64,000 bases of DNA from Thermomonas sp. (lineage in GTDB: Bacteria > Pseudomonadota > Gammaproteobacteria > Xanthomonadales > Xanthomonadaceae). The position numbers and the translations under genes were made by a program. A model generated the notes under the pieces. The model was not told the DNA's origin. It did not search any database and was given only the letters and a program-made list of their open reading frames with translations. The first letter of the stretch is position 1. The number at the start of each line of letters is the position of its first letter. Positions 1 through 64,000 of this stretch are shown here, in pieces. The DNA lies in NCBI RefSeq assembly GCF_029945965.1, contig NZ_JAQSDO010000015.1, positions 995,952 through 1,059,951 on the forward strand, in the 5' to 3' direction.

Positions 1-391
1 GCCGGCCCATGCCTTCGACTTCAAGCTCAATCCTGAGCTCCGGATGCGGCAGCGCACCCTGCCCGCGCTCCGGCCATTCGACCAGCCACAGTCGGATCTC
101 GCCGGCATCCAGGCCCAGGAATTCCAGCTCGCCGGGATCGCCAATCCGATACAGGTCCAAGTGCAAGGCCATTCCGCCGGCCGGCAGCGGATATTGCTCG
201 ACCAGGGTGTACGTCGGGCTGCGGATGGTGCCGGTAACGCCGAGCGCGCGCAGCAATGCGCGCGCCAGCGTGGACTTGCCGGCACCGAGGTCGCCGTGCA
301 GTTCCACCACCGCTTGCGCCGGGAGGTGTTGGGCCAGGCGCGCACCAAGTTCGGCGGTGGCATCGGCATCGGGGAGGAACAGATCGTGCAT
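1..391 (-). CDS. tsaE: TsaE, tRNA threonylcarbamoyladenosine ATPase subunit (3' end cut off)
   Basis: TsaE is the P-loop ATPase that works with TsaB and TsaD to make the t6A37 modification of ANN-decoding tRNAs in the cytoplasm. The translation shows the family's P-loop (LHGDLGAGKSTLAR), followed by the conserved segments SPTYTLVEQY and LYRIGDPGELEFLG and by WPERG. About 130 residues are visible and the frame is still open at base 1, so the C-terminus lies outside the window; the family is usually near 155 residues. The ATG at 391 is 4 bases after the nnrDE stop, which fits a two-gene operon as in many gammaproteobacteria (yjeF-yjeE). Identification is secure; only the end is missing. Confidence 0.93.
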   Translation of the reverse strand, partial: MHDLFLPDADATAELGARLAQHLPAQAVVELHGDLGAGKSTLARALLRALGVTGTIRSPTYTLVEQYPLPAGGMALHLDLYRIGDPGELEFLGLDAGEIRLWLVEWPERGQGALPHPELRIELEVEGMGR

Positions 392-395
392 GTGC

Positions 396-1892
396 TTATC
401 GTCGCACCGGGTTAGCCAGCCGACGCAGCCACGGCAGCAGATCGCTGGGCAGCAGGCCGCGTTCACCGTCCTCGCGCGATGCCGCATCACCTGCGCTTGC
501 ATGCAGCAAGGGACCTGCGATCACCGCATCACGTGGCGACAGTCCTTGCGCCAGCATTGCCGCTATGCAGCCGGTCAGCAGGTCGCCCATGCCGCCGACC
601 GCCATCCCCGGATTGCCCGCAGCGATCACCACGGGCCGTGCGTCTGGTGAGGCGATGATCGTGCCCGCACCCTTGAGAACGACCTGCGCGCCGAAGCGTT
701 CGCATAGCAACTTCGCAGCAGCAAACCGGTCGCGCTGGATCTCGCTGGTGTCACAACCCAGCAGGCGTGCGGCTTCGCCCGGATGCGGTGTCAACACATC
801 GCAGGGACGCAGCATGCGTGGTGCCTGCGCGATCAGGTTCAACGCATCGGCATCCACCACGCGCGGCTTGTTACTGGCCATGACCGCATCGAACAAGCCA
901 CGACCCCACTCGGTTTGGCCGAGCCCCGGCCCGATCGCGACCACATCCGCACGACCAAACAATGCATGCAGGTCCGCTCCCGATGCAACCGCATGCGCCA
1001 TGACCTCGGGACGATGCGACAGCAGCGCCGACACATGTTCGCTACGCGTGGCCACGCTGACCAGACCCGCGCCACAGCGCAATGCGGCTTCGGCGGCCAG
1101 CAACACCGCGCCACCGCCACCGTGGTCGCCACCGATGCACAGCACATGACCATTGCGGCCCTTGTGGGTATTGCGCGCACGCAGCGGCAGCATGGCCTGC
1201 AGTGCATCAACCGTGCAGGTTTGCGCGCTGGCTTCGACACCAACGAACAGTGAAGCGGGCAAATCGAGCGTGGCCAGTTCCAGTTCACCGACATGCTCGA
1301 GCGCGTCGCCCGTGTAAAGCCCGCGATGTGCGGCGATGAACTGCAACGTGCGCAGCGCATTGATCGCTGCACCCGCTGTGTAGCCGGTATTGGCATCGAC
1401 GCCACTTGGCACATCCAGCGCAAGTACGGGTGTTGGCTGCGCATTGATCGCATCGATCAATGGCGATGTGGCAGCATCCGGTGCACGCGACAGACCGATG
1501 CCGAACAATGCATCCACGACCAGGTCGGCATCCGCCAACGCGGCTTGCACATCAAGGAATTCGACGATGCGGCCACCGCTGGTGATGTACTCGTCGCACG
1601 CCTGCTTGGCCAGTGGTGTCGCCGGTGCATGTCCGAACAAGCGCAGGACGCGCACATCGCACCCTGATTCATGGGCATGGCGGGCCAGCACATAGCCATC
1701 GCCGCCATTGTTGCCCGGTCCACACGCCACCACGATCCGCCGGGCTTGCGGCCAGTGCGCGAGCACGCAACGCCATGCCGCCTCGCCTGCACGGGCCATC
1801 AATGCGAAGCCATCGTCATCGCATCGTTCGATGCCGCGTGCTTCCAGCAAGCGCAGGGCATCGATGTCGTACAGGGTGGTGGTCGGTGACAT
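396..1892 (-). CDS. nnrDE: Bifunctional NAD(P)H-hydrate epimerase / ADP-dependent NAD(P)H-hydrate dehydratase
   Basis: This 498-residue protein repairs damaged NADH and NADPH. The N-terminal YjeF_N half (about residues 1-215) epimerises R- to S-NAD(P)HX, and the C-terminal ribokinase-like half (about 230-490) dehydrates S-NAD(P)HX using ADP. Visible motifs are GPGNNGGDGYVLARH in the epimerase half, and HKGRNGHVLCIGG, LTPHPGEAARLLG and the nucleotide-binding GNPGMAVGGMGDLLTG in the dehydratase half. Length matches the fused bacterial form. It is read divergently from queG, with about 50 bases between them, and runs straight into tsaE. Nothing is odd about the gene. Confidence 0.95.
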   Translation of the reverse strand: MSPTTTLYDIDALRLLEARGIERCDDDGFALMARAGEAAWRCVLAHWPQARRIVVACGPGNNGGDGYVLARHAHESGCDVRVLRLFGHAPATPLAKQACDEYITSGGRIVEFLDVQAALADADLVVDALFGIGLSRAPDAATSPLIDAINAQPTPVLALDVPSGVDANTGYTAGAAINALRTLQFIAAHRGLYTGDALEHVGELELATLDLPASLFVGVEASAQTCTVDALQAMLPLRARNTHKGRNGHVLCIGGDHGGGGAVLLAAEAALRCGAGLVSVATRSEHVSALLSHRPEVMAHAVASGADLHALFGRADVVAIGPGLGQTEWGRGLFDAVMASNKPRVVDADALNLIAQAPRMLRPCDVLTPHPGEAARLLGCDTSEIQRDRFAAAKLLCERFGAQVVLKGAGTIIASPDARPVVIAAGNPGMAVGGMGDLLTGCIAAMLAQGLSPRDAVIAGPLLHASAGDAASREDGERGLLPSDLLPWLRRLANPVRR

Positions 1893-1931
1893 GTAGAGAT
1901 TCTAATGGGCGCAGGCCATCGGGCGCGCTCC

Positions 1932-1937
1932 TATACT
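1932..1937 (+). promoter_or_regulatory. TATACT -10 element of queG, possibly giving a leaderless mRNA
   Basis: TATACT sits six bases before the GTG chosen as the queG start. A transcript beginning 6-7 bases after the hexamer would start on or next to that GTG, leaving no room for a ribosome binding site. No good -35 hexamer is visible 16-18 bases upstream, so the promoter call rests on the -10 alone and is an inference. Confidence 0.4.
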
Positions 1938-1943
1938 TCACGG

Positions 1944-3005
1944 GTGGACACGCCCCTGCCCGACTACACCGCCCTCGCAGCCCGCATCCGCACGCTGGCG
2001 CAGGCCGCCGGGTTCCAGCGCGTCGGCATTTCCGGGGTGGAACTGGCCAGCGACGAAGCCCATCTCAACGACTGGCTGGCGCAAGGCCTGCATGGTTCGA
2101 TGGAGTGGATGGCCCGGCATGGCGACAAGCGTGCACGTCCGGCCGAATTGGTGCCGCAGACACTGCGGGTAATCTCGGTCGGCCTGGATTACGGTCAGGA
2201 TCCCGACGCCGCATGGGCCAACCTGGCCGACGGCGAACGTGCCTATGTCGCGCGCTATGCACTCGGTCGCGACTACCACAAGCTGATGCGCCAACGTCTG
2301 CAGAAGCTTGCCGACGCGGTGGCGGATGAAATCGGCCTGTTCGGGCATCGGGTATTCGTGGATTCCGCGCCGGTGCTGGAACGCGCGCTGGCGCGCAACG
2401 CGGGGCTGGGCTGGATCGGCAAGCACACCTGCCTGATCGATAGCGATGGCGGCAGTTGGTTCTTCCTCGGCGAAATCTTCATCGACCTGCCATTGCCGAT
2501 CGATCCGCCCGCATCCGCACATTGCGGCACCTGCACGCGCTGCATCGACATCTGCCCGACCCAGGCCATCACTGCACCCTATCGACTGGATGCGCGCCGC
2601 TGCATTTCCTATCTCACCATCGAGCACGAAGGCAGCATCGACGAGGAACTGCGTCCGCTGATCGGCAACCGCATCTTCGGCTGCGACGACTGTCAACTGA
2701 TCTGCCCGTGGAACAAGTTCGCCAAACGTACCGACGAACCGGATTTCCGCTCACGCAACAACCTGGATCAGGCGAGCCTCACCGAATTATTCGGGTGGGA
2801 CGAGGACGAATTCCTGCAACGTACCGAAGGCTCGGCGATCCGCCGCAGCGGGCACGAGCGCTGGTTGCGCAATATCGCGGTGGCCCTGGGCAATGCACCC
2901 CGCAGCGAAGCGGTGATCACTGCATTGCAGTCGCGCCGCGAGCATCCGTCACCCGTCGTCCGCGAACATGTGCAATGGGCGCTAGAACGTCACGGGATCA
3001 AGTAA
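1944..3005 (+). CDS. queG: Epoxyqueuosine reductase QueG
   Basis: QueG performs the last step of queuosine synthesis, reducing epoxyqueuosine to queuosine in tRNA with cobalamin and two [4Fe-4S] clusters. From the GTG the protein has 353 residues. The ferredoxin-type cysteine motifs CGTCTRCIDICP and CDDCQLICPWNK are intact, and ALARNAGLGWIGKHT is a family signature. The frame is open upstream to an ATG at 1905, but that version adds a tail unlike the family and would place the likely -10 box inside the coding region. The GTG start, giving VDTPLPDYTALAARIR, matches the usual QueG N-terminus. The C-terminal HEAT-like extension is short. Confidence 0.92.
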   Translation: MDTPLPDYTALAARIRTLAQAAGFQRVGISGVELASDEAHLNDWLAQGLHGSMEWMARHGDKRARPAELVPQTLRVISVGLDYGQDPDAAWANLADGERAYVARYALGRDYHKLMRQRLQKLADAVADEIGLFGHRVFVDSAPVLERALARNAGLGWIGKHTCLIDSDGGSWFFLGEIFIDLPLPIDPPASAHCGTCTRCIDICPTQAITAPYRLDARRCISYLTIEHEGSIDEELRPLIGNRIFGCDDCQLICPWNKFAKRTDEPDFRSRNNLDQASLTELFGWDEDEFLQRTEGSAIRRSGHERWLRNIAVALGNAPRSEAVITALQSRREHPSPVVREHVQWALERHGIK

Positions 3006-3023
3006 TTGAAGGCGAGGTCGGCT

Positions 3024-3045
3024 GGTCCCGGCTTACTCCGGGACC
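3024..3045 (+). terminator. Short hairpin after queG
   Basis: An 8-bp perfect stem (GGTCCCGG / CCGGGACC) with a 6-base loop starts about 20 bases past the queG stop. It lacks a T-run, so it may be a weak terminator or simply part of the repeat-rich spacer. Confidence 0.35.
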
Positions 3046-3059
3046 TTCGGCGGCATGGG

Positions 3060-3146
3060 AAAAATGGGGTCAGAGTGAATTTCCTGCCGACGAATTCAAT
3101 TCGTTCTGGCAACGCGATCAGGAAACTTCACTCTGACCCCATTTTT
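3060..3146. repeat. Long nested palindrome, REP/MITE-like
   Basis: The outer arms (AAAAATGGGGTCAGAGTGAA at 3060-3079 and its exact complement at 3127-3146) form a 20-bp perfect stem. It continues through TTTCC/GGAAAC with one bulge into an inner palindrome (ACGAATT-C-AATTCGT) in the middle. The whole element of about 87 bases folds on itself and lies between the convergent queG and panD genes, where it could also stop transcription in both directions. Arms of the type GGGGTCAGAGTGAA are, as I recall, common around REP-associated transposases in proteobacteria. No second copy was found in this window. Confidence 0.7.
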
Positions 3147-3166
3147 CAAGTCGACCCCACGTCCGC

Positions 3167-3547
3167 TCAAGCCGCCTGTTTGGGCATCGAATGGTTGGTA
3201 TGGGTCAGCCGGTTGTCACGATCCACGTACACCAGCGTCGGCTTGTAAGTGGCGGCTTCGGCTTCATCGCAATGCCCGTAGGCACAGATGATGACCAGGT
3301 CGCCAGGCTGCGCCTGGTGCGCGGCGGCGCCATTGACCGAGATCACCCCGCTGCCTTCCTCGCCACGGATCACGTAGGTCGAAAAGCGCTTGCCGTTGTT
3401 GACGTTGTAGATGTCGATGCGCTCGTACTGGCGGATGCCGGAGATATCCAGCAGGCGACCGTCGATCGCGCACGAACCTTCGTAATGCAGCTCGGCATGG
3501 GTCACGGTGGCGCGGTGGATCTTGGCTTTGAGCAGGGTCAGTTGCAT
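3167..3547 (-). CDS. panD: Aspartate 1-decarboxylase (pyruvoyl enzyme)
   Basis: PanD turns L-aspartate into beta-alanine for pantothenate synthesis. The 126-residue proenzyme has the self-cleavage site Gly24-Ser25 inside [10 protein letters not shown], where Ser25 becomes the pyruvoyl group. Downstream are [20 protein letters not shown] and the conserved [16 protein letters not shown]. Length and motifs are normal for the family. It lies downstream of panC on the same strand, separated by about 105 bases that hold a separate promoter, so panD can be read from panB-panC and on its own. Confidence 0.97.
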
Positions 3548-3591
3548 CGGTGGCTCCAGCAGGCGGCCCGGGTTTGCACCCGTCAGCGGCT

Positions 3592-3619
3592 AGTATAAAT
3601 GCGATATTCCGCACTGCAA
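3592..3619 (-). promoter_or_regulatory. Sigma-70-type promoter for panD
   Basis: On the minus strand, TTGCAG (3614-3619) and TATACT (3592-3597) are separated by 16 bases, close to the sigma-70 consensus. It lies in the panC-panD gap about 45 bases ahead of the panD ATG. Predicted by eye only. Confidence 0.5.
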
Positions 3620-3652
3620 CATCGCAGGACATAAGTTAAACCCGGGTCAAAT

Positions 3653-4501
3653 TCAGGCATCGAACTCGAGGTTGTCGATCAGCCGTGTCGTCCCCAGCCG
3701 CGCAGCAACCAACGCGACCAGCGCACCACCCTCGCCGTCCATGGGCTCACTGAGATCCGGGCGCCGCAGTACGGCGTAATCCGGCACGAAGCCAGCAGTG
3801 CGCAAGAATTGATCCGCGATCGCCTCAATTCCCTCGCGCGGCATTCCCGCATGCCAGGCATCGCGCATCGCCTGCAGCAAGCGATGGATGGTTGGCGCGA
3901 TGGCACGATTTTCTGCACTCAAGTACTGGTTGCGTGAACTCATCGCCAGACCGTCCGCTTCACGCAGGGTGTCGCCAGCCATGATTTCGATCGGGAATGC
4001 GAGGTCACGGACCAGGTAACGGATCACCGCCAACTGCTGATAGTCCTTGCAGCCAAACACTGCGACGTCCGCCTGCACCTGGTTGAACAAGCGCGTGACC
4101 ACGGTCGCCACGCCATCGAAATGACCAGGCCTGGACGCACCATCCAGCGTATCGGTGATGCCGGGCACGTGCATCTGCACCGCATGATCGGCGCCATATG
4201 GATACATTGCCCCGACCGACGGCAGCCACAGCACATTGCAACCTGCAGCCTGCAGGCCTTCTGCATCGGCATCAGGTGTGCGCGGATAGCAGCCGAAGTC
4301 TTCGTTTGGGCCAAACTGGGTCGGGTTGACGAACACGCTGGCGACGACTTTGTCGGTATGCCTGCGCGCCAGTTCGATCAATGAAAAATGACCTGCGTGC
4401 AAGTTGCCCATGGTCGGCACGAAACCGACGCGCAAGCCATCGCGTTTCCACGCGACGATGCGGGCCCGTAAGGCATCCAGTTGGTCGACAACTTCAATCA
4501 T
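3653..4501 (-). CDS. panC: Pantothenate synthetase
   Basis: PanC joins pantoate to beta-alanine with ATP, giving pantothenate. The 282-residue protein shows the nucleotidyltransferase signature GFVPTMGNLHAGH (HxGH type) near residues 27-39, then VFVNPTQFGPNEDF and the KMSKS-like SSRNQYLS loop. The ATG at 4501 is preceded in frame by a TTG. The start lies inside a perfect 14-base tandem repeat that also makes an upstream decoy ATG (see the repeat at 4493-4520). It follows panB by 38 bases in the panB-panC-panD unit. A normal member of the family. Confidence 0.96.
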   Translation of the reverse strand: MIEVVDQLDALRARIVAWKRDGLRVGFVPTMGNLHAGHFSLIELARRHTDKVVASVFVNPTQFGPNEDFGCYPRTPDADAEGLQAAGCNVLWLPSVGAMYPYGADHAVQMHVPGITDTLDGASRPGHFDGVATVVTRLFNQVQADVAVFGCKDYQQLAVIRYLVRDLAFPIEIMAGDTLREADGLAMSSRNQYLSAENRAIAPTIHRLLQAMRDAWHAGMPREGIEAIADQFLRTAGFVPDYAVLRRPDLSEPMDGEGGALVALVAARLGTTRLIDNLEFDA

Positions 4502-4520
4502 CAAGATTCAATCATCAAGA
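4493..4520. repeat. Perfect 14-base tandem duplication over the panC start codon
   Basis: TTCAATCATCAAGA occurs twice without a gap (4493-4506 and 4507-4520). On the minus strand each copy carries an ATG. The upstream copy opens a four-codon mini-ORF (Met-Ile-Glu-Ser) whose TGA overlaps the true panC ATG as TGATG. This is seen directly; an effect on translation is inferred. Confidence 0.85.
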
Positions 4521-4539
4521 CCAGAGTATGAAAATCCGA

Positions 4540-5349
4540 TCACGAGTAACTGTGTTCGGCGGCCGGGAATCTGCCGTCCTGCACCGCATTAGCGAACGCA
4601 CGCACCGCACCAGCAACCGACCCACCATCAGCCAGGAAATCCTTCACGAACTTCGGCCTGCGGTGACCGGTATCCAGGCCGAGCAGATCATGCAGGACCA
4701 GTACCTGGCCATTGCAGCCTGCGCCGGCACCAATACCGATTGTCGGGATCGGACTTGCCGCGGTGATCGCGGTGGCGAGCGCTGCAGGCACACCCTCCAA
4801 CACCAGCAACGACGCACCGGCATCGGCAACAGCGAGTGCGTCTTCGCGCAACTTCACCGCGGCTGTATCTTCGCGACCCTGCACCTTGAACCCACCGAAA
4901 CGATGCACCGATTGCGGGGTCAGGCCAAGGTGCGCGCAGACCGGGATCTCGCGCTCGACCAGATAACGGATGGTGTCGAGCTTGTGCCCCGCACCTTCCA
5001 GCTTGACCATGCTGGCGCCAGCCTGGATGAAGCGCACCGCGCTGGCATGCGCCTCATGCGGCGAGCCGTCGGACCCGAACGGGAAGTCCGCGATCTTCAA
5101 CGCGCGCTTGGCGCCGCGAGCGACATTGGTGGTGTGATAGACGATGTCGTCGACCGTGACCGGCAGCGTGGACGCATGCCCCTGCACCACCATCCCCAGT
5201 GAATCGCCGATCAGGATCAGGTCGCAACCGTTGTCGTCCAGCACGCGCGCGAAGCTGGCGTCGTAGCAGGTCAGCATGACGAGCTTGCGGCCTTCGGTGC
5301 GCGCCGCGGCCAGTCGCGGAACTGTCCAGGTTTTTTGCACGTCGGTCAT
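4540..5349 (-). CDS. panB: 3-methyl-2-oxobutanoate hydroxymethyltransferase (ketopantoate hydroxymethyltransferase)
   Basis: PanB makes ketopantoate from 2-oxoisovalerate and methylene-tetrahydrofolate, the first committed step to pantothenate. The 269-residue protein has the metal- and substrate-binding [13 protein letters not shown], the KLEGAG motif and [20 protein letters not shown], followed by the catalytic-Glu region LVLEGVP and [20 protein letters not shown]. Length is normal. It is first of the panB-panC-panD group and lies 23 bases after folK on the same strand. This puts a folate gene next to a folate-using step in one run with pcnB. Confidence 0.97.
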
Positions 5350-5372
5350 CGTGGACTCCTTGGCACGGGCGT

Positions 5373-5861
5373 CTAAGGTATCGCTTCGATGCCGTCGCTC
5401 GCCATCATGGCGGCCAGTTCGCCCACGATGCCGATACCGGGAATGGGCAGTTCGGGGGCTATTTCCGCCAGCGGCAACAAGACGAATGCGCGCTCGTGCA
5501 GGTGCGGATGCGGCACCTGCAGGCCGGGCTCATTGATCACCTCGTCGCCAAACAACAGCAAGTCCAGGTCCAGCGTGCGTGGCCCCCAGCGTTCGCCCGC
5601 CGTGCGGATGCGGCCGCAGTCGCGCTCGATCGCAAGCAGGCGATCAAGCAAAGCGCGCGCGCCAAGCCCGGTTTCGAGCATGACCACCGCGTTGATGAAA
5701 TCCGGCTGTTCGGTCTGACCCCACGCAGGCGTGCGATACAACTTCGATGCGCGCAGCAGGCGTGTTGCCGGCAACAGGTCGAGCACGACGATCGCGCCAT
5801 GCACGCTCGCCTCGGCATCGCCCAGGTTCGCACCCAGGCCAACGACCGCAACGATGCTCAC
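5373..5861 (-). CDS. folK: 6-hydroxymethyl-7,8-dihydropterin pyrophosphokinase
   Basis: FolK transfers pyrophosphate from ATP to hydroxymethyl-dihydropterin in folate synthesis. The 162 residues include the N-terminal GLGANLGD, the signature [17 protein letters not shown] with its Mg-binding aspartates, and [14 protein letters not shown]. Its start overlaps the end of pcnB by 4 bases (5858-5861), indicating translational coupling in a pcnB-folK-panB-panC unit. This is the usual order in gammaproteobacteria. No unusual features. Confidence 0.95.
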
Positions 5862-7246
5862 GCGGATTCGGAGTTTTCCGCGCCGTTGCGACGGCGACGG
5901 CGGCGACGCTTGCGTGGTGCGCCCGGCTCGCCTTCATCGCTGGCTTGCTCGAGCGCGTCATCAAGCATCTCGGCATCTGATGCAGGTCCATTCCCGACCA
6001 CCCCTGCTTCGGCCGGGTGCAACTGCGCCTCGCGCCAGAACGCGACATCGTCGGCATGCGCATTCGATGCCGACAGGCGCAGTTCGAGGAAGTCGAAGGC
6101 TGCGCGGAAACGTGGATGCGCAAGCAGGCGCGTTATCCGCTTGCGTTGGCGCAACGAGAACCGCGGCTGCAGCAGCCAGATCTCCTGCATCGGCAGCGAG
6201 AACCGGCGCGGCAGGGCTGTGCGCGAAACCTGGTGCAGGGTGACCCGATCGGCGGCGCGGCGTTGCGCCTCGACCGCATGCACGCCCTGCGCCTGCAGCA
6301 ATGCCAGCGCGCGGCAATAGGCCGGCCACAGCAACACTGCATACAGGAAGGCCGGCGAGACCGGCTCGTCCGCGGCGACACGACGGTCGGTATTGCCCAG
6401 GCCGTCGATGACCATTCGGCGCAGCGCACCGGACTTGTTCGATGCCAGCGCCTGCGCGGTTTCCGGAAACAGCGCAGGCAGCAGCCCATTGGCTTCGAGC
6501 AATTCGAAGCTGGCCACAGCATGGCCAGACAGGAACATCTTGAGGGTTTCCTCGAACAGCCGCGCTGGCGCAGATTCGGCCAGCAGCGGTGCGAGTCGCG
6601 GGATTGGTTCGGCAGTGGCAGCCTCGATGGTGAAACCGAGTTTCGCCGCCAGTCTGGCAGCGCGCAGCATGCGTACCGGATCCTCGCGATAGCGGGCTTC
6701 TGGATCACCGATCAGGCGCAACAACTTCGCCTCCACATCCGCATAGCCGCCCGTGTAGTCGCGTACCGAGAAATCCTCGACCGTGTAATACAGCGCATTG
6801 GCTGTGAAGTCGCGGCGGATCGCATCCTCCTCGATGCTGCCGTAGATGTTGTCGCGCAACAGCCTGCCATCGGCATGGACTTGGCGATCCCCTTCGACAT
6901 CCTCACCGCCATTGGCGCGGAACGTGGCCACTTCGATGATCTCGCGCCCGTAAACCACGTGAGCCAAACGGAAGCGGCGACCGATCAGGCGGCAATTGCG
7001 GAACAACGACTTGACCTGCTCAGGCGTCGCGTCGGTGGCGACATCGAAATCCTTGGGCGATCCACCCGCGAGCAGGTCGCGCACTGCGCCACCGACCAGG
7101 TAACCGCCGAAGCCACCCTCGCGCAGCCGGTAGAGCACGCGCAGTGCGTTCGGACTCATCTGCTTGCGCGAGATGCCGTGTTGATCCCGAGTGATCGTGC
7201 GCGATTCGGGCAATGGGGGTGTGCTGTACGTGGCGTTGTCGGTCAT
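5858..7246 (-). CDS. pcnB: Poly(A) polymerase I
   Basis: PcnB adds poly(A) tails to RNA 3' ends and so promotes RNA decay. The nucleotidyltransferase head carries GGAVRDLLAGGSPKDFDVAT with the catalytic DxD, then the RNA-binding RLIGRRFRLAHV and DFTANALYY, and the R/K-rich tail (RKRRRRRRRN) typical of PAP I. I use the internal ATG at 7246 (462 residues). A frame-open ATG at 7297 adds 17 residues unlike the family and overlaps the tRNA promoter region. It heads the operon running through folK to panC and is divergent from the tRNA-Glu gene. Confidence 0.93.
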   Translation of the reverse strand: MTDNATYSTPPLPESRTITRDQHGISRKQMSPNALRVLYRLREGGFGGYLVGGAVRDLLAGGSPKDFDVATDATPEQVKSLFRNCRLIGRRFRLAHVVYGREIIEVATFRANGGEDVEGDRQVHADGRLLRDNIYGSIEEDAIRRDFTANALYYTVEDFSVRDYTGGYADVEAKLLRLIGDPEARYREDPVRMLRAARLAAKLGFTIEAATAEPIPRLAPLLAESAPARLFEETLKMFLSGHAVASFELLEANGLLPALFPETAQALASNKSGALRRMVIDGLGNTDRRVAADEPVSPAFLYAVLLWPAYCRALALLQAQGVHAVEAQRRAADRVTLHQVSRTALPRRFSLPMQEIWLLQPRFSLRQRKRITRLLAHPRFRAAFDFLELRLSASNAHADDVAFWREAQLHPAEAGVVGNGPASDAEMLDDALEQASDEGEPGAPRKRRRRRRRNGAENSESA

Positions 7247-7284
7247 GCGTTGCGGCAGTGCCGCTCCAGAAGGCTGTCGGGCGA

Positions 7285-7314
7285 TTGCCAGTGGCAAGCG
7301 CGGGCTTCTATACT
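7285..7314 (+). promoter_or_regulatory. Promoter of tRNA-Glu
   Basis: TTGCCA (7285-7290) and TATACT (7309-7314) with an 18-base spacer face the tRNA. Transcription would start near 7321 and give a leader of about 65 bases for tRNA processing. Called by eye from the consensus. Confidence 0.55.
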
Positions 7315-7385
7315 AGCAAGCTCGGTGCCCGGCCCAGCCGCCACCGTACCGGTCGTCCAACCGGCGAAGCGCGAGCTTCGACACT

Positions 7386-7461
7386 GCTCCCTTCGTCTAG
7401 AGGCCCAGGACGTGGCCCTCTCAAGGCTAAAACACGGGTTCGAATCCCGTAGGGAGCACCA
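7386..7461 (+). tRNA. tRNA-Glu, anticodon CTC
   Basis: The 76 bases fold as a cloverleaf with CCA encoded. The acceptor stem GCTCCCT/AGGGAGC is perfect, the T-arm ACGGG-TTCGAAT-CCCGT is perfect, and the anticodon stem TGGCC/GGCTA encloses the loop CTCTCAA, giving anticodon CTC for GAG codons. The sequence aligns base for base with the layout of E. coli tRNA-Glu. The gene is the probable insertion site of the island that follows, because its 3' end is repeated, degraded, about 9.3 kb downstream. Confidence 0.95.
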
Positions 7462-7490
7462 TAAATTTTGTAAAATCAGTTACTTATGAA
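7439..7490 (+). repeat. Attachment-site-like direct repeat, tRNA-proximal copy
   Basis: This 52-base stretch spans the T-loop and 3' end of tRNA-Glu and 29 bases beyond. It matches 16699-16750 at roughly four of every five positions, with the blocks CCCGTAG, AGCACCAT, GTAAAATCAGT and CTTATGAA identical and in register. Homology continues loosely through a shared ACCTACGAA block and the hairpin at 7542. The position is typical of tRNA-targeting integrative elements. Confidence 0.75.
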
Positions 7491-7541
7491 ATTTCACGGA
7501 TGAAACCCACCTACGAATCGTTGGTTGGTTGGTAAAGAAAC

Positions 7542-7569
7542 GATGAAGCCACCTCCGGGTGGCTTCATC
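7542..7569 (+). terminator. Strong hairpin downstream of tRNA-Glu
   Basis: GATGAAGCCACC (7542-7553) and its exact complement (7558-7569) form a 12-bp stem around a TCCG loop. There is no clear T-run, but its place 80 bases after a tRNA suggests a terminator or processing signal. A shorter version recurs at 16820-16835. Confidence 0.65.
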
Positions 7570-7609
7570 ACTTATGGATGTCTGGGACGTCCTATTCGCG
7601 CCTCTGACT

Positions 7610-7768
7610 TTAGTATTCCCCGTCCGAGTCGCCAGGTCCCTGCACTTGCCTACGTCTACGCGCCAGTACTCACTCATCGTGCATCGCTGCATTCGCGAGA
7701 TCGGGCTCGACAGCGGCTCGTATGGAACGCACACCATGCTGCGGGCAAAGGCATCCCTGATCTGTTTG
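7610..7768 (+). pseudogene. Remnant of a tyrosine-type integrase (C-terminal catalytic part)
   Basis: The reading frame shows HLPTSTRQYSLIV, then IREIGLDSGSYGTHTMLRAK and ASLI, which match the catalytic-domain end of a phage-type tyrosine recombinase family whose members read roughly STRQYARLV...IGLDPxxYGTHSLRRTKASLI. No upstream domain and no downstream RAVQLLLGHTK or catalytic-Tyr segment can be found, and the Arg of the HxxR box is Leu here (H-T-M-L). The fragment is therefore dead. Lying 150 bases from tRNA-Glu, it is probably what is left of the enzyme that inserted this island. The family assignment is from memory of the motif, not from a search. The rest of 7570-8025 holds nothing else I recognise. 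Confidence 0.65.
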
Positions 7769-8025
7769 TATCGCAGTGTGGTCGCGATCTGGCGGGCCAC
7801 GTCGCGTGCTGCTTCGTTGATCTGGCGCGCGATCTTGCGATGCGTTGTGCTCGGGCAACACAACCGAGTTTTTCAACGGAATAGGTCGGAAACGGCCGTT
7901 CGCTGCTAACGGCCAGAGGTAGCGCGCGGCTAGTGCATTGAAAGGGTTGGATGGATACCCTCCCGCTGCATTCACGCGACTGGATTTATCCTGAGAATCC
8001 ACCCACGAATTCGCAGGTTAAGCAT

Positions 8026-8211
8026 ATGTCCAACCCGACCAACCACGAATCCGCCAACAGCCAGACGAATGCCGACAAAGTCAAACGCGATGCGGAATTT
8101 CTGAAGCAAGTGAAATCGGAAGACGTTCCGTCTGGCATTCGCCCTGATCTTGCCCCACCTGGGGCCGACGGTGAAGGCGGAGATGGCGGTGGCGTCGGCA
8201 GTAGTATCTAG
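8026..8211 (+). CDS. Small acidic protein of unknown function
   Basis: A 61-residue product with an Asn/Ser/Thr-rich start, a charged middle (DKVKRDAEFLKQVKSEDVPS) likely to be helical, and a Gly/Asp-rich end. I do not recognise it. The ATG at 8026 is chosen because the upstream in-frame ATG (7951) adds a tail without a ribosome site. It lies inside the island, convergent with the HU-like gene (122 bases apart). It could be a real small island protein or a chance frame. Confidence 0.45.
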   Translation: MSNPTNHESANSQTNADKVKRDAEFLKQVKSEDVPSGIRPDLAPPGADGEGGDGGGVGSSI

Positions 8212-8332
8212 TCCAGATTGATCGCCGCAGGCTCACTGCGCAAAGAAACCCGCACTACTAGGTGCTCGCCAGCAATTGCCACGAGCACCCGCAGGCCACC
8301 ATCCATGTCTTCTGTTGTGCGTATCGACAAGA

Positions 8333-8704
8333 TCAGGCGGCAGCGTCCTTGAGCTTCTTGAGTGGACGCACCTTCAGCTTGATCGAGGCAGGCTTGGCGG
8401 CAAACCACACTTCTTCCTTGGTAAACGGGTTGATGCCCTTGCGCCTCGGCTTTGCCGGGACTTTCGAGGCGGTGATCTTCATCATGCCAGGCAGGGTGAA
8501 TTGGCCAACACCCTTCTTGGAGACGGAACCACTGATTGCGCCTTCCAGCGTGGCGAGCACGGCACGTACGTCCTTCGCGGCAACCCCACTGACTTCAGCG
8601 ATGTGCGCGATCAAGCCTGATTTTGTCAATGCTTCCTTAATTGGCTTGGGAGCAACTCCCTTGGTTGCGCTTTTCTTGGCCGGAGCCGCTTTCTTCGTTG
8701 CCAT
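8333..8704 (-). CDS. HU-family DNA-binding protein with Lys/Ala-rich N-terminal tail
   Basis: This 123-residue protein combines a basic tail (MATKKAAPAKKSATKG) with an HU/IHF-type core of about residues 20-115: TKSGLIAHIAEVSGVAAKDV, then the arm region GMMKITASKVPAKPRRKGINP and the C-terminal strand. The RKGINPFTKEE motif is the hallmark DNA-wrapping arm. A good ribosome site (GAGGAGG) lies 7 bases before the ATG. HU-like proteins bend DNA; an island-borne copy may affect local expression or silencing, which is inference. It is intact, unlike most of its neighbours. Confidence 0.88.
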   Translation of the reverse strand: MATKKAAPAKKSATKGVAPKPIKEALTKSGLIAHIAEVSGVAAKDVRAVLATLEGAISGSVSKKGVGQFTLPGMMKITASKVPAKPRRKGINPFTKEEVWFAAKPASIKLKVRPLKKLKDAAA

Positions 8705-8960
8705 CCGTAATCCTCCTCAGGATTGTTGTCTAGATGCGATGTAGAGGATTGGATCACCGTTCGGGCGGTGTGTCATCTAATAATCATTGCTGGTGGCAAT
8801 GCGCTGGTCGTTCCGCGCGTCCATGGTTTCCTTCACCGACAGCTTGCGTACGGCTGCCCACTACCACTGCTTTTGAGTGAACATTCACCGGCTCCATGCT
8901 GGAATTGGCTTATTGACATCTGGGATCTCGTCTATGTCCGCCCCTGGGACCTCGAAGTAA

Positions 8961-9215
8961 GTGGTCTATGCCGCGCTGGCAGGCAATGTCGCCATCGCCA
9001 TCACCAAGTTCGCCGCTGCTGCATACACCGGCAGCTCAGCGATGCTCAGCGAAGGTATTCACTCGCTGGTGGATAGCGCCAACGAGCTACTGCTGCTCTA
9101 CGGTCTCAGGCGGGCGGCCAAGCCGGCGGACGCCACGCACCCCTTCGGTTACGGGCGTGAATTGTATTTCTGGAGCTTCATGGTCGCACTCTTGGTCTTC
9201 GCGCTCGGCGCGCTG
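8961..9215 (+). pseudogene. Truncated cation diffusion facilitator (N-terminal fragment)
   Basis: From a GTG at 8961 the frame encodes a clear start of a CDF-family metal efflux transporter: YAALAGNVAIAITKFAAAAY, GSSAMLSEGIHSLVDSANEL (with the metal-binding His/Asp pair), then HPFGYGRELYFWSFMVALL. After about residue 85 (FALGA) the similarity stops and the frame runs on through unrelated hydrophobic codons to a stop at 9308. Normal CDF proteins have about 300 residues, so only the first three membrane helices survive. A deletion has joined this fragment to the next one. Confidence 0.75.
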
Positions 9216-9283
9216 GCGGTCATCTTGGTCTGTGCGGCACTGGCGGTCATGGCGGCAGTTCTCGGGGCCACGAGCGCAGCACC

Positions 9284-9451
9284 GTGCAAGTTGTGCTGCG
9301 CGTGCTGATCGTGCTCGCTCTTGCCGGCACCTGTTTCGTCGCCCTCTTGCTCCATCAATGGTGGGTCTGCGTGGCGATGGGCGTTGGTCTTGTCGGCCTG
9401 ATCCTTGATGGGATACGGCCATCTGGTGTGAACTGCGCCGCCTACTCATGA
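9284..9451 (+). other. Hydrophobic 55-residue fragment, probably the tail of a lost membrane protein
   Basis: From a GTG at 9284 the frame encodes two membrane segments (VLIVLALAGTCFVALLL and VCVAMGVGLVGLILDGI) and ends in TGA, overlapping the ATG of the next gene as ATGA. The overlap suggests an original operon partner of the PQQ dehydrogenase remnant. The pattern resembles the small N-terminal membrane anchor of glucose-type quinoprotein dehydrogenases, but this is a weak likeness. Confidence 0.4.
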
Positions 9452-10908
9452 GGACTCAAACCGTGCCCACCATGAAGAACTCCACGAAAATTCTCACCAC
9501 AACTGCCAGTGCAGGTGCAGCGCTCCTCCTGATGACAATCTCGACGTGGGTGTTAGCGCAGCCGCAGCGTGTGCCACAGGCAGTTGATGCCACGGCCGCC
9601 AGCCAGACCGACAAGAATGTCCCGCTGGTACCGAACCAGCCAACCTGGGACAGTTTCCATGGCCAGTTGAATGCCCAAATTACAGCCATCTCAATCAAAT
9701 CACCGCAGAAAATGTCGGCCATTTGAAGAAGGTCTGGGAGTCCCATACCAGGGACCTATCTGACGGCAGTGGCAATGTACCGGCGACGGTTTGGTCGGCT
9801 ACGCCGATTTCTGCCAACAACACGCTCTACATCGGCACGCCGTTCTATCGCCTGATCGCGTTGGATCCGGCGACCGGCAAGCAGAAATGGAGCTTCGATA
9901 CGCATACGCCGCTCAAGGCGCTGACCCAGCCTGTCCTGAAAAATCGTGGCGTCGCTTTCTGGGCTACGGACGATCCGGTAACGCGTATGCCGTGCCAGAA
10001 GATCGTCTATATGGGAACGATGGACGCACGGCTGTTCGCGCTGGACGCAGATACGGGCAAGAAATGCGCCGGCTTTGCCAACGATGGCGTGCTCAACGTC
10101 AATCAATGGAACACCACTCACGACAAATGGCCGCTGTCGCTGCTGCAGCCGCCGACCGTCGTCGGCGATCACCTGATCTCGGCTAGGCCGGCAAGGATTG
10201 GGCTTTCGAGAAGGCCCCCGGCACCGTGTGGTCAATCAATGCACGTACCGGAAAGCGCGAATGGGCCTTCCAAGCGCTGTCCGATGAGATGCGCAAGAAG
10301 AGCGGTACCGCCAACGTCCGTACCCAGATGTCGGCCGACAGAAAACTTGGTCTCGTGTATCTGCCTGTCTCGTCCCCATCACCCAACTACTGGGGTGGCA
10401 ACCGGACAGAAGCAGCACCACTGGCGACGTCTACTACCGCACTGGACGTCGAGACTGGCAGGGTTATCTGGTCGCGGCAATGGTTGCATCACGACGTCTT
10501 GGATTACGACATCAACTCGGCGCCGACACTGATGGACATGACGGTCGCCGGCATACGCATCCCCGCGCTGATCCAGGCCACCAAGATGGGCTCCTGTTCG
10601 TCGTCAATCGCAAGACCGGCGAGGACGTCTAGCCGATCGAGGAACGGCCGGTTCCCAGCGGTGACGGTTCTGTAATGGGTGAAAAACTATCGCCGACGCA
10701 GCCGTTCCCGACCAGGCCAAAATCACGGCTCGATCAGTCGAGGAAACTGGAACTCTGGTCAGATCAGACGCAGGCACCTGCGGTCGCCAACCCGTCAGTC
10801 TATGAATACAAGGGGCGCGAATACGTGGCATTCGTGGCCGGTGGCAACACCATCCTGAAGGATCAGGTTGGCGACCAAATCGTGGTGTACGCACTACCCA
10901 AGCAATAG
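9448..10908 (+). pseudogene. Broken PQQ-dependent membrane/periplasmic dehydrogenase (glucose dehydrogenase type)
   Basis: The gene starts with a signal peptide (cleavage after ...WVLAQP). Pieces of an eight-bladed quinoprotein propeller are then spread over several frames: YSHLNQITAENVGHLKKVWE after a frameshift near 9680, LYIGTPFYRLIALDPATGKQ, and GKDWAFEKAPGTVWSINART after a second shift near 10185. A third shift lies near 10590 and an in-frame TAG near 10630 (GEDV*PIEERPVP). Most of the C-terminal propeller is missing; only a short tail (VANPSVYEYKGREYVAFVAG...YALPKQ) remains. A full enzyme of this type oxidises sugars in the periplasm and passes electrons to quinone. At least four lesions make this copy non-functional. 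Confidence 0.85.
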
Positions 10909-11133
10909 TCGGCATCAGTGATCAGCATTGCCTTTGCTTCGCGGAAGGTCGCTGCAACACTTGTTTTCGTGAACGAGCTTTTCACGCCTTGAGTCGCAGA
11001 ATAAAACTTCTGTACGGCCACGCATCTGGCCAATGAGCCTGAACCGTCGTAGTGACAAGTCAATTGATCTGGGCCGTCCATCCAGGTATTGCTGCACAGA
11101 TCGATCCGTTTTATTTCACGGAGGTCGACCCAC

Positions 11134-11577
11134 ATGAATCCCATCAACGCACCGCATCGCTCTGCGCTTGCGAATGCCATCTATGCCCTGCTCAATCCCA
11201 TTGCCTTTGGATTTTTTGTCGCTGCCCTGATCTTCGACATCATCTATGCAAACACGGCGGTCGTGATGTGGGGCAAGAGTGCTGACTGGTTGGTGACGAT
11301 CGGCCTGCTGTTTGCGGTGATACCCCGCTTCATCAATCTGGTGCAGGTTTGGTTCACTTCGCGGAAATTCGCTACAACGGCGGACCGACTTGATTTCTGG
11401 CTTAACCTGTTCGCCATCATCGCAGCGATTTTCAACGCATTCGTGCATACGCGTGATGCCTACGAAGTAGTGCCCACCGCCGTTTGGCTGTCGCTGGTCA
11501 CGGTGATCCTGTTGTCGATCGCGCACATCTTGCCTGCCATGCGCCCAGCCACCGCGGGGGATTACGTCCATGAGTAA
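11134..11577 (+). CDS. DUF2231-type integral membrane protein
   Basis: A 147-residue protein with four membrane segments (about residues 18-40, 50-70, 85-105 and 115-135), with LLNPIAFGFFVAALIFDIIY near the start. This is the layout of DUF2231 proteins, sometimes proposed as heme- or electron-carrying partners of periplasmic dehydrogenases. The ATG at 11134 has a good ribosome site (GGAGG) and replaces a longer frame from 11089. It overlaps the next gene by 8 bases, so the two are coupled. Its constant pairing with sorbosone-dehydrogenase-type proteins suggests it anchors them or takes their electrons; this is inferred from context. Confidence 0.8.
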   Translation: MNPINAPHRSALANAIYALLNPIAFGFFVAALIFDIIYANTAVVMWGKSADWLVTIGLLFAVIPRFINLVQVWFTSRKFATTADRLDFWLNLFAIIAAIFNAFVHTRDAYEVVPTAVWLSLVTVILLSIAHILPAMRPATAGDYVHE

Positions 11578-12889
11578 GATCATCGTTCCTGCCGCCCTCG
11601 CCTTGGCGTGTCTGGCATTCCTGGGCGGGTGCAACCAAAAAGCATCCTTGAGCCCTGTTCAGCAGGCAGGCGATGATCCTCGTTTGCCACCGCCCCAGCG
11701 ATTCCTGACGCCACCGATGCAGGTACCTGCAAAAGCGGACTGGAAGCAAGGCCAGACCCCGAAAGTGGCTGATGGATTGGTAATTGAGAGGATTGCCAGT
11801 GGCTTGAAGCACCCACGTCAGATCCTCGTCCTGCCCAACGAAGACGTATTGGTGGTCGAAGCGAATGGCCCCGGCACCGAACCTGTCACCACGCCGAAGC
11901 AGATGATCGCCGGATTGGTGATGTCGCGCTCCGGCAAGAGTGGCGAAGGTGGCAACCGCATCACGTTACTGAGAAGAGCAACTGGCGCCAGCGGCGAATG
12001 GGAGAAGCATGTCTTCATCGAGCACCTGAACTCGCCGTTCGGCATCCAGCTGATTGGAGACTCGCTTTATGTCGCTGATACCGACCGCATCATGAAGTTT
12101 CCCTATGTCACAGGGGAAACGCAGATCACCGCCCACGGCGTCGAATTTGCGGATTTGCCCAGCACGATAAATCACCATTGGACCAAGTCGCTGCTGGCCA
12201 GTCCGGATGGAAGCAAGCTCTATGTCGGCGTCGGTTCCAACAGCAACATCACAGAGAACGGGTTGGCCGTGGAATACCGACGCGCCGACATCCTCGAGGT
12301 GGATGTCGCCACCGGTGGCAGTCGCATTTATGCCTCAGGCCTTCGCAATCCCACCGGGCTGCAATGGGAACCTACGACCGGCAAGCTCTGGACGATTGTC
12401 AACGAGCGCGACGAGATCGGCCCTGATCTCGTGCCGGACTATCTGACCTCGGTGCAGGAAGGCGGTTTTTATGGGTGGCCTTACAGTTATTACGGCCAGC
12501 ACGTGGACACTCGCGTCATGCCGCAACGTCCTGACCTGGTCAAGAGTGCCATCAAGCCCGACTATGCGCTTGGCTCACATGTAGCTCCGCTGGGCCTGCT
12601 GATCTCCACTGGCAACTCGTTGCCGGCAAAATTCCAGAACGGCGCCTTCATCAGCGAACACGGCAGTTGGAACCGATCTCCCTTGAGTGGCTATCAGGTG
12701 GTGTTCGTCGGTTTTGACCAGGGCAAGCCTGTCGGCAAACCAGTGCCTGTCGTCACAGGCTTCCACTCAGAGGACGACAAGAGCCTTTATGGCGCGCCGG
12801 TGGGCCTGGTCTTGGACAAGGAAGGCGCGCTGGTCATTGCGGATGATGTCGGCAATTCTGTCTGGCGGGTGTCATCGGCCACCCGATAA
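11570..12889 (+). CDS. Sorbosone dehydrogenase family / PQQ-dependent aldose dehydrogenase-like lipoprotein
   Basis: This 439-residue protein begins with a lipoprotein signal (LACLAFLGGC, cysteine 21), so it should be tethered to a periplasmic membrane face. The rest is a six-bladed beta-propeller of the soluble glucose/sorbosone dehydrogenase type. Visible signatures are IERIASGLKHPRQILVLPNE, FGIQLIGDSLYVADTD, the glycine-rich SPDGSKLYVGVGSNSNI, ASGLRNPTGLQWEP, the NERDEIGPDLVPDYL loop, GGFYGWPYSYYGQHVD and FISEHGSWNRSP. Relatives bind PQQ and Ca2+ and oxidise aldoses. It is coupled to the DUF2231 gene and followed 5 bases later by the TonB receptor. Substrate is unknown. Confidence 0.82.
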   Translation: MSKIIVPAALALACLAFLGGCNQKASLSPVQQAGDDPRLPPPQRFLTPPMQVPAKADWKQGQTPKVADGLVIERIASGLKHPRQILVLPNEDVLVVEANGPGTEPVTTPKQMIAGLVMSRSGKSGEGGNRITLLRRATGASGEWEKHVFIEHLNSPFGIQLIGDSLYVADTDRIMKFPYVTGETQITAHGVEFADLPSTINHHWTKSLLASPDGSKLYVGVGSNSNITENGLAVEYRRADILEVDVATGGSRIYASGLRNPTGLQWEPTTGKLWTIVNERDEIGPDLVPDYLTSVQEGGFYGWPYSYYGQHVDTRVMPQRPDLVKSAIKPDYALGSHVAPLGLLISTGNSLPAKFQNGAFISEHGSWNRSPLSGYQVVFVGFDQGKPVGKPVPVVTGFHSEDDKSLYGAPVGLVLDKEGALVIADDVGNSVWRVSSATR

Positions 12890-12894
12890 ACGCC

Positions 12895-15030
12895 GTGACT
12901 GACCGGTCTGCGTATCGCTGCCTCGCATCTGCATTGGCGCTGTACTTGCTGGCCTTGCCTGCTGCTCAGGCGCAGCAACGCAATTCATCAGGCACGCAGA
13001 AAAGCCTGCCTGCCCTTGTGGTCACCGCAATCCGCATAGCGGAACCAGCGTTCGACGTGCCCGCTTCCATCACCGTGGTGCCTCTCGGCAATCTCAACGC
13101 TGACACGCCAAATATCAATGCTTCCGAATTCCTGCGCCAGGTGCCGGGCGTGCTAGCCCGCGAACGCCAGAATTACGCGCAGGATGAACAAATATCGATC
13201 CGCGGCTTCGGTTCGCGATCCACGTTCGGTGTGCGCGGTGTGCGCCTGTATACCGATGGCATTCCCGCGACGATGCCGGATGGCCAAGGCCAGGTATCAA
13301 ACTTCAATTTCGACAGCGCCGAGCGCATCGAAGTCTTGCGCGGACCGTTTTCGGCGCTGTACGGCAATTCCTCCGGCGGCGTGATCCAGATCTTTACCGC
13401 GGACGGCAGTGACCCACCTGTCCTTCGCAGCAGTAGCGGCCACGGCAGCGATGGCATGTGGCGTCTCGACGCCGGTGTCCGCGGGACGCGTGGCGACATG
13501 GGCTACAACGCGGACCTTTCCGACTTCCACACCGACGGCTACCGTGATTACAGCCGCGTATCGCGCATAAATAGCAATGGCAAGCTTGATTTCAAATTCG
13601 ACAACAGCGGTAAGCTGACGCTAATGTTGAATTCGGTATCGATGCCGCTTGCGCTGGACCCACAGGGCCTGACGGCGCAACAATTCGAATCCAATCCGAG
13701 ACAAGCATCGCCATCTGCATTGACCTATAAAACCCGCAAGAGCGTCCATCAAAATCAGGTCGGTGCGGTGTACACACAACCGCTGGGTAATGACCAGGCA
13801 GTGAACCTCTTGGTCTATTACGGCACACGCGGCGTGCAACAATTTCTTTCGGTCCCGGTCAGCGCCCAGAACAATCCGTTGAGTTCTGGCGGGGTGGTCG
13901 ATCTCGACACTACTTTTGGTGGGGCCGACTTCCGCTGGACATGGAAAGGCAGTCTTGGCGGCGAGCCGCTTGATCTTGCCGCCGGAGTTGCCTATGACCG
14001 CTCAAAGCAGGTGCGCCTGGGCCATGAAAATTTCATTGGTCAAACGCTTGGCGTGGTGGGGGCGTTGCGACGCAACGAGCAGGATGACGTTTACAACGTC
14101 GATCAGTACGTGCAGGGCAGCTGGCACTTCGCGCCGCGCTGGTCGCTGACCACGGGCGCACGCCACAGTGTGGTTCGTTTCAGCTCACGCGACCGTTACA
14201 TCACGACCAACAATCCGGATGACAGCGGGTGCGTGTCGTATGTGTCCACCGCCCCTGTCATCGGCGTGATGTTCAACGTGAGTCCCGACTGGCATTTGTA
14301 TGCCTCATATGGCCTTGGTTTCGCGACGCCGACCTTCAGCGAATTGGGATACCGCCAGAACGGCAGTGGTTTGAACTTCTCGCTGAAACCTTCGCGCTCT
14401 GGCAATGCCGAGGTGGGTTCGAAGTGGCTGTTTGATGGAGGTTCAAAACTGGAAGTTGCACTGTTCCAAGCCAATACTGCCAATGAGACTGGCGTATTGA
14501 GCAACTCGGGGGGACGAACGACCTACCAGAACGTCGGAAGTTCGCGTCGTCGCGGCATCGAGATTGGCCTGAACATGCCGTTCGGTGACACATGGGAGAT
14601 GGACACGGCCTATACGTACCTGGATGCGCGCTTCCTTGATGCATTTGGCAGTTGCGGAGGGTCGAATGGATGTGCGGTTCCTGCGAATGGGCGCATACCC
14701 GGCGTTCCGCGCCAATTCTTCAATGCGAGCTTGCGCTGGGGTGGCGCACTCGGCTGGCATGCAGGACTGCAGGTCGACACTGCCGACGCGGTATTGGCCA
14801 ATGATGCCGGGACGATCAGTGCACCGGGCTACGCGATTGCTGGCGTGAACGCTGGGTACGTGTGGAATACGGGACGCCATCAGATTTCTTCGTTTGCGCG
14901 AATCGATAACCTGTTCGATCTCAAATACATCGGCTCGGTCATCGTCGGGCAGGCCAATGGTGCGAGCTTCGAGCCCGCTGCGGGTCGCACTTTTTATCTC
15001 GGCATAAAAGTGGCGCTGCACCAGCCATGA
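12895..15030 (+). CDS. pqqU: TonB-dependent outer-membrane receptor of the YncD/PqqU (PQQ uptake) type
   Basis: The 711-residue receptor starts at a GTG 5 bases after the sorbosone-dehydrogenase gene. It has a signal peptide ending near LPAAQA, a plug domain and a 22-strand barrel ending in Phe-rich strands. The plug reads QNYAQDEQISIRGFGSRSTF and RLYTDGIPATMPDGQGQ, and the end reads IGSVIVGQANGASFEP. As I remember them these closely match E. coli YncD, since renamed PqqU, the high-affinity receptor for PQQ. Placed directly behind two PQQ-enzyme genes, and with no PQQ synthesis genes in the window, it most likely imports the cofactor. Receptors of this type may have other ligands, so the substrate is inference. 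Confidence 0.75.
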   Translation: MTDRSAYRCLASALALYLLALPAAQAQQRNSSGTQKSLPALVVTAIRIAEPAFDVPASITVVPLGNLNADTPNINASEFLRQVPGVLARERQNYAQDEQISIRGFGSRSTFGVRGVRLYTDGIPATMPDGQGQVSNFNFDSAERIEVLRGPFSALYGNSSGGVIQIFTADGSDPPVLRSSSGHGSDGMWRLDAGVRGTRGDMGYNADLSDFHTDGYRDYSRVSRINSNGKLDFKFDNSGKLTLMLNSVSMPLALDPQGLTAQQFESNPRQASPSALTYKTRKSVHQNQVGAVYTQPLGNDQAVNLLVYYGTRGVQQFLSVPVSAQNNPLSSGGVVDLDTTFGGADFRWTWKGSLGGEPLDLAAGVAYDRSKQVRLGHENFIGQTLGVVGALRRNEQDDVYNVDQYVQGSWHFAPRWSLTTGARHSVVRFSSRDRYITTNNPDDSGCVSYVSTAPVIGVMFNVSPDWHLYASYGLGFATPTFSELGYRQNGSGLNFSLKPSRSGNAEVGSKWLFDGGSKLEVALFQANTANETGVLSNSGGRTTYQNVGSSRRRGIEIGLNMPFGDTWEMDTAYTYLDARFLDAFGSCGGSNGCAVPANGRIPGVPRQFFNASLRWGGALGWHAGLQVDTADAVLANDAGTISAPGYAIAGVNAGYVWNTGRHQISSFARIDNLFDLKYIGSVIVGQANGASFEPAAGRTFYLGIKVALHQP

Positions 15031-15087
15031 TCGCGACTTGGCTACCTGTGATTTCGATGGTCATGTGGCGTACGCAAGCACGCAGCC

Positions 15088-16665
15088 ATGACACGTATTG
15101 ACGCCGCGTTCGTGATCCTGGGGCTGGTTGTTGCAACCACCCTGCTGGCACGCCGTTTTCGCGCGCCTTCGCCGGTAATTTTTGCCATCAGCGGTCTTGC
15201 TGCAGGCATCGCGTGGCACTGGATCCCTGGAATGCCCCTCGTCCGCATGCCGCCTGACCTGGTGCTGTTCGCATTCCTTCCGCCGCTGCTTACCGTTGCG
15301 GCGTACGCCATGCCGCTGCAATCGTTCCGTCGCAACCGGTTGCCAATAGGCTTGCTCGCGATCGGCTTGGTACTCGCGACCATAGTTGTGACGGCAGTTT
15401 TCGGTCATGTGGTCGCGGGATTACCATGGGCAGCGGCATTGGTGCTCGGTGCAATCGTGGCACCGCCAGACCCGGTCGCGGCAACGACAGTCGCGGCCAA
15501 AACCGGTCTTTCCCACCGCCTCGTGGTGATCCTCGAGGGCGAAGGTCTGGTCAACGACGCCATCGCGATCGTTGCATATGGAATCGCACTGAAGGCTGCG
15601 ACAACCGGCTACTTCTCATGGAGCGACGCCGCCATGGCGCTGGCGAAAGCGGGTCCCCTGGGTATTGCGGTCGGGCTCACCGCGGGCTGGGCCGCCAAGC
15701 TGCTCCGACAATACGCCGACAGCGTGCCGCTGGAAGTAGCGATCTCGCTGGTCACGCCTTATCTGGCCTACCACGTAGCGGAGCGCACTGGAGGATCCGG
15801 CGTGCTCGCGGTCGTGACACTTGGCTTTATGCTGCGTCACTTCGCGACCAGCATTTCAGGCGCTTCGGCCCGCCTCGCTGCGCGCACCGTGTGGGGTGCG
15901 ATCAGGTTCGCAAGTACCAGCCTGGTATTTCTCCTGCTTGGACTGCTCATGGGTCAGAGCATCGTCACGCGCCCGCCCTGGGAACTGCTCGCGGCCAGCG
16001 CAGCAGTTGCCGGCGGTGTGATCGCACTGCGCATGGTGTGGATGTACGTGATCCCGCCAATCGTCGAATCGCTGCGAGGCGACGATAGCCCGCGGACGAC
16101 GTGGGGAGAACGGACGGTGCTCGGTTGGGCCGGCATGCGCGGCATCGTGTCACTCGCCCTCGCGCTCGCGCTGCCGTTCTCCATTGGAGGTGACAACGGC
16201 ACGCGCGACAGCATCATCGTCATCACGTTCGCGGTGATCTTCGCGACATTGATGCTGCAGGGACTCACCTTGGTGCCGCTCGTGCGATGGCTCCGGGTCG
16301 GTGATGCGAGCCGCGACGAACGCGATGAACACCGTGCCAGGTGCAACGCACGCCGAGCGGGAATTGTCGCGATCGCACATGCCAGGAAAGAGGGCCATTT
16401 AGACGAAGCACAATGCCAGCGACTACTGCAACGCCTCCGCGATGGGGACATCGGCATCGCCAAGGCTGGCTTGGGCAAGCGCGAGCCGAACGAGGATCGC
16501 GCGCTGATGGCCGCACTCTCGGCGCAGCGTCGCCAGCTTGATCTGCTCCGCCAGCGCGGGCGGCTGTCCGAGAACCTTTCAGAGCGCCTGGCAACAGAAC
16601 TCGACATCGACATGATGGGCGCCCTCGGCGAAGCGGATCGGCTGACCGGCGTCGGTGAGGACTAA
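15088..16665 (+). CDS. CPA1-family Na+/H+ antiporter
   Basis: A 525-residue protein with about 12 membrane segments followed by a soluble, charged tail of some 130 residues. The CPA1 ion-binding core is visible: VLGAIVAPPDPVAATTVAAK on helix 5, and VVILEGEGLVNDAIAIVAYG with the Asn-Asp pair expected for electroneutral exchange. Late helices show WAGMRGIVSLALALALPF. It exchanges Na+ (or K+) for H+ across the inner membrane. It lies 57 bases after the TonB receptor and is the last gene of the island. Which cation it prefers cannot be read from the sequence. Confidence 0.88.
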   Translation: MTRIDAAFVILGLVVATTLLARRFRAPSPVIFAISGLAAGIAWHWIPGMPLVRMPPDLVLFAFLPPLLTVAAYAMPLQSFRRNRLPIGLLAIGLVLATIVVTAVFGHVVAGLPWAAALVLGAIVAPPDPVAATTVAAKTGLSHRLVVILEGEGLVNDAIAIVAYGIALKAATTGYFSWSDAAMALAKAGPLGIAVGLTAGWAAKLLRQYADSVPLEVAISLVTPYLAYHVAERTGGSGVLAVVTLGFMLRHFATSISGASARLAARTVWGAIRFASTSLVFLLLGLLMGQSIVTRPPWELLAASAAVAGGVIALRMVWMYVIPPIVESLRGDDSPRTTWGERTVLGWAGMRGIVSLALALALPFSIGGDNGTRDSIIVITFAVIFATLMLQGLTLVPLVRWLRVGDASRDERDEHRARCNARRAGIVAIAHARKEGHLDEAQCQRLLQRLRDGDIGIAKAGLGKREPNEDRALMAALSAQRRQLDLLRQRGRLSENLSERLATELDIDMMGALGEADRLTGVGED

Positions 16666-16698
16666 TGCCGACGCAGAGGCAAATCGCTGCCTCACCGC

Positions 16699-16750
16699 TT
16701 CGATTCCCGTAGAAAGCACCATCCAGGCAGTAAAATCAGTGGCTTATGAA
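16699..16750 (+). repeat. Attachment-site-like direct repeat, distal copy (degenerate tRNA-Glu 3' end)
   Basis: TTCGATTCCCGTAG, AGCACCAT and the tail GTAAAATCAGT..CTTATGAA reproduce the tRNA-Glu end and flank at 7439-7490. The T-stem no longer pairs and the acceptor 3' strand reads AGAAAGC, so it is not a tRNA gene; no 5' half is present. It marks the far border of the 9.3-kb island. Confidence 0.75.
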
Positions 16751-16819
16751 GTACGCACTATTAAGACCCGCCTAAAAGCCCACCTACGAAGTGTCGGGTT
16801 GAGAATTTAGGTAGAAGAA

Positions 16820-16835
16820 GCCACCTCCGGGTGGC
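16820..16835 (+). repeat. Copy of the tRNA-Glu downstream hairpin
   Basis: GAAGCCACCTCCGGGTGGC repeats the heart of the hairpin at 7542-7569; the stem GCCACC/GGTGGC is perfect but its outer pairs are lost. With the repeat at 16699 it shows that more than the tRNA end was duplicated. Confidence 0.6.
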
Positions 16836-16971
16836 CAAACACGGCTTGACATCACGTACGCGCAACGTCGTCTTCGTCAAGCTCTGATGTCACGCAGTGC
16901 CGCCCATGTACGACGCCGAACGGAACGCCAGGAACACCACGAGTAGATTTGACTCGATGAATAGGAAGCTC

Positions 16972-17289
16972 ATGCAAATCCAAGTCAATACAGACGACCA
17001 CATTGAAGGACGCGAGGCTCTCCTAGCTCGCGTTGAAGCAACGGTGGCGAGTTCTCTCGACCGCTTCAGTGCGCATATCACCCGGCTCGAGATACACCTC
17101 AGCGACGAGAACGGCGACAAGAGTGGCCAGAACGACAAACGCTGCATGATGGAAGCCCGCCTTCAGGGGCAGCAGCCCACCGCAGTGACGTGCGCGGCGG
17201 CGACCCTGGATCAGGCGATCGCCGGAGCAACAAACAAGTTGAAAAGATCGCTCGATGACACGCTGGAGCAGCCAGGAAGGCACCACTAG
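16972..17289 (+). CDS. Ribosome hibernation/HPF-RaiA-like protein
   Basis: The 105-residue product MQIQVNTDDHIEGREALLAR, then RFSAHITRLEIHLSDENGDK and a C-terminal helix (TLDQAIAGATNKLKRSLDD), has the beta-alpha-beta-beta-beta-alpha plan of S30AE proteins. These bind the 30S decoding centre and silence or protect ribosomes in stationary phase or stress. The ATG at 16972 has AGGAAG 4-5 bases before it; ATGs at 16957 and 16897 are also in frame but have poorer sites. It lacks the long C-terminal dimerisation domain. It opens a group of stress-type genes (STAS, GNAT) ahead of phosphoketolase. Confidence 0.78.
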   Translation: MQIQVNTDDHIEGREALLARVEATVASSLDRFSAHITRLEIHLSDENGDKSGQNDKRCMMEARLQGQQPTAVTCAAATLDQAIAGATNKLKRSLDDTLEQPGRHH

Positions 17290-17369
17290 TCGTTGCAACG
17301 CCGATCAGGAAAAACCGCACAGCGCTTTCGACGTCGAGGGCGATGCGGGATATGAGAGGGAGAACCGCC

Positions 17370-18116
17370 ATGCTTGAACGGCTGGAAAATCTTCCCGCCG
17401 GAATCGAGGGTCTGAGAGCTGTCGGGAAGGTCACCAAGGAGGACTACGAAAACGTCTTCGAACCCATGCTGGACGACGCCCGCCGCGATGGTCGTCGTAT
17501 CCGTTTCCTGTACCAGTTGGGAACGGAATTCGACGGGTACACTCCGAGCGCCGCGTGGGAAGACGCAAAGCTTGGCCTGCGTTCGATGCGACTCTTCGAC
17601 GGCTGCGCCATCGTGAGTGACGTTGCCTGGATTCGCGAGTCCGCGCGGCTGGTCGGGTTCATCCTGCCTTGCCCTGTCCAGGTTTTCAGCAACGAAGATC
17701 TCGAAAAAGCGATCCAATGGCTTGCCACGCTCCCCGAAGGCGCTGCCACGTCGCACAGGCTACTTCTGGAATCCGGGGTTATCGTCGTCGACGTCAGCGC
17801 CCCGCTACGCGCAACCGATTTCGATGCCATCGCGCTCACCGCCGACACCTGGATCGAGGCCCATGGGAGCCTGCATGGAATCGTCATCCACGCTCGCGAG
17901 TTTCCGGGCTGGCAAAACTTGGGCGGCGTCTTCAGGCACATGCGTTTCATCAGGAATCACCAACAGAAGGTCGCCCGGGTTGCCGTGGCAACAGATGGCA
18001 AGTTGGCGAGCTTGGCACCGCGCATTGCCGAGCATTTCGTGAAGGCCGAGCTGAAAGCATTTCCTTACGATGCACTTGAGGACGCAATTGCGTGGGCGCG
18101 GGATTCGTCCGGATGA
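17370..18116 (+). CDS. Tandem SpoIIAA/STAS-like protein (two domains)
   Basis: About 248 residues form two copies of a SpoIIAA-like fold. Copy 1 runs from LENLPAGIEGLRAVGKVTKE to about residue 125 (VFSNEDLEKAIQWLATL). Copy 2 runs from about 140 (GVIVVDVSAPLRATDFDAIA) to LKAFPYDALEDAIAWARDSS. Each ends in the typical xFxxxxLExAIxWL helix. Such proteins are thought to bind lipids or act as protein switches, and no enzymatic role is known. The ATG at 17370 is preferred to 17343. It sits between the HPF-like gene and the acetyltransferase. Two fused copies in one chain are less usual than single-domain forms. Confidence 0.75.
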   Translation: MLERLENLPAGIEGLRAVGKVTKEDYENVFEPMLDDARRDGRRIRFLYQLGTEFDGYTPSAAWEDAKLGLRSMRLFDGCAIVSDVAWIRESARLVGFILPCPVQVFSNEDLEKAIQWLATLPEGAATSHRLLLESGVIVVDVSAPLRATDFDAIALTADTWIEAHGSLHGIVIHAREFPGWQNLGGVFRHMRFIRNHQQKVARVAVATDGKLASLAPRIAEHFVKAELKAFPYDALEDAIAWARDSSG

Positions 18117-18221
18117 ACCGGAGTCGGTGCTGCTTTGATTTGGTGCGCTACCGAACGGACAGCGTGTCGAACCAAGTGCATTCTTCCAGAAGAAATCATC
18201 TCGATGAAGGCAGGAACAGCT

Positions 18222-18830
18222 ATGGCCAGTGATATTCAGGATGCATCAACGGTTGGCGGGAGTGTCGCATCGCCCCTCGCGGGATCGATCAATCCGATTC
18301 TTGACGACATGCAATGGACCGAGACCTTGCGCGATGGCACGACGGTTCTGATTCGCGCGATAAGAGACGACGATGCGGAAATTGAACGACGTTTCATCGA
18401 GCAATTGTCACCGCAGTCCAGGCGCTATCGCTTTCTCGGGTCGATCAAGAGTCCGGATTCCAAACTACTCAGGCAATTCACACATGTGAACCATGTGAGC
18501 GAAATCGCGTTCGTTGCCCTGATCTCCGATGGTGCCGCTGAGCGCGAGATCGGCGTGAGTCGCTATTACGCAAGCAGTGATGGCGTGAGCTGCGAATGCG
18601 CTGTTGCAGTCAGCGACGACTGGCACAACCGCGGGCTCGGGACATTGCTCATGAACCACCTGATCGATGTCGCGCGCCAGCACGGTATCTCGCACATGTA
18701 CTCGATGGATGCGCTGAATAATCAGGCGATGCGCGAACTCGCCGAACATCTCGGATTTGTGCGCTCTCAGGATCCAGACGATGCGACGCAGGTGCTGCAC
18801 ACCCTGGATCTGAACGCACCGACCGTGTAG
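18222..18830 (+). CDS. GNAT-family N-acetyltransferase
   Basis: A 202-residue single GNAT domain. It opens WTETLRDGTTVLIRAIRDDD, followed by FIEQLSPQSRRYRF and the acetyl-CoA-binding motif A region VAVSDDWHNRGLGTLLMNHL; the end reads NQAMRELAEHLGFV. The pattern resembles the acetyltransferase domain of protein-acetylating enzymes (Pat/AcuA type), which would fit beside acetyl-phosphate metabolism, but small-molecule targets are equally possible. The ATG at 18222 has AGGAAC just upstream; ATG at 18204 is the alternative. No cyclic-nucleotide domain is attached. Confidence 0.82.
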   Translation: MASDIQDASTVGGSVASPLAGSINPILDDMQWTETLRDGTTVLIRAIRDDDAEIERRFIEQLSPQSRRYRFLGSIKSPDSKLLRQFTHVNHVSEIAFVALISDGAAEREIGVSRYYASSDGVSCECAVAVSDDWHNRGLGTLLMNHLIDVARQHGISHMYSMDALNNQAMRELAEHLGFVRSQDPDDATQVLHTLDLNAPTV

Positions 18831-19619
18831 CTGCGTTCGGCGCCCGTCGGTGCTTCATGACCGCACCAGCCGGCGCCGGTGCGTGCTATCGCATCGATTT
18901 CGTCGCCTGCGCGACTGCGCCCAATCGCTGAACATTTCGTCTCAACGTTCGGTAGCAGACAGACACAATCGCGTCCGTCGGTCACGATCAAGTTGAAGGA
19001 TCTTGCTGCTGCGCCATACGGATATGGCCAAAGATGGATCTCGCGATTGGCCGCAAGAATGCGGCCTCCTTGCGAGCTGGAAGCTGGATACATTGGCTGG
19101 GAGCCACGAAATGCAGGATCAATGGACGTACCGCTCAGGCTTTCAGCCCACTGCCGGCAAGCCAATCGAGTTCAGGCTCGAAGACTTCGGGAAGCCGAGG
19201 TCTGGAATCTTCACCGACGACGTTTTCCACTCGCGTTGCGCCAACTCCGGCCAGAGCCGCGTGGGATCCTGGCATAGCCCGAACGGTGCTCCATCGGCAT
19301 CGCCAATGGGAGAGACGACATCCGGGGGTAGCCCGTTCTCCCGGATCGTCTCGCGAATGAAAAGCCTCATTTCACGGAGCCACGGCCCCGATCACACGAT
19401 GTCTACGCACCATCAGTCCAGAATGGCCGCCATGGCCGCAACCCCATGGTCGGCGACCAATGTGGTTGTGCGCGATATCCACAGCAATCAGATGTCGTCC
19501 TGAGGCAATGAAGCGCTCGATATGCACCATGAGCGTCCTGCGCGAAGACAGATCTGGAGCGCCAAGTGCAGCCGGATCAAGTCCGAGATGACCATGACGT
19601 GACTCGTACGGAGTTATCC
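18831..19619. other. Non-coding or decayed 0.8-kb stretch
   Basis: No convincing gene. Frames of 100-160 codons exist on both strands but have no recognisable motif, no ribosome site and mixed codon use. One plus-strand phrase near 18925 (PIAEHFV) echoes the end of the STAS protein (RIAEHFV), which might mark a lost relative; this is too short to trust. The state of the neighbouring ackA remnant suggests that genes have been lost here. Confidence 0.5.
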
Positions 19620-19974
19620 ATGACGCGCCCTAGCCCGCTTGTCCTCATGATCAACGAGGGGTCGTCGAGCATCAAGTTCGCGCTGTTTGAAGCATTGCTC
19701 CCGATCCCGCGCCGCTACGAAGCCATGGGCGTGCGAGAGGCTGGATGTACAAGCGGCCGAGGCGGTGACGCTGTCGTCAGGGCCCGCATTTGCACAGGGC
19801 TGGAATTTTTTTGGCGCTGAGCTTGTCCAGGACAAGTACGCAGCAAATTGCAGATGTCATATCGATTGCGGCAAGCACAGTTGATGTCCGCGTCATTCGC
19901 ACCGATGAAGAATTCATGGTCACGAAGCCCGTCATTCGCATCCTCGGGATCGACCCACACGGAGATCGCTTGCC

Positions 19975-19993
<19 letters not shown>
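19620..19993 (+). pseudogene. ackA: Acetate kinase remnant (both ends kept, middle deleted)
   Basis: The ATG at 19620 has a ribosome site (GGAG) and begins with LVLMINEGSSSIKFALFE, the phosphate-binding N-terminus of acetate kinases (usually NCGSSSxKF). After about 35 codons the likeness is lost. In another frame [20 protein letters not shown] matches the family's very C-terminus. A full gene is about 1.2 kb, whereas only 0.37 kb is left, so some two thirds are deleted and the frames no longer agree. The end overlaps the phosphoketolase start. An intact AckA would turn the acetyl-phosphate made by the next gene into acetate and ATP. Confidence 0.7.
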
Positions 19994-24213
<4,220 letters not shown>

Positions 24214-24224
<11 letters not shown>

Positions 24225-24552
24225 ACGGAAACCCGTCCCGCCGAATGAGGAGACGCATCTCGACAGCGAGCTAAGCCGGAAGATCGCGCGCAAGCTGAGG
24301 GTGCAGCGTGAAGGCAAACCCGGGGTCTGGTCCGGGCTTGGGATGTTCGGGCTTGTCGGTTGGTCGGTGGCAGTCCCAACGATTCTCGGTGCGTTGGTCG
24401 GCATGTGGTGGGATCACCACCATCCCGGCACGCATTCATGGACGCTTGCACTGCTGATGGCGGGTCTTGTCATTGGTTGCGCCAACGCCTGGCACTGGAT
24501 ATCGCAAGAGGACAAGGCCATGCATGAACAACCGGAGGACCGCGATGACTGA
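24214..24552 (+). CDS. atpQ: N-ATPase AtpQ (AtpI-like membrane protein)
   Basis: A 112-residue protein with a charged N-terminus (about 45 residues) and two membrane helices (GLVGWSVAVPTILGALVGMWW and SWTLALLMAGLVIGCANAW). This is the AtpI/AtpQ form found only in N-ATPase operons in this position; it is thought to help c-ring assembly. It overlaps atpR by 8 bases. Confidence 0.85.
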
Positions 24553-24853
24553 AGCCATGTATCTGGTGCTTGCCGTGCTTGCAGGTGTAGTTCTCGGCGC
24601 GTTCTTTTTTGGCGGCCTATGGTGGACGGTCAACCGGAGCATGGTTTCACCGCAGCCGGCGCTGTTGATACTTGTCAGCTTCCTGTTGCGATCTGTCGTG
24701 GCAGTGGGCGGCTTCTACCTTGCCCTGCAAGGCGGATGGCAGCCTCTGCTGGCATGCATGGGCGGGTTCCTCGTAGCACGCGCATTGCTGACGCGGATCA
24801 TCGGTAAACACACTCCAGAGACCGCCAGCGAACCCTTGCGAATTTCGCCATGA
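24545..24853 (+). CDS. atpR: N-ATPase AtpR membrane protein
   Basis: A 102-residue protein with three membrane helices (LVLAVLAGVVLGAFFFGGLW, LLILVSFLLRSVVAVGGFYL and LLACMGGFLVARALLTRII). AtpR occurs only in N-ATPase operons; conserved arginines within helices 2 and 3 (LLRSV, ARALLTR) have been proposed to meet the rotor-ring carboxylates. The true start is the ATG at 24545, overlapping atpQ; a longer frame from 24467 is a shadow. It overlaps atpB by 4 bases. Confidence 0.85.
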   Translation: MTEAMYLVLAVLAGVVLGAFFFGGLWWTVNRSMVSPQPALLILVSFLLRSVVAVGGFYLALQGGWQPLLACMGGFLVARALLTRIIGKHTPETASEPLRISP

Positions 24854-25557
24854 ACTTGACCTCTGACCAAAGTATTTTCTGGCACTACGGCTTTGTAGTA
24901 CTCAATGGCACGATCGTCACGACGTGGGTGCTCATGCTGGTGTTGGCGCTTGGCTCCAAGCTCATCACGCGCAAGCTGACGACCGACGGCGAAACATCGC
25001 GCTGGCAAGCCGCGCTGGAAATCATCGTCACCGGAATCAATACGCAAATCCAGGAAGTGGGCCTGAGCCATCCAGAACGCTATCTGGGTTTTATTGGCAC
25101 CTTGTTCCTGTTTGTCGCCACGGCCAGTTTGTGCACCGTGATTCCCGGCTACACACCGCCGACAGGTTCACTTTCCACTACTGCCGCACTGGCGCTGTGC
25201 GTGTTCGTCGCGGTGCCGCTGTTCGGCATGCGCGAGCAGGGCTTCCTTGGTTATCTGAAGACCTATGTCGAGCCCACACCAATCATGCTGCCCTTCAACA
25301 TCATCAGCGAGGTGTCCAGAACACTGGCCCTGGCCGTGCGTTTGTTCGGAAACATGATGAGCGGCACGATGATCATCGCCATCCTGCTCACGATCACGCC
25401 ATTTCTGTTTCCGATCGTGATGACTGCGCTTGGCCTGCTCACCGGCATGGTCCAGGCGTACATCTTCAGCATTCTGGCAGCCGTCTACATCGCTGCTGCC
25501 ACTGTTGTGCGCACAATCAAACCACCCCGGCCAGTGCGCTCCTTACCCATTCATTGA
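24850..25557 (+). CDS. atpB: N-ATPase subunit a
   Basis: The 235-residue stator subunit forms the ion half-channels against the c ring. Five to six membrane helices are visible. The essential arginine lies in ISEVSRTLALAVRLFGNMMS, which is the family signature, and the last helices read IVMTALGLLTGMVQAYIFSI. It overlaps atpR by 4 bases. Length is short for subunit a, as usual in N-ATPases. Confidence 0.93.
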   Translation: MNLTSDQSIFWHYGFVVLNGTIVTTWVLMLVLALGSKLITRKLTTDGETSRWQAALEIIVTGINTQIQEVGLSHPERYLGFIGTLFLFVATASLCTVIPGYTPPTGSLSTTAALALCVFVAVPLFGMREQGFLGYLKTYVEPTPIMLPFNIISEVSRTLALAVRLFGNMMSGTMIIAILLTITPFLFPIVMTALGLLTGMVQAYIFSILAAVYIAAATVVRTIKPPRPVRSLPIH

Positions 25558-25584
25558 AAGCGCAATACCCCTAAAGGATTCTCC

Positions 25585-25866
25585 ATGGACAGCAGCGCGC
25601 TCATCGCATTGGTCTCGATCATCACGGCCGGATTGACAACCGGCTTCGGTTGCATGGGTCCCGCGCTTGGCGAAGGCAGGGCCGTCGCGGCCGCCATGAC
25701 ATCGCTCGCGCAGCAGCCCGATGCGTCCGCGACGATCACCCGAACCTTGTTCGTCGGCTTGGCGATGATCGAGTCAACCGCGATCTACTGCTTTGTCGTG
25801 TCGATGATCCTCATCTTCGCCAACCCCTTCTGGGCCCACTTCATTACCGCCGCCGGGGGCAAATAA
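25585..25866 (+). CDS. atpE: N-ATPase subunit c (rotor ring) with two membrane carboxylates
   Basis: The 93-residue hairpin has helix 1 with GPALGEGRAVAAAM (Glu30) and helix 2 with GLAMIESTAIYCFV (Glu63, Ser64, Thr65). Ordinary c subunits have one carboxylate, in helix 2; here each hairpin has two. The helix-2 Glu-Ser-Thr is the group that in Na+-type rotors helps bind sodium, and the GEG and IEST pair is typical of N-ATPases. A clear ribosome site precedes the ATG. Whether Na+ or H+ is carried is not decided by the motif. Confidence 0.93.
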   Translation: MDSSALIALVSIITAGLTTGFGCMGPALGEGRAVAAAMTSLAQQPDASATITRTLFVGLAMIESTAIYCFVVSMILIFANPFWAHFITAAGGK

Positions 25867-25869
25867 GCC

Positions 25870-26712
25870 ATGCTCATCGACTGGTTCACCGTAGTGGCCC
25901 AGGCGCTGAATTTCCTGATCCTGGTGTGGCTGCTAAAGCGTTTTCTGTATCGCCCCATCCTCAATGCCATCGATGTGCGCGAGAAGCGGATTGCTACGGA
26001 AGTCGCCGATGCCAACACCAGGAAAGCGGAGGCGCAACAGGCGCGCGACGAGTTCGAAGGCAAGAACAAGGTCTTCGACGAACAACGTAGCGCACTGCTG
26101 AATAAAGCGACGGAAGAGGCCAACATCGAACGCGAACGGCTGCTCGCCGAAGCGCGCAAGTCTGTTGAAGCCTTGACTGAAGCGCAGCGCGCGGCGTTAC
26201 AGGCCGATGCGGGCAAGCTCAATCAGGCGCTTCGTAACCGTGTTCAGCAGGAGGTCTTCGCGATCACGCGAAAGGCTCTCGGTGATCTGGCTTCGACAAG
26301 TCTGGAAGAACGGCTGGCAGACGTTTTCGTGCAGCGGCTCGCTACACTGGATGACGATACGAAGAAGACCCTCGCCCATGCGATTTCAAGCTCGTCGGAT
26401 GGTGCGGTCATAAGTAGTGCCTTTAATCTTCCCGCTGCGCAGCAGGCAACCATCCAGAAGGCACTGGACGCCACCTTCGCGACTGACGTAAGCGTCCGAT
26501 TCAAAACGAATCCGGAATTCATCAGCGGCATCGAACTCACGGCCGGCGGGCAAAAACTCGGCTGGACGATAAGTGAATACCTGGCGTCGTTGAACAAGAG
26601 TGTCGATGACGTGTTGGCGCAGCCGCCTTCGTCGCCGACACCTGCACCTGCACCCGCTCCGGCCCAGCCCAAATCCGCACCCGCGCCAGCGCCCGCCGCC
26701 AAGGCCCCATGA
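25870..26712 (+). CDS. atpF: N-ATPase subunit b, long form with delta-like end
   Basis: A 280-residue peripheral-stalk subunit. One N-terminal membrane helix ([20 protein letters not shown]) is followed by a long charged coiled coil to about residue 150. It continues with an OSCP/delta-like region ([20 protein letters not shown]) and a Pro/Ala repeat tail (about residues 258-280). The operon has no atpH (delta), and this extension is taken to do its job. It overlaps atpA by 4 bases. Normal b subunits have about 156 residues. Confidence 0.9.
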
Positions 26713-28262
26713 GTACGACACCGGAAACCATGCAGCGCGTGTTTGATCGCGCTTTCGATGGCATGGGCCAAGCCCGCGCCACGTTCACGCCGTCGCTGAC
26801 ATTGCGCGAGGTGGGTTTTGTCACGCGCGTTTCCACCGGCATCGCGATTGTGTCGGGGCTTCCCGGCGTGGGATATGAGGAACTGGTGCAATTTCCGGGT
26901 GGGCTGCTTGGCATCGCATTCAACATCGATGAAGACGAAATCGGCGTGATCCTGTTAGGCGACTACCAAGCCCTGCACACCGGCGATGAGGTCGAGCGCA
27001 CCGGACGGGTGATGGATGTGGCGGTCGGTGAGGCATTACTGGGTCGTGTCATCGATCCACTGGGCCACCCGCTCGACGGCAAAGGTGTGCCAGCCACGAG
27101 TCAGCGCTTGCCCGTCGAGCGTACGGCACCGGCGATCATGGATCGTGCCCCGGTATCGGTGCCCTTGCAAACCGGGCTGAAGGTCATCGATGCGCTGATT
27201 CCGATCGGACGCGGCCAACGCGAATTGATCCTCGGCGATCGACAGACTGGCAAGACGGCAATCGCCATCGATGCCATCCTCAACCAGCGCGGCCAGAACG
27301 TGATTTGCGTCTATTGCGCGATCGGCCAACGCGCCTCCGCCGTCGCCAAGGTGGTGGCCACGCTGCGTGAGAAGGGAGCCATGGATTACACCGTGGTGGT
27401 GGTCGCCGAAGGCAACGACGCACCAGGCCTGCTCTACATCACGCCATATGCCGCGACCAGCATTTCCGAATATTTCATGGAGAAGGGACGTGACGTGCTG
27501 GTCGTGTACGACGACCTGACGCAACACGCGCGCGCCTATCGCGAGCTCTCCCTGCTGCTGCGTCGGCCGCCCGGCCGCGAGGCATTCCCCGGCGACATTT
27601 TCTACATCCACTCGCGCATGCTGGAACGGGCGACGCATCTGGACGAGGAACGCGGCAATGGTTCGCTTACCGCGCTACCGATCATAGAAACCCAGGCGCA
27701 GGACATTTCCGCCTATATTCCGACCAATCTCATTTCGATCACCGACGGTCAAATTTATCTCTCCCCCACGCTGTTTGATCTTGGCGTGCTGCCGGCGGTC
27801 GATGTCGGCAAGTCTGTCTCACGGGTGGGCGGCGCAGCGCAGCGAGCCGCCTATCGGGCAGTCGCTGGCAACATCAAGCTGGCCTATGCGCAGTTCGAGG
27901 AGTTGGAATCATTCGCCAAGTTCGGCACCCGCCTGGATGCATCCACGCGCCAGTCGATCGACCACGGGCTACGTATTCGCGCATACCTCATTCAGCCTGA
28001 ATCCCAGCCGATATCGCTAGTCGAGCAGATCATCGTGCTGCTGGCATTGACAGCAGGGCTGCTGGACGCGGTGGCTATCGACAAGGTAGACGAAGCGGAA
28101 CAGGCGCTACGCAAGGCGACGATAGAGATTCCGGCAGACGCCATCGAACGGCTCTCATCAGCCGAAAAATTGAGCGATGCCGACCGACAGTGCATCGTGG
28201 ATGTCGCGACGCGGGCACTCACCCCATTCCACGCTCCGCCGGAAGCAGCGCCTCCCAAATGA
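26709..28262 (+). CDS. atpA: N-ATPase subunit alpha
   Basis: The 517-residue alpha subunit carries the non-catalytic nucleotide site. [16 protein letters not shown] (Walker A), [40 protein letters not shown] and the GRVGGAAQ-like [13 protein letters not shown] are present. It overlaps atpF and atpG by 4 bases each. The N-terminal region is shorter and unlike the housekeeping alpha, as usual in N-ATPases. Confidence 0.95.
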
Positions 28263-29152
28263 GCGGAGACCTGCAAAGCCTGCGTCGCAAGATCAATGGC
28301 GCGCGCGACCTACAAGGCGTCGTGCAATCAATGAAGGCGTTGGCCGCCTCCAGCATCGGCCAGTACGAAAAAGCCGTTCAATCCCTGGATGACTACCGCC
28401 GCACCGTGGAACTCGGCTTGGCCGTGTCGTTGCGCGGGGGCTTTACAGCGCCATTGCCGGTGGATAAAAAGTTGGTGGACAAACCCATCGGCGCGATTGT
28501 CCTTGGCTCGGACCAGGGCCTTGTCGGTGGATTCAACGAGGTGTTGTCGGATTTCGTATCGCGTACGCTCACGGCGCTGCCCGGCAAGATCAAAAAAATA
28601 TGGGCGGTGGGCGGCCGTATCCAGTTGCTGCTGACGGATATCGAGCCAGCGCACACCGTCGCATTGTCCGTTCCCACCTCCGTGCATGGCATAACGTCAC
28701 TCGTCGGCCAGCTGCTCATCGACATCCAGGCGGCCCGCGAACGCGGTGAGGTTGAAGACATCCATGTCTTCTACAACCATCCCAAATCAGGTGCCGTCTA
28801 CGAACCGATGAGCCGGCAATTGCTGCCACTGGATCGGAAGTGGGGCAGCGCTTTCGCAGCGCTCAACTGGCCGAGCAACAATGTGCCGCAAATCATCGGA
28901 CCCGCTGCTCCGGCGCTGCAGGCATTCATCCGGGAATACCTGTTCGTCGTTCTTTTTCAGGCCTGCGCGGAATCGCTTGCCAGCGAAAACGGCAGCCGTC
29001 TGGCGGCGATGCAACGGGCCGAAAAAAACATCCAGGGCATGCTGGAAACATTGAATGGCACCTTCCACCGCATTCGACAGGAGTCCATCGACGAGGAGTT
29101 GTTCGATGTTATCGCCGGTTACGAAGCGCTGGCGGGGAAGTCGTCGCAGTGA
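28259..29152 (+). CDS. atpG: N-ATPase subunit gamma
   Basis: The 297-residue central-shaft subunit starts at the ATG at 28259, which overlaps the atpA stop as ATGA; an earlier in-frame ATG lies inside atpA and is rejected. [20 protein letters not shown] and the C-terminal coiled coil ([37 protein letters not shown]) mark the family. The middle domain is more diverged than in housekeeping gamma. It is the last gene of the atpDCQRBEFAG operon. Confidence 0.92.
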
Positions 29153-29167
29153 TTAGTCCGCCGCTGA

Positions 29168-30257
29168 TCAGAGCCAGCCGCCGCTGAATCCCGCTCGTTT
29201 GAGGCCTCTCACCAGATCAGGGGATTCGCGCATCAGCCGCCACAACAAACCGCTGCGGTAATTTTCGATCATCAACACCATCGGACCCTGGTTGATACCG
29301 AAATGCCAGGGCGAAACCCAACCACAGGCGTCATCCGGCTTGGTGGCGCATGTCGGGTTGATGGTTGTCCTGAAACCATACGGATTGAGATCGTGGAATT
29401 TCAGCTCGTCGATGAAGTAATCGATAGCCGGCAGCACGATTTCCGCTGCGAACGGCAACGAGGCCACGATAGCGGAAGGCGCAATGGTGCCGTCATCAGG
29501 GCCAAAGGGGACTCCCCGCGCACCGTAGCTGAAAAACTGACGCTCCACGCCATCGATCAGCAGCGTGTCGGGACCCGGTCCTTGGCAGGCAGTCAGACCC
29601 CAGCAATTGGCCGAGTAGCCTTTGAATCCGAGCGGATTAGCGATGGCATATTGACGCTGCACATACGTCGCGCGCCGGCTGTTTTCGAAATAGTCGTTGC
29701 TTTTGTCGCGCATGAAGGCGTCCTGGATCCCGCGGAAGTCGATCCAGATCAGCGGAAACTGATGAGTGAACAACGCACCGATATAGCGCATCTGCCAGCG
29801 TACGAATCTCCGCTTCGTCTGCCATCTCTTCGTCAAAGAATCTCGCACAGGTGAGCATGCCAGCCAACAGCAGCGCTGTATCGACGGTGGACAACTCGCA
29901 TTGCCAAGCACGACGACCAGTATGCATATCGAGTAAGTGGTAGTAAAAACCCCGATATCCAGTGGCATCGGGTTCTGGGCCCTGGGCACTCCGGGCAAAG
30001 AACCGCAGCGTGGCTAGCGTACGTTGCACGGCCGCCTCGCGCGATAAAAATCCACGCGAGACCCCCACCGGATAGCAAGCCAGCGCAAATCCCGTGGCGG
30101 CGATACTCGAAGGCCAATCCAGCGGCCGTTTGTCATCAGGCGCCGTCTTGTCGCGAATCAATCCATTGACTGGATTGGCTTCGCTCTCGAAATAGTGAAA
30201 AGCCTTCTTTTGGATGTTCTGCAGCTTTTGATCGGAGCTTCGGGCTGGATTGCTCAT
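29168..30257 (-). pseudogene. Broken glycoamylase-domain (GH144-like) gene
   Basis: The N-terminal 150 codons (LQNIQKKAFHYFESEANPVN, then PSSIAATGFALACYPVGVSR) and, in another frame, the C-terminal 225 codons (THQFPLIWIDFRGIQDAFMR, YVQRQYAIANPLGFKGYSAN, GINQGPMVLMIENYRSGLLW) match the two ends of a glycoamylase-type protein. Such enzymes act on beta-1,2-glucans or related glucans. About 60 residues expected between them are missing at roughly 29800-29830 and the frame changes there. The rest is well kept, so decay is recent. It is convergent with atpG, 15 bases apart. Confidence 0.8.
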
Positions 30258-30602
30258 GGGATGCAGTCAAGCACAAGGTTAGGCGCTGCGCATTCGACGC
30301 TAGTGCCGACAAATGACAAGAGAATTTGAAAGTTCAGTGTAACCCTGCAACCAGGAAGAGCGAATCGTTTGCACTTCGTAGACCTGTCTGCGCTTTGCGA
30401 CCGGCTCCAGCTCACACCAAGCTCACCCTGAGACAGTGATTCTGTGGTTTGTCCGGAACCGCACATAGACATCCGTAAAATGGGGACTATGAGTTGGTAA
30501 TCAGTCGGTTCCACATAGCGGTGATTAATCAAATCCAGTACTGATACCCGGCACCCTCTCCCACGCGTTCGCTAGTAGCGCGTTCCTACTCAAGAGGAAG
30601 CC
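30258..30602. other. Intergenic region upstream of the Crp-type regulator
   Basis: No gene is seen. It is somewhat richer in A and T than its surroundings and must hold the promoter of the Crp-family gene (ribosome site AGAGGAAG just before 30603) and that of the glycoamylase remnant. I see no convincing FNR/CRP palindrome (TTGAT-N4-ATCAA) in it. Confidence 0.5.
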
Positions 30603-31313
30603 ATGTCTTCTGATCCGCTCGCAAACCATCTTCTCGCCGCCCTACCCGCGAGTGAGTGGCAAAGATGGCAGCCACAGCTCGAACTCGTCAGCATGCCGCT
30701 CGGCAAAGTTATCTACGAGACGGGTGGACTACAGACCCATGTCTATTTCCCCACTACGGCTATCGTCTCTCTGCTTTACATGATGGAGGACGGTTCTTCT
30801 GCCGAGATCGCCGTGGTCGGAAACGAAGGATTGGTGGGCGTCTCGCTGTTCATGGGTGGCGAATCGACGACCAGTCGTGCCGTGGTCCAGAGCGCCGGCA
30901 AGGCCTTCCGACTCTCATCGCGCGTGGTCAAAGATGAATTCAATCGAGCCCCAGTCCTCCATCTGCTGCTCAGATATACCCAGGCATTGATCACGCAGAT
31001 GGCCCAAACCGCTGTGTGCAACCGCCACCATTCACTGGACCAGCAGCTATGCCGCTGGCTTCTGCTCAGCCTGGACAGATTGCAAGGCGACCAACTCGTG
31101 ATGACCCAGGAACTCATTGCGAACATGCTGGGTGTGCGCCGCGAAGGTGTGACCGAGGCTGCATTGAAGCTTCAAAAAGCCGACCTGATTCAATACTCAC
31201 GTGGACACATACACGTACTGGACCGAAAAGGCCTGGAGCGTAGATCCTGCGAATGCTACGAAGTAGTCAAGAAAGAGTACGACCGCCTGCTTCCGAACAA
31301 GACGGCAGTGTGA
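30603..31313 (+). CDS. Crp/Fnr-family transcriptional regulator
   Basis: A 236-residue regulator with an N-terminal cyclic-nucleotide-type beta-barrel (VYFPTTAIVSLLYMMEDGSS, EIAVVGNEGLVGVSLFMGG), a long helix (LRYTQALITQMAQTAVCNRH) and a C-terminal Crp-type winged helix (MTQELIANMLGVRREGVTEA). No FNR-type cysteine cluster is visible, so the signal is probably a small molecule or none. Such genes are common next to accessory energy and stress islands; control of the N-ATPase group is a guess. AGAGGAAG gives a strong start. Confidence 0.9.
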   Translation: MSSDPLANHLLAALPASEWQRWQPQLELVSMPLGKVIYETGGLQTHVYFPTTAIVSLLYMMEDGSSAEIAVVGNEGLVGVSLFMGGESTTSRAVVQSAGKAFRLSSRVVKDEFNRAPVLHLLLRYTQALITQMAQTAVCNRHHSLDQQLCRWLLLSLDRLQGDQLVMTQELIANMLGVRREGVTEAALKLQKADLIQYSRGHIHVLDRKGLERRSCECYEVVKKEYDRLLPNKTAV

Positions 31314-31429
31314 ATTCATTGATCGGATAGCTCACAGAAGGGAATGCACCAAAAGTCACTGGGTAATCCCCCACCGGTTAGCTGACCCCAGAAGTGGAAT
31401 TTTCTCGTACGATTTGCTGAGGAGGTTCC

Positions 31430-31660
31430 ATGAAGACATCGCGATTCACTGACAGCCAGATCATCGGCGTACTCAAGCAGGCCGAAGCCGGCACACCGGT
31501 TCAGGAGTTGTGCCGCGAACACGGCATCAGCTCGGCCACGTTCTACAGGTGGTGTAGCAAGTTCGGCGGCATGGAGGTTCCCATGGTTGCCCGGATGAAG
31601 GAACTTGAGGACGAGAACCGACGCCTGAAGAAACCGAGTGGCGCGGCAAGGCAGGTGTGA
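31430..31660 (+). CDS. IS3-family transposase OrfA
   Basis: A 76-codon frame starting KTSRFTDSQIIGVLKQAEAG, then REHGISSATFYRWCSKFGGM, which is the helix-turn-helix of IS3 OrfA proteins, followed by the start of the leucine zipper (RMKELEDENRRLKK). It then runs into foreign codons at the deletion point (PSGAARQV) and stops. It could still make a DNA-binding fragment. A good ribosome site (GGAGG) precedes it. Confidence 0.8.
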   Translation: MKTSRFTDSQIIGVLKQAEAGTPVQELCREHGISSATFYRWCSKFGGMEVPMVARMKELEDENRRLKKPSGAARQV

Positions 31661-31968
31661 TCCGCTGTGACAACGGCCCGGAGTACATCAGTGGCGCCTT
31701 GCTGGCCTGGGCGGAACGGGAGGGCATACGCATCGAGCACATCCAACCAGGCAAGCCGCAGCAGAACACCTACATCGAACACCACAACCGGACCGTGCGC
31801 TACGCCTGGCTCACCAGAACCCTGTTCGAATCCATTGAGCAAGTGCAGGACAAAGCGACGCGCTGGCTATGGACTTACAACCACGAGCGCCCGAACATCG
31901 CCTCGGCGGCATCACCCCAATGCAGAAACTGGCACTCGCCGCTTAACTCCACTTTTGATGTCAGCTAA
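31657..31968 (+). pseudogene. IS3-family transposase OrfB, C-terminal remnant
   Basis: The frame keeps the last third of an rve integrase domain: IRCDNGPEYISGALLAWAER, HIQPGKPQQNTYIEHHNRTV with the final Glu replaced (expected NxYIExFNR), and RWLWTYNHERPNI. A later frameshift hides the normal end (GGITPMQKLALAA in another frame). The first catalytic Asp and its surroundings are deleted, so it is inactive. Confidence 0.8.
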
Positions 31969-32156
31969 AAATGGGGGGATTACCGTCCACGCCGATTTGC
32001 GTGGGAAACCGCATCGCCCCCGGCCTCGGGGTGGCGAGCAGCGAAGCGTAGATCCCTGGCTACAAGGCCTGAACGGCCGATGTGCCACGCCAATCCCACG
32101 CCCGGTTTGGATTCGACGGCGTTAAACTACCCACACTGCAGCACGGACCAACCAGC

Positions 32157-32480
32157 ATGCCCTTCGTCGTCACCGAAAACTGCATCAAGTGCAAGCACAC
32201 CGACTGCGTCGAAGTGTGCCCGGTGGACTGCTTCCACGAAGGCCCGAATTTCCTGGTGATCGACCCGGACGAATGCATCGACTGCACCCTGTGCGAGCCG
32301 GAGTGCCCGGTCAATGCGATCTATCCGGAAGAAGACGTACCCGCCGGACAGGAGGGCTTCGCGAAGATCAACGCCGATCTGGCGAAGGAATGGCCAGTGC
32401 TGACTACGCGCAAGGATCCGCCGCCGGATGCCGCGGAATGGGACGGCAAGCCGAACAAGTTGCCGCTGCTGGAACGCTGA
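32157..32480 (+). CDS. fdxA: Ferredoxin FdxA (7Fe-8S type)
   Basis: A 107-residue ferredoxin. The N-terminal half has two cluster motifs: [18 protein letters not shown] for the [3Fe-4S] (with the extra cysteine pattern) and [16 protein letters not shown] for the [4Fe-4S]. The C-terminal acidic tail is typical of FdxA. It carries electrons at low potential in the cytoplasm. The ATG at 32157 is the family start; the longer frame from 32082 is not used. It ends before a strong bidirectional hairpin. Confidence 0.96.
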
Positions 32481-32562
32481 GGCTATCCAGCTCGCACGCC
32501 GACCATCCGGACTGGCTGCGGAAGCGCTTGCATTGGTTCGGGAGTCGCGCCGGTCCAGCAGC

Positions 32563-32610
32563 CCGAACCAACAACAACGGCACCATGGGGTGCCGTTGTT
32601 GTTGGTTCGG
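32563..32610. terminator. Bidirectional terminator between fdxA and the bamC-like gene
   Basis: A 22-bp perfect stem (CCGAACCAACAACAACGGCACC and its complement) closes on an ATGG loop. It lies between two convergent genes, 80 bases after fdxA and 12 bases before the end of the lipoprotein gene. There is no long T-run on either side, but the stem is exceptionally stable. Confidence 0.75.
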
Positions 32611-32622
32611 TTGATGCCGCGA

Positions 32623-33144
32623 TCAGGGCGCGATTGCGGACTTCAGCGCACCTATCAACTTGACCGGGGCGTTGCCGGTCGGCGGCAGGCCGCGCGGATC
32701 GACCGCGGAGATATATGCGCCGTTGCCCACCTTGGTCACCCGCACCAGGAACTTCGCATCCATGTAATCGACATCGTAGGTACCAAGGATCTGCGCCTTG
32801 CTGGCGATGGTTACGCCATCGGTCGCGGCAAGCACTTCACCGACGCGGGCGAACACGGCATCACGGTCGCCGGTTGCATTGAAGCCGACCGGCGCAGCGC
32901 TGCTGCCACCTGCGTTGTTCATGCCCGAAGCGGACACGCTGCTTGTGTCGGGCAGGGCCATGGCACGCTCTGCGGACGGGCGATCAAGGTCCGGCGGGAC
33001 TTCCAGCGGCCGGCTCTCGCCACTCTGCGTGTAGAGATCGCTCTTCTTGCCAAGCCCAAACATGCTGCAGCCCGACACGCCTGCAACCAGGGTGGCAGCG
33101 ACAAACATGGTGGCAACACGGGTGGCGCGGGGGGAAAGACGCAT
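32623..33144 (-). CDS. bamC: BamC-like outer-membrane lipoprotein (short form)
   Basis: A 173-residue lipoprotein with the lipobox VSGC (Cys26), a mostly unstructured stretch with LEVPPDLDRPSAE as in BamC, and one helix-grip domain (about residues 90-170). E. coli BamC has two such domains and about 340 residues, so this is a one-domain form, as is usual in xanthomonads. BamC belongs to the BAM complex that inserts barrel proteins. It follows dapA after 12 bases, the order known from E. coli. Confidence 0.75.
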   Translation of the reverse strand: MRLSPRATRVATMFVAATLVAGVSGCSMFGLGKKSDLYTQSGESRPLEVPPDLDRPSAERAMALPDTSSVSASGMNNAGGSSAAPVGFNATGDRDAVFARVGEVLAATDGVTIASKAQILGTYDVDYMDAKFLVRVTKVGNGAYISAVDPRGLPPTGNAPVKLIGALKSAIAP

Positions 33145-33156
33145 CAGGATCTCCTG

Positions 33157-34098
33157 TCAGGCCGCCTTGATGCGGCAGCGTTGTTCTAGCTGGATGATGT
33201 CCGCGTGCAGGCGTTCGGCCTCGGCGGCATGCATGGATGATAGCGGTTGCAGCGGCAGGCGCAGCCCATGGCCGATCCCATTCAGCGCCAGGAGGGCTTT
33301 CAGGGGAATCGGATTGGGCTCCAAGCCCAGGAAATGGTAAAGCGCATGCAGGCGGGCATCGAACTCCTCCGCCTCGGCCGCATCCCCTGCCCGCGCCAGT
33401 TCGCACAGGCGTCGGAACGCACCCGGCACCACGTTGGATGCCACCGAGACGATGCCGTCGGCGCCTGCCAGCATTGCCCGCAGCGCAGTGGGATCGTCGC
33501 CACTGAGCACGGCGAAGCCCTGCCTGCGCAGCGGCAACAGGCTGTCCATGCGCGATTCATCCGCGCGCGCTTCCTTGATTCCGACGATATTCGGGTGCAT
33601 CGCCAGGTCGGCCGTGGTCTCCGGCGCCATGTCGCAGCCAGTGCGGCCGGGCACGTTATAGAGCACGACCGGCAGCCCGCCCTCATCGGCAACTGCACGG
33701 AAATGCGCGAGCAGGCCGGATTGCGTGGGCCGTACATACGGCGGCGTCACTACCAGCGCGGCATCGGCACCCAGCGCAGCAGCCCGCTGGTTGGCCAGGA
33801 TGGTCTTGGCAGTGTTGGACTGGCCGGTACCCGCCAGCACCGGGATGCGCCCGGCCACGAATGCCACCGCGCTGCGCAGCAGGGTCTCGAATTCGGCATC
33901 GAACAGCGCGGGTGCCTCGCCGGTGGAGCCGGCGACTACCAGGGCATTGGTGCCTGCAGCCAGTTGTGCTTCGAGCAGGCGCTGCCATGCAGGAAGGTCG
34001 ATGTCGCCAGCGTCCGTGAACGGGGTCGCCAGCGCGGTGATACTGCCGGAAAGTTGCAAGGCTGCGGACTCACGAAGAAGGCGCCGGGCAGGATGCAT
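33157..34098 (-). CDS. dapA: 4-hydroxy-tetrahydrodipicolinate synthase
   Basis: DapA condenses pyruvate and aspartate semialdehyde in lysine/diaminopimelate synthesis. It is an (alpha/beta)8 lyase with the Schiff-base lysine in GIKEARAD, the [10 protein letters not shown] tyrosine and the N-terminal [11 protein letters not shown] and [12 protein letters not shown] motifs. Of the 313 residues, the first 15 ([15 protein letters not shown]) are unlike the family; a TTG inside ALQLSGS could be the real start. It forms a pair with the bamC-like gene and is divergent from gcvR. Confidence 0.94.
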
Positions 34099-34245
34099 GC
34101 CGACGCGGGGAAGGGCTCGGCCGGGGCCGATTCAGGCTTGATCTTACTTGCGGCGCAAAAGCACCGGCAAGTATGCTGCAGGTATTCGGCACCCAGCCAC
34201 GACCCAGGCGCCGCACACACACCTCCTTTTGCACGGACGCTGCAC

Positions 34246-34806
34246 TTGACCGATATCACGCCACGGCCAGCGCCGAATGAAAACCACCTGCTGATCAACG
34301 CGTACACCACGCACCCGCAGTCGCCCTTGCTCGCCGTGACCCGGCGCATCGCCGATTCCGGCTGCAACCTGGTCGATACGCGGCTGGCCACAGTCGGTCG
34401 CGACGTCTCCGTGTCCGCGCTCGCCACCGGTTCCTGGGACGCGGTGGCGAAGCTCGAGACCATGCTAGCCAAGCTCGAGCGCGAGGAAGGCCTGAAACTG
34501 GTCTGGTATCGCACCGGCCCCAAGCAGGTGCAGTCCAACCTGCTGCCCTACGTGGTCGAGGTGATCGCCTCGGACAAACCCGGAATCATGTTCCAGCTCG
34601 CGGATTTCTTCGACGGCCAGGGCATCACCATCGAGAGCCTGCATTGCGCGCGATACCGTGCGATGCAGACCGGGGCTGACATGTTTTCCGCGCAACTGAC
34701 GATTGGTATCCCGTCAGACATGCACATCGCCGCCTTGCGCGACGATTTCCTTGAATTCTGCGACCATCTGAACCTCGACGCGATCATGGATCCAATGAAA
34801 TATTGA
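34246..34806 (+). CDS. gcvR: Glycine cleavage system repressor-type protein (two ACT domains)
   Basis: A 186-residue protein with two ACT domains, as in GcvR: ENHLLINAYTTHPQSPLLAV, then RRIADSGCNLVDTRLATVGR, and VVEVIASDKPGIMFQLADFF, then DGQGITIESLHCARYRA. No DNA-binding domain is present; E. coli GcvR works by binding GcvA. No ATG fits, and the TTG at 34246 gives the usual start (LTDITPRPAPNENH). It is divergent from dapA and 30 bases before bcp, a common trio. Confidence 0.88.
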   Translation: MTDITPRPAPNENHLLINAYTTHPQSPLLAVTRRIADSGCNLVDTRLATVGRDVSVSALATGSWDAVAKLETMLAKLEREEGLKLVWYRTGPKQVQSNLLPYVVEVIASDKPGIMFQLADFFDGQGITIESLHCARYRAMQTGADMFSAQLTIGIPSDMHIAALRDDFLEFCDHLNLDAIMDPMKY

Positions 34807-34836
34807 TGGGTGGGCATTGCTAATGGATCTCGTCTA

Positions 34837-35304
34837 ATGGACATCGGCGACCGCATTCCCGACTTGCCGCTCAGCCTCACCAGCGGCACCCCGGCGAGCC
34901 TGCACGATTTCCGCGGCAAATGGCTGGTGTTGTATTTCTACCCGAAGGACTCGACCCCGGCCTGCACTAACGAAGGCATCGCCTTCAACGAGCTGCTGAC
35001 CAAGTTCCGCCGCGCTGGCGCTGATGTCCTCGGCGTGTCGCGCGACTCGATTCGCAGCCACCAGAACTTCACTGCCAAACAGGGATATCGCTTCGAGCTG
35101 GCCAGCGATCCGGACGAGACCTTGTGCAAGGCGTTCGACGTGATCAAGCTGAAGAAACTGTATGGCCGCGAATACCTCGGCATCGAGCGCACGACCTTCC
35201 TGATCGACCCGATCGGCGTCATCCGCCAGACATGGCGACCTGTCAAAGTCCCCGGCCATGCGCAAGCCGTGCTGGATGCCTTGAAGGCTGCCACGTCGCA
35301 GTGA
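34837..35304 (+). CDS. bcp: Thioredoxin-dependent peroxiredoxin (BCP/PrxQ)
   Basis: A 155-residue peroxiredoxin that reduces H2O2 and alkyl hydroperoxides. The peroxidatic Cys43 lies in FYPKDSTPACTNEGIAFNEL, with the conserved Pro-x-x-Thr. The resolving cysteine five residues later in E. coli BCP is absent; a Cys near 96 (DETLCKAF) may serve instead, as in some PrxQ forms. The ATG at 34837 is preferred to 34810, which adds an odd nine-residue tail. It lies next to gcvR. Confidence 0.93.
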   Translation: MDIGDRIPDLPLSLTSGTPASLHDFRGKWLVLYFYPKDSTPACTNEGIAFNELLTKFRRAGADVLGVSRDSIRSHQNFTAKQGYRFELASDPDETLCKAFDVIKLKKLYGREYLGIERTTFLIDPIGVIRQTWRPVKVPGHAQAVLDALKAATSQ

Positions 35305-35389
35305 TCGTTCCTGTCTCCACGAATCACCTCCGTCCCGCCCTGCGGGCCACGGCGGCCCTGTCCTGCCCGACTCCAACGGAAGCCAGTCC

Positions 35390-36787
35390 ATGACGCGAAG
35401 CAAGCGCATCTACGTCCTCGACACCAATGTGCTGATGCACGACCCGACTGCGTTGTACAAGTTCGAGGAACACGATGTGTACCTGCCGATGCAGGTGATG
35501 GAGGAGCTGGACAACGGCAAGAAAGGCACCTCTGAAGCCAGCCGTAACGCACGCCAAGTCAGCCGCTTCCTCAATGAGCTGATCGAGGCCCACGGCAGTA
35601 CCGATATCAGCGATGGGATCTTGCTGCAACGGCCAAACGGCCTGAAATTGCGCGGCGCGGACAGCATTGGCAGGCTGCGTTTCCAGACCGGCGATTTCGA
35701 TGCCGGCCGGCGCTTCGGCACTGTGATCCCGGACAACCAGATCCTCGGCGCGATTTTGGCGCTGAAGGAATCCGACCCCGGCGCGCCGGTGGTATTCGTG
35801 TCCAAGGACATCAACCTGCGGATCAAGGCGTCGATCGCCGGCATTCCCAACGAGGACTACGAGAACGACCGCGCACTGGACGATTTCAGCCTGCTCTACA
35901 CAGGCGCCACCGCGCTGCCGCCGAATTTTTGGGAAATCCACGGCAAAGAACTGCGCTCCTGGACCGAAAAGGGCCGGACTTATTACGAAATTGCCCTGAA
36001 TGACGACGATGACTGGTATCCCAACCAGTTCGTCTACCTGCCGGGCGACGAACAGGCCGAAATGAAGGTCGCCCGCCTCACCGATGACAAGATCGTGCTG
36101 CAGATCGTCGATGACTTCCGTCACAGCCAGCACGCGGTATGGGGCATCAACGCGCGCAACCGCGAGCAGAACTTCGCGCTCAATGCGCTGATGGATCCGG
36201 AGATCGATTTCGTCACCCTGCTCGGCACCGCCGGCACCGGCAAGACCCTGCTGGCGCTGGCTGCTGGCCTTGCGCAAACCATGGACGCGCAGCGCTACCG
36301 CGAGATCATCATGACCCGCGCAACCGTGAGTGTCGGCGAGGACATCGGCTTCCTGCCCGGCACCGAGGAAGAAAAAATGACGCCGTGGATGGGTGCGCTG
36401 ACCGACAACCTGGAAGTGCTGACCCACAACCAGGAAGGCGGCAGCTGGGGCCGCGCAGCTACCAATGATTTACTGGCGTCAAGGATCAAGATCCGATCGA
36501 TGAACTTCATGCGCGGGCGCACATTCCTGTCGCGCTACCTGATCCTGGACGAAGCGCAGAACCTGTCGCCAAAACAGATGAAGACCTTGGTCACCCGCGC
36601 TGGCCCGGGCACCAAGATCGTCTGCCTGGGCAATGTCGAGCAGATCGATACGCCTTACCTGACCGAAACCAACTCGGGCCTGACCTACGCGGTGGATCGC
36701 TTCAAGAACTGGGCGCACAGCGCGCACATCACACTGCGCCGCGGCGAGCGCTCGCGTCTGGCCGATTTCGCGTCAGAAGTGTTGTGA
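35390..36787 (+). CDS. PhoH-like ATPase with N-terminal PIN domain (YlaK type)
   Basis: A 465-residue protein. Residues 1-150 form a PIN ribonuclease-type domain (YVLDTNVLMHDPTALYKF with the first acidic residue, later ENDRALDDFSL), and residues about 230-460 a PhoH P-loop ATPase with Walker A GTAGTGKTLLAL and Walker B YLILDEAQNLSPKQMKTL. PIN-PhoH proteins are linked to RNA handling and are thought to be RNA helicase/nuclease-like. It stands alone, 85 bases after bcp. Confidence 0.92.
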   Translation: MTRSKRIYVLDTNVLMHDPTALYKFEEHDVYLPMQVMEELDNGKKGTSEASRNARQVSRFLNELIEAHGSTDISDGILLQRPNGLKLRGADSIGRLRFQTGDFDAGRRFGTVIPDNQILGAILALKESDPGAPVVFVSKDINLRIKASIAGIPNEDYENDRALDDFSLLYTGATALPPNFWEIHGKELRSWTEKGRTYYEIALNDDDDWYPNQFVYLPGDEQAEMKVARLTDDKIVLQIVDDFRHSQHAVWGINARNREQNFALNALMDPEIDFVTLLGTAGTGKTLLALAAGLAQTMDAQRYREIIMTRATVSVGEDIGFLPGTEEEKMTPWMGALTDNLEVLTHNQEGGSWGRAATNDLLASRIKIRSMNFMRGRTFLSRYLILDEAQNLSPKQMKTLVTRAGPGTKIVCLGNVEQIDTPYLTETNSGLTYAVDRFKNWAHSAHITLRRGERSRLADFASEVL

Positions 36788-36899
36788 CGTTCTAGAAACA
36801 ATCATTATCATGTTTAATATATCTATATCGATATCTGGAGCTTGCATCATGTAGTTTCGAGTGGTGAAATAGACGTTCAAGATTTCCACTCGGCAGATC

Positions 36900-37151
36900 A
36901 TGATTTCATCCGCCCAGATGCGCGCGGCGCGCGCCTTGCTCGGGATCGACCAGCGCCAGCTCGCCCAGCTGGCGGGTGTCTCCCTGCCCACCGTGCAGCG
37001 CATGGAGGCCAGCAATGGCATCGTGCGCGGGATGGTCGGCACCTTGAACAGGATCGTCGAAGCACTGGATGCCACCGGCGTCGAACTGATCGCCAACGAC
37101 CAGCCCAGCCAGGGCCGGGGACGCGGCGTACGGTTGAAGGACTCTGCATGA
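36900..37151 (+). CDS. Small XRE-type helix-turn-helix regulator
   Basis: An 83-residue protein made of one HTH domain: SAQMRAARALLGIDQRQLAQ, then LAGVSLPTVQRMEASNGIVR and IVEALDATGVELIAND. It has no sensing domain. The ATG is preceded by an unusually A+T-rich stretch (36788-36899, with TTTAATATATCTATATCGATAT), a likely promoter or operator. It is 109 bases before the Ehr-type complex genes, on the same strand, so control of that cluster is the obvious guess. It could also act only on itself. Confidence 0.8.
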   Translation: MISSAQMRAARALLGIDQRQLAQLAGVSLPTVQRMEASNGIVRGMVGTLNRIVEALDATGVELIANDQPSQGRGRGVRLKDSA

Positions 37152-37260
37152 TGTTCTGCATCGAGAGCGCAGGCATGTCCGATCGCCGCACCCACACTGA
37201 TGCGGAACAACGTGGTTACAGCGATCACGCAGCCTTTGCACTTGCCATTGGCGAGCTCCG

Positions 37261-39258
37261 GTGCCGATCGACCTGCTAACCGCAGCACTCGCCGTCGCTG
37301 CCGGCTGGGTCCTGATCGGCCTGGCAGGATTGTTGCGACCGCGCAGCGTTGTGTTTACTGGGCGCTGGCTGTTTTCACTGGGAGTGGTCGGTGGCCTGGC
37401 GTTGGCAGTCATCGGCGTGCTGGCGCTGACAGGGCCCATCCAGGTCCAGGTGTTGCCGATCGGGCTGCCCGATCTGCCATTCCACGTACGCCTGGATCCA
37501 CTGGCGGCGATCTTCCTGAGTCTGATCGGCACAGCATCAACTGGCATCTCGCTGTATTCGGCAGGCTATTTTCGCGCCGGCGAAGGCGCCGCGCCCGGAC
37601 TGATGTGCCTGCAGTACCACGTGTTCCTGGCGAGCATGGTGATGGTGGTCCTGGCTGACGATGCCTACGCCTTCATGGTTGCCTGGGAGACCATGGCGTT
37701 GGCGTCGTATTTCCTGGTGACCACCCAGCATCGGGTACCCGAGATCCGTGCTGCCGGTTTTCTCTACCTGCTGCTCGCCCACATTGGGGCCATCGGTATC
37801 CTGCTGTGCTTCGGCGTGCTGCAGGGCGGTTCGTGGCAATTCACCTTCGACGCCATGCGTGCCGCCTCGCTCTCTCCAGCCTGGGCGTCGATCGCCTTTT
37901 TCCTGGCCTTGTTCGGTTTCGGTGCCAAGGCTGGCATCGTGCCGCTGCATGTGTGGTTACCGGAAGCGCACCCCGCGGCACCTTCGCCGGTGTCGGCGCT
38001 GATGAGCGGGGTGATGATCAAGACTGCGATCTACGGACTGATTCGGGTCACCTTTGACCTGCTGCATACGCCCGTCTGGTGGTGGGGCGTGGTGGCGCTC
38101 ATGCTCGGCGCGTTCACCGCGCTGTTCGGGGTGGTTTTTGCGGCGGTGCAGACCGACATGAAACGGCTGCTCGCATATTCGTCGATCGAGAATAGCGGGA
38201 TCATCCTGTCCGGGTTCGGCCTGACCGTGCTGTTCCATGGCCTGCACATGCCCGTTGCGGCGTCGCTGACCATGGCGGCGACGCTGTATCACTGCCTCAA
38301 CCACTCGCTGTTCAAAAGCCTGCTGTTCCTTGCCACCGGTTCGGTGCTGCACGCGACCGGCGAGCGCAACCTCGGCAAGCTCGGCGGGCTGATCCACAGC
38401 ATGCCGTGGGTGGCGTGGTTGGCGCTGGTCGGCACGCTGGCGATGGCCGGTCTGCCGCCGCTCAACGGCTTCGTCTCCGAATGGCTGCTGCTGCAGGGCT
38501 ACCTGTACACAACCAGCCTTCCGCACGCGATCATCAACATGCTGGTGCCGATCGGTGCTGCAGCTTTTACGCTGACCATCGCCCTGTCGGCCTACGTGAT
38601 GGTGAAATTTTACGGCGTGGTGTTCCTGGGCCGGCCACGCGAGAAGGCGCTGGTACAGGCACAGGATGCCGGCTGGCTGGAGCGTTTCGGCCTTGGTTGG
38701 CTGGCACTGGGTTGCATCGCACTGGGTCTGATGCCGGTCACCGTGCTGCGCGCGCTCGACGCGGTAAACCTCAGTCTGCTTGGATCGGGCCTCGGCGACC
38801 TGTCGAAGCATTGGTGGTTACTGACACCGACCGCCGCCAGTCGCGCCAGTTACAGCCCGCTGGCGTTCGCTGCCGGCATCCTGCTGGCGGTTGCCCTGAC
38901 CTTCCTCTGCGTGCGCCTGCTCTATCACGGCCGCGTGCGCAGGGCGGATTTCTGGGATTGTGGATTCCCCGGACAGACCGCGCGCGTGCAGGATACCGCC
39001 GAGGGCTTCGGCCAGCCGATCCGACGCATCTTCCGACCGTTCTTCCAGATCGAACGCCAGAGCCCCTCTCCATTCGACAGTGCGCCGCATTACGCGCTGC
39101 AGCTCGGTGACCGTTGGTGGTATTGGCTGTACCTGCCAGTGGCGGCCGGCGTGCTGGGCGTGGCGAAACTCGTAGGCCGGCTACAACACGGGCGAATCGC
39201 GATCTACCTGCTGTACAGCTTTGTCACCCTGCTGGCCCTGTTGGTGTTCGTGCTGTGA
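37261..39258 (+). CDS. hyfB: Hydrogenase-4/NuoL-like antiporter subunit of an Ehr-type complex
   Basis: A 665-residue membrane protein (GTG start) of the proton-conducting family. AWETMALASYFLVTTQHRVP holds the conserved Glu, and KAGIVPLHVWLPEAHPAAPS the conserved Lys and the HWLPxAH signature; about 14-16 helices are expected. Each antiporter-like subunit moves one cation per cycle. It opens a six-gene run (HyfB, C, E, F, G, I types) with overlaps or short gaps. The Fe-S subunits HyfA and HyfH are missing. Confidence 0.88.
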   Translation: MPIDLLTAALAVAAGWVLIGLAGLLRPRSVVFTGRWLFSLGVVGGLALAVIGVLALTGPIQVQVLPIGLPDLPFHVRLDPLAAIFLSLIGTASTGISLYSAGYFRAGEGAAPGLMCLQYHVFLASMVMVVLADDAYAFMVAWETMALASYFLVTTQHRVPEIRAAGFLYLLLAHIGAIGILLCFGVLQGGSWQFTFDAMRAASLSPAWASIAFFLALFGFGAKAGIVPLHVWLPEAHPAAPSPVSALMSGVMIKTAIYGLIRVTFDLLHTPVWWWGVVALMLGAFTALFGVVFAAVQTDMKRLLAYSSIENSGIILSGFGLTVLFHGLHMPVAASLTMAATLYHCLNHSLFKSLLFLATGSVLHATGERNLGKLGGLIHSMPWVAWLALVGTLAMAGLPPLNGFVSEWLLLQGYLYTTSLPHAIINMLVPIGAAAFTLTIALSAYVMVKFYGVVFLGRPREKALVQAQDAGWLERFGLGWLALGCIALGLMPVTVLRALDAVNLSLLGSGLGDLSKHWWLLTPTAASRASYSPLAFAAGILLAVALTFLCVRLLYHGRVRRADFWDCGFPGQTARVQDTAEGFGQPIRRIFRPFFQIERQSPSPFDSAPHYALQLGDRWWYWLYLPVAAGVLGVAKLVGRLQHGRIAIYLLYSFVTLLALLVFVL

Positions 39259-40205
39259 GCGCGCGCGAGCTGCTGATGGCAGTGATCGACACCGGCTTGG
39301 CGGTGTTGGTGGCCCCGCTGCTGATCGGCTGGGTGGATCAATGCCGGGCATGGTTGCAGAACCGGCGCGGCGCCGGCGTGCTGCAGTCGTATCGGGTGCT
39401 GCGCAAGCTGATGCACAAGGATGCGGTCATTGCGAACGGCGCGTCACCCCTGTTCCGCGCCTCACCCTACATCCAGTTTGGCGCGATGGTACTGGCCGCG
39501 ATGATCATTCCCACCTTCGGCGCCGATGCTGCGCTGGGTTCGGCCGCCGACACCATCGCCTTGGTCGGCGTGTTCGCGGTGGCGCGGGTCTTCATGGCGC
39601 TGGCGGCGATGGACATCGGCACCGCCTTCGGCTCGCTCGGCGCGCGCCGGGAAATGTTGATCGGCTTTCTCGCCGAACCCGCCCTGCTGATGGTGTTTTT
39701 CACTGCATCGATGATCTCCGCAAGCACCTTGCTGCCAACCATCATCGGCACCCTGTCGAGCGCCCAGTTGGTGATCTATCCGAGTCTGGCGTTCAGCGCG
39801 ATCGCCTTCGTGATGGTGCTGCTGGCCGAAAACGCGCGCGTCCCGATCGACAACCCGACCACCCACCTCGAACTGACCATGATCCACGAGGCCATGGTGC
39901 TGGAATATTCGGCACGGCACCTGGCACTTATCGAATGGGGTTCGGCACTGAAGTTGCTCAACTACGTCGCCATCGGGATCGCCATGTTCGCACCCTGGGG
40001 GCTGGCCAGTAGCGACGCCGGCTTGGCCACAATCCTCGGTGCCTGGTTGATCACGCTAGGCAAGCTGGCCATCGCCGGTACCGGGCTGGCGCTGATCGAG
40101 ACGCTGAGCGCAAAACTGCGCATCTTCCGCGCACCCGAGTTCCTTGCCACCGCCTTTCTGCTCGCAGTGCTTGGCCTTCTCGTCCACCAGTTGCTGGAGA
40201 TCTGA
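39255..40205 (+). CDS. hyfC: HyfC/NuoH-like membrane subunit
   Basis: A 316-residue subunit of the complex-I NuoH/HycD family that links the soluble arm to the membrane arm. The GTG start overlaps the hyfB stop (GTGA). Visible signatures are RRGAGVLQSYRVLRKLMHKD near the start, ALAAMDIGTAFGSLGARREM, and ENARVPIDNPTTHLELTMIH, the acidic loop conserved from hydrogenases to complex I. About eight helices. Nothing is odd. Confidence 0.9.
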   Translation: MSARELLMAVIDTGLAVLVAPLLIGWVDQCRAWLQNRRGAGVLQSYRVLRKLMHKDAVIANGASPLFRASPYIQFGAMVLAAMIIPTFGADAALGSAADTIALVGVFAVARVFMALAAMDIGTAFGSLGARREMLIGFLAEPALLMVFFTASMISASTLLPTIIGTLSSAQLVIYPSLAFSAIAFVMVLLAENARVPIDNPTTHLELTMIHEAMVLEYSARHLALIEWGSALKLLNYVAIGIAMFAPWGLASSDAGLATILGAWLITLGKLAIAGTGLALIETLSAKLRIFRAPEFLATAFLLAVLGLLVHQLLEI

Positions 40206-40208
40206 GCG

Positions 40209-40877
40209 ATGACCGCGCTCCCGCTCTCCACCCAGTTGATCAATCTGTGCGCAGCGCTGCTACTGTTGACTTCGTTCGCGATGCTCTCGCAGCGGCGCAT
40301 CGTCTCGCTGGTGAACCTGTTCGCCGTGCAGGGCGGCGTGCTCACCGCGTCCACCGCGATCGTCGCGTACAGCTCCGGCCAGCACCACCTGTACTACTCG
40401 GCCGTGCTGTCCGGCGTGCTCAAGGTGCTGCTGCTGCCGTGGATCCTGCATCGCCTGATAGCGCGACTGAACGTGCGCTGGGATACCGAACCGCTGATCA
40501 ATATCCCCACCACGATGCTGGTCGGGATCGTGCTGGTGGTGTTCTCGTTCGGGTTGGCGCAACCCGTCACGCAACTGGCGACGACCATTTCGCATGGCAC
40601 GCTCGGCATCGCGCTGGCGGTGGTGATGCTGTCGTTCCTGATGATGATCACCCGCACCAAGGCAATCTCGCAGGTGGTCGGATTCCTGGCGATGGAGAAC
40701 GGGCTGTTCTTCGCTGCAACAAGCGCGACCTACGGCATGCCGATGGTGGTCGAGCTGGGCGTCGCCCTCGATGTGCTGGTCGGCATGGTGATCCTCGGCG
40801 TGTTCTTCTTCCAGATTCGCGAACAGTTCGACAGCCTCGACCTGGAGCACATGGAAAAGCTCAAGGAAGACGACTGA
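40209..40877 (+). CDS. hyfE: HyfE-like (NuoK-type) membrane subunit
   Basis: A 222-residue protein with six or seven helices. The C-terminal half is NuoK-like (GFLAMENGLFFAATSATYGM with the conserved Glu, ELGVALDVLVGMVILGVFFF) and the N-terminal half is an extra set of helices, as in HyfE. It starts 3 bases after hyfC and ends one base before hyfF. Confidence 0.87.
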   Translation: MTALPLSTQLINLCAALLLLTSFAMLSQRRIVSLVNLFAVQGGVLTASTAIVAYSSGQHHLYYSAVLSGVLKVLLLPWILHRLIARLNVRWDTEPLINIPTTMLVGIVLVVFSFGLAQPVTQLATTISHGTLGIALAVVMLSFLMMITRTKAISQVVGFLAMENGLFFAATSATYGMPMVVELGVALDVLVGMVILGVFFFQIREQFDSLDLEHMEKLKEDD

Positions 40878-40878
40878 G

Positions 40879-42330
40879 ATGGAACTGTTCCTGCTGCTCA
40901 CCACGCCTGTATTCGGCTGTCTGGTCCTGACCATGGTCGGTGCGCGCCGCTGGGCGCCGGAGGTCAATGTCGGTTTCAGCTTCGTCACCTTCCTGGCCAG
41001 CATCGCGCTGACCGCCCGGGTGATGGCGCATGGTCCGATGTTGGCCGGCAACGAGCAGTTTTTCGTCGACCCATTCAATGTCTTCCTGGTCGCGCTCACC
41101 GCCTTCGTCGGCCTGACCACCGCGTTGTTTTCACGTCCTTACATGCGCATCGAGGAAGCACACGGCCGCCTGACCCCGGCGCGATCCCGCCTGTACCACA
41201 GTATGTACCAGTTGTTCATGTCCACAATGCTGCTGGCACTGCTGACCAACAACCTCGGCCTGCTGTGGGTAGCGATGGAGGCGGCGACCCTGTCGACCGT
41301 GTTGCTGGTTTCGCTGTATCGCACACCGGCCAGCCTGGAAGCGGCGTGGAAGTACTTCATCCTGTGTGGTGTCGGCATCGCGCAGGCGTTGTTCGGGACG
41401 ATCCTGTTGTATTTCGCAGCGGAAAAGGTGCTCGGCGGCGAAGGCAGCACGGCCTTGCTGTGGACCCACCTGAACGCCGTCAAGGGCCAGCTCGAACCGA
41501 CCGTACTCGCCCTCGCCTTCGTGTTCCTGCTGGTCGGCTACGGCACCAAGATCGGGCTGGCGCCGCTGCACAACTGGCTACCAGATGCCCACGCCGAAGG
41601 TCCCACACCGGTATCGGCGGTGCTCTCCGGACTGCTGCTCAATGTCGCCGTGTATGCGGTGGTGCGCTGCAAAGTGCTGGTCGATGGCGCAGTGCACACC
41701 GGCCTGGCCAGCAACCTGATGATGGGCTTCGGGTTGTTTTCGGTGCTGCTGTCCTCGTTCTTCCTGTGGCGGCAGAAGGACATCAAGCGGTTGTTCGGCT
41801 ACTCGTCGATCGAGCACATGGGGATCATCACGTTCGCCTTTGGCATGGGCGGGCCGGTCGCGAACTTTGCCGCACTGCTGCACATGACCGTGCACTCGCT
41901 GACCAAGTCGGCGATCTTCTTCACCGTGGGCCACGCGACGCAGAAAGCCGGAACCCAGGTGATGGATTCGATCCGCGGGCTGATTGTGGTCAGCCCATCC
42001 ATCGGCTGGGGCCTGATGATCGGCACCCTGGCAATCCTCGGGATGCCGCCATTTGGGGTGTTCGCCAGCGAATTCCTGATCCTGACCACAGCGATGCGCG
42101 ATCATCCGTGGGCGACGCCGATCTTGTTGCTGGCACTGGGTATCGCGTTCGCCGCAATCTTCACCCGCGTCCAGTCGATGGTCTTCGGCGAAACCAATCT
42201 CAAGCGATTACCACATTCGCCGGCGCTGGTGCCGGTGTTTGCCCACCTCGGCCTCGTGCTTTGCCTTGGCTTGTACATTCCACCGGCACTGGCCAACTGG
42301 TACCGGCTGGCGGCGGAGTTGATCGGATGA
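40879..42330 (+). CDS. hyfF: HyfF-like antiporter subunit
   Basis: A 483-residue antiporter-type subunit. LLWVAMEAATLSTVLLVSLY carries the conserved Glu, and KIGLAPLHNWLPDAHAEGPT the Lys and signature; then KRLFGYSSIEHMGIITFAFG. It is the second such subunit, so the complex could couple to two or more ion channels. The stop overlaps the hyfG ATG (ATGA). Confidence 0.9.
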   Translation: MELFLLLTTPVFGCLVLTMVGARRWAPEVNVGFSFVTFLASIALTARVMAHGPMLAGNEQFFVDPFNVFLVALTAFVGLTTALFSRPYMRIEEAHGRLTPARSRLYHSMYQLFMSTMLLALLTNNLGLLWVAMEAATLSTVLLVSLYRTPASLEAAWKYFILCGVGIAQALFGTILLYFAAEKVLGGEGSTALLWTHLNAVKGQLEPTVLALAFVFLLVGYGTKIGLAPLHNWLPDAHAEGPTPVSAVLSGLLLNVAVYAVVRCKVLVDGAVHTGLASNLMMGFGLFSVLLSSFFLWRQKDIKRLFGYSSIEHMGIITFAFGMGGPVANFAALLHMTVHSLTKSAIFFTVGHATQKAGTQVMDSIRGLIVVSPSIGWGLMIGTLAILGMPPFGVFASEFLILTTAMRDHPWATPILLLALGIAFAAIFTRVQSMVFGETNLKRLPHSPALVPVFAHLGLVLCLGLYIPPALANWYRLAAELIG

Positions 42331-43883
42331 GCACCGTCATGCCCTATGCCGATCTCGGCATTGCACTGCAGACCATCGCCGGCGAGTTGCCGGCGCGCCA
42401 CTGCACGCTCGATGACGAACACCTGATCACCCTGTGCCATACCGTGCGCGACGATGGCGGCCATATGTTGAGCCTGTGGGGCGAGGACAGACGCGCGCAC
42501 GAGGGCGGATTTGCGCTGCTGGTTGCCCTGCAGGACGACGATGGCCTGCTGGTCGCACAACTGCCGCTGCCTGCCGACAACCCTGTGCATCCCGACCTGA
42601 GCATGATTTTTCCGGTCGCCGACCACCTGCAACGCGCCAACTTCGATCTGCTCGGCATCCGCGCCAGCGGCGGCGATCCACGCGGCTGGCTGTGGCACGG
42701 ACATTGGCCGCAGCCCACTTTTCCGCTGCGCTGTCCGCAACCTGGCGACGACGAAATCGAGCGCGGCAATGACGCCTATCAGTTTGTCCGGGTCACCGGC
42801 GACGGCGTTCACGAAATCGCGGTTGGCCCGGTGCATGCGGGCATTATTGAACCCGGGCATTTCCGCTTTTCCGTGGTGGGCGAAAAGGTGCTGCGCCTGG
42901 AACCGCGCCTGGGTTATGCCCACAAGGGGATCGAAAAACGCTTCGAATCGATGGCTCTGGCCGATGCGGTGCGGTTGGCCGCGCGGGTATCGGGAGACAG
43001 CGCCGCTGCCTATGCCTGGGCGTTTGCGATGGCGGCTGAATCGCTGACCGCGACCCCGGTGCCGGCACGAGCGAGTGCCTTGCGCGCACTGCTGCTGGAA
43101 CGCGAGCGCATCGCAAACCATCTTGGCGACCTGGGTGCGCTCGGCAACGATGGCGGCTTCGCTTTTGGCCTGAGCCAGTTCTCCCGGCTGAAGGAGAACC
43201 TGCTGCGCGCGAACGCGAGCGCATTTGGCGCCCGCTATCCGATGGATGCCATCGTTCCGGGCGGTTGCCGCTGCGATCTGTCCGATCAGGCCCGCGATGA
43301 ACTGTTGGCATCGATCGCGGCACTCGAACCCGAAGTGCACACCTTGCACGAGATCTACGCCAACCACTCAGGCCTGCAGGACCGTTTTCGCGACACCGGT
43401 CGGATCAATCCGGCACTAGTCGAGCGACTGGGCGTGATCGGCATGGCCGCACGCGCAACCGGCTTCCGCCGCGACTGGCGGCTGGACTTGCCGGTAGTGC
43501 CCTACCCCGAGCTGGACGTGGCACCGGCCGTGTTCGGCCAGGGCGATGTGGCGGCACGCGTGGCAGTGCGTTTCGCCGAGGTGTTCGAATCGTTGCGGCT
43601 GTGCCGGAAACTGCTGGAAACCCTGCCATCCGGAGCGACTTTGGTGCCACTGGGCGATGTGGAAGGCGACGGTTTCGGGATCGGTGGTGTCGAAGGCTGG
43701 CGCGGGCCGGTGTTCGTCGCCGTGCGTGCCGACGTTGACGGCCGCATCCTTCGCTGCCATCCACACGATCCATCCTGGCAAAACTGGCAGGTGATCGAAC
43801 ACGCAGCCATCGACAACATCGTTCCGGATTTCCCGCTGATCAACAAATCCTTCAACCTGTCCTACAGTGGGGTGGACCTGTGA
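42327..43883 (+). CDS. hyfG: HyfG-like large subunit without the [NiFe]-binding cysteines
   Basis: A 518-residue fusion of a NuoC-like part (about residues 1-150) and a NuoD/hydrogenase-large-subunit-like part. RLEPRLGYAHKGIEKRFESM matches the family, and ERERIANHLGDLGALGNDGG the next helix. Where hydrogenases have the first CxxC (R-x-C-G-x-C), it reads R220-V-S-G-D-S. The end, expected DPCxxC, reads FNLSYSGVDL. All four Ni ligands are therefore gone and it cannot be a hydrogenase. It retains no quinone-type signature I can confirm. Confidence 0.88.
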   Translation: MSTVMPYADLGIALQTIAGELPARHCTLDDEHLITLCHTVRDDGGHMLSLWGEDRRAHEGGFALLVALQDDDGLLVAQLPLPADNPVHPDLSMIFPVADHLQRANFDLLGIRASGGDPRGWLWHGHWPQPTFPLRCPQPGDDEIERGNDAYQFVRVTGDGVHEIAVGPVHAGIIEPGHFRFSVVGEKVLRLEPRLGYAHKGIEKRFESMALADAVRLAARVSGDSAAAYAWAFAMAAESLTATPVPARASALRALLLERERIANHLGDLGALGNDGGFAFGLSQFSRLKENLLRANASAFGARYPMDAIVPGGCRCDLSDQARDELLASIAALEPEVHTLHEIYANHSGLQDRFRDTGRINPALVERLGVIGMAARATGFRRDWRLDLPVVPYPELDVAPAVFGQGDVAARVAVRFAEVFESLRLCRKLLETLPSGATLVPLGDVEGDGFGIGGVEGWRGPVFVAVRADVDGRILRCHPHDPSWQNWQVIEHAAIDNIVPDFPLINKSFNLSYSGVDL

Positions 43884-43911
43884 GGCGCTGCATGCACGAA
43901 CGAACATCACG

Positions 43912-44424
43912 ATGCTGAAGACGCTCCGGCACATCGCCCGGATCGGGCTGGTCAGCGAACCCGCACCGCCAGCGGATACCACGCTGTGTTCGCCAGACAT
44001 GCTGCACGACGAAATCTGGAAAGTGTTCGGTCGCGCGCTGTGTCTGCGCTTTGTGGATGCCGGCTCATGCAATGCTTGCGAACTGGAGTTGCAGGCACTG
44101 GGCAACCCCTACTACAACCTCGAAGGCCTGGGCATCAAATTCGTCGCCAGCCCGCGCCATGCCGACGTGCTGCTGGTCACCGGCCCGATGGGTGCCAACA
44201 TGGCCGAGGCGCTGCGCCGCACCCACGCCGCCATGCCCGATCCGAAACGGGTCATCGCAATCGGCGATTGCGCGGCCTGCGGCGGAATCTTCGGGGAGAG
44301 TTACGCCAGCCTCGGCAAAGTGGCCAACGTGATCCCGGTGGATGTGACGATCCGCGGCTGTCCGCCGACCCCGACAGCCCTGCTACAAGGCATCCTTGCG
44401 GCAGCGATCGGCAAGGCAGCTTGA
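43912..44424 (+). CDS. hyfI: HyfI/NuoB-like small Fe-S subunit
   Basis: A 170-residue subunit holding the proximal [4Fe-4S] cluster. Cys53 and Cys56 ([14 protein letters not shown]), one cysteine in the [18 protein letters not shown] stretch and the last in RGCPPTPT are kept, so the cluster (N2-like) is probably present. The ATG at 43912 is 28 bases after hyfG. It is the only Fe-S subunit encoded here: no ferredoxin-like HyfA or HyfH follows, so the electron donor is unknown. The next gene is thiD. Confidence 0.9.
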
Positions 44425-44500
44425 GCGACGTGGCCGCCATGTCCGCAAGCAGCCTGGGCAAGCCCCGCCAACGTCCGGTCCACTTGCTACAAATATTCCG

Positions 44501-45324
<824 letters not shown>

Positions 45325-45328
<4 letters not shown>

Positions 45329-46206
45329 TGCAGGCGCTGGAACTTGCTGTCTGCTCACACGATGGCCATCAGGCCGAACTGATCGTGCGGATCCCCGATG
45401 CGCCACGCGCAAGCATGTTGTGGCTGCCGGCGCTTGGCATCACCGCACGCCACTACATTCCGTTCGCGGAGGCGTTGGCGGCACATGGCGTCGCAGTGTT
45501 CCTGCACGAATGGCGCGGCCATGGCAGCAGCAATGTGCGTGCCGGTGGCGGGATCGACTGGGGCTATCGCGAACTGCTGGAGGACATCAACGCAAGTGCC
45601 ACCACTGTGGAGGCCCACGCAAACGGACTGCCACGCTTGGTGGGTGGACACAGCCTTGGTGGGCAGATGGCCTGCATGCACGCCGCGCTGGTTCCTGACA
45701 CCATCCAAGATGTATGGCTGGTCGCGAGTGGCGCACCTTACTGGCGCGCTTTCCCGCGACCGATGCGCTGGTGGCTGCCGCCAACCGTGCGTTTCCTGCA
45801 ATGGCTGGCACAACGCAATGGTTTCCTGCCTGGTCGCAGGATCGGGTTTGGCGGAAATGAAGCCGCCGGCGTCATGACGGATTGGGCGCGCACCGCACTG
45901 CTCGGCCGCTACGCGGCAGCAGGCCTCGAGGAAGACATCGAACAGGCACTGTCGGCATTCAACGGCAACGTGCGCGCGATAACGCTTTCAGACGACTGGA
46001 TGGCGCCACCCAGCTCGCTCCGCTTCCTGTTGTCGAAACTGGCCCGGGCGCGCGTCACTGAAGCACACTTCTCCATGCAACAGGTCGGCGCGGCGGCCGA
46101 CCATTACGCGTGGATGAAACACCCCGATGCCGTCGCGGCGTGGCTAGCTGGCACCACTGCGGCCGAACCTATCGCGCGTGAAAATACCACGCCCGCAACT
46201 ACCTAG
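45325..46206 (+). CDS. Alpha/beta hydrolase (serine aminopeptidase S33 / lipase-like)
   Basis: A 293-residue alpha/beta hydrolase. The nucleophile elbow is [10 protein letters not shown], preceded by the HEWRGHGSS oxyanion segment and followed by the late His region ([15 protein letters not shown]). The substrate is unknown; relatives are esterases and lysophospholipases. The ATG at 45325 overlaps the thiD stop, so it is probably coupled. It meets fabB end to end, their stops overlapping by 4 bases. Confidence 0.85.
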
Positions 46207-47426
46207 ACCCGTCCGAACACCAACGCGGCATTGGTGCCGCCGAAGCCGAAGCTGTTGGACATCACCATGCGCAAGTCGGCATCGCGGCTCTCGCGCACGA
46301 TGGGAAATCCTGCACAGCGCGGGTCGAGTTCTTCAATGTTGGCCGAGCCGGCGATGAAGCCTTCCTGCAGCATAAGCAGGCAGTAGATCGCCTCGTGCAC
46401 GCTGGCTGCACCCAGCGAATGCCCGCTGAGTGCCTTGGTCGAAGACAACGGCGGAATCGAATCGCCGAATGCCGCACGCACCGCTTCCAGCTCAGTTACG
46501 TCGCCCAACGGAGTCGAGGTGCCATGCGTGTTGAGGTAATCGATGGGAGCATCAAGCCCTTCCATCGCCATGCGCATGCAACGCACTGCGCCCTCGCCGC
46601 TCGGCGCCACCATGTCTGCGCCGTCGCTGGTCACGCCATAGCCGAGCAACTCGGCATGGATGCGTGCACCACGTGCCAGCGCATGCTCGTACTCTTCGAG
46701 CACCAGCATGCCGCCGCCAGCAGCAATCACAAAGCCGTCGCGATTGGCATCGTAGGGACGCGACGCGGTCTGCGGCGTCTCGTTGAAGTGGGTGGACAAT
46801 GCACCCATCGCATCAAACTGGCTGGTCATGCCCCAGTGCACTTCCTCGCCGCCGCCGGCGAACACGATGTCCTGCGCGCCATGCCGGATCATGTCTGCAG
46901 CTGCGCCGATGCAATGCGCCGATGTCGCGCACGCCGCGGACAGCGAATAGCTGACGCCCTTGATCGAATACACCGTTGCCAGCGCCGCGGACACCGTCGA
47001 ACACATCGTGCGCGGCACCATGTACGGACCGATCTTGCGCACGCCCTTGGCGCGCAGCAGGTCGGCGGTTTCGATCTGCCACTTCGGCGAACCACCACCG
47101 GAACCGGCGATCACGCCGATCCGCGGATCGCTGAGCGCCGCGGGATCCAGGCCAGCATCGGCGACTGCCTGGGCCATCGCCACGCAGGCGTAGGCCGCGG
47201 CATCGCCCATGAAGCGTTTCTGCTTGCGATCAATCAGCGCATCCAGGTCGATCGTGGGCACGCCGGCGACCTGCGCGCGCAGGCCCAGATCCGCCTGGTC
47301 TTGCCGGAAACTGATGCCGCTGCGGCTTTCGCGCAGCGACGCGGTCACGCTGGCTGCATCGTTGCCCAGGCAGGACACGATGCCCATGCCGGTGACGACA
47401 ACGCGCTGGCTCGTGTTGTTGCTCAT
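46203..47426 (-). CDS. fabB: 3-oxoacyl-ACP synthase I
   Basis: FabB elongates acyl chains and, with FabA, makes unsaturated fatty acids. In 407 residues the catalytic Cys lies in [18 protein letters not shown], and the two histidines in [11 protein letters not shown] and [10 protein letters not shown]; the end shows [10 protein letters not shown]. The start overlaps the end of fabA by 4 bases, giving the fabA-fabB operon typical of gammaproteobacteria. Confidence 0.97.
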
Positions 47427-47938
47427 ACCACCTCCGTGGCCTGAAACAGGCCGACCCGCATGTCCTTCGCCGTGTAGATCTCGGTGCCGTCAACCAGGGT
47501 CCGGCCGTCGGCGATCACCATTTTCAGGCGGCCGCGCATGACCCGGCGGATGTCGATTTCGTAGCTGACCACCTTGGCATCGGGCATCACCTGTCCGGTG
47601 AACTTGATCTCGCCCGCACCCAGCGCACGCCCGCGCCCGGGTTCGCCCAGCCACGGCAGGAAGAAGCCGGTGAGTTGCCACATCGCATCCACGCCCAGGC
47701 AGCCTGGCATCACCGGATCGCCGAGGAAATGGCAGCCGAAGAACCAGAGTTCGGGATTGATGTCGAGTTCGGCGCGAATGAAGCCCTTGCCATTGCCGCC
47801 GCCCTCTTCGGAAATATGCGTGATGCGGTCGAACATCAACATCGGCGGCGCGGGTAATTGCGCGTTACCGGCACCAAACATCTCGCCACGGCCGCAGGCC
47901 AGCAACTGCTCGCGATCCAGCGAAGAAGGACGGGTCAT
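47423..47938 (-). CDS. fabA: 3-hydroxydecanoyl-ACP dehydratase/isomerase
   Basis: FabA dehydrates 3-hydroxydecanoyl-ACP and isomerises the trans-2 to the cis-3 product, starting unsaturated fatty acid synthesis. The 171-residue protein has the active-site His in [20 protein letters not shown] with the paired Asp nearby, and [20 protein letters not shown] near the start. The ATG at 47938, with AAGG upstream, gives the family length; an open frame to 48079 is not used. Confidence 0.97.
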
Positions 47939-48122
47939 GGAATGCGCCTTGCGGGAAAACATCAATTCTACGGGCGGATCCCCGACATACCTATGCGTAT
48001 TGCCGGGTGCTGGCGCCAATCCTGCGGTGACGGCCGTACCGCATGCGTGAAATCGAATGCACCCGGCGGCATACGGCACGGCGTATTAAGCTGCAGGCGA
48101 CCCCGCCCGGAACGCATGCGTG

Positions 48123-49589
48123 ATGCCTGCTGCACCCGCTTCGCTATTGACCATTTTCGGCGCCACTGGCGACCTCGCCCAGCGGATGCTGTTGCCCTCG
48201 CTCTACAGCCTGCAGGCCGAGGGCTTGCTCCCACCGGACCTGCGCATCCTCGGCACCGCCCGAAGTGAGCTGGACCGCGAGGCGTTCGCTGGCCAAGTCG
48301 CGAACGCCATCGCCGAACGCGTCCCCGCGGCCGAGCGCAACGACGCAGCGGTGCGTGGCCTGCTGGATCGGCTCGACTACTGCCCCGCGAGCGTGAACGA
48401 CGACGCCTCGATGGCCACGCTGGCCGAACGCGTCAACGCGTTGCGCAACGGCGATGTGCTCTACCACCTTAGTACCGCGCCACGCTTCTATGTCCCGGCC
48501 TGCCACGCACTGGGCGCGCATGGCGCCGCGGGCGCAGGCACCCGGGTGATGCTGGAAAAACCCATCGGCAAGAACCTGACCAGTGCCGAGGCGATCAACG
48601 ACGGCGTGGCCGAAGTGTTCGACGAAGACCGCGTCTATCGCGTCGACCACTACCTCGGCAAGGAAGGCGTGCAGAACCTCATTGCGCTGCGCTTCGGCAA
48701 TGCATTGTTCGAGCCGCAATGGAACGCGCGCCACATCGAGCAAGTGCAGATCACGGTTGCCGAAACCGTTGGGGTGGAAGGTCGCGGCGACTATTACGAC
48801 GACTCAGGCGCGCTGCGCGACATGCTGCAAAATCATCTGCTGCAACTGCTGTGCCTGGTGGCGATGGAACCTCCGGCGCAGTTCGAACCCACCGCGATGC
48901 GCAACGAAAAAATCAAGGTACTGCGTTCGCTGCGCGCGATCGGTCGCGATGAGGTTGCCACCGAATTCGTGGCCGGCCAATACGGCGCCGGTGCGATCGA
49001 CGGCGTCGCCGTGCCCAGTTATGCCGCCGAACTCGGCCGTGCCAGTAGCACCGAAACCTTCGTTGCGATGCGTGCACATGTCGACAACTGGCGCTGGTCC
49101 GGGGTGCCGTTTTACCTGCGCACCGGCAAGCGCATGCCATCGCGCTGCACCGAGATCTACCTGCAATTCCGAAAAGTGCCGCATTCGATCTTCGGCGGCG
49201 CCGCTGCCGGCGACATGCGCCCGAATGGCTTGTTGATCAGGCTGCAGCCAGAGGAACGGATCGAACTGCAGCTGATGAGCAAGACGCCGGGCCTTGACCG
49301 TTCCGGCCTGCGCCTGTCGCAGGTTGCGCTGGACCTGGATTTCCATACGGAATTCGCCGCTTCGCGCAAGCGCCTGGCCTACGAGCGTCTGTACCTGGAT
49401 GCGATCGAGGGCAACGGCACGCTTTTCGTTCGCCGCGACGAAACCGAGGCTGCATGGCAGTGGGTCGATGCGATCCTCGACGGCTGGCGCGCCGGCGCAA
49501 CCATGCCCAGGCTCTACCCGGCCGGCACTTGGGGACCCAGTGCGGCGGTGTCTCTGATCGAACGCAACGGCCAGAGCTGGCGCGAATAG
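48123..49589 (+). CDS. zwf: Glucose-6-phosphate 1-dehydrogenase
   Basis: Zwf oxidises glucose-6-P to 6-phosphogluconolactone, feeding the Entner-Doudoroff and pentose pathways. The NADP-binding start is SLLTIFGATGDLAQRMLLPS, the active site RVYRVDHYLGKEGVQN, and MLEKPIGKNL a further signature. The ATG at 48123 gives 488 residues; a GTG codon directly before it (48120) may start instead. First of the run zwf-pgl-edd-glk-eda. It is divergent from fabA, 184 bases apart. Confidence 0.97.
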   Translation: MPAAPASLLTIFGATGDLAQRMLLPSLYSLQAEGLLPPDLRILGTARSELDREAFAGQVANAIAERVPAAERNDAAVRGLLDRLDYCPASVNDDASMATLAERVNALRNGDVLYHLSTAPRFYVPACHALGAHGAAGAGTRVMLEKPIGKNLTSAEAINDGVAEVFDEDRVYRVDHYLGKEGVQNLIALRFGNALFEPQWNARHIEQVQITVAETVGVEGRGDYYDDSGALRDMLQNHLLQLLCLVAMEPPAQFEPTAMRNEKIKVLRSLRAIGRDEVATEFVAGQYGAGAIDGVAVPSYAAELGRASSTETFVAMRAHVDNWRWSGVPFYLRTGKRMPSRCTEIYLQFRKVPHSIFGGAAAGDMRPNGLLIRLQPEERIELQLMSKTPGLDRSGLRLSQVALDLDFHTEFAASRKRLAYERLYLDAIEGNGTLFVRRDETEAAWQWVDAILDGWRAGATMPRLYPAGTWGPSAAVSLIERNGQSWRE

Positions 49590-49602
49590 GAGGCTATGGA
49601 CA

Positions 49603-50319
49603 ATGCCCTGGATCGAACACGACCACGCCAGCAGCGATGCGCTCGTTGCGCATCTCGTGGACACGTTGATTGATACCTGCAACCACGCAACCCGCGAACA
49701 TCGCAGTGCATGGTTGGCACTGGCCGGTGGCCGCACGCCGCTGCCGATCTATGCGGCACTGGCCGCAGCGCTGCCCTCCGCGTCCCTGACGGTGATAACT
49801 ACCGACGAACGCTGCGTGCCGCACACGCATCCCGCCTGCAATGCCACCGCACTGCGCGCGGCATTCGCCGGACATGCCGGCATCGTGGTAAATCCGTTGA
49901 CCCGCGAGGACGGCGACGTGCAGGCGTCACTTAAGCAAACCCGCGCGATGCTCGCGCTGAACCAGCAACCCTTCGATGCCGTGCTGCTTGGCATGGGTGC
50001 AGACGGTCATTTCGCCTCGTTGTTCCCCGGCGCCGACAACCTGGCGGAAGGCCTGGCGCTTGATTCGCAAACCGATGCGATCGCTACCCTGCCCGATCCG
50101 TTGCCACCCGAGGCCCCATTCGCCCGGATCAGCCTGACCCTGCCGCGGCTGCTGCGCGCCAGCGCAGTCCATTTGGTCATTACCGGTGACGATAAACGCC
50201 GCGTGTTGCGTCAGGCGCAGCACCAGGACGCGGTCGACGCATGCCCTGCTGGCAAATATCCGGTTGCAGCGCTTTTGCACGCCAGCGACCATTGCGTGCA
50301 GATTCACTGGAGTCCTTGA
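49603..50319 (+). CDS. pgl: 6-phosphogluconolactonase
   Basis: Pgl hydrolyses 6-phosphogluconolactone to 6-phosphogluconate. The 238-residue protein has [40 protein letters not shown] and [16 protein letters not shown], all family signatures. A strong ribosome site (AGGAGG) lies 9 bases before the ATG. Its stop overlaps the edd ATG (TGATG), so the two are coupled. Confidence 0.95.
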
Positions 50320-52181
50320 TGTCCTTACACCCCACCGTAGAACGCGTCACCAACCGCATCGCCGAACGCAGCAAACGACTGCGAGGCGATTACTTGGCAC
50401 GGATGGATGCCGCCAGCAAACACGGCCCGGCACGTCGTGAACTTTCCTGCGGCAACATCGCACATGGCTTCGCCGCGTCCGGCACGGACAAACACATGCT
50501 GCGCACCGGCAGCGGCGGCAACATCGGGATTGTCACTGCCTACAACGACATGCTGTCGGCGCACCAGCCGATGGAGCATTACCCGTCGCTGATCCGCATG
50601 GCTGCGCGCAATGCAGGTGGCAGTGCGCAGGTCGCCGGTGGTGTGCCGGCGATGTGCGATGGCGTCACCCAAGGTCGCGCCGGGATGGAGCTGTCGCTGT
50701 TCTCGCGCGACGTGATCGCGATGTCCACCGCGATCTCGCTATCGCACGAGATGTTCGATGCCGTGCTGTGCCTGGGCGTGTGCGACAAGATCGTGCCAGG
50801 ACTGCTGATCGGCGCACTCAGCTTCGGTCATTTGCCGGTGATCTTCGTGCCCGCCGGGCCGATGCCATCGGGTCTGCCGAACAAGCAGAAAGCCGAAGTC
50901 CGCCAACGTCATGCATTGGGCCAGGCCAGCCGCGATGATCTGCTTGACGCCGAAGCCGCGTCTTATCACAGCCCCGGTACCTGCACGTTTTATGGCACCG
51001 CCAATTCCAACCAGATGTTGATGGAGGTGATGGGCCTGCACATGCAGGGCAGCGCGTTCATCCCGCCAGGTACGCCGCTGCGCGATGCCCTGACCGTCGC
51101 GGCCGCCGAACAAGCGCTGCGCATCACCGCGCTTGGCAGCGACTACCGGCCGCTGGCCCGCACCATCGACGAAAAGGCCATCGTCAATGCAATGGTTGGT
51201 CTGGCCGCGACCGGCGGCTCCACCAATCATGCCCTGCACTTGGTCGCGATGGCCCGCGCCGCCGGTCTGCTGATCGACTGGGACGACCTGGACGAATTGT
51301 CCAGGGCCACGCCGCTGCTGGCGCGCGTGTATCCGAACGGCCCCGCCGACGTGAACCATTTCCACGCCGCGGGCGGCTTGGGTGTGGTGATCCGCGAACT
51401 GATCGATGCTGGCCTGCTGCATCCCGACATCGCTTGCGTGCATGGCGGCGACCTGCACCAGCAGGCGATGCAACCGGAACTGGATGGCATGTCACTGCGC
51501 TGGTCCGAACCGCCACTGCAGTCACTGGACACAGACGTGGTGCGCGGCGTCGCCGCACCGTTCGACAGCGAGGGCGGCCTGCACCGGCTTGCAGGCAACC
51601 TGGGCCGCGCAGTGGTCAAGATCTCTGCGGTCGCTACTGAATTCCGCAGTATTGAAGCACCCGCACGCATCTTCGAATCGCAGGATGCGTTGCTCGACGC
51701 GTTCAAGTCAGACAAGTTGCATGGCGATTTCGTTGCGGTCGTGCGTGGCCAGGGACCGCGCGCAAACGGTATGCCGGAATTGCACAAGCTCACCCCGACG
51801 CTGGCGGCATTGCAGGATCGCGGCCAACGCGTCGCCTTGCTGACCGATGGTCGGATGTCGGGCGCGTCCGGCAAGGTGCTGGCGGCAATCCATGTCACCC
51901 CCGAAGCAGCGGCTGCTGGTGCGTTGGCCAAGCTGTGCGAAGGCGACCTCATCCGCATCGACGCCGAAGCCGGCACGATGGATGCGCTCGTGGATGCGGG
52001 TGAATGGAACAGCCGCCCCCACGCACCCATCGCAGTCGCGGCCAATCACGTCGGCCATGGTCGCGAACTGTTCGGGATGCTGCGCCGTCAAGTGAGTCCG
52101 GCCGAACAAGGTGCATGCACCCTTTTTGTCGAAGAGGACAGCCTTGACGAAGGCACCGCAGAGGAGAGTGTGCGTGGGTGA
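50319..52181 (+). CDS. edd: 6-phosphogluconate dehydratase
   Basis: Edd makes 2-keto-3-deoxy-6-phosphogluconate (KDPG), the key step of the Entner-Doudoroff path. The 620-residue IlvD/EDD protein has its [4Fe-4S] cysteines in [33 protein letters not shown] and [35 protein letters not shown] marks the C-terminal domain. The ATG at 50319 is confirmed by the overlap with pgl; the frame is open further up. Overlaps glk by 8 bases. Confidence 0.97.
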
Positions 52182-53187
52182 AAACTCGCTCGCGCTGGTT
52201 GGAGATATTGGCGGAACCAATGCGCGGTTCGCGCTGACCGACCTGGCCTCGCCGCGGGTTGAACTGCAACAGGCGCAGTCGCTGCGCAATGCCGACTTCG
52301 CCAGCATGCAACACGCGGTCGAGCACTACCTGGCCAGCACGGGTGCCAAGCCCGCACGTGCGGCGCTGGCGGTGGCCTGCCCGGTCGGCAGCGACGAGAT
52401 CCGGCTAACCAATCGCGCATGGTCGTTCAGCCGCAGCGAACTGCAGGCACGGCTGGACCTGTACGAACTGCGCATGATCAACGATTTCGGTGCGGTCGCC
52501 TGGGCGATCCCGACACTGGACCGCGAACACCTCACTACCTTGCACGGCGATCCGGTAGCGCCCTTGCGCGGGCCGATCACCGTGTTGGGGCCGGGTACCG
52601 GGCTCGGCGTGGCACTTCTCATCGGCTCACGGAAGCATGGCTGGCGCGCAGTCGAAACCGAAGGCGGCCACGTCAGCTTCGCGCCGATCGGCGATGAGGA
52701 GCGTGCAATTGCGCAATGGCTCACCGCCAAACATGGACGCACGTCGACCGAGCGCATGTTGTGCGGCACGGGCCTTTCGGAGATCGACGTGGTGTTGCGC
52801 GGTGCCAGTGCGGTGCAGCCGTCGCATGTGCCGGCTCCGGGTGAAACTTCGTTGCTGAATCCGCAGCTGCGCGAACCCCCGGAGATCGTGGCGGCCGCAC
52901 TCGAAGGCCATGACCTCGCTGCACGACGCACGCTTGCACGCTTCTGCGCGGTGCTTGGCAGCGTCGCCGGCGATTGCGCGTTGGTGCATGGCGCACACAC
53001 GGTAGTGATCGCCGGCGGCATCGTGCCAAGGTTCATCCCATTCCTGCGCAGCAGCGCGTTCCGCGAACGCTTCCTGGCCAAGGGGCGCATGGCGACCTTG
53101 CTTGAATCCGTGCCGATCCATGTGATCAACCACCCGAATCCCGGCCTGCTAGGCGCCGCCACCGCGCTGCGCGCCAGCGACCTCTGA
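52174..53187 (+). CDS. glk: Glucokinase (ROK-independent, Glk type)
   Basis: Glk phosphorylates glucose with ATP. The 337-residue protein starts [20 protein letters not shown], with the sugar-binding segments [15 protein letters not shown] and [15 protein letters not shown] and the [16 protein letters not shown] region. No ATG lies where the family starts; the GTG at 52174 is about six bases from AGGAGA and gives VGENSLAL. It overlaps edd by 8 bases. Glucose imported free (by the symporter nearby) needs it to enter the pathway. Confidence 0.93.
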
Positions 53188-53211
53188 GTTCAACCCTGTG
53201 AGTCAACACCC

Positions 53212-53871
53212 ATGAGTTCCGTCATGAGCGACACCCAAACCCGCAACGTACGCGTCGATGCAGTTTTCGCACTGGCGCCGGTGATTCCGGTACTGACGAT
53301 CATCAACCTCGACGATGCGCTGCCGCTGGCACGCGCACTCGCCAGCAATGGCCTACCGGTGCTCGAGATCACCTTGCGCACGTCTTGTGCGCTGGAAGCG
53401 ATTGCATTGATCACTCGCGAATTGCCGGGCGCCTGTGTCGGCGCAGGCACGGTTCTGTCCGGCAAGGACCTGGATGCCGTGGCCGCAGCAGGCGCGCGTT
53501 TCGCGATCTCGCCGGGTGCCACCGACACGCTCTACCGCGAAGCCGCGGCCAACCCGGTGCCATTGATTCCCGGTATTGCGACTGCCAGTGAACTGATGCG
53601 TGGCTTGGAACACGGATGGCAGCGCTTCAAGTTCTTCCCGGCCGAATCCAGCGGCGGCATCGCCGCCCTGCGTGGTCTGGGGAGTCCGTTCGCGAACGTG
53701 CGGTTCTGCCCGACTGGCGGTATCGATGTTGCCAAGGCGCCGGCCTACCTGGCACTGTCGAACGTCGCCTGTGTCGGTGGTTCGTGGATGGTCCCCGCCG
53801 CTGCGCTGGCCGCACGCGACTGGACACGAATCGGCGACCTCGCCCGCGAGGCATCGGCGCTGACGCGCTAA
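53212..53871 (+). CDS. eda: KDPG / 4-hydroxy-2-oxoglutarate aldolase
   Basis: Eda splits KDPG into pyruvate and glyceraldehyde-3-P, completing the Entner-Doudoroff path. The 219-residue class I aldolase has GLPVLEITLRTSCALEAIAL with the catalytic Glu, CVGAGTVLSGKDL and the Schiff-base lysine in QRFKFFPAESSGGI; PTGGIDVAKAPAYL binds the phosphate. Last gene of the operon. It is followed by a pair of REP-like palindromes. Confidence 0.96.
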   Translation: MSSVMSDTQTRNVRVDAVFALAPVIPVLTIINLDDALPLARALASNGLPVLEITLRTSCALEAIALITRELPGACVGAGTVLSGKDLDAVAAAGARFAISPGATDTLYREAAANPVPLIPGIATASELMRGLEHGWQRFKFFPAESSGGIAALRGLGSPFANVRFCPTGGIDVAKAPAYLALSNVACVGGSWMVPAAALAARDWTRIGDLAREASALTR

Positions 53872-53906
53872 ATCCCGCTTTAGTGCTCCGCGCCACGCCG
53901 TAAACC

Positions 53907-53960
53907 GTAGGTGTGGGGCTTGCCCCACACCCAAGAGCAGCGGGGCAAGCCCCGCTCTAC
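53907..53960. repeat. Inverted pair of GTAG-type REP elements
   Basis: GTAG-GTGTGGGG-CTTG-CCCCACAC (53907-53930) faces a second element that on the minus strand reads GTAG-AGCGGGGC-TTGCCCCGCT (down from 53960). Each is a short hairpin headed by GTAG, as in REP/SMAG elements of xanthomonads. They lie between convergent eda and the symporter gene and may also end transcription of both. Confidence 0.7.
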
Positions 53961-53973
53961 GAATAGAACGGGC

Positions 53974-55392
53974 TCAGTTGCTTGTCCTGAGGCCGATTTT
54001 GCCACCCATCATCCTGCTCAATACCACCGCAACCGCAATGGTCGACACCAAGGTGATGAACATCAGGTGCAAGTAGTGCAGCGGCGTCCATGCAAAGGTA
54101 AATACTGCGTATAGCGCGACACCGAACAGCAGCGCGATGCGCAATGCACGGACGTTCGCACCGCGGACGAAGATCGCCACGATGAACGCGGCCAGCACCG
54201 GCATCGAATACAAGCCGTTCAACTGTTGCAAGGTACCAATAATGCTCTTGGCATTCTGGTACAGCGGCACCAGCGCCAGCGACACCAGCATGAAGACCAC
54301 CTGCACGGTCTGGCCGATGCGCTTGCCGTCCGCCTTCGGATTCACCAGCGGCAGGTGCAGGTCGACCGTGTACAGCGCCGCCGCCGAGTTGAGGCCGGCG
54401 TTGTAGCTGGACAACACCGCACCTGTCATCGCCGCTGCAAACGCACCCGACAGCCATGGCGGCAGCACATCGCCGACCAGGCGGCCATAGGCGTCGTCGT
54501 TGATATCACCATACAATTTGAACGCGATGATTCCGGGCAGGATCACGATGAACGGTGTCAGGAACTTCAGCGCTGCTGCCGCGTAGATGCCCTTCTGCGC
54601 CTCGCGCACACTCTTCGCCGCCATCGCGCGCTGCGCGATCAGCATGTTGGTGCCCCAGTAGAAAATATGCGCGAAGACCATGCCGGTCAACAATGTCGGC
54701 CACGGGATATCCGAGTCCGGCCCACCCCATAACGTCAGGCGCTCGGCAGGAATGCCCGAGAAATCCCAGCCAATTCGCTCAAGCGCGAACCACGTGACGA
54801 GGCCTCCCATCACCAGCAACACGACGCCCATGTAGGTGTCGGAAATCGCGATCGCACGCAGCCCGCCAAGCGCGGCATAGGCCAGCCCTGCGAGTGCGAA
54901 CATCACTGAGATAGTGAGGATCGAAAGGTCTGGCTGGAACAGCGACTGCATGAAGCGCGCGCCGGTGTACAGCACCATCGGCAACAGGATGAACATGTAG
55001 CCCAGCAGGAACAGCACCGACACCGTGCGTCGCAGTCCGGCGCCACCCGGCATCCGCTTTTCAAGCAACTCGGTGGTGGTGGTGCAGTTGTATTTGTAAT
55101 ACATCGGCACCAGCACTTTTGCCAACACCAGCAGGCCGACTGCCGCGCCGAATTCCCACCACACCTGCAACAGATTCTGCGCGCCATTCATGCCGACGAT
55201 TTGTTCGGCGCTGATATTGGTCAGCAGCAGCGAACCGGCGATGAAGGGCCAACTCAGGTGCTTGCCAGCGAGGAAGAAGTCCTGCGCGCTATCGCCACTC
55301 TTGCCTTCGCGGCGATAGCGCCACCAGGTCGCCAGCGCGACCAGCAGGGTCAAGCCCAGGAATACCGCCAGTTGCAGCATATTGGTTTGCAT
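53974..55392 (-). CDS. Sodium:solute symporter (SSS family), probably glucose
   Basis: A 472-residue transporter with about 12-13 membrane helices. SAQDFFLAGKHLSWPFIAGS and TNISAEQIVGMNGAQ are the SSS-family (SglT-like) start. The Na+-linked helices carry LAYAALGGLRAIAISDTYMG, and later GAVLSSYNAGLNSAAALYTV. Members closest to this pattern carry glucose or galactose. Placed between the Entner-Doudoroff operon and a maltose-type receptor, glucose import is likely. Ends 100 bases past eda, facing it. Confidence 0.87.
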   Translation of the reverse strand: MQTNMLQLAVFLGLTLLVALATWWRYRREGKSGDSAQDFFLAGKHLSWPFIAGSLLLTNISAEQIVGMNGAQNLLQVWWEFGAAVGLLVLAKVLVPMYYKYNCTTTTELLEKRMPGGAGLRRTVSVLFLLGYMFILLPMVLYTGARFMQSLFQPDLSILTISVMFALAGLAYAALGGLRAIAISDTYMGVVLLVMGGLVTWFALERIGWDFSGIPAERLTLWGGPDSDIPWPTLLTGMVFAHIFYWGTNMLIAQRAMAAKSVREAQKGIYAAAALKFLTPFIVILPGIIAFKLYGDINDDAYGRLVGDVLPPWLSGAFAAAMTGAVLSSYNAGLNSAAALYTVDLHLPLVNPKADGKRIGQTVQVVFMLVSLALVPLYQNAKSIIGTLQQLNGLYSMPVLAAFIVAIFVRGANVRALRIALLFGVALYAVFTFAWTPLHYLHLMFITLVSTIAVAVVLSRMMGGKIGLRTSN

Positions 55393-55426
55393 CCACCTAC
55401 TCCACGCATAGCTAAGGACAAAAAAA

Positions 55427-55454
55427 GCCCCTGCCTGGGAGGACAGGCAGGGGC
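55427..55454 (-). terminator. Rho-independent terminator of the TonB receptor gene
   Basis: On the minus strand, GCCCCTGCCTG and CAGGCAGGGGC form an 11-bp stem with a 6-base loop, followed by a run of seven T's broken only at its end. It lies about 45 bases past the receptor stop and just before the symporter's promoter. Confidence 0.9.
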
Positions 55455-55499
55455 AGGGGTCACATCAATGCATCGTTCGCTACGACTAATTCACAACAG

Positions 55500-58277
55500 T
55501 CAAAACTTGTAGCTCACGCCCAGCAGGACCGTGCGGCCCCACTTGATATTCTCCAGCGGGCGATCCTTGGTACCCGCATACGTACGGTAGGAGGAATCGG
55601 TCAGGTTGCTGACCTGCAACTGCAAGCCCAAACCTTTCCAGCTGCCCTCTCCGAAGCTGTAACCGATTTGCGCATCGGTCTGGTTCTCACCCACTACGTA
55701 ACGCAGGGTGCGGGCACCATCGAAGTTGCCGATCTCGCCGATGAAATCAGAACGCCGGCGGTTGTTGATGCGCGCTTCGAAGCCATTGCGCTCGTAGTAG
55801 GCGGTGAAGTTGTAGACGCTCTTGGACAGGCCCGGCAACGAGATATCACCGCCGCCCACGCTGGACGCGCTTTCCGGATCACGGATCTTGATGTTGCTGT
55901 CGGTGAAGCTGGCGCTGGCGACGATACCGAATCCATCCAGCGCCTGCCACCACAGGTTGAACGGAAGCGATGCAGTCAGCTCCAGGCCCTGCAACTTGCC
56001 ACCTTGGCCGTTGTATGGCGCGGTGTAGTTGCCGGTGGTCTGCGGTGGGGTGGTGATACCCGGCGGCAGCACATAGCCCTGCAGCAGATTGGTGAAGTCG
56101 TAACCATCGCGGGTCTGGGTATAGATATAACTGGTCAGGTCCTTGTAGAACACCGCTGCGGCGACATACGCCTTGGTACCGAAATACTTCTCGTAGGAAA
56201 TATCCAGTGCATTGGCCTTCCACGGATCAAGCATCGGGTTGCCGCCACCCGCACCCGGCACCGGGATCGGCTTGCTGGTGTCGACACCAAATTCAAGCGA
56301 GGAACGCAACTGATCCACGCGCGGCCGTGCAACCTGCTTGGCCAGCGCGAAGCGCAGTGTCTGGTCATTACTGAGCGAGAACGCCAGGTTCAGGCTGGGC
56401 AGCACGTCCGTGTACTTCTTGCCAAGGTTGATCGGCTGGACTTCCTGGCCGGCTGGCCGCGAACCATCCCAGTAGTTGGACGCCGAGGACTGGTCAACAC
56501 TCTGGATCTGGAAGCCGATATTGCCGCGCACTGGCACCGAGCCCCAATCGGTATCGATGTTGGCGCGCAGGTAACCGGTGGTGATCTTCTCATCGACCGT
56601 CCAGGCCTTCGGAATCAGGTAGTTCAGGTTCTCGACCGGATTGAAGGTCATGTACTTGGCCACCGCGCCAGGCACATTCCACGACGGAATCATCCCGACG
56701 CCGGCGAAGCCAAGGTCGACCAGCCCGTACTGGAATTCAGAACCAATGGCGGTGTCGCCCTGCGCACCGACATTGATATTTCCTTCCGGCTGGCGCTTGG
56801 CCTTGCTGCGGTCGGCATAGTTAAGGCCAACGTCGATGTCGGACAGCCAAGCCATGCCTTCAGGTGCCGGGAAAGTGGCACCCAGCCGGACACTGGTCAT
56901 TTCATCCGCGACCCGCGGGGTCTTGCCATAGCCGGATCCGTAAATCGTCCCGCGCAGGAGCAGCTTGCTTGCATCGGAATAATCACGACCCGGATTGAGT
57001 TGCGAGAACCCACCGCTGGAGTACATCAGGTTTAGCGTATCCAACTGCGGTGCTGGAGTCAGCTGGGTATTGTTCTCAAGGCTCAGCTCGTTGCGATCCG
57101 CCTTGGACCAGCTGACATCGGCCACGAGCTTTGCACGGCCCACGAAGTATTCATTCTTCCAGGCGAGTGAGTTGATCGTGTCCTTGCGCTTGTTGTACAT
57201 GCCGCGCACCAGCGGATACAGGTTCGCTGCTGTGCCACCAGTAAAGGTGTTGTTGCTGTTGACCTGCGTATTGGTGACGTTGATCCGGCCGTAACCACCG
57301 TTGTAGTCGCCGAGGTTGACCTCGAACTGGTTGGCGGTCGATTCCTGTTTGTCTTCTGAATGGAAGGCATCAATCGTGCTGATCCAGGCATCTGACGGAC
57401 GGAACTCCAGCGAACCCATGATGCCATCGCGCTTGGTGTAGCCAGTGCGGCGAAGGGCCTTGATGCCGTCCGAGTAGAACGTCCCGGCCGCTACGCCCGG
57501 GCGCCAGCCATTGCCGATCTGCTGCCATGGTTCGTACAGGCCGACCTGGTTTTCCTGGATCGGCGTATCCGAATGCGAGTAGCCGATCGAGTAGCCGACC
57601 TTGCGGTCTGCAGACTGGCCGATATAGCTCAGGTTGAAGCGGTTGCCATTGGCATCGGCATTCGCCGCCGATCCCAGCGAATTGCGCGATAGGCGGCCAC
57701 TGAGTGCGACCACCGGCTTGTCGTAATCCAGCGGACGCACGGTGCGCATGTCCAGCGTGCCCGACAGGCCCTGCCCGATAAGTGCGGCATCCGGGGTCTT
57801 GTAGACAGTGACGCCAGCCATCAACTCGGACGGGTACTGATCGAACTCGACGCTGCGGTTGTCGCCGGTGCTGACCAGTTCGCGGCCGTTGAGCAAGGTT
57901 GTCGCGAAGTCGGGCGACAGACCACGCACGCTGATCACCTGGGCGCGACCGGCAACGCGTTGTGCAGCCAGTCCCGGCAGGCGCGCAATGGATTCGGCGA
58001 TGCTGATATCGGGCAATTTGCCGATGTCTTCGGCAGATACCGCCTCGACGATCGAGGTCGCGTTCTTCTTGGTATCGATGGCGCGCTCGATGCCGCCGCG
58101 GATACCTGTCACCACCACCTTGTCCAGGTTCTTGACAGCTTCCGCCTTCTTCTTCGCAGCCGCAGCCTGCTCGGCCTTGTCGGTGGTTGGCGCGGTCTGC
58201 GCATGCGCCTGGGCCATCAACATCATCGTCGCCGAGGCCAGCGCCACGCTCAACAGGTTCCGCTTCAAATGCACCAT
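55500..58277 (-). CDS. TonB-dependent receptor, maltose/maltodextrin type (MalA-like)
   Basis: A 925-residue outer-membrane receptor. Its signal peptide ends near MAQAHAQ, then the TonB-box zone, a plug (VVVTGIRGGIERAIDTKKNA, ISVRGLSPDFATTLLNGREL) and a long barrel ending in WGRTVLLGVSYKF. The large barrel and the VTGIRGxxxxA start are typical of xanthomonad and caulobacter sugar receptors. With the GH97 and GH13 alpha-glucosidases behind it, maltose or malto-oligosaccharides are the likely cargo. Its promoter region has an operator-like palindrome at 58409-58422. Confidence 0.88.
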   Translation of the reverse strand: MVHLKRNLLSVALASATMMLMAQAHAQTAPTTDKAEQAAAAKKKAEAVKNLDKVVVTGIRGGIERAIDTKKNATSIVEAVSAEDIGKLPDISIAESIARLPGLAAQRVAGRAQVISVRGLSPDFATTLLNGRELVSTGDNRSVEFDQYPSELMAGVTVYKTPDAALIGQGLSGTLDMRTVRPLDYDKPVVALSGRLSRNSLGSAANADANGNRFNLSYIGQSADRKVGYSIGYSHSDTPIQENQVGLYEPWQQIGNGWRPGVAAGTFYSDGIKALRRTGYTKRDGIMGSLEFRPSDAWISTIDAFHSEDKQESTANQFEVNLGDYNGGYGRINVTNTQVNSNNTFTGGTAANLYPLVRGMYNKRKDTINSLAWKNEYFVGRAKLVADVSWSKADRNELSLENNTQLTPAPQLDTLNLMYSSGGFSQLNPGRDYSDASKLLLRGTIYGSGYGKTPRVADEMTSVRLGATFPAPEGMAWLSDIDVGLNYADRSKAKRQPEGNINVGAQGDTAIGSEFQYGLVDLGFAGVGMIPSWNVPGAVAKYMTFNPVENLNYLIPKAWTVDEKITTGYLRANIDTDWGSVPVRGNIGFQIQSVDQSSASNYWDGSRPAGQEVQPINLGKKYTDVLPSLNLAFSLSNDQTLRFALAKQVARPRVDQLRSSLEFGVDTSKPIPVPGAGGGNPMLDPWKANALDISYEKYFGTKAYVAAAVFYKDLTSYIYTQTRDGYDFTNLLQGYVLPPGITTPPQTTGNYTAPYNGQGGKLQGLELTASLPFNLWWQALDGFGIVASASFTDSNIKIRDPESASSVGGGDISLPGLSKSVYNFTAYYERNGFEARINNRRRSDFIGEIGNFDGARTLRYVVGENQTDAQIGYSFGEGSWKGLGLQLQVSNLTDSSYRTYAGTKDRPLENIKWGRTVLLGVSYKF

Positions 58278-58709
58278 TTTCCCCTCCAGGAATGGTTAGG
58301 TGGTCGGAAGGTGATTGCCTTCCGCTCCATCGCAAGTGCATGCACCGTGTGCAGCCATCATGCGAACGCAGACGATGGTAGTCGCGGACTCTCGCCGCAT
58401 GGGATGCCTGCATACGTATTCATGACAATTTCGTTAATGACACTCCAAAAACCCCGCCAACACTCACTCTCATGAATGTCGCCAGGTGCAGGAAACAGGC
58501 GTGGTCAGGCCGAGACCGCACATCCGCATTGAAATGCGGCGGCGCACAATGTCTCTCGGATGTCCCACATCGAATCAAGCATCGCAGCACGCGCCACGGC
58601 GCTGAAGGTGTCTCTACATATGATCAGCATTACTCAACAACAACAGCACGCACATGTGATGCGGCACAAGCAGAACAGTTACTGACGCTGCGCGAACCAC
58701 TGACACAAC
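58278..58709. other. Promoter region of the TonB receptor
   Basis: No gene is seen in this 430-base gap between the receptor and the GH97 gene, both on the minus strand. It holds the operator-like palindrome at 58409-58422 and an A+T-rich patch (TGACAATTTCGTTAATGACA) near 58430. The receptor leader is long (about 130 bases from the operator to the ATG). I see no terminator for the GH97 gene. Confidence 0.55.
58409..58422 (-). promoter_or_regulatory. LacI-type operator candidate upstream of the TonB receptor
   Basis: On the minus strand TGAATACGTATGCA, an imperfect palindrome centred on ACGT. It matches TGAATACGTTTACA at 62488-62501 at 12 of 14 positions. LacI/GalR-family sugar regulators bind sites of this form (centre CG, arms TGnnA..T). 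Two sugar-gene promoters share it, but no regulator gene is visible. Confidence 0.55.
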
Positions 58710-60743
58710 TCAGTGCTCCAATGGCACGAACCGGATCGCCTGCCCACCTCCCCCGGCCAGCCAAAGATCGAGCACATCCTTGCGGGTGACCTCGCGTGTT
58801 TCGCGCTTGAACCGGAAGCGCGCATCGCCATGCCAGTCGGCACCTTCGCCGTCACGGTAGATCTCGGCGCGATAACGCGTGCCGGCATCCAGGAAATCCA
58901 GCGGCACCTTGAGCGTGCGCGGGTTGCGGTCGCTCATCGCGCCAAGGAACCATTGCGCGCTGTTGCGATCCTTGCGCGCGATGGTGACGAACTCGCCCAC
59001 TTCGCCATTGAGCACGCGGGTGTCGAACCAGTCGGTCGGTACGTCCTTGATGAACTGGAACGCATCCAGGTGCTGGGCGTAATGCTCGGGCAGGTCTGCT
59101 GCCATCTGGATCGGGCTGTACAAGGTCACGTAGAGCGCCAGCTGGCGCGCAAGCGTGCTCTGGATTTCCTTGCCGCCTCGACCGGTGAGACTAAGCACGC
59201 CGGGCGTGTAATCCATCGGGCCCGCAAGCATGCGGGTGAATACCAGGTTGATCTCATGTTCCGGCGGGTTGGGCGGATCGCCCCAGGCGTTGTATTCCAT
59301 CCCACGCGCACCTTCGCGTGAGACCCAGTTCGGGTACGTCCGGCGCAGCCCGGTGTCCTTGATCGGCTCATGTGGATTGATCGCGATGTGGCGCTTGGCG
59401 GCTTCCTGCACGACATGCAGGTGATGGTTGCTCATCCATTGACCGTCGTGCCATTCGCGGGTCACCGGACCATCCGGACTGTCTTGCCGTTCGATCTGGC
59501 CAGCGTCACAGACGTAGCCGCTCTTGACCACGTCGATGCCCAGGCGCTGATCCAGGTCCAGCGCTTCGGCCAGCTGGCGTTCGTAATGACTGACCGCGCA
59601 TCCGGTTTCGTGGTGACCAATCAGGTGCACGCCTTTCGATGCCGCATATTTCGAAAGTGCTTCGATGTCGAAGTCCGGGGTCGCCTTGCGGAAATCGAAG
59701 CCCCAGCCATTGGCGAACCAGTCGCCATCCCAGCCGACGTTCCAGCCTTCCACCAGCACGCCGCGAAAGCCATTGGCGGCGGCGAAGTCGATGTAGCGTT
59801 TGGTGTTTTCAGTGGTCGCGCCATGTTTGGTTCCGGTTGCCCAGGATTGGGTGTCCAGGTGCAGCGACCACCACACGCCCACGTATTTCGCCGGCTTGAA
59901 CCAGCTCACGTCGCCCAGCTTGTTGGGTTCGTTGAGGTTGAGGATCAGGCTGGATTCCACCAGTCCGCCAGCACTCTCGCTGATCTGGATCGTTCGCCAC
60001 GGCGTCTTGAACGGTGTGCTGACAACCACGCTCGCGCCCTGCACACCACCAGGTGACAGGTGTGCACGCAGGCGCTGGCCATCGCTGCGGCGCAGCCACA
60101 TGCCGGCGTAATCGACCAAGGCCGCTTCATGGATCGACAGATGCAGGCCATCGGCGGTACGCATGGTAATCGGCGTATGTGCCTGCGACACCTCCACCAG
60201 CGGCGTGTGGTTGTACAGGTACTCGTAGCGGTTCCATTCGCCAGCCGGGATCCACCATGCAATCGCCGGCCGCACGATCGCGAATTCGGTGAACTCGTCC
60301 TCGATCTCGGCGCGCTGCAAAGCAGTCTGCTGCGGTACTTCATAACGAAAGCCGAGGCCATCGTCATATACGCGGAACACCACGTCGAAGCGACGATGGT
60401 CGCGGTCGGTCTCGACCAATGTCGTGCGCAATTCGTTGTAGTGGTTGCGGATGAAGCGACGCTCGCCCCAAGGCTGTTCCCAGGTCTCGTCGAAGCTGCT
60501 GCTTGCCTGCGCGTCGAGCTTGAGGTTGCGCAGCAGTTCGCGACCGTTGCGCAGCTGGATGCCCAGGCGCGAATCGTCGATGACGGGTTTCCCGTCGCGC
60601 AGTACGCGATAGGCCAGGCGTCCTTCGCCATTGATGTCGAGTTGCACGACGTTGCGGCCATCCGGTGAGGCCACCTGCGCCAGCTGCCCGGCATGCGCGA
60701 ACAAGGGCAGTGCTGCCAGCAGCGCAAGCATCAGTCGCATCAT
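58710..60743 (-). CDS. GH97 glycoside hydrolase (alpha-glucosidase, SusB-like)
   Basis: A 677-residue enzyme with a signal peptide (LMLALLAALPLFAHA), so it acts in the periplasm. The family parts are a beta-sandwich (SPDGRNVVQLDINGEGRLAY), a TIM barrel (WWSLHLDTQSWA, FRGVLVEGWNVGWDGDWF) and the catalytic region INPHEPIKDTGLRRTYPNWV and EGARGMEYNAWG. Known relatives free glucose from maltose and longer chains. The double ATG (60743/60740) follows AAGGGGACAGAGA; a longer open frame from 61010 is not used. It is 49 bases downstream of the GH13 gene, same operon. Confidence 0.9.
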   Translation of the reverse strand: MMRLMLALLAALPLFAHAGQLAQVASPDGRNVVQLDINGEGRLAYRVLRDGKPVIDDSRLGIQLRNGRELLRNLKLDAQASSSFDETWEQPWGERRFIRNHYNELRTTLVETDRDHRRFDVVFRVYDDGLGFRYEVPQQTALQRAEIEDEFTEFAIVRPAIAWWIPAGEWNRYEYLYNHTPLVEVSQAHTPITMRTADGLHLSIHEAALVDYAGMWLRRSDGQRLRAHLSPGGVQGASVVVSTPFKTPWRTIQISESAGGLVESSLILNLNEPNKLGDVSWFKPAKYVGVWWSLHLDTQSWATGTKHGATTENTKRYIDFAAANGFRGVLVEGWNVGWDGDWFANGWGFDFRKATPDFDIEALSKYAASKGVHLIGHHETGCAVSHYERQLAEALDLDQRLGIDVVKSGYVCDAGQIERQDSPDGPVTREWHDGQWMSNHHLHVVQEAAKRHIAINPHEPIKDTGLRRTYPNWVSREGARGMEYNAWGDPPNPPEHEINLVFTRMLAGPMDYTPGVLSLTGRGGKEIQSTLARQLALYVTLYSPIQMAADLPEHYAQHLDAFQFIKDVPTDWFDTRVLNGEVGEFVTIARKDRNSAQWFLGAMSDRNPRTLKVPLDFLDAGTRYRAEIYRDGEGADWHGDARFRFKRETREVTRKDVLDLWLAGGGGQAIRFVPLEH

Positions 60744-60792
60744 TCTCTGTCCCCTTGATGGTTCACAAGCATCGCCAACCCACCTTGGCCTT

Positions 60793-62403
60793 TCACGCGA
60801 GCGAGGCGTAAGCGACCGCGTGCGGAGGAAAATCCAGGGCGCCATCGCCCACTGCAGCCGGTGTGACGCCTGGTACATCCAGCATCGCCGTGATGGCGGG
60901 TGGCTGCCACGCGATGCGATCCGCCGACAGATTGAAGGCGACCAGCAGGCGCAGGCCATCCTGCTCACGCACGAACGCCAGCAATGGCTCCGGCGCGTCA
61001 AGGAACGCAATCGAACCGGTCACCAGCACCGGCTGCGTCTTGCGCCAGTGCAGGAATGCGCGCACCGCATTGAGGACGGAGTCTTCGCGAACATCCTGCA
61101 AAGCCACGTTGCGTTCATGGTGCGCTTCCGGAACCGGCAGCCATGGCGTCGCATCGCTGAAGCCGGCGTGGTCGGAGCCATCCCAGGGCATCGGCGTGCG
61201 GCAACCGTCGCGGCCCTTGAAGCTCGGCCAGAACACTTTGCCGTAGGGATCCTGCAGCGCTTCAAAGGGCACGTCGGCTTCCGGCAGCCCGAGTTCCTCG
61301 CCCTGGTACAGGCAGACGGAGCCACGCAGCGAACAGACCAATGCGACGAGCTGCGCGGCCAGCGCGTCACTTGCCTGCGCGCCACCCCAGCGCGTCACCG
61401 CGCGTTGCACATCGTGGTTGGAAATCGCCCAGCATGGCCAGCCTTCGGTCATGCGCGCTTCCAGCGCTTCCACGGTCGAGCGGATGTAGGCGCCACTGCA
61501 ATTCTCGGTCAACAATTCGAAACTGTAGCCCATGTGCAGGCGCTGGTCGTTGCAGTATTCGGCAGTGGTCGCCAATGAATCTTCGGAGGAGATTTCGCCG
61601 AGTGCACCGATGTCGGGATAGCGATCCAGCAATGCTCGCAGGTCTTCGAGGAACTTCAGGTTCTCTGGCTGCGTGTTGTTGTAATGGTGGTACTGGAAGG
61701 CATATGGATTGTCGGGGCTGAAGCCCCGGCCCACGCGTAGTTCCGGCGGCTTGGGCGGATTGTCGCGCAGTTGCGCGTCATGGAAGCAGAAGTTGATCGC
61801 ATCCAGGCGGAAGCCATCCACGCCACGATCCAGCCAGAACTTCACGTTGTCGAGCTGCGCGGCCTGCACGTCCGGGTTATGGAAATTCAGGTCCGGCTGT
61901 GACGACAGGAAGTTGTGCAGGTAGTACTGGCCGCGCCGCGGTTCCCACTTCCAGGCCACGCCACCGAACAGCGATAGCCAGTTGTTGGGTGGCGCGCCGT
62001 CGGCTTTCGCATCGGCCCATACGAACCAGTCGGCCTTCGGGTTATCGCGGTTCTCGCGGCTTTCCTGGAACCATGAATGCGCTTCTGAGCAGTGGCTGAC
62101 CACCTGGTCGATCATCACCTTCAGGCCCAGCGCATGCGCCTTCGCCAGCAATTGATCGAAATCGTCCAGGCTGCCGAACAGCGGGTCGACATCGCGATAG
62201 TCGGCGATGTCGTAACCGAAGTCCGCCATCGGCGACTTGAAGAATGGCGAGATCCAGATCGCGTCCACGCCAAGGCTGGCGACGTAACCCAGCCTGTTGA
62301 CGATACCCGGCAGGTCGCCGACACCATCGGCATTGGTGTCGAGGAAACTGCGTGGATATATCTGGTACACGACAGCGCCGCGCCACCATCTTTTCGAAGT
62401 CAT
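60793..62403 (-). CDS. GH13 alpha-glucosidase (oligo-1,6/maltase type)
   Basis: A 536-residue GH13 enzyme. Conserved regions are seen in order: MIDQVVSHCSEAHSWF, GVDGFRLDAINFCFHD (nucleophile Asp), IGALGEISSEDSLATT (acid/base Glu) and AISNHDVQRAVTRWGG. WWRGAVVYQIYPRSFLDTNA opens it. No signal peptide, so it is cytoplasmic and probably splits imported maltose or isomaltose. I use the ATG at 62403; ATGs at 62418 and a start at 62457 are also in frame. It is divergent from the MFS gene. Confidence 0.92.
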   Translation of the reverse strand: MTSKRWWRGAVVYQIYPRSFLDTNADGVGDLPGIVNRLGYVASLGVDAIWISPFFKSPMADFGYDIADYRDVDPLFGSLDDFDQLLAKAHALGLKVMIDQVVSHCSEAHSWFQESRENRDNPKADWFVWADAKADGAPPNNWLSLFGGVAWKWEPRRGQYYLHNFLSSQPDLNFHNPDVQAAQLDNVKFWLDRGVDGFRLDAINFCFHDAQLRDNPPKPPELRVGRGFSPDNPYAFQYHHYNNTQPENLKFLEDLRALLDRYPDIGALGEISSEDSLATTAEYCNDQRLHMGYSFELLTENCSGAYIRSTVEALEARMTEGWPCWAISNHDVQRAVTRWGGAQASDALAAQLVALVCSLRGSVCLYQGEELGLPEADVPFEALQDPYGKVFWPSFKGRDGCRTPMPWDGSDHAGFSDATPWLPVPEAHHERNVALQDVREDSVLNAVRAFLHWRKTQPVLVTGSIAFLDAPEPLLAFVREQDGLRLLVAFNLSADRIAWQPPAITAMLDVPGVTPAAVGDGALDFPPHAVAYASLA

Positions 62404-62487
62404 TCCCGCCCCGGGCATTCCTGCAACCAGCCACGAATATGCCGCGCCTGGTGTCACTTGCGGCGTGATTGCCCCGTGCGTGTGCGG

Positions 62488-62501
62488 TGAATACGTTTAC
62501 A
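62488..62501 (+). promoter_or_regulatory. LacI-type operator candidate in the GH13/MFS divergent promoter
   Basis: TGAATACGTTTACA, near-identical to the site at 58409-58422. It lies between the divergent GH13 and MFS genes. A second inverted repeat, AAACG-ACA-CGTTT, lies at 62518-62530 and may belong to the same control region. Confidence 0.55.
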
Positions 62502-62611
62502 TCCGCGTGATATGCCGAAACGACACGTTTATTGCCGCGCTGCATCACGCGTGGGCTGCGTCACTGCGGCACACTCCGGGCACTGAACCGTCACCTGCAT
62601 GCGAGGCAACA

Positions 62612-64000
62612 ATGGCGTCGACCACGCTGACCCAAAAGCCGCAACTGTCGTTCTGGCAGATCTGGAACATGTGCTTCGGCTTCCTCGGTATCCAGTTCGG
62701 ATTCGCGCTGCAGAACGCCAATGTCAGTCGAATCTTCCAGACGCTCGGCGCGAGCATGGACGACATCCCGATGTTGTGGATCGCAGCGCCGCTGACCGGG
62801 CTGATCGTGCAGCCGATCATCGGCTACCTGTCGGATCGCACATGGACCGGGCTCGGCCGCCGCCGCCCGTATTTCCTGGTTGGCGCGGTGCTTGCCTCGC
62901 TGGCCCTGTTCGCATTCCCGAACGTGCCGGTATTGTGGATCGCCGCCGGCATGCTGTGGGTGCTGGACGCGTCGATCAATATTTCGATGGAACCGTTCCG
63001 CGCCTTCGTCGGTGACCAGCTCTCGCCCGCGCAACGACCAAGCGGGTATGCGATGCAAAGTTTCTTCATCGGCGTCGGTTCGGTGGTCGCCAGCATGCTG
63101 CCATTCCTGCTGGAAAAAGTCGGGGTTGCGAATACCGCGGAGCCCGGCCATGTGCCGGACACGGTGCGCTACGCGTTCTACGCCGGTGGCGTTGTGCTGC
63201 TGGCGGCGATCGGCTGGACGGTGCTGCGCACGCGCGAATATTCGCCGCAACAGCTGGCCAGCTTCGATGATTGCCAACCGGACACACCGGCTCGCACGCC
63301 GCCGCTGCAGCCGGTCAACCGCAACACGCTCGGCATCGGCTGCCTGCTCGTCGGCTTGTTCGCGGTGTTCGCGATCCGGCAGTTCGAACTGGACAAGCAG
63401 CTCTACATCCTGGCCGGCGGTATCGCCGCGTATGGCCTGGCCCTTCTGGCAAGCGGCATCGCGCGTGGACACGGCATGTTCGCCACGATCATGCATGACA
63501 TGCATGCGATGCCGACCACCATGCGCCAGCTCGCGGTGGTGCAATTTTTTTCGTGGTTCGCACTGTTCGCGATGTGGATCTACACCACCGCCGCGGTCAC
63601 TGAAGTCCACTTCGACAGCACCGACACCGCATCGGTCGCCTACAACGAAGGCGCGAACTGGGTCGGCGTATTGTTCGCCGGCTACAACGGCTTCGCAGCG
63701 CTGGCCGCGATCGTGATCCCGGTGATGGTGCGCAAGTGGGGATTGCGCTTGAGCCACTTGTTCAACACCACGCTGGGCGGCCTGGGACTGCTATCGATGT
63801 TGTGGATCCGCGACCCGCACATGCTGATGTTGTCGATGGTCGGGGTAGGTTTTGCCTGGGCCTCGATCCTGTCGCTGCCGTATGCGCTGCTGTCGGACAG
63901 CGTGCCCGCCGGGAAGATGGGCATCTACATGGGCATCTTCAATTTCTTCATCGTGATTCCGCAACTGGTCGCGGCCAGCCTGCTTGGCCTGCTGCTGAAA
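62612..64000 (+). CDS. MFS sugar transporter (maltose/sucrose-type), cut by the window end
   Basis: The ATG at 62612 opens a frame that runs unbroken to base 64000 (463 codons). It begins with QLSFWQIWNMCFGFLGIQFG and has many membrane helices. QPIIGYLSDRTWTGLGRRRP holds the MFS DRxxxRxGRR loop, and ISMEPFRAFVGDQLSPAQRP follows. This is the glycoside-cation symporter branch (SLC45-like), common beside xanthomonad maltose genes. It likely brings maltose across the inner membrane for the GH13 enzyme. The C-terminus is missing. Confidence 0.9.
   Translation, partial: MASTTLTQKPQLSFWQIWNMCFGFLGIQFGFALQNANVSRIFQTLGASMDDIPMLWIAAPLTGLIVQPIIGYLSDRTWTGLGRRRPYFLVGAVLASLALFAFPNVPVLWIAAGMLWVLDASINISMEPFRAFVGDQLSPAQRPSGYAMQSFFIGVGSVVASMLPFLLEKVGVANTAEPGHVPDTVRYAFYAGGVVLLAAIGWTVLRTREYSPQQLASFDDCQPDTPARTPPLQPVNRNTLGIGCLLVGLFAVFAIRQFELDKQLYILAGGIAAYGLALLASGIARGHGMFATIMHDMHAMPTTMRQLAVVQFFSWFALFAMWIYTTAAVTEVHFDSTDTASVAYNEGANWVGVLFAGYNGFAALAAIVIPVMVRKWGLRLSHLFNTTLGGLGLLSMLWIRDPHMLMLSMVGVGFAWASILSLPYALLSDSVPAGKMGIYMGIFNFFIVIPQLVAASLLGLLLK

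Follow-up and report, generated by a model that had tools for sequence, protein, structure and literature searches.

A [NiFe]-less complex of the Ehr type may stand in for a SulP anion transporter behind a common XRE-type regulator in Thermomonas

In the Thermomonas genome analysed here, a complete Ehr-type cassette stands between phoH and thiD, directly behind the gene of a small XRE-type regulator. The slot usually has another occupant: among 24 congeners without Ehr, 18 carry an XRE-SulP pair flanked by phoH and thiD/fabB, a further one shows SulP at the end of a contig, and five have DUF1275 in the slot. Because Ehr occupies the place, behind the regulator, where most sister species hold SulP, the two may do the same physiological job. 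We tentatively propose, at somewhat less than an even chance, that Ehr is an energised stand-in for the SulP anion transporter, with inorganic carbon/bicarbonate as the likeliest substrate.

Layout of the Ehr cassette

All features lie on the forward strand of the window, by which we mean the whole 64,000-nucleotide stretch analysed. The six genes of an Ehr-type complex (hyfB, hyfC, hyfE, hyfF, hyfG and hyfI) and the XRE reading frame are located where the original prediction had placed them.

35390..36787, + strand: phoH, left border of the slot, present in 25 of 25 genus genomes
36808..36824, + strand: candidate operator TCATGTTTAATATATCT, a degenerate TGATGT-N5-ACATCA with 3 mismatches
36900..37151, + strand: XRE-type regulator, 83 aa, Pfam HTH_31 / HTH_3 above cut-off
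37261..39258, + strand: hyfB, antiporter-like subunit, 665 aa, NCBIfam NF005086 (hydrogenase 4 subunit B) above cut-off
39276..40205, + strand: hyfC, NuoH-like subunit, Pfam NADHdh at 1.3e-28
40209..40877, + strand: hyfE, presumably NuoK-like subunit, 222 aa, NCBIfam NF008556 (hydrogenase 4 membrane subunit) at 2.1e-27, under its cut-off
40879..42330, + strand: hyfF, antiporter-like subunit, 483 aa, NCBIfam NF005045 (hydrogenase 4 subunit F) above cut-off
42327..43883, + strand: hyfG, large subunit of NuoCD/HycE type, Ni-Fe ligands absent, 518 aa
43912..44424, + strand: hyfI, NuoB-like [4Fe-4S] subunit, Pfam Oxidored_q6
44501..45328, + strand: thiD, right border of the slot, named from sequence reading, homologues found by tblastn

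The HTH_3/HTH_31 domain assigns the regulator to the XRE family. The hyfE product had no Pfam match; the starts of hyfC (39276) and hyfI (43912) were chosen as the first ATG in the conserved part. The gcvR-bcp-phoH segment is retained in the genus loci that extend far enough, with dapA in most of those, and thiD is followed by a hydrolase gene, fabB and fabA, up to ~47.9 kb (named from sequence reading, with tblastn homologues). Recent acquisition is not shown by composition, as the G+C content of the cassette (0.64) falls inside the range of the left (0.61) and right (0.64) flanks and is uninformative. The order B-C-E-F-G-I recurs across 83 loci, far beyond chance, in a set where genes are absent at contig ends and in a few loci, for example L097 and L098, in both of which tblastn found no hyfB.

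A conserved replacement of the [NiFe] site

As originally claimed, HyfG has no NiFe ligands: in alignment, RVSGDS faces RVCGIC and SFNLSYSGVD faces SLDPCYSCTD of HycE, leaving the protein without the RxCGxC and DPCxxC motifs of group 4 [NiFe] hydrogenase large subunits. HyfG residues 78-517 nevertheless align with E. coli HycE (7z0s_E, E=2.2e-47), and HyfG matches the Mbh alpha subunit at 2.7e-34. An AlphaFold model of HyfG (pTM 0.85) had HycE 7z0s_E as its best PDB match (TM 0.85), and its fold matches those of HycE and NuoCD. The features that characterise Ehr are all present: a large subunit homologous to group 4 [NiFe] hydrogenases in which both CxxC pairs are missing, a NuoB-like subunit that carries [4Fe-4S] ligands, and subunits of the antiporter type. 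HyfG also departs from complex I, as I174 and G223 stand at the alignment columns of His38 and Tyr87, the complex I quinone ligands (Thermus Nqo4 numbering).

The Ehr-type reading is also upheld by the genome, in which HypD was not found; judged on HypD, the Hyp maturation expected of a group 4 [NiFe] hydrogenase is missing. PF00346 matched only a NuoD locus and HyfG, and neither this search nor that for HypD gave any sign of a hidden hydrogenase. No HypD match was found in 25 of the 44 Ehr genomes in our class sample of 369.

The residues now at the former NiFe pocket, E175, R220, D224, N510 and Y513, are near-invariant in HyfG. D224 is kept in 98% of 120 homologues, a set that takes in two distant G098 copies (RVSGVG, RLSGSS) with neither a CxxC pair nor D224. 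The motif R-[VIL]-[SAC]-G-D-[STCA] occurs in 82 of 86 HyfG copies and NKSxN..Y..D near the C-terminal end in 83 of 86; the exceptions are the first copies of L080 (a true hydrogenase) and L065 (diverged), L086 (RESGDS), L095 (RICADS) and L091 (different C-terminus).

The Fe-S cysteines of HyfI proved intact, as had been stated: C54, C57, C121 and C151 (P0007 numbering) are conserved in 118 of 118 aligned homologues. In the antiporter arm, E143, K223, K301, H348, K352 and E407 of HyfB and E134, K224, K303, K343 and E398 of HyfF show conservation of 0.99 or higher across 102 and 116 homologues, respectively. These conservation counts omit second copies per locus, L027 (the window's duplicate) and copies with in-frame stops (hyfG in L091 and L167, pieces of hyfB in L099 and L150, and a piece of hyfC in L099). 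The cassette, with its six ORFs only, encodes no ferredoxin-like subunit, again as claimed, and no called gene with two CxxCxxCxxxC motifs was found in 123 cassette loci and their flanks (at most ~10 kb, contig permitting). No recurrent redox partner was seen among the Ehr neighbour genes inspected, and we set aside the idea of a conserved partner encoded nearby.

One regulator family precedes Ehr and SulP

Sequence comparison points to a new regulator link, in which Ehr and SulP appear behind one XRE family at one slot. The genome under study has no close SulP of the slot type (best 25-36% identity); among congeners, G011 gives a partial match to the slot SulP, and in G022 this gene is split into two pieces. 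The solved structure nearest to the XRE-linked SulP is 6ki1 (BicA). In NCBIfam, the best score of the slot-type SulP is to DauA, below that family's cut-off, and not to BicA. The original prediction was silent on this XRE family preceding SulP and on the XRE-SulP pairs in most congener slots.

XRE homologues mostly directly precede hyfB or a SulP gene. The class sample yielded 18 matches, including that of the genome itself, of which 14 lie directly before hyfB, three before SulP, and one, a weak match, before neither. Because 14 of the 18 precede hyfB, the earlier suggestion that the regulator is a candidate switch of the Ehr cassette gains support. On plasmids, SulP was the next gene in five of the six XRE places inspected (Novosphingobium, Ensifer, Tistrella, Sphingobium, Geminicoccaceae and Microvirga), the other stopping at the record end, and XRE precedes hyfB in four of the ten plasmid Ehr records inspected, all four alphaproteobacterial. 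Of the 97 Ehr loci whose upstream DNA exceeds 1 kb, 10 have this XRE in front of hyfB, the window counted, and neither XRE nor SulP adjoins the majority of Ehr loci. An XRE relative in G131 (46% identity) has other neighbours, and a second Bradyrhizobium copy (57%) adjoins an SMP-30 gene; L216 (G007) was scored as 'none' under our downstream-neighbour rule, although SulP adjoins.

In an XRE tree, the window's regulator falls inside the XRE-SulP clade of the genus (support 0.96), and in a HyfG tree built from copies of at least 380 aa, its HyfG groups with L028 (support 0.98), a locus without this XRE. Since the regulator goes with the XRE-SulP lineage and HyfG with an XRE-less one, the XRE-Ehr pairing in the window looks independent.

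XRE-SulP and XRE-Ehr units also have in common an upstream palindrome, TGATGT-N5-ACATCA. At two or fewer mismatches it occurs in 24 of 26 XRE-SulP and 8 of 19 XRE-Ehr upstream regions (shuffled means 0.20 and 0.17); the consensus had been derived by eye, before scoring, from these very regions, mostly those of XRE-SulP. The window's candidate operator, TCATGTTTAATATATCT, begins 92 bp upstream of the XRE start and overlaps a promoter-like -10 box; alone it is not significant, with 27 such matches in the window against 21.4 expected.

Distribution and neighbours of Ehr

Ehr was found in 44 of the 369 sampled class genomes, with relatives in Nitrospirae MAGs and plasmid-borne ones in Rhizobium, Azospirillum, Cupriavidus, Burkholderia and Rhodococcus. 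Ehr and slot-type SulP are nearly mutually exclusive in the class genomes: the transporter occurs in one of the 44 Ehr genomes and in 62 of the other 325 (p=0.0025, kinship ignored). At family level the exclusion is weaker, p ranging from 0.007 to 0.054 with the assumed number of families.

Near Ehr, SulP is overrepresented (10/366 near versus 1/506 far, p=0.001), as is malic enzyme (4 near versus 0 far, p=0.03). A few Ehr loci have gamma-carbonic anhydrase, a CsoSCA-like protein or RuBisCO nearby; for RuBisCO and carbonic anhydrase, the comparison of near with far genes was not significant. Sat-like genes, named from sequence reading, neighbour Ehr at L142 and L176, two loci of a single family, and Sat was not enriched (2 near, 2 far). 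PEPCK (as annotated) with DUF983 adjoins XRE-SulP in one record and lies downstream of XRE-Ehr in another. Genes for these tests came from a custom codon-usage caller, and families were counted through chosen representatives only; the names RuBisCO (except at L093), CbbS, malic enzyme, PEPCK and Sat rest on sequence reading or mutual blast. L037 has two SulP genes, one near and one far, the near copies of L026 and L035 are on the opposite strand, the RuBisCO of L050 was masked by a second hyfF-like gene, and a spermidine-synthase-like gene was counted more than once for some loci.

Ehr did not co-occur with RuBisCO in the class sample (22 of 44 versus 153 of 325, p=0.75, kinship ignored), and this independence led us to reject a carbon-fixation specialisation as the general role of Ehr; the Thermomonas genome itself had no RuBisCO match. 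It does encode a beta-carbonic anhydrase, an enzyme found in 24 of the 25 genus genomes overall, and Ehr is therefore not replacing a missing carbonic anhydrase in this genome.

Possible functions

In the stand-in reading, XRE would regulate both the SulP and the Ehr units, and Ehr would supply or balance an anion, probably inorganic carbon, in an energised manner. Its ion-pumping arm may be coupled to chemistry at E175, R220, D224, N510 and Y513 of the former NiFe pocket, powered by electrons entering via HyfI or by the proton gradient. Slot exchange, the XRE census, independent pairing, the palindrome, mutual exclusion and carbon-related neighbours argue for such a role; absent co-occurrence with RuBisCO, the DauA score, the other XRE neighbours, the many Ehr loci with neither XRE nor SulP and the small number of carbon neighbours weigh against it. 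A narrower form, which we regard as unlikely, makes Ehr a third complex-I-derived inorganic-carbon machine beside NDH-1MS and DAB/MpsAB, its pocket rebuilt round D224 and the Asn/Tyr pair for CO2/bicarbonate and its XRE switch common with a SulP bicarbonate carrier. According to passages of PMC13144422, DAB2 is without the ion-pair motifs that Ehr retains, and the Ehr mechanism would therefore differ from that of DAB.

Ehr could instead be a redox-driven ion pump, with a soluble ferredoxin or dehydrogenase docking directly on HyfI, electrons passing to an acceptor (quinone or some other) close to the former NiFe pocket, HyfB/HyfF moving H+ or Na+, and the SulP link reflecting ion/pH homeostasis and not substrate. 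We find this somewhat unlikely, given that no ferredoxin-type gene was called across the 123 loci, no recurrent redox partner appeared among inspected neighbours, and the complex I quinone ligands His38/Tyr87 are replaced by I174/G223. The conserved lysines and glutamates of the antiporter arm, the four conserved HyfI cysteines and the HyfG fold would suit such a pump, as would the FDH-Ehr coupling proposed in part of PMC6349859. The substrate common to XRE-SulP and XRE-Ehr might also be a C4-dicarboxylate or sulphate, whose uptake Ehr would energise or balance: the slot SulP is nearest in NCBIfam to DauA, a C4-dicarboxylate transporter according to an excerpt of PMC5703999, malic enzyme and PEPCK, both found near Ehr, act on C4 acids, and Sat-like genes lie nearby at L142 and L176. 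The DauA score is under the family cut-off, however, Sat is not enriched, and RuBisCO, gamma-carbonic anhydrase and CsoSCA-like neighbours suit CO2 better, which makes this substrate improbable.

It is very improbable that Ehr is an Mbx-like sulphur or polysulphide reductase on a hydrogenase scaffold. Mbx is a NiFe-less relative, and its chain 6u8y_L matches HyfG at 9.5e-18; yet no sulphur gene was enriched near Ehr among the families counted (Sat as above), and Mbx has a ferredoxin subunit, which the cassette lacks. A degenerate, non-functional hydrogenase relic seems extremely improbable, even though Geobacter Ehr is treated as non-functional for want of a NiFe centre in a portion of PMC13194489. 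The six ORFs are intact and in recurrent order, cysteines and charged residues are conserved over 102-120 homologues, and near-invariant replacement residues occupy the former NiFe site, whose conserved rebuilding is not decay.

Relation to known systems

That Ehr is a known class of unknown function, as originally stated, agrees with extracts of PMC10284858 and PMC6349859, which describe Ehr without CxxC motifs; among the literature matches listed, none linked Ehr to SulP or to this XRE. The cassette resembles that class in its group-4-like large subunit without CxxC pairs and its NuoB-like Fe-S, two antiporter-like and NuoH- and NuoK-like subunits, and is set apart by exactly six subunits, by the lack of a ferredoxin subunit and by sharing its XRE regulator with SulP transporters. 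It has the subunit families and the order B-C-E-F-G-I of E. coli hydrogenase-4/FHL (HyfA-J, HycB-G), unlike which it lacks HyfA, D, H and J and the NiFe ligands. E. coli hyf even has a similar genomic place, after dapA-gcvR-bcp. We rejected shared ancestry of location, as dapA, gcvR, bcp and phoH had no tblastn match (1e-15) outside the window's own locus in flanks of at most ~10 kb, many contigs being shorter, and the likeness is treated as coincidence on an old gene order.

Membrane-arm and Q-module homologues relate the cassette to complex I (NuoB, CD, H, K, L, M), from which it differs in lacking NuoE, F, G and I and in the replaced quinone-site His and Tyr. Complex-I-like antiporter subunits serve inorganic carbon in DAB2/DAC and cyanobacterial NDH-1MS, as passages of PMC13144422 describe. 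These CO2-hydration complexes are possible functional analogues only: none of the six cassette proteins has the DabA-type (DUF2309) domain that marks DAB/DAC, DabB2 is without the ion-pair residues of Ehr, and the cassette has no extra CupA-like subunit gene of the NDH-1MS kind. With SulP/SLC26 transporters (BicA, DauA), which are single proteins unrelated in sequence and architecture, Ehr has in common the XRE regulator family and the genomic slot.

The apparent exchange of Ehr and SulP behind one regulator leads to a specific, testable prediction: one signal would call for either machine, and Ehr and SulP would be mutually replaceable. It thereby offers a lead on the role of the widespread, unexplained Ehr complexes.

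Conserved architecture without a [NiFe] site

The features of the window discussed here are as follows:
33157-36787, dapA-gcvR-bcp-phoH, 5' of the cassette
36808-36824, candidate palindrome upstream of XRE
36900-44424, + strand, XRE-Ehr cassette (XRE followed by hyfB-C-E-F-G-I)
36900-37151, + strand, XRE, an 83-residue helix-turn-helix regulator

All seven open reading frames first described for the cassette were present. Pfam and NCBIfam searches placed HyfB and HyfF above NCBIfam cut-offs as hydrogenase-4 antiporter subunits and identified HyfC as NuoH-like, the large subunit HyfG as NuoC-NuoD-like, HyfI as NuoB-like, and the 83-residue product as an XRE helix-turn-helix protein; HyfE had only a sub-threshold hydrogenase-4 match. 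Among solved structures, the top match of HyfG was E. coli HycE (2.2e-47), and alignment with solved structures bore out both the predicted loss of Ni-Fe ligands, with HycE RVCGIC and DPCYSC replaced by RVSGDS and NLSYSG, and the predicted retention of the HyfI Fe-S ligands (CxxC, C and C). In the structure-alignment columns that correspond to the quinone-site residues of complex I, HyfG has Ile174 and Gly223 as replacements. An AlphaFold model of HyfG (pLDDT 77.9, pTM 0.85) had HycE as its best fold match (TM 0.85); the loop holding E175 and the motif at the C terminus (residues 500-518) had pLDDT below 50, and thus the model does not show how the former NiFe pocket is arranged.

The cassette is not a hydrogenase. 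An undetected hydrogenase elsewhere in the genome, one of the findings named in the original prediction as speaking against Ehr, did not emerge, as PF00346 matched only a NuoD and HyfG, and HypD had no match in the window's genome. A reading of the cassette as a relic is disfavoured. Across 83 loci (the 80 top-ranked out of at least 578 in a scan of genome contigs, the window, and two relatives), the gene order B-C-E-F-G-I was kept, with missing genes mostly at contig ends. Among 86 HyfG copies, 82 had R-[VIL]-[SAC]-G-D-[STCA], 83 had NKSxN..Y..D, and one was a true hydrogenase (first copy of L080; RICGVC and ELCYSCTDR), directly 5' of an Ehr cassette. With 40 class-sample loci added (123 in total), the HyfI cysteines were invariant (118/118) and 98% of 120 HyfG sequences had Asp224. 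In the antiporter arm, key lysines and glutamates were conserved in at least 99% of 102 HyfB and of 116 HyfF sequences. Among the called genes of the 123 loci, none had two ferredoxin-type motifs, in line with the predicted lack of a ferredoxin-like subunit.

Some loci depart from this pattern. The L080 genes (1-4428; groundwater betaproteobacterium MAG) include a true group 4 [NiFe] large subunit 40% identical to HyfG. L073 (12403-19512) has two Ehr cassettes in tandem, and at L065 (73-3756) a NiFe-less copy that has diverged (TIAGDT, 35% identity) lies immediately 5' of a normal one. The genome G098 carries two more cassettes (L173, L174), group-4-like but distant and of order C-E-F-G-I-B; their HyfG bears RVSGVG or RLSGSS, with neither CxxC nor the Asp, and they are another NiFe-less type. 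In a genome of only 1.0 Mb (G373), the Ehr genes of L167 have an in-frame stop and split matches and are possibly a decaying copy.

Ehr is an already known complex type. Passages of earlier papers report that Ni- and Fe-coordinating residues are absent, with FDH proposed as partner (PMC6349859), that Ehr lacks CxxC motifs and is of unknown function (PMC10284858), and that a hydrogenase-4-like cluster lacks HyfA (PMC4136832); another terms Ehr non-functional, with Coppi 2005 as source (PMC13194489). Because the antiporter arm is intact, it would be expected to move ions. Given one cluster subunit and no ferredoxin subunit, either an electron donor would have to dock directly on HyfI, or Ehr would run without net electron transfer, as a passage of PMC13144422 reports for DAB2. 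That passage describes DAB2 as lacking the ion-pair motifs that Ehr keeps, and the analogy is therefore functional only.

XRE mostly precedes SulP or Ehr

phoH was present in 25/25 genus genomes, and we compared the DNA 3' of it in the 24 without Ehr. This slot, between phoH and thiD/fabB, held XRE and a SulP-family anion transporter on the phoH strand, like XRE-Ehr in the window, in 10 genomes (SulP match partial in G011, in two pieces in G022) and on the opposite strand in 8; in some same-strand congeners a hydrolase or other gene separates phoH from XRE. The XREs of these 18 slots are 64-80% identical to that of the window. SulP lay at a contig end in G017, and five genomes (G001, G004, G005, G009, G013) had DUF1275 without XRE or SulP; Pfam confirmed SulP in five slot representatives and DUF1275 in one. 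No close copy of the slot-type SulP was found in the window's genome. The E. coli K-12 hyf operon likewise lies directly 3' of dapA-gcvR-bcp.

Clear HyfG relatives occurred in only 2 of 60 relatives (G028, same family, 55%; G050, same order, 44%), with weak matches in G042 and G052 (26% over ~300 residues) and only weak, NuoD-like ones in the 24 same-genus genomes (best E 2.7e-12). At E <= 1e-90, 44 of 369 class genomes had Ehr, 25 of them without a HypD match. Matching plasmid records numbered 61, most commonly from Rhizobium (31), Azospirillum (8), Cupriavidus (6), Paraburkholderia (4), and Burkholderia (4). Slot-type SulP (E <= 1e-80, fixed before the search) occurred in 63/369 class genomes, yet in only 1/44 Ehr genomes (p=0.0025); the exclusion weakened once genomes were thinned to families, where sets of 31 and 48 families had 4 in common and p lay between 0.007 and 0.054 if 150 to 187 families are assumed.

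An XRE profile search of the class genomes gave 18 matches, 14 before hyfB (own genome counted), 3 before SulP (G046, G093, G151), and a weak one before neither (G131); 13 of the 18 XRE genomes belong to the 44 Ehr genomes (p ~1e-9). Among the 97 of 123 loci with more than 1 kb before hyfB, XRE occurred in 10, window counted, always directly 5' of hyfB. Plasmid records had XRE-SulP in Novosphingobium, Tistrella, Sphingobium, Geminicoccaceae, and Microvirga and XRE-Ehr in Rhizobium, Bradyrhizobium, Methylovirgula, and Ciceribacter; an Ensifer record ends at XRE, and a second Bradyrhizobium copy (57%) adjoins an SMP-30 gene instead. XRE was absent from the examined plasmid Ehr records of Azospirillum, Rhodococcus, Methylocalor, Variovorax, Paraburkholderia, and Cupriavidus. 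Three plasmids from different genera (L255, L257, L262) have, close to XRE, XRE-SulP, and Ehr, a gene of YjdM/PhnA type, with the annotation zinc ribbon YjdM or alkylphosphonate utilization protein.

In a tree of 43 XRE sequences plus the window's, the latter fell inside the genus XRE-SulP group (clade of 11, support 0.96). In the HyfG tree, the window's partner was L028 (support 0.98), a locus from a Lysobacteraceae MAG and lacking this XRE, and the nine other XRE-Ehr loci lay apart. XRE and Ehr therefore appear to have come together in the window independently of the other XRE-Ehr lineage.

A palindrome, TGATGT-N5-ACATCA, recurs 5' of XRE, its consensus read by eye from the same upstream regions that were scored. 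It was exact in 7 and within two mismatches in 24 of 26 XRE-SulP regions (shuffled mean 0.20), and exact in 1, within two mismatches in 8 (shuffled mean 0.17), and within three in 16 (shuffled mean 1.55) of 19 XRE-Ehr regions; at three mismatches, 0/200 shuffles were as high as observed in either set. The window's candidate has three mismatches, is not significant alone, and overlaps a promoter-like -10 box.

Neighbouring genes and the possible transported substrate

Genes at most two places from Ehr (n=366) were compared with far genes (n=506), with p uncorrected for the several families counted. Enriched near Ehr were SulP (10 vs 1, p=0.001), a spermidine-synthase-like gene (13 vs 3, p=0.002), DUF1275 (7 vs 1, p=0.01), and malic enzyme (4 vs 0, p=0.03). 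The spermidine-synthase-like gene was the commonest of the counted families (L045, 12119-12931, and 15 places in 11 further loci). Because DUF1275 (YoaK) lies near Ehr in Burkholderiales (L053, L058, L059, L060, L063, L066, L067, L074) and at the slot of five congeners, it may be part of the same functional set.

In Thiobacillus (L050), SulP, gamma-carbonic anhydrase, and Ehr are followed by a RuBisCO operon on the opposite strand, read by eye, whose large subunit is 31% identical to the Pfam-confirmed RuBisCO that, with CbbQ, follows Ehr in Thiomonas (L093). SulP and gamma-carbonic anhydrase recur at L081, and at L048 and L145 Ehr is followed by a gene whose product weakly resembles carboxysomal carbonic anhydrase. 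PEPCK-DUF983 adjoins XRE-SulP in Novosphingobium, and in Bradyrhizobium it lies 3' of XRE-Ehr at a distance of ~2 kb. Carbonic anhydrase alone and RuBisCO alone had counts near Ehr too small for significance, and across the class sample Ehr was associated neither with RuBisCO (22/44 vs 153/325 other genomes, p=0.75) nor with HypD (19/44 vs 122/325, p=0.51). Among the matches listed, at least three of the 22 genomes with both have RuBisCO on the Ehr contig, ~16 kb (G369), ~38 kb (G140), and ~29 kb (G192) away; RuBisCO also lies within 10 kb of Ehr at L146 (G369).

Among the matches listed from open-licence papers, we saw no link of Ehr to SulP, bicarbonate, or XRE, and a portion of the DIC toolkit review (PMC10880623) contains no word starting "hydrogenase". 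C4 acids are one candidate for the substrate because the slot SulP is DauA-like in character. The simplest common thread of the neighbours is CO2/bicarbonate.
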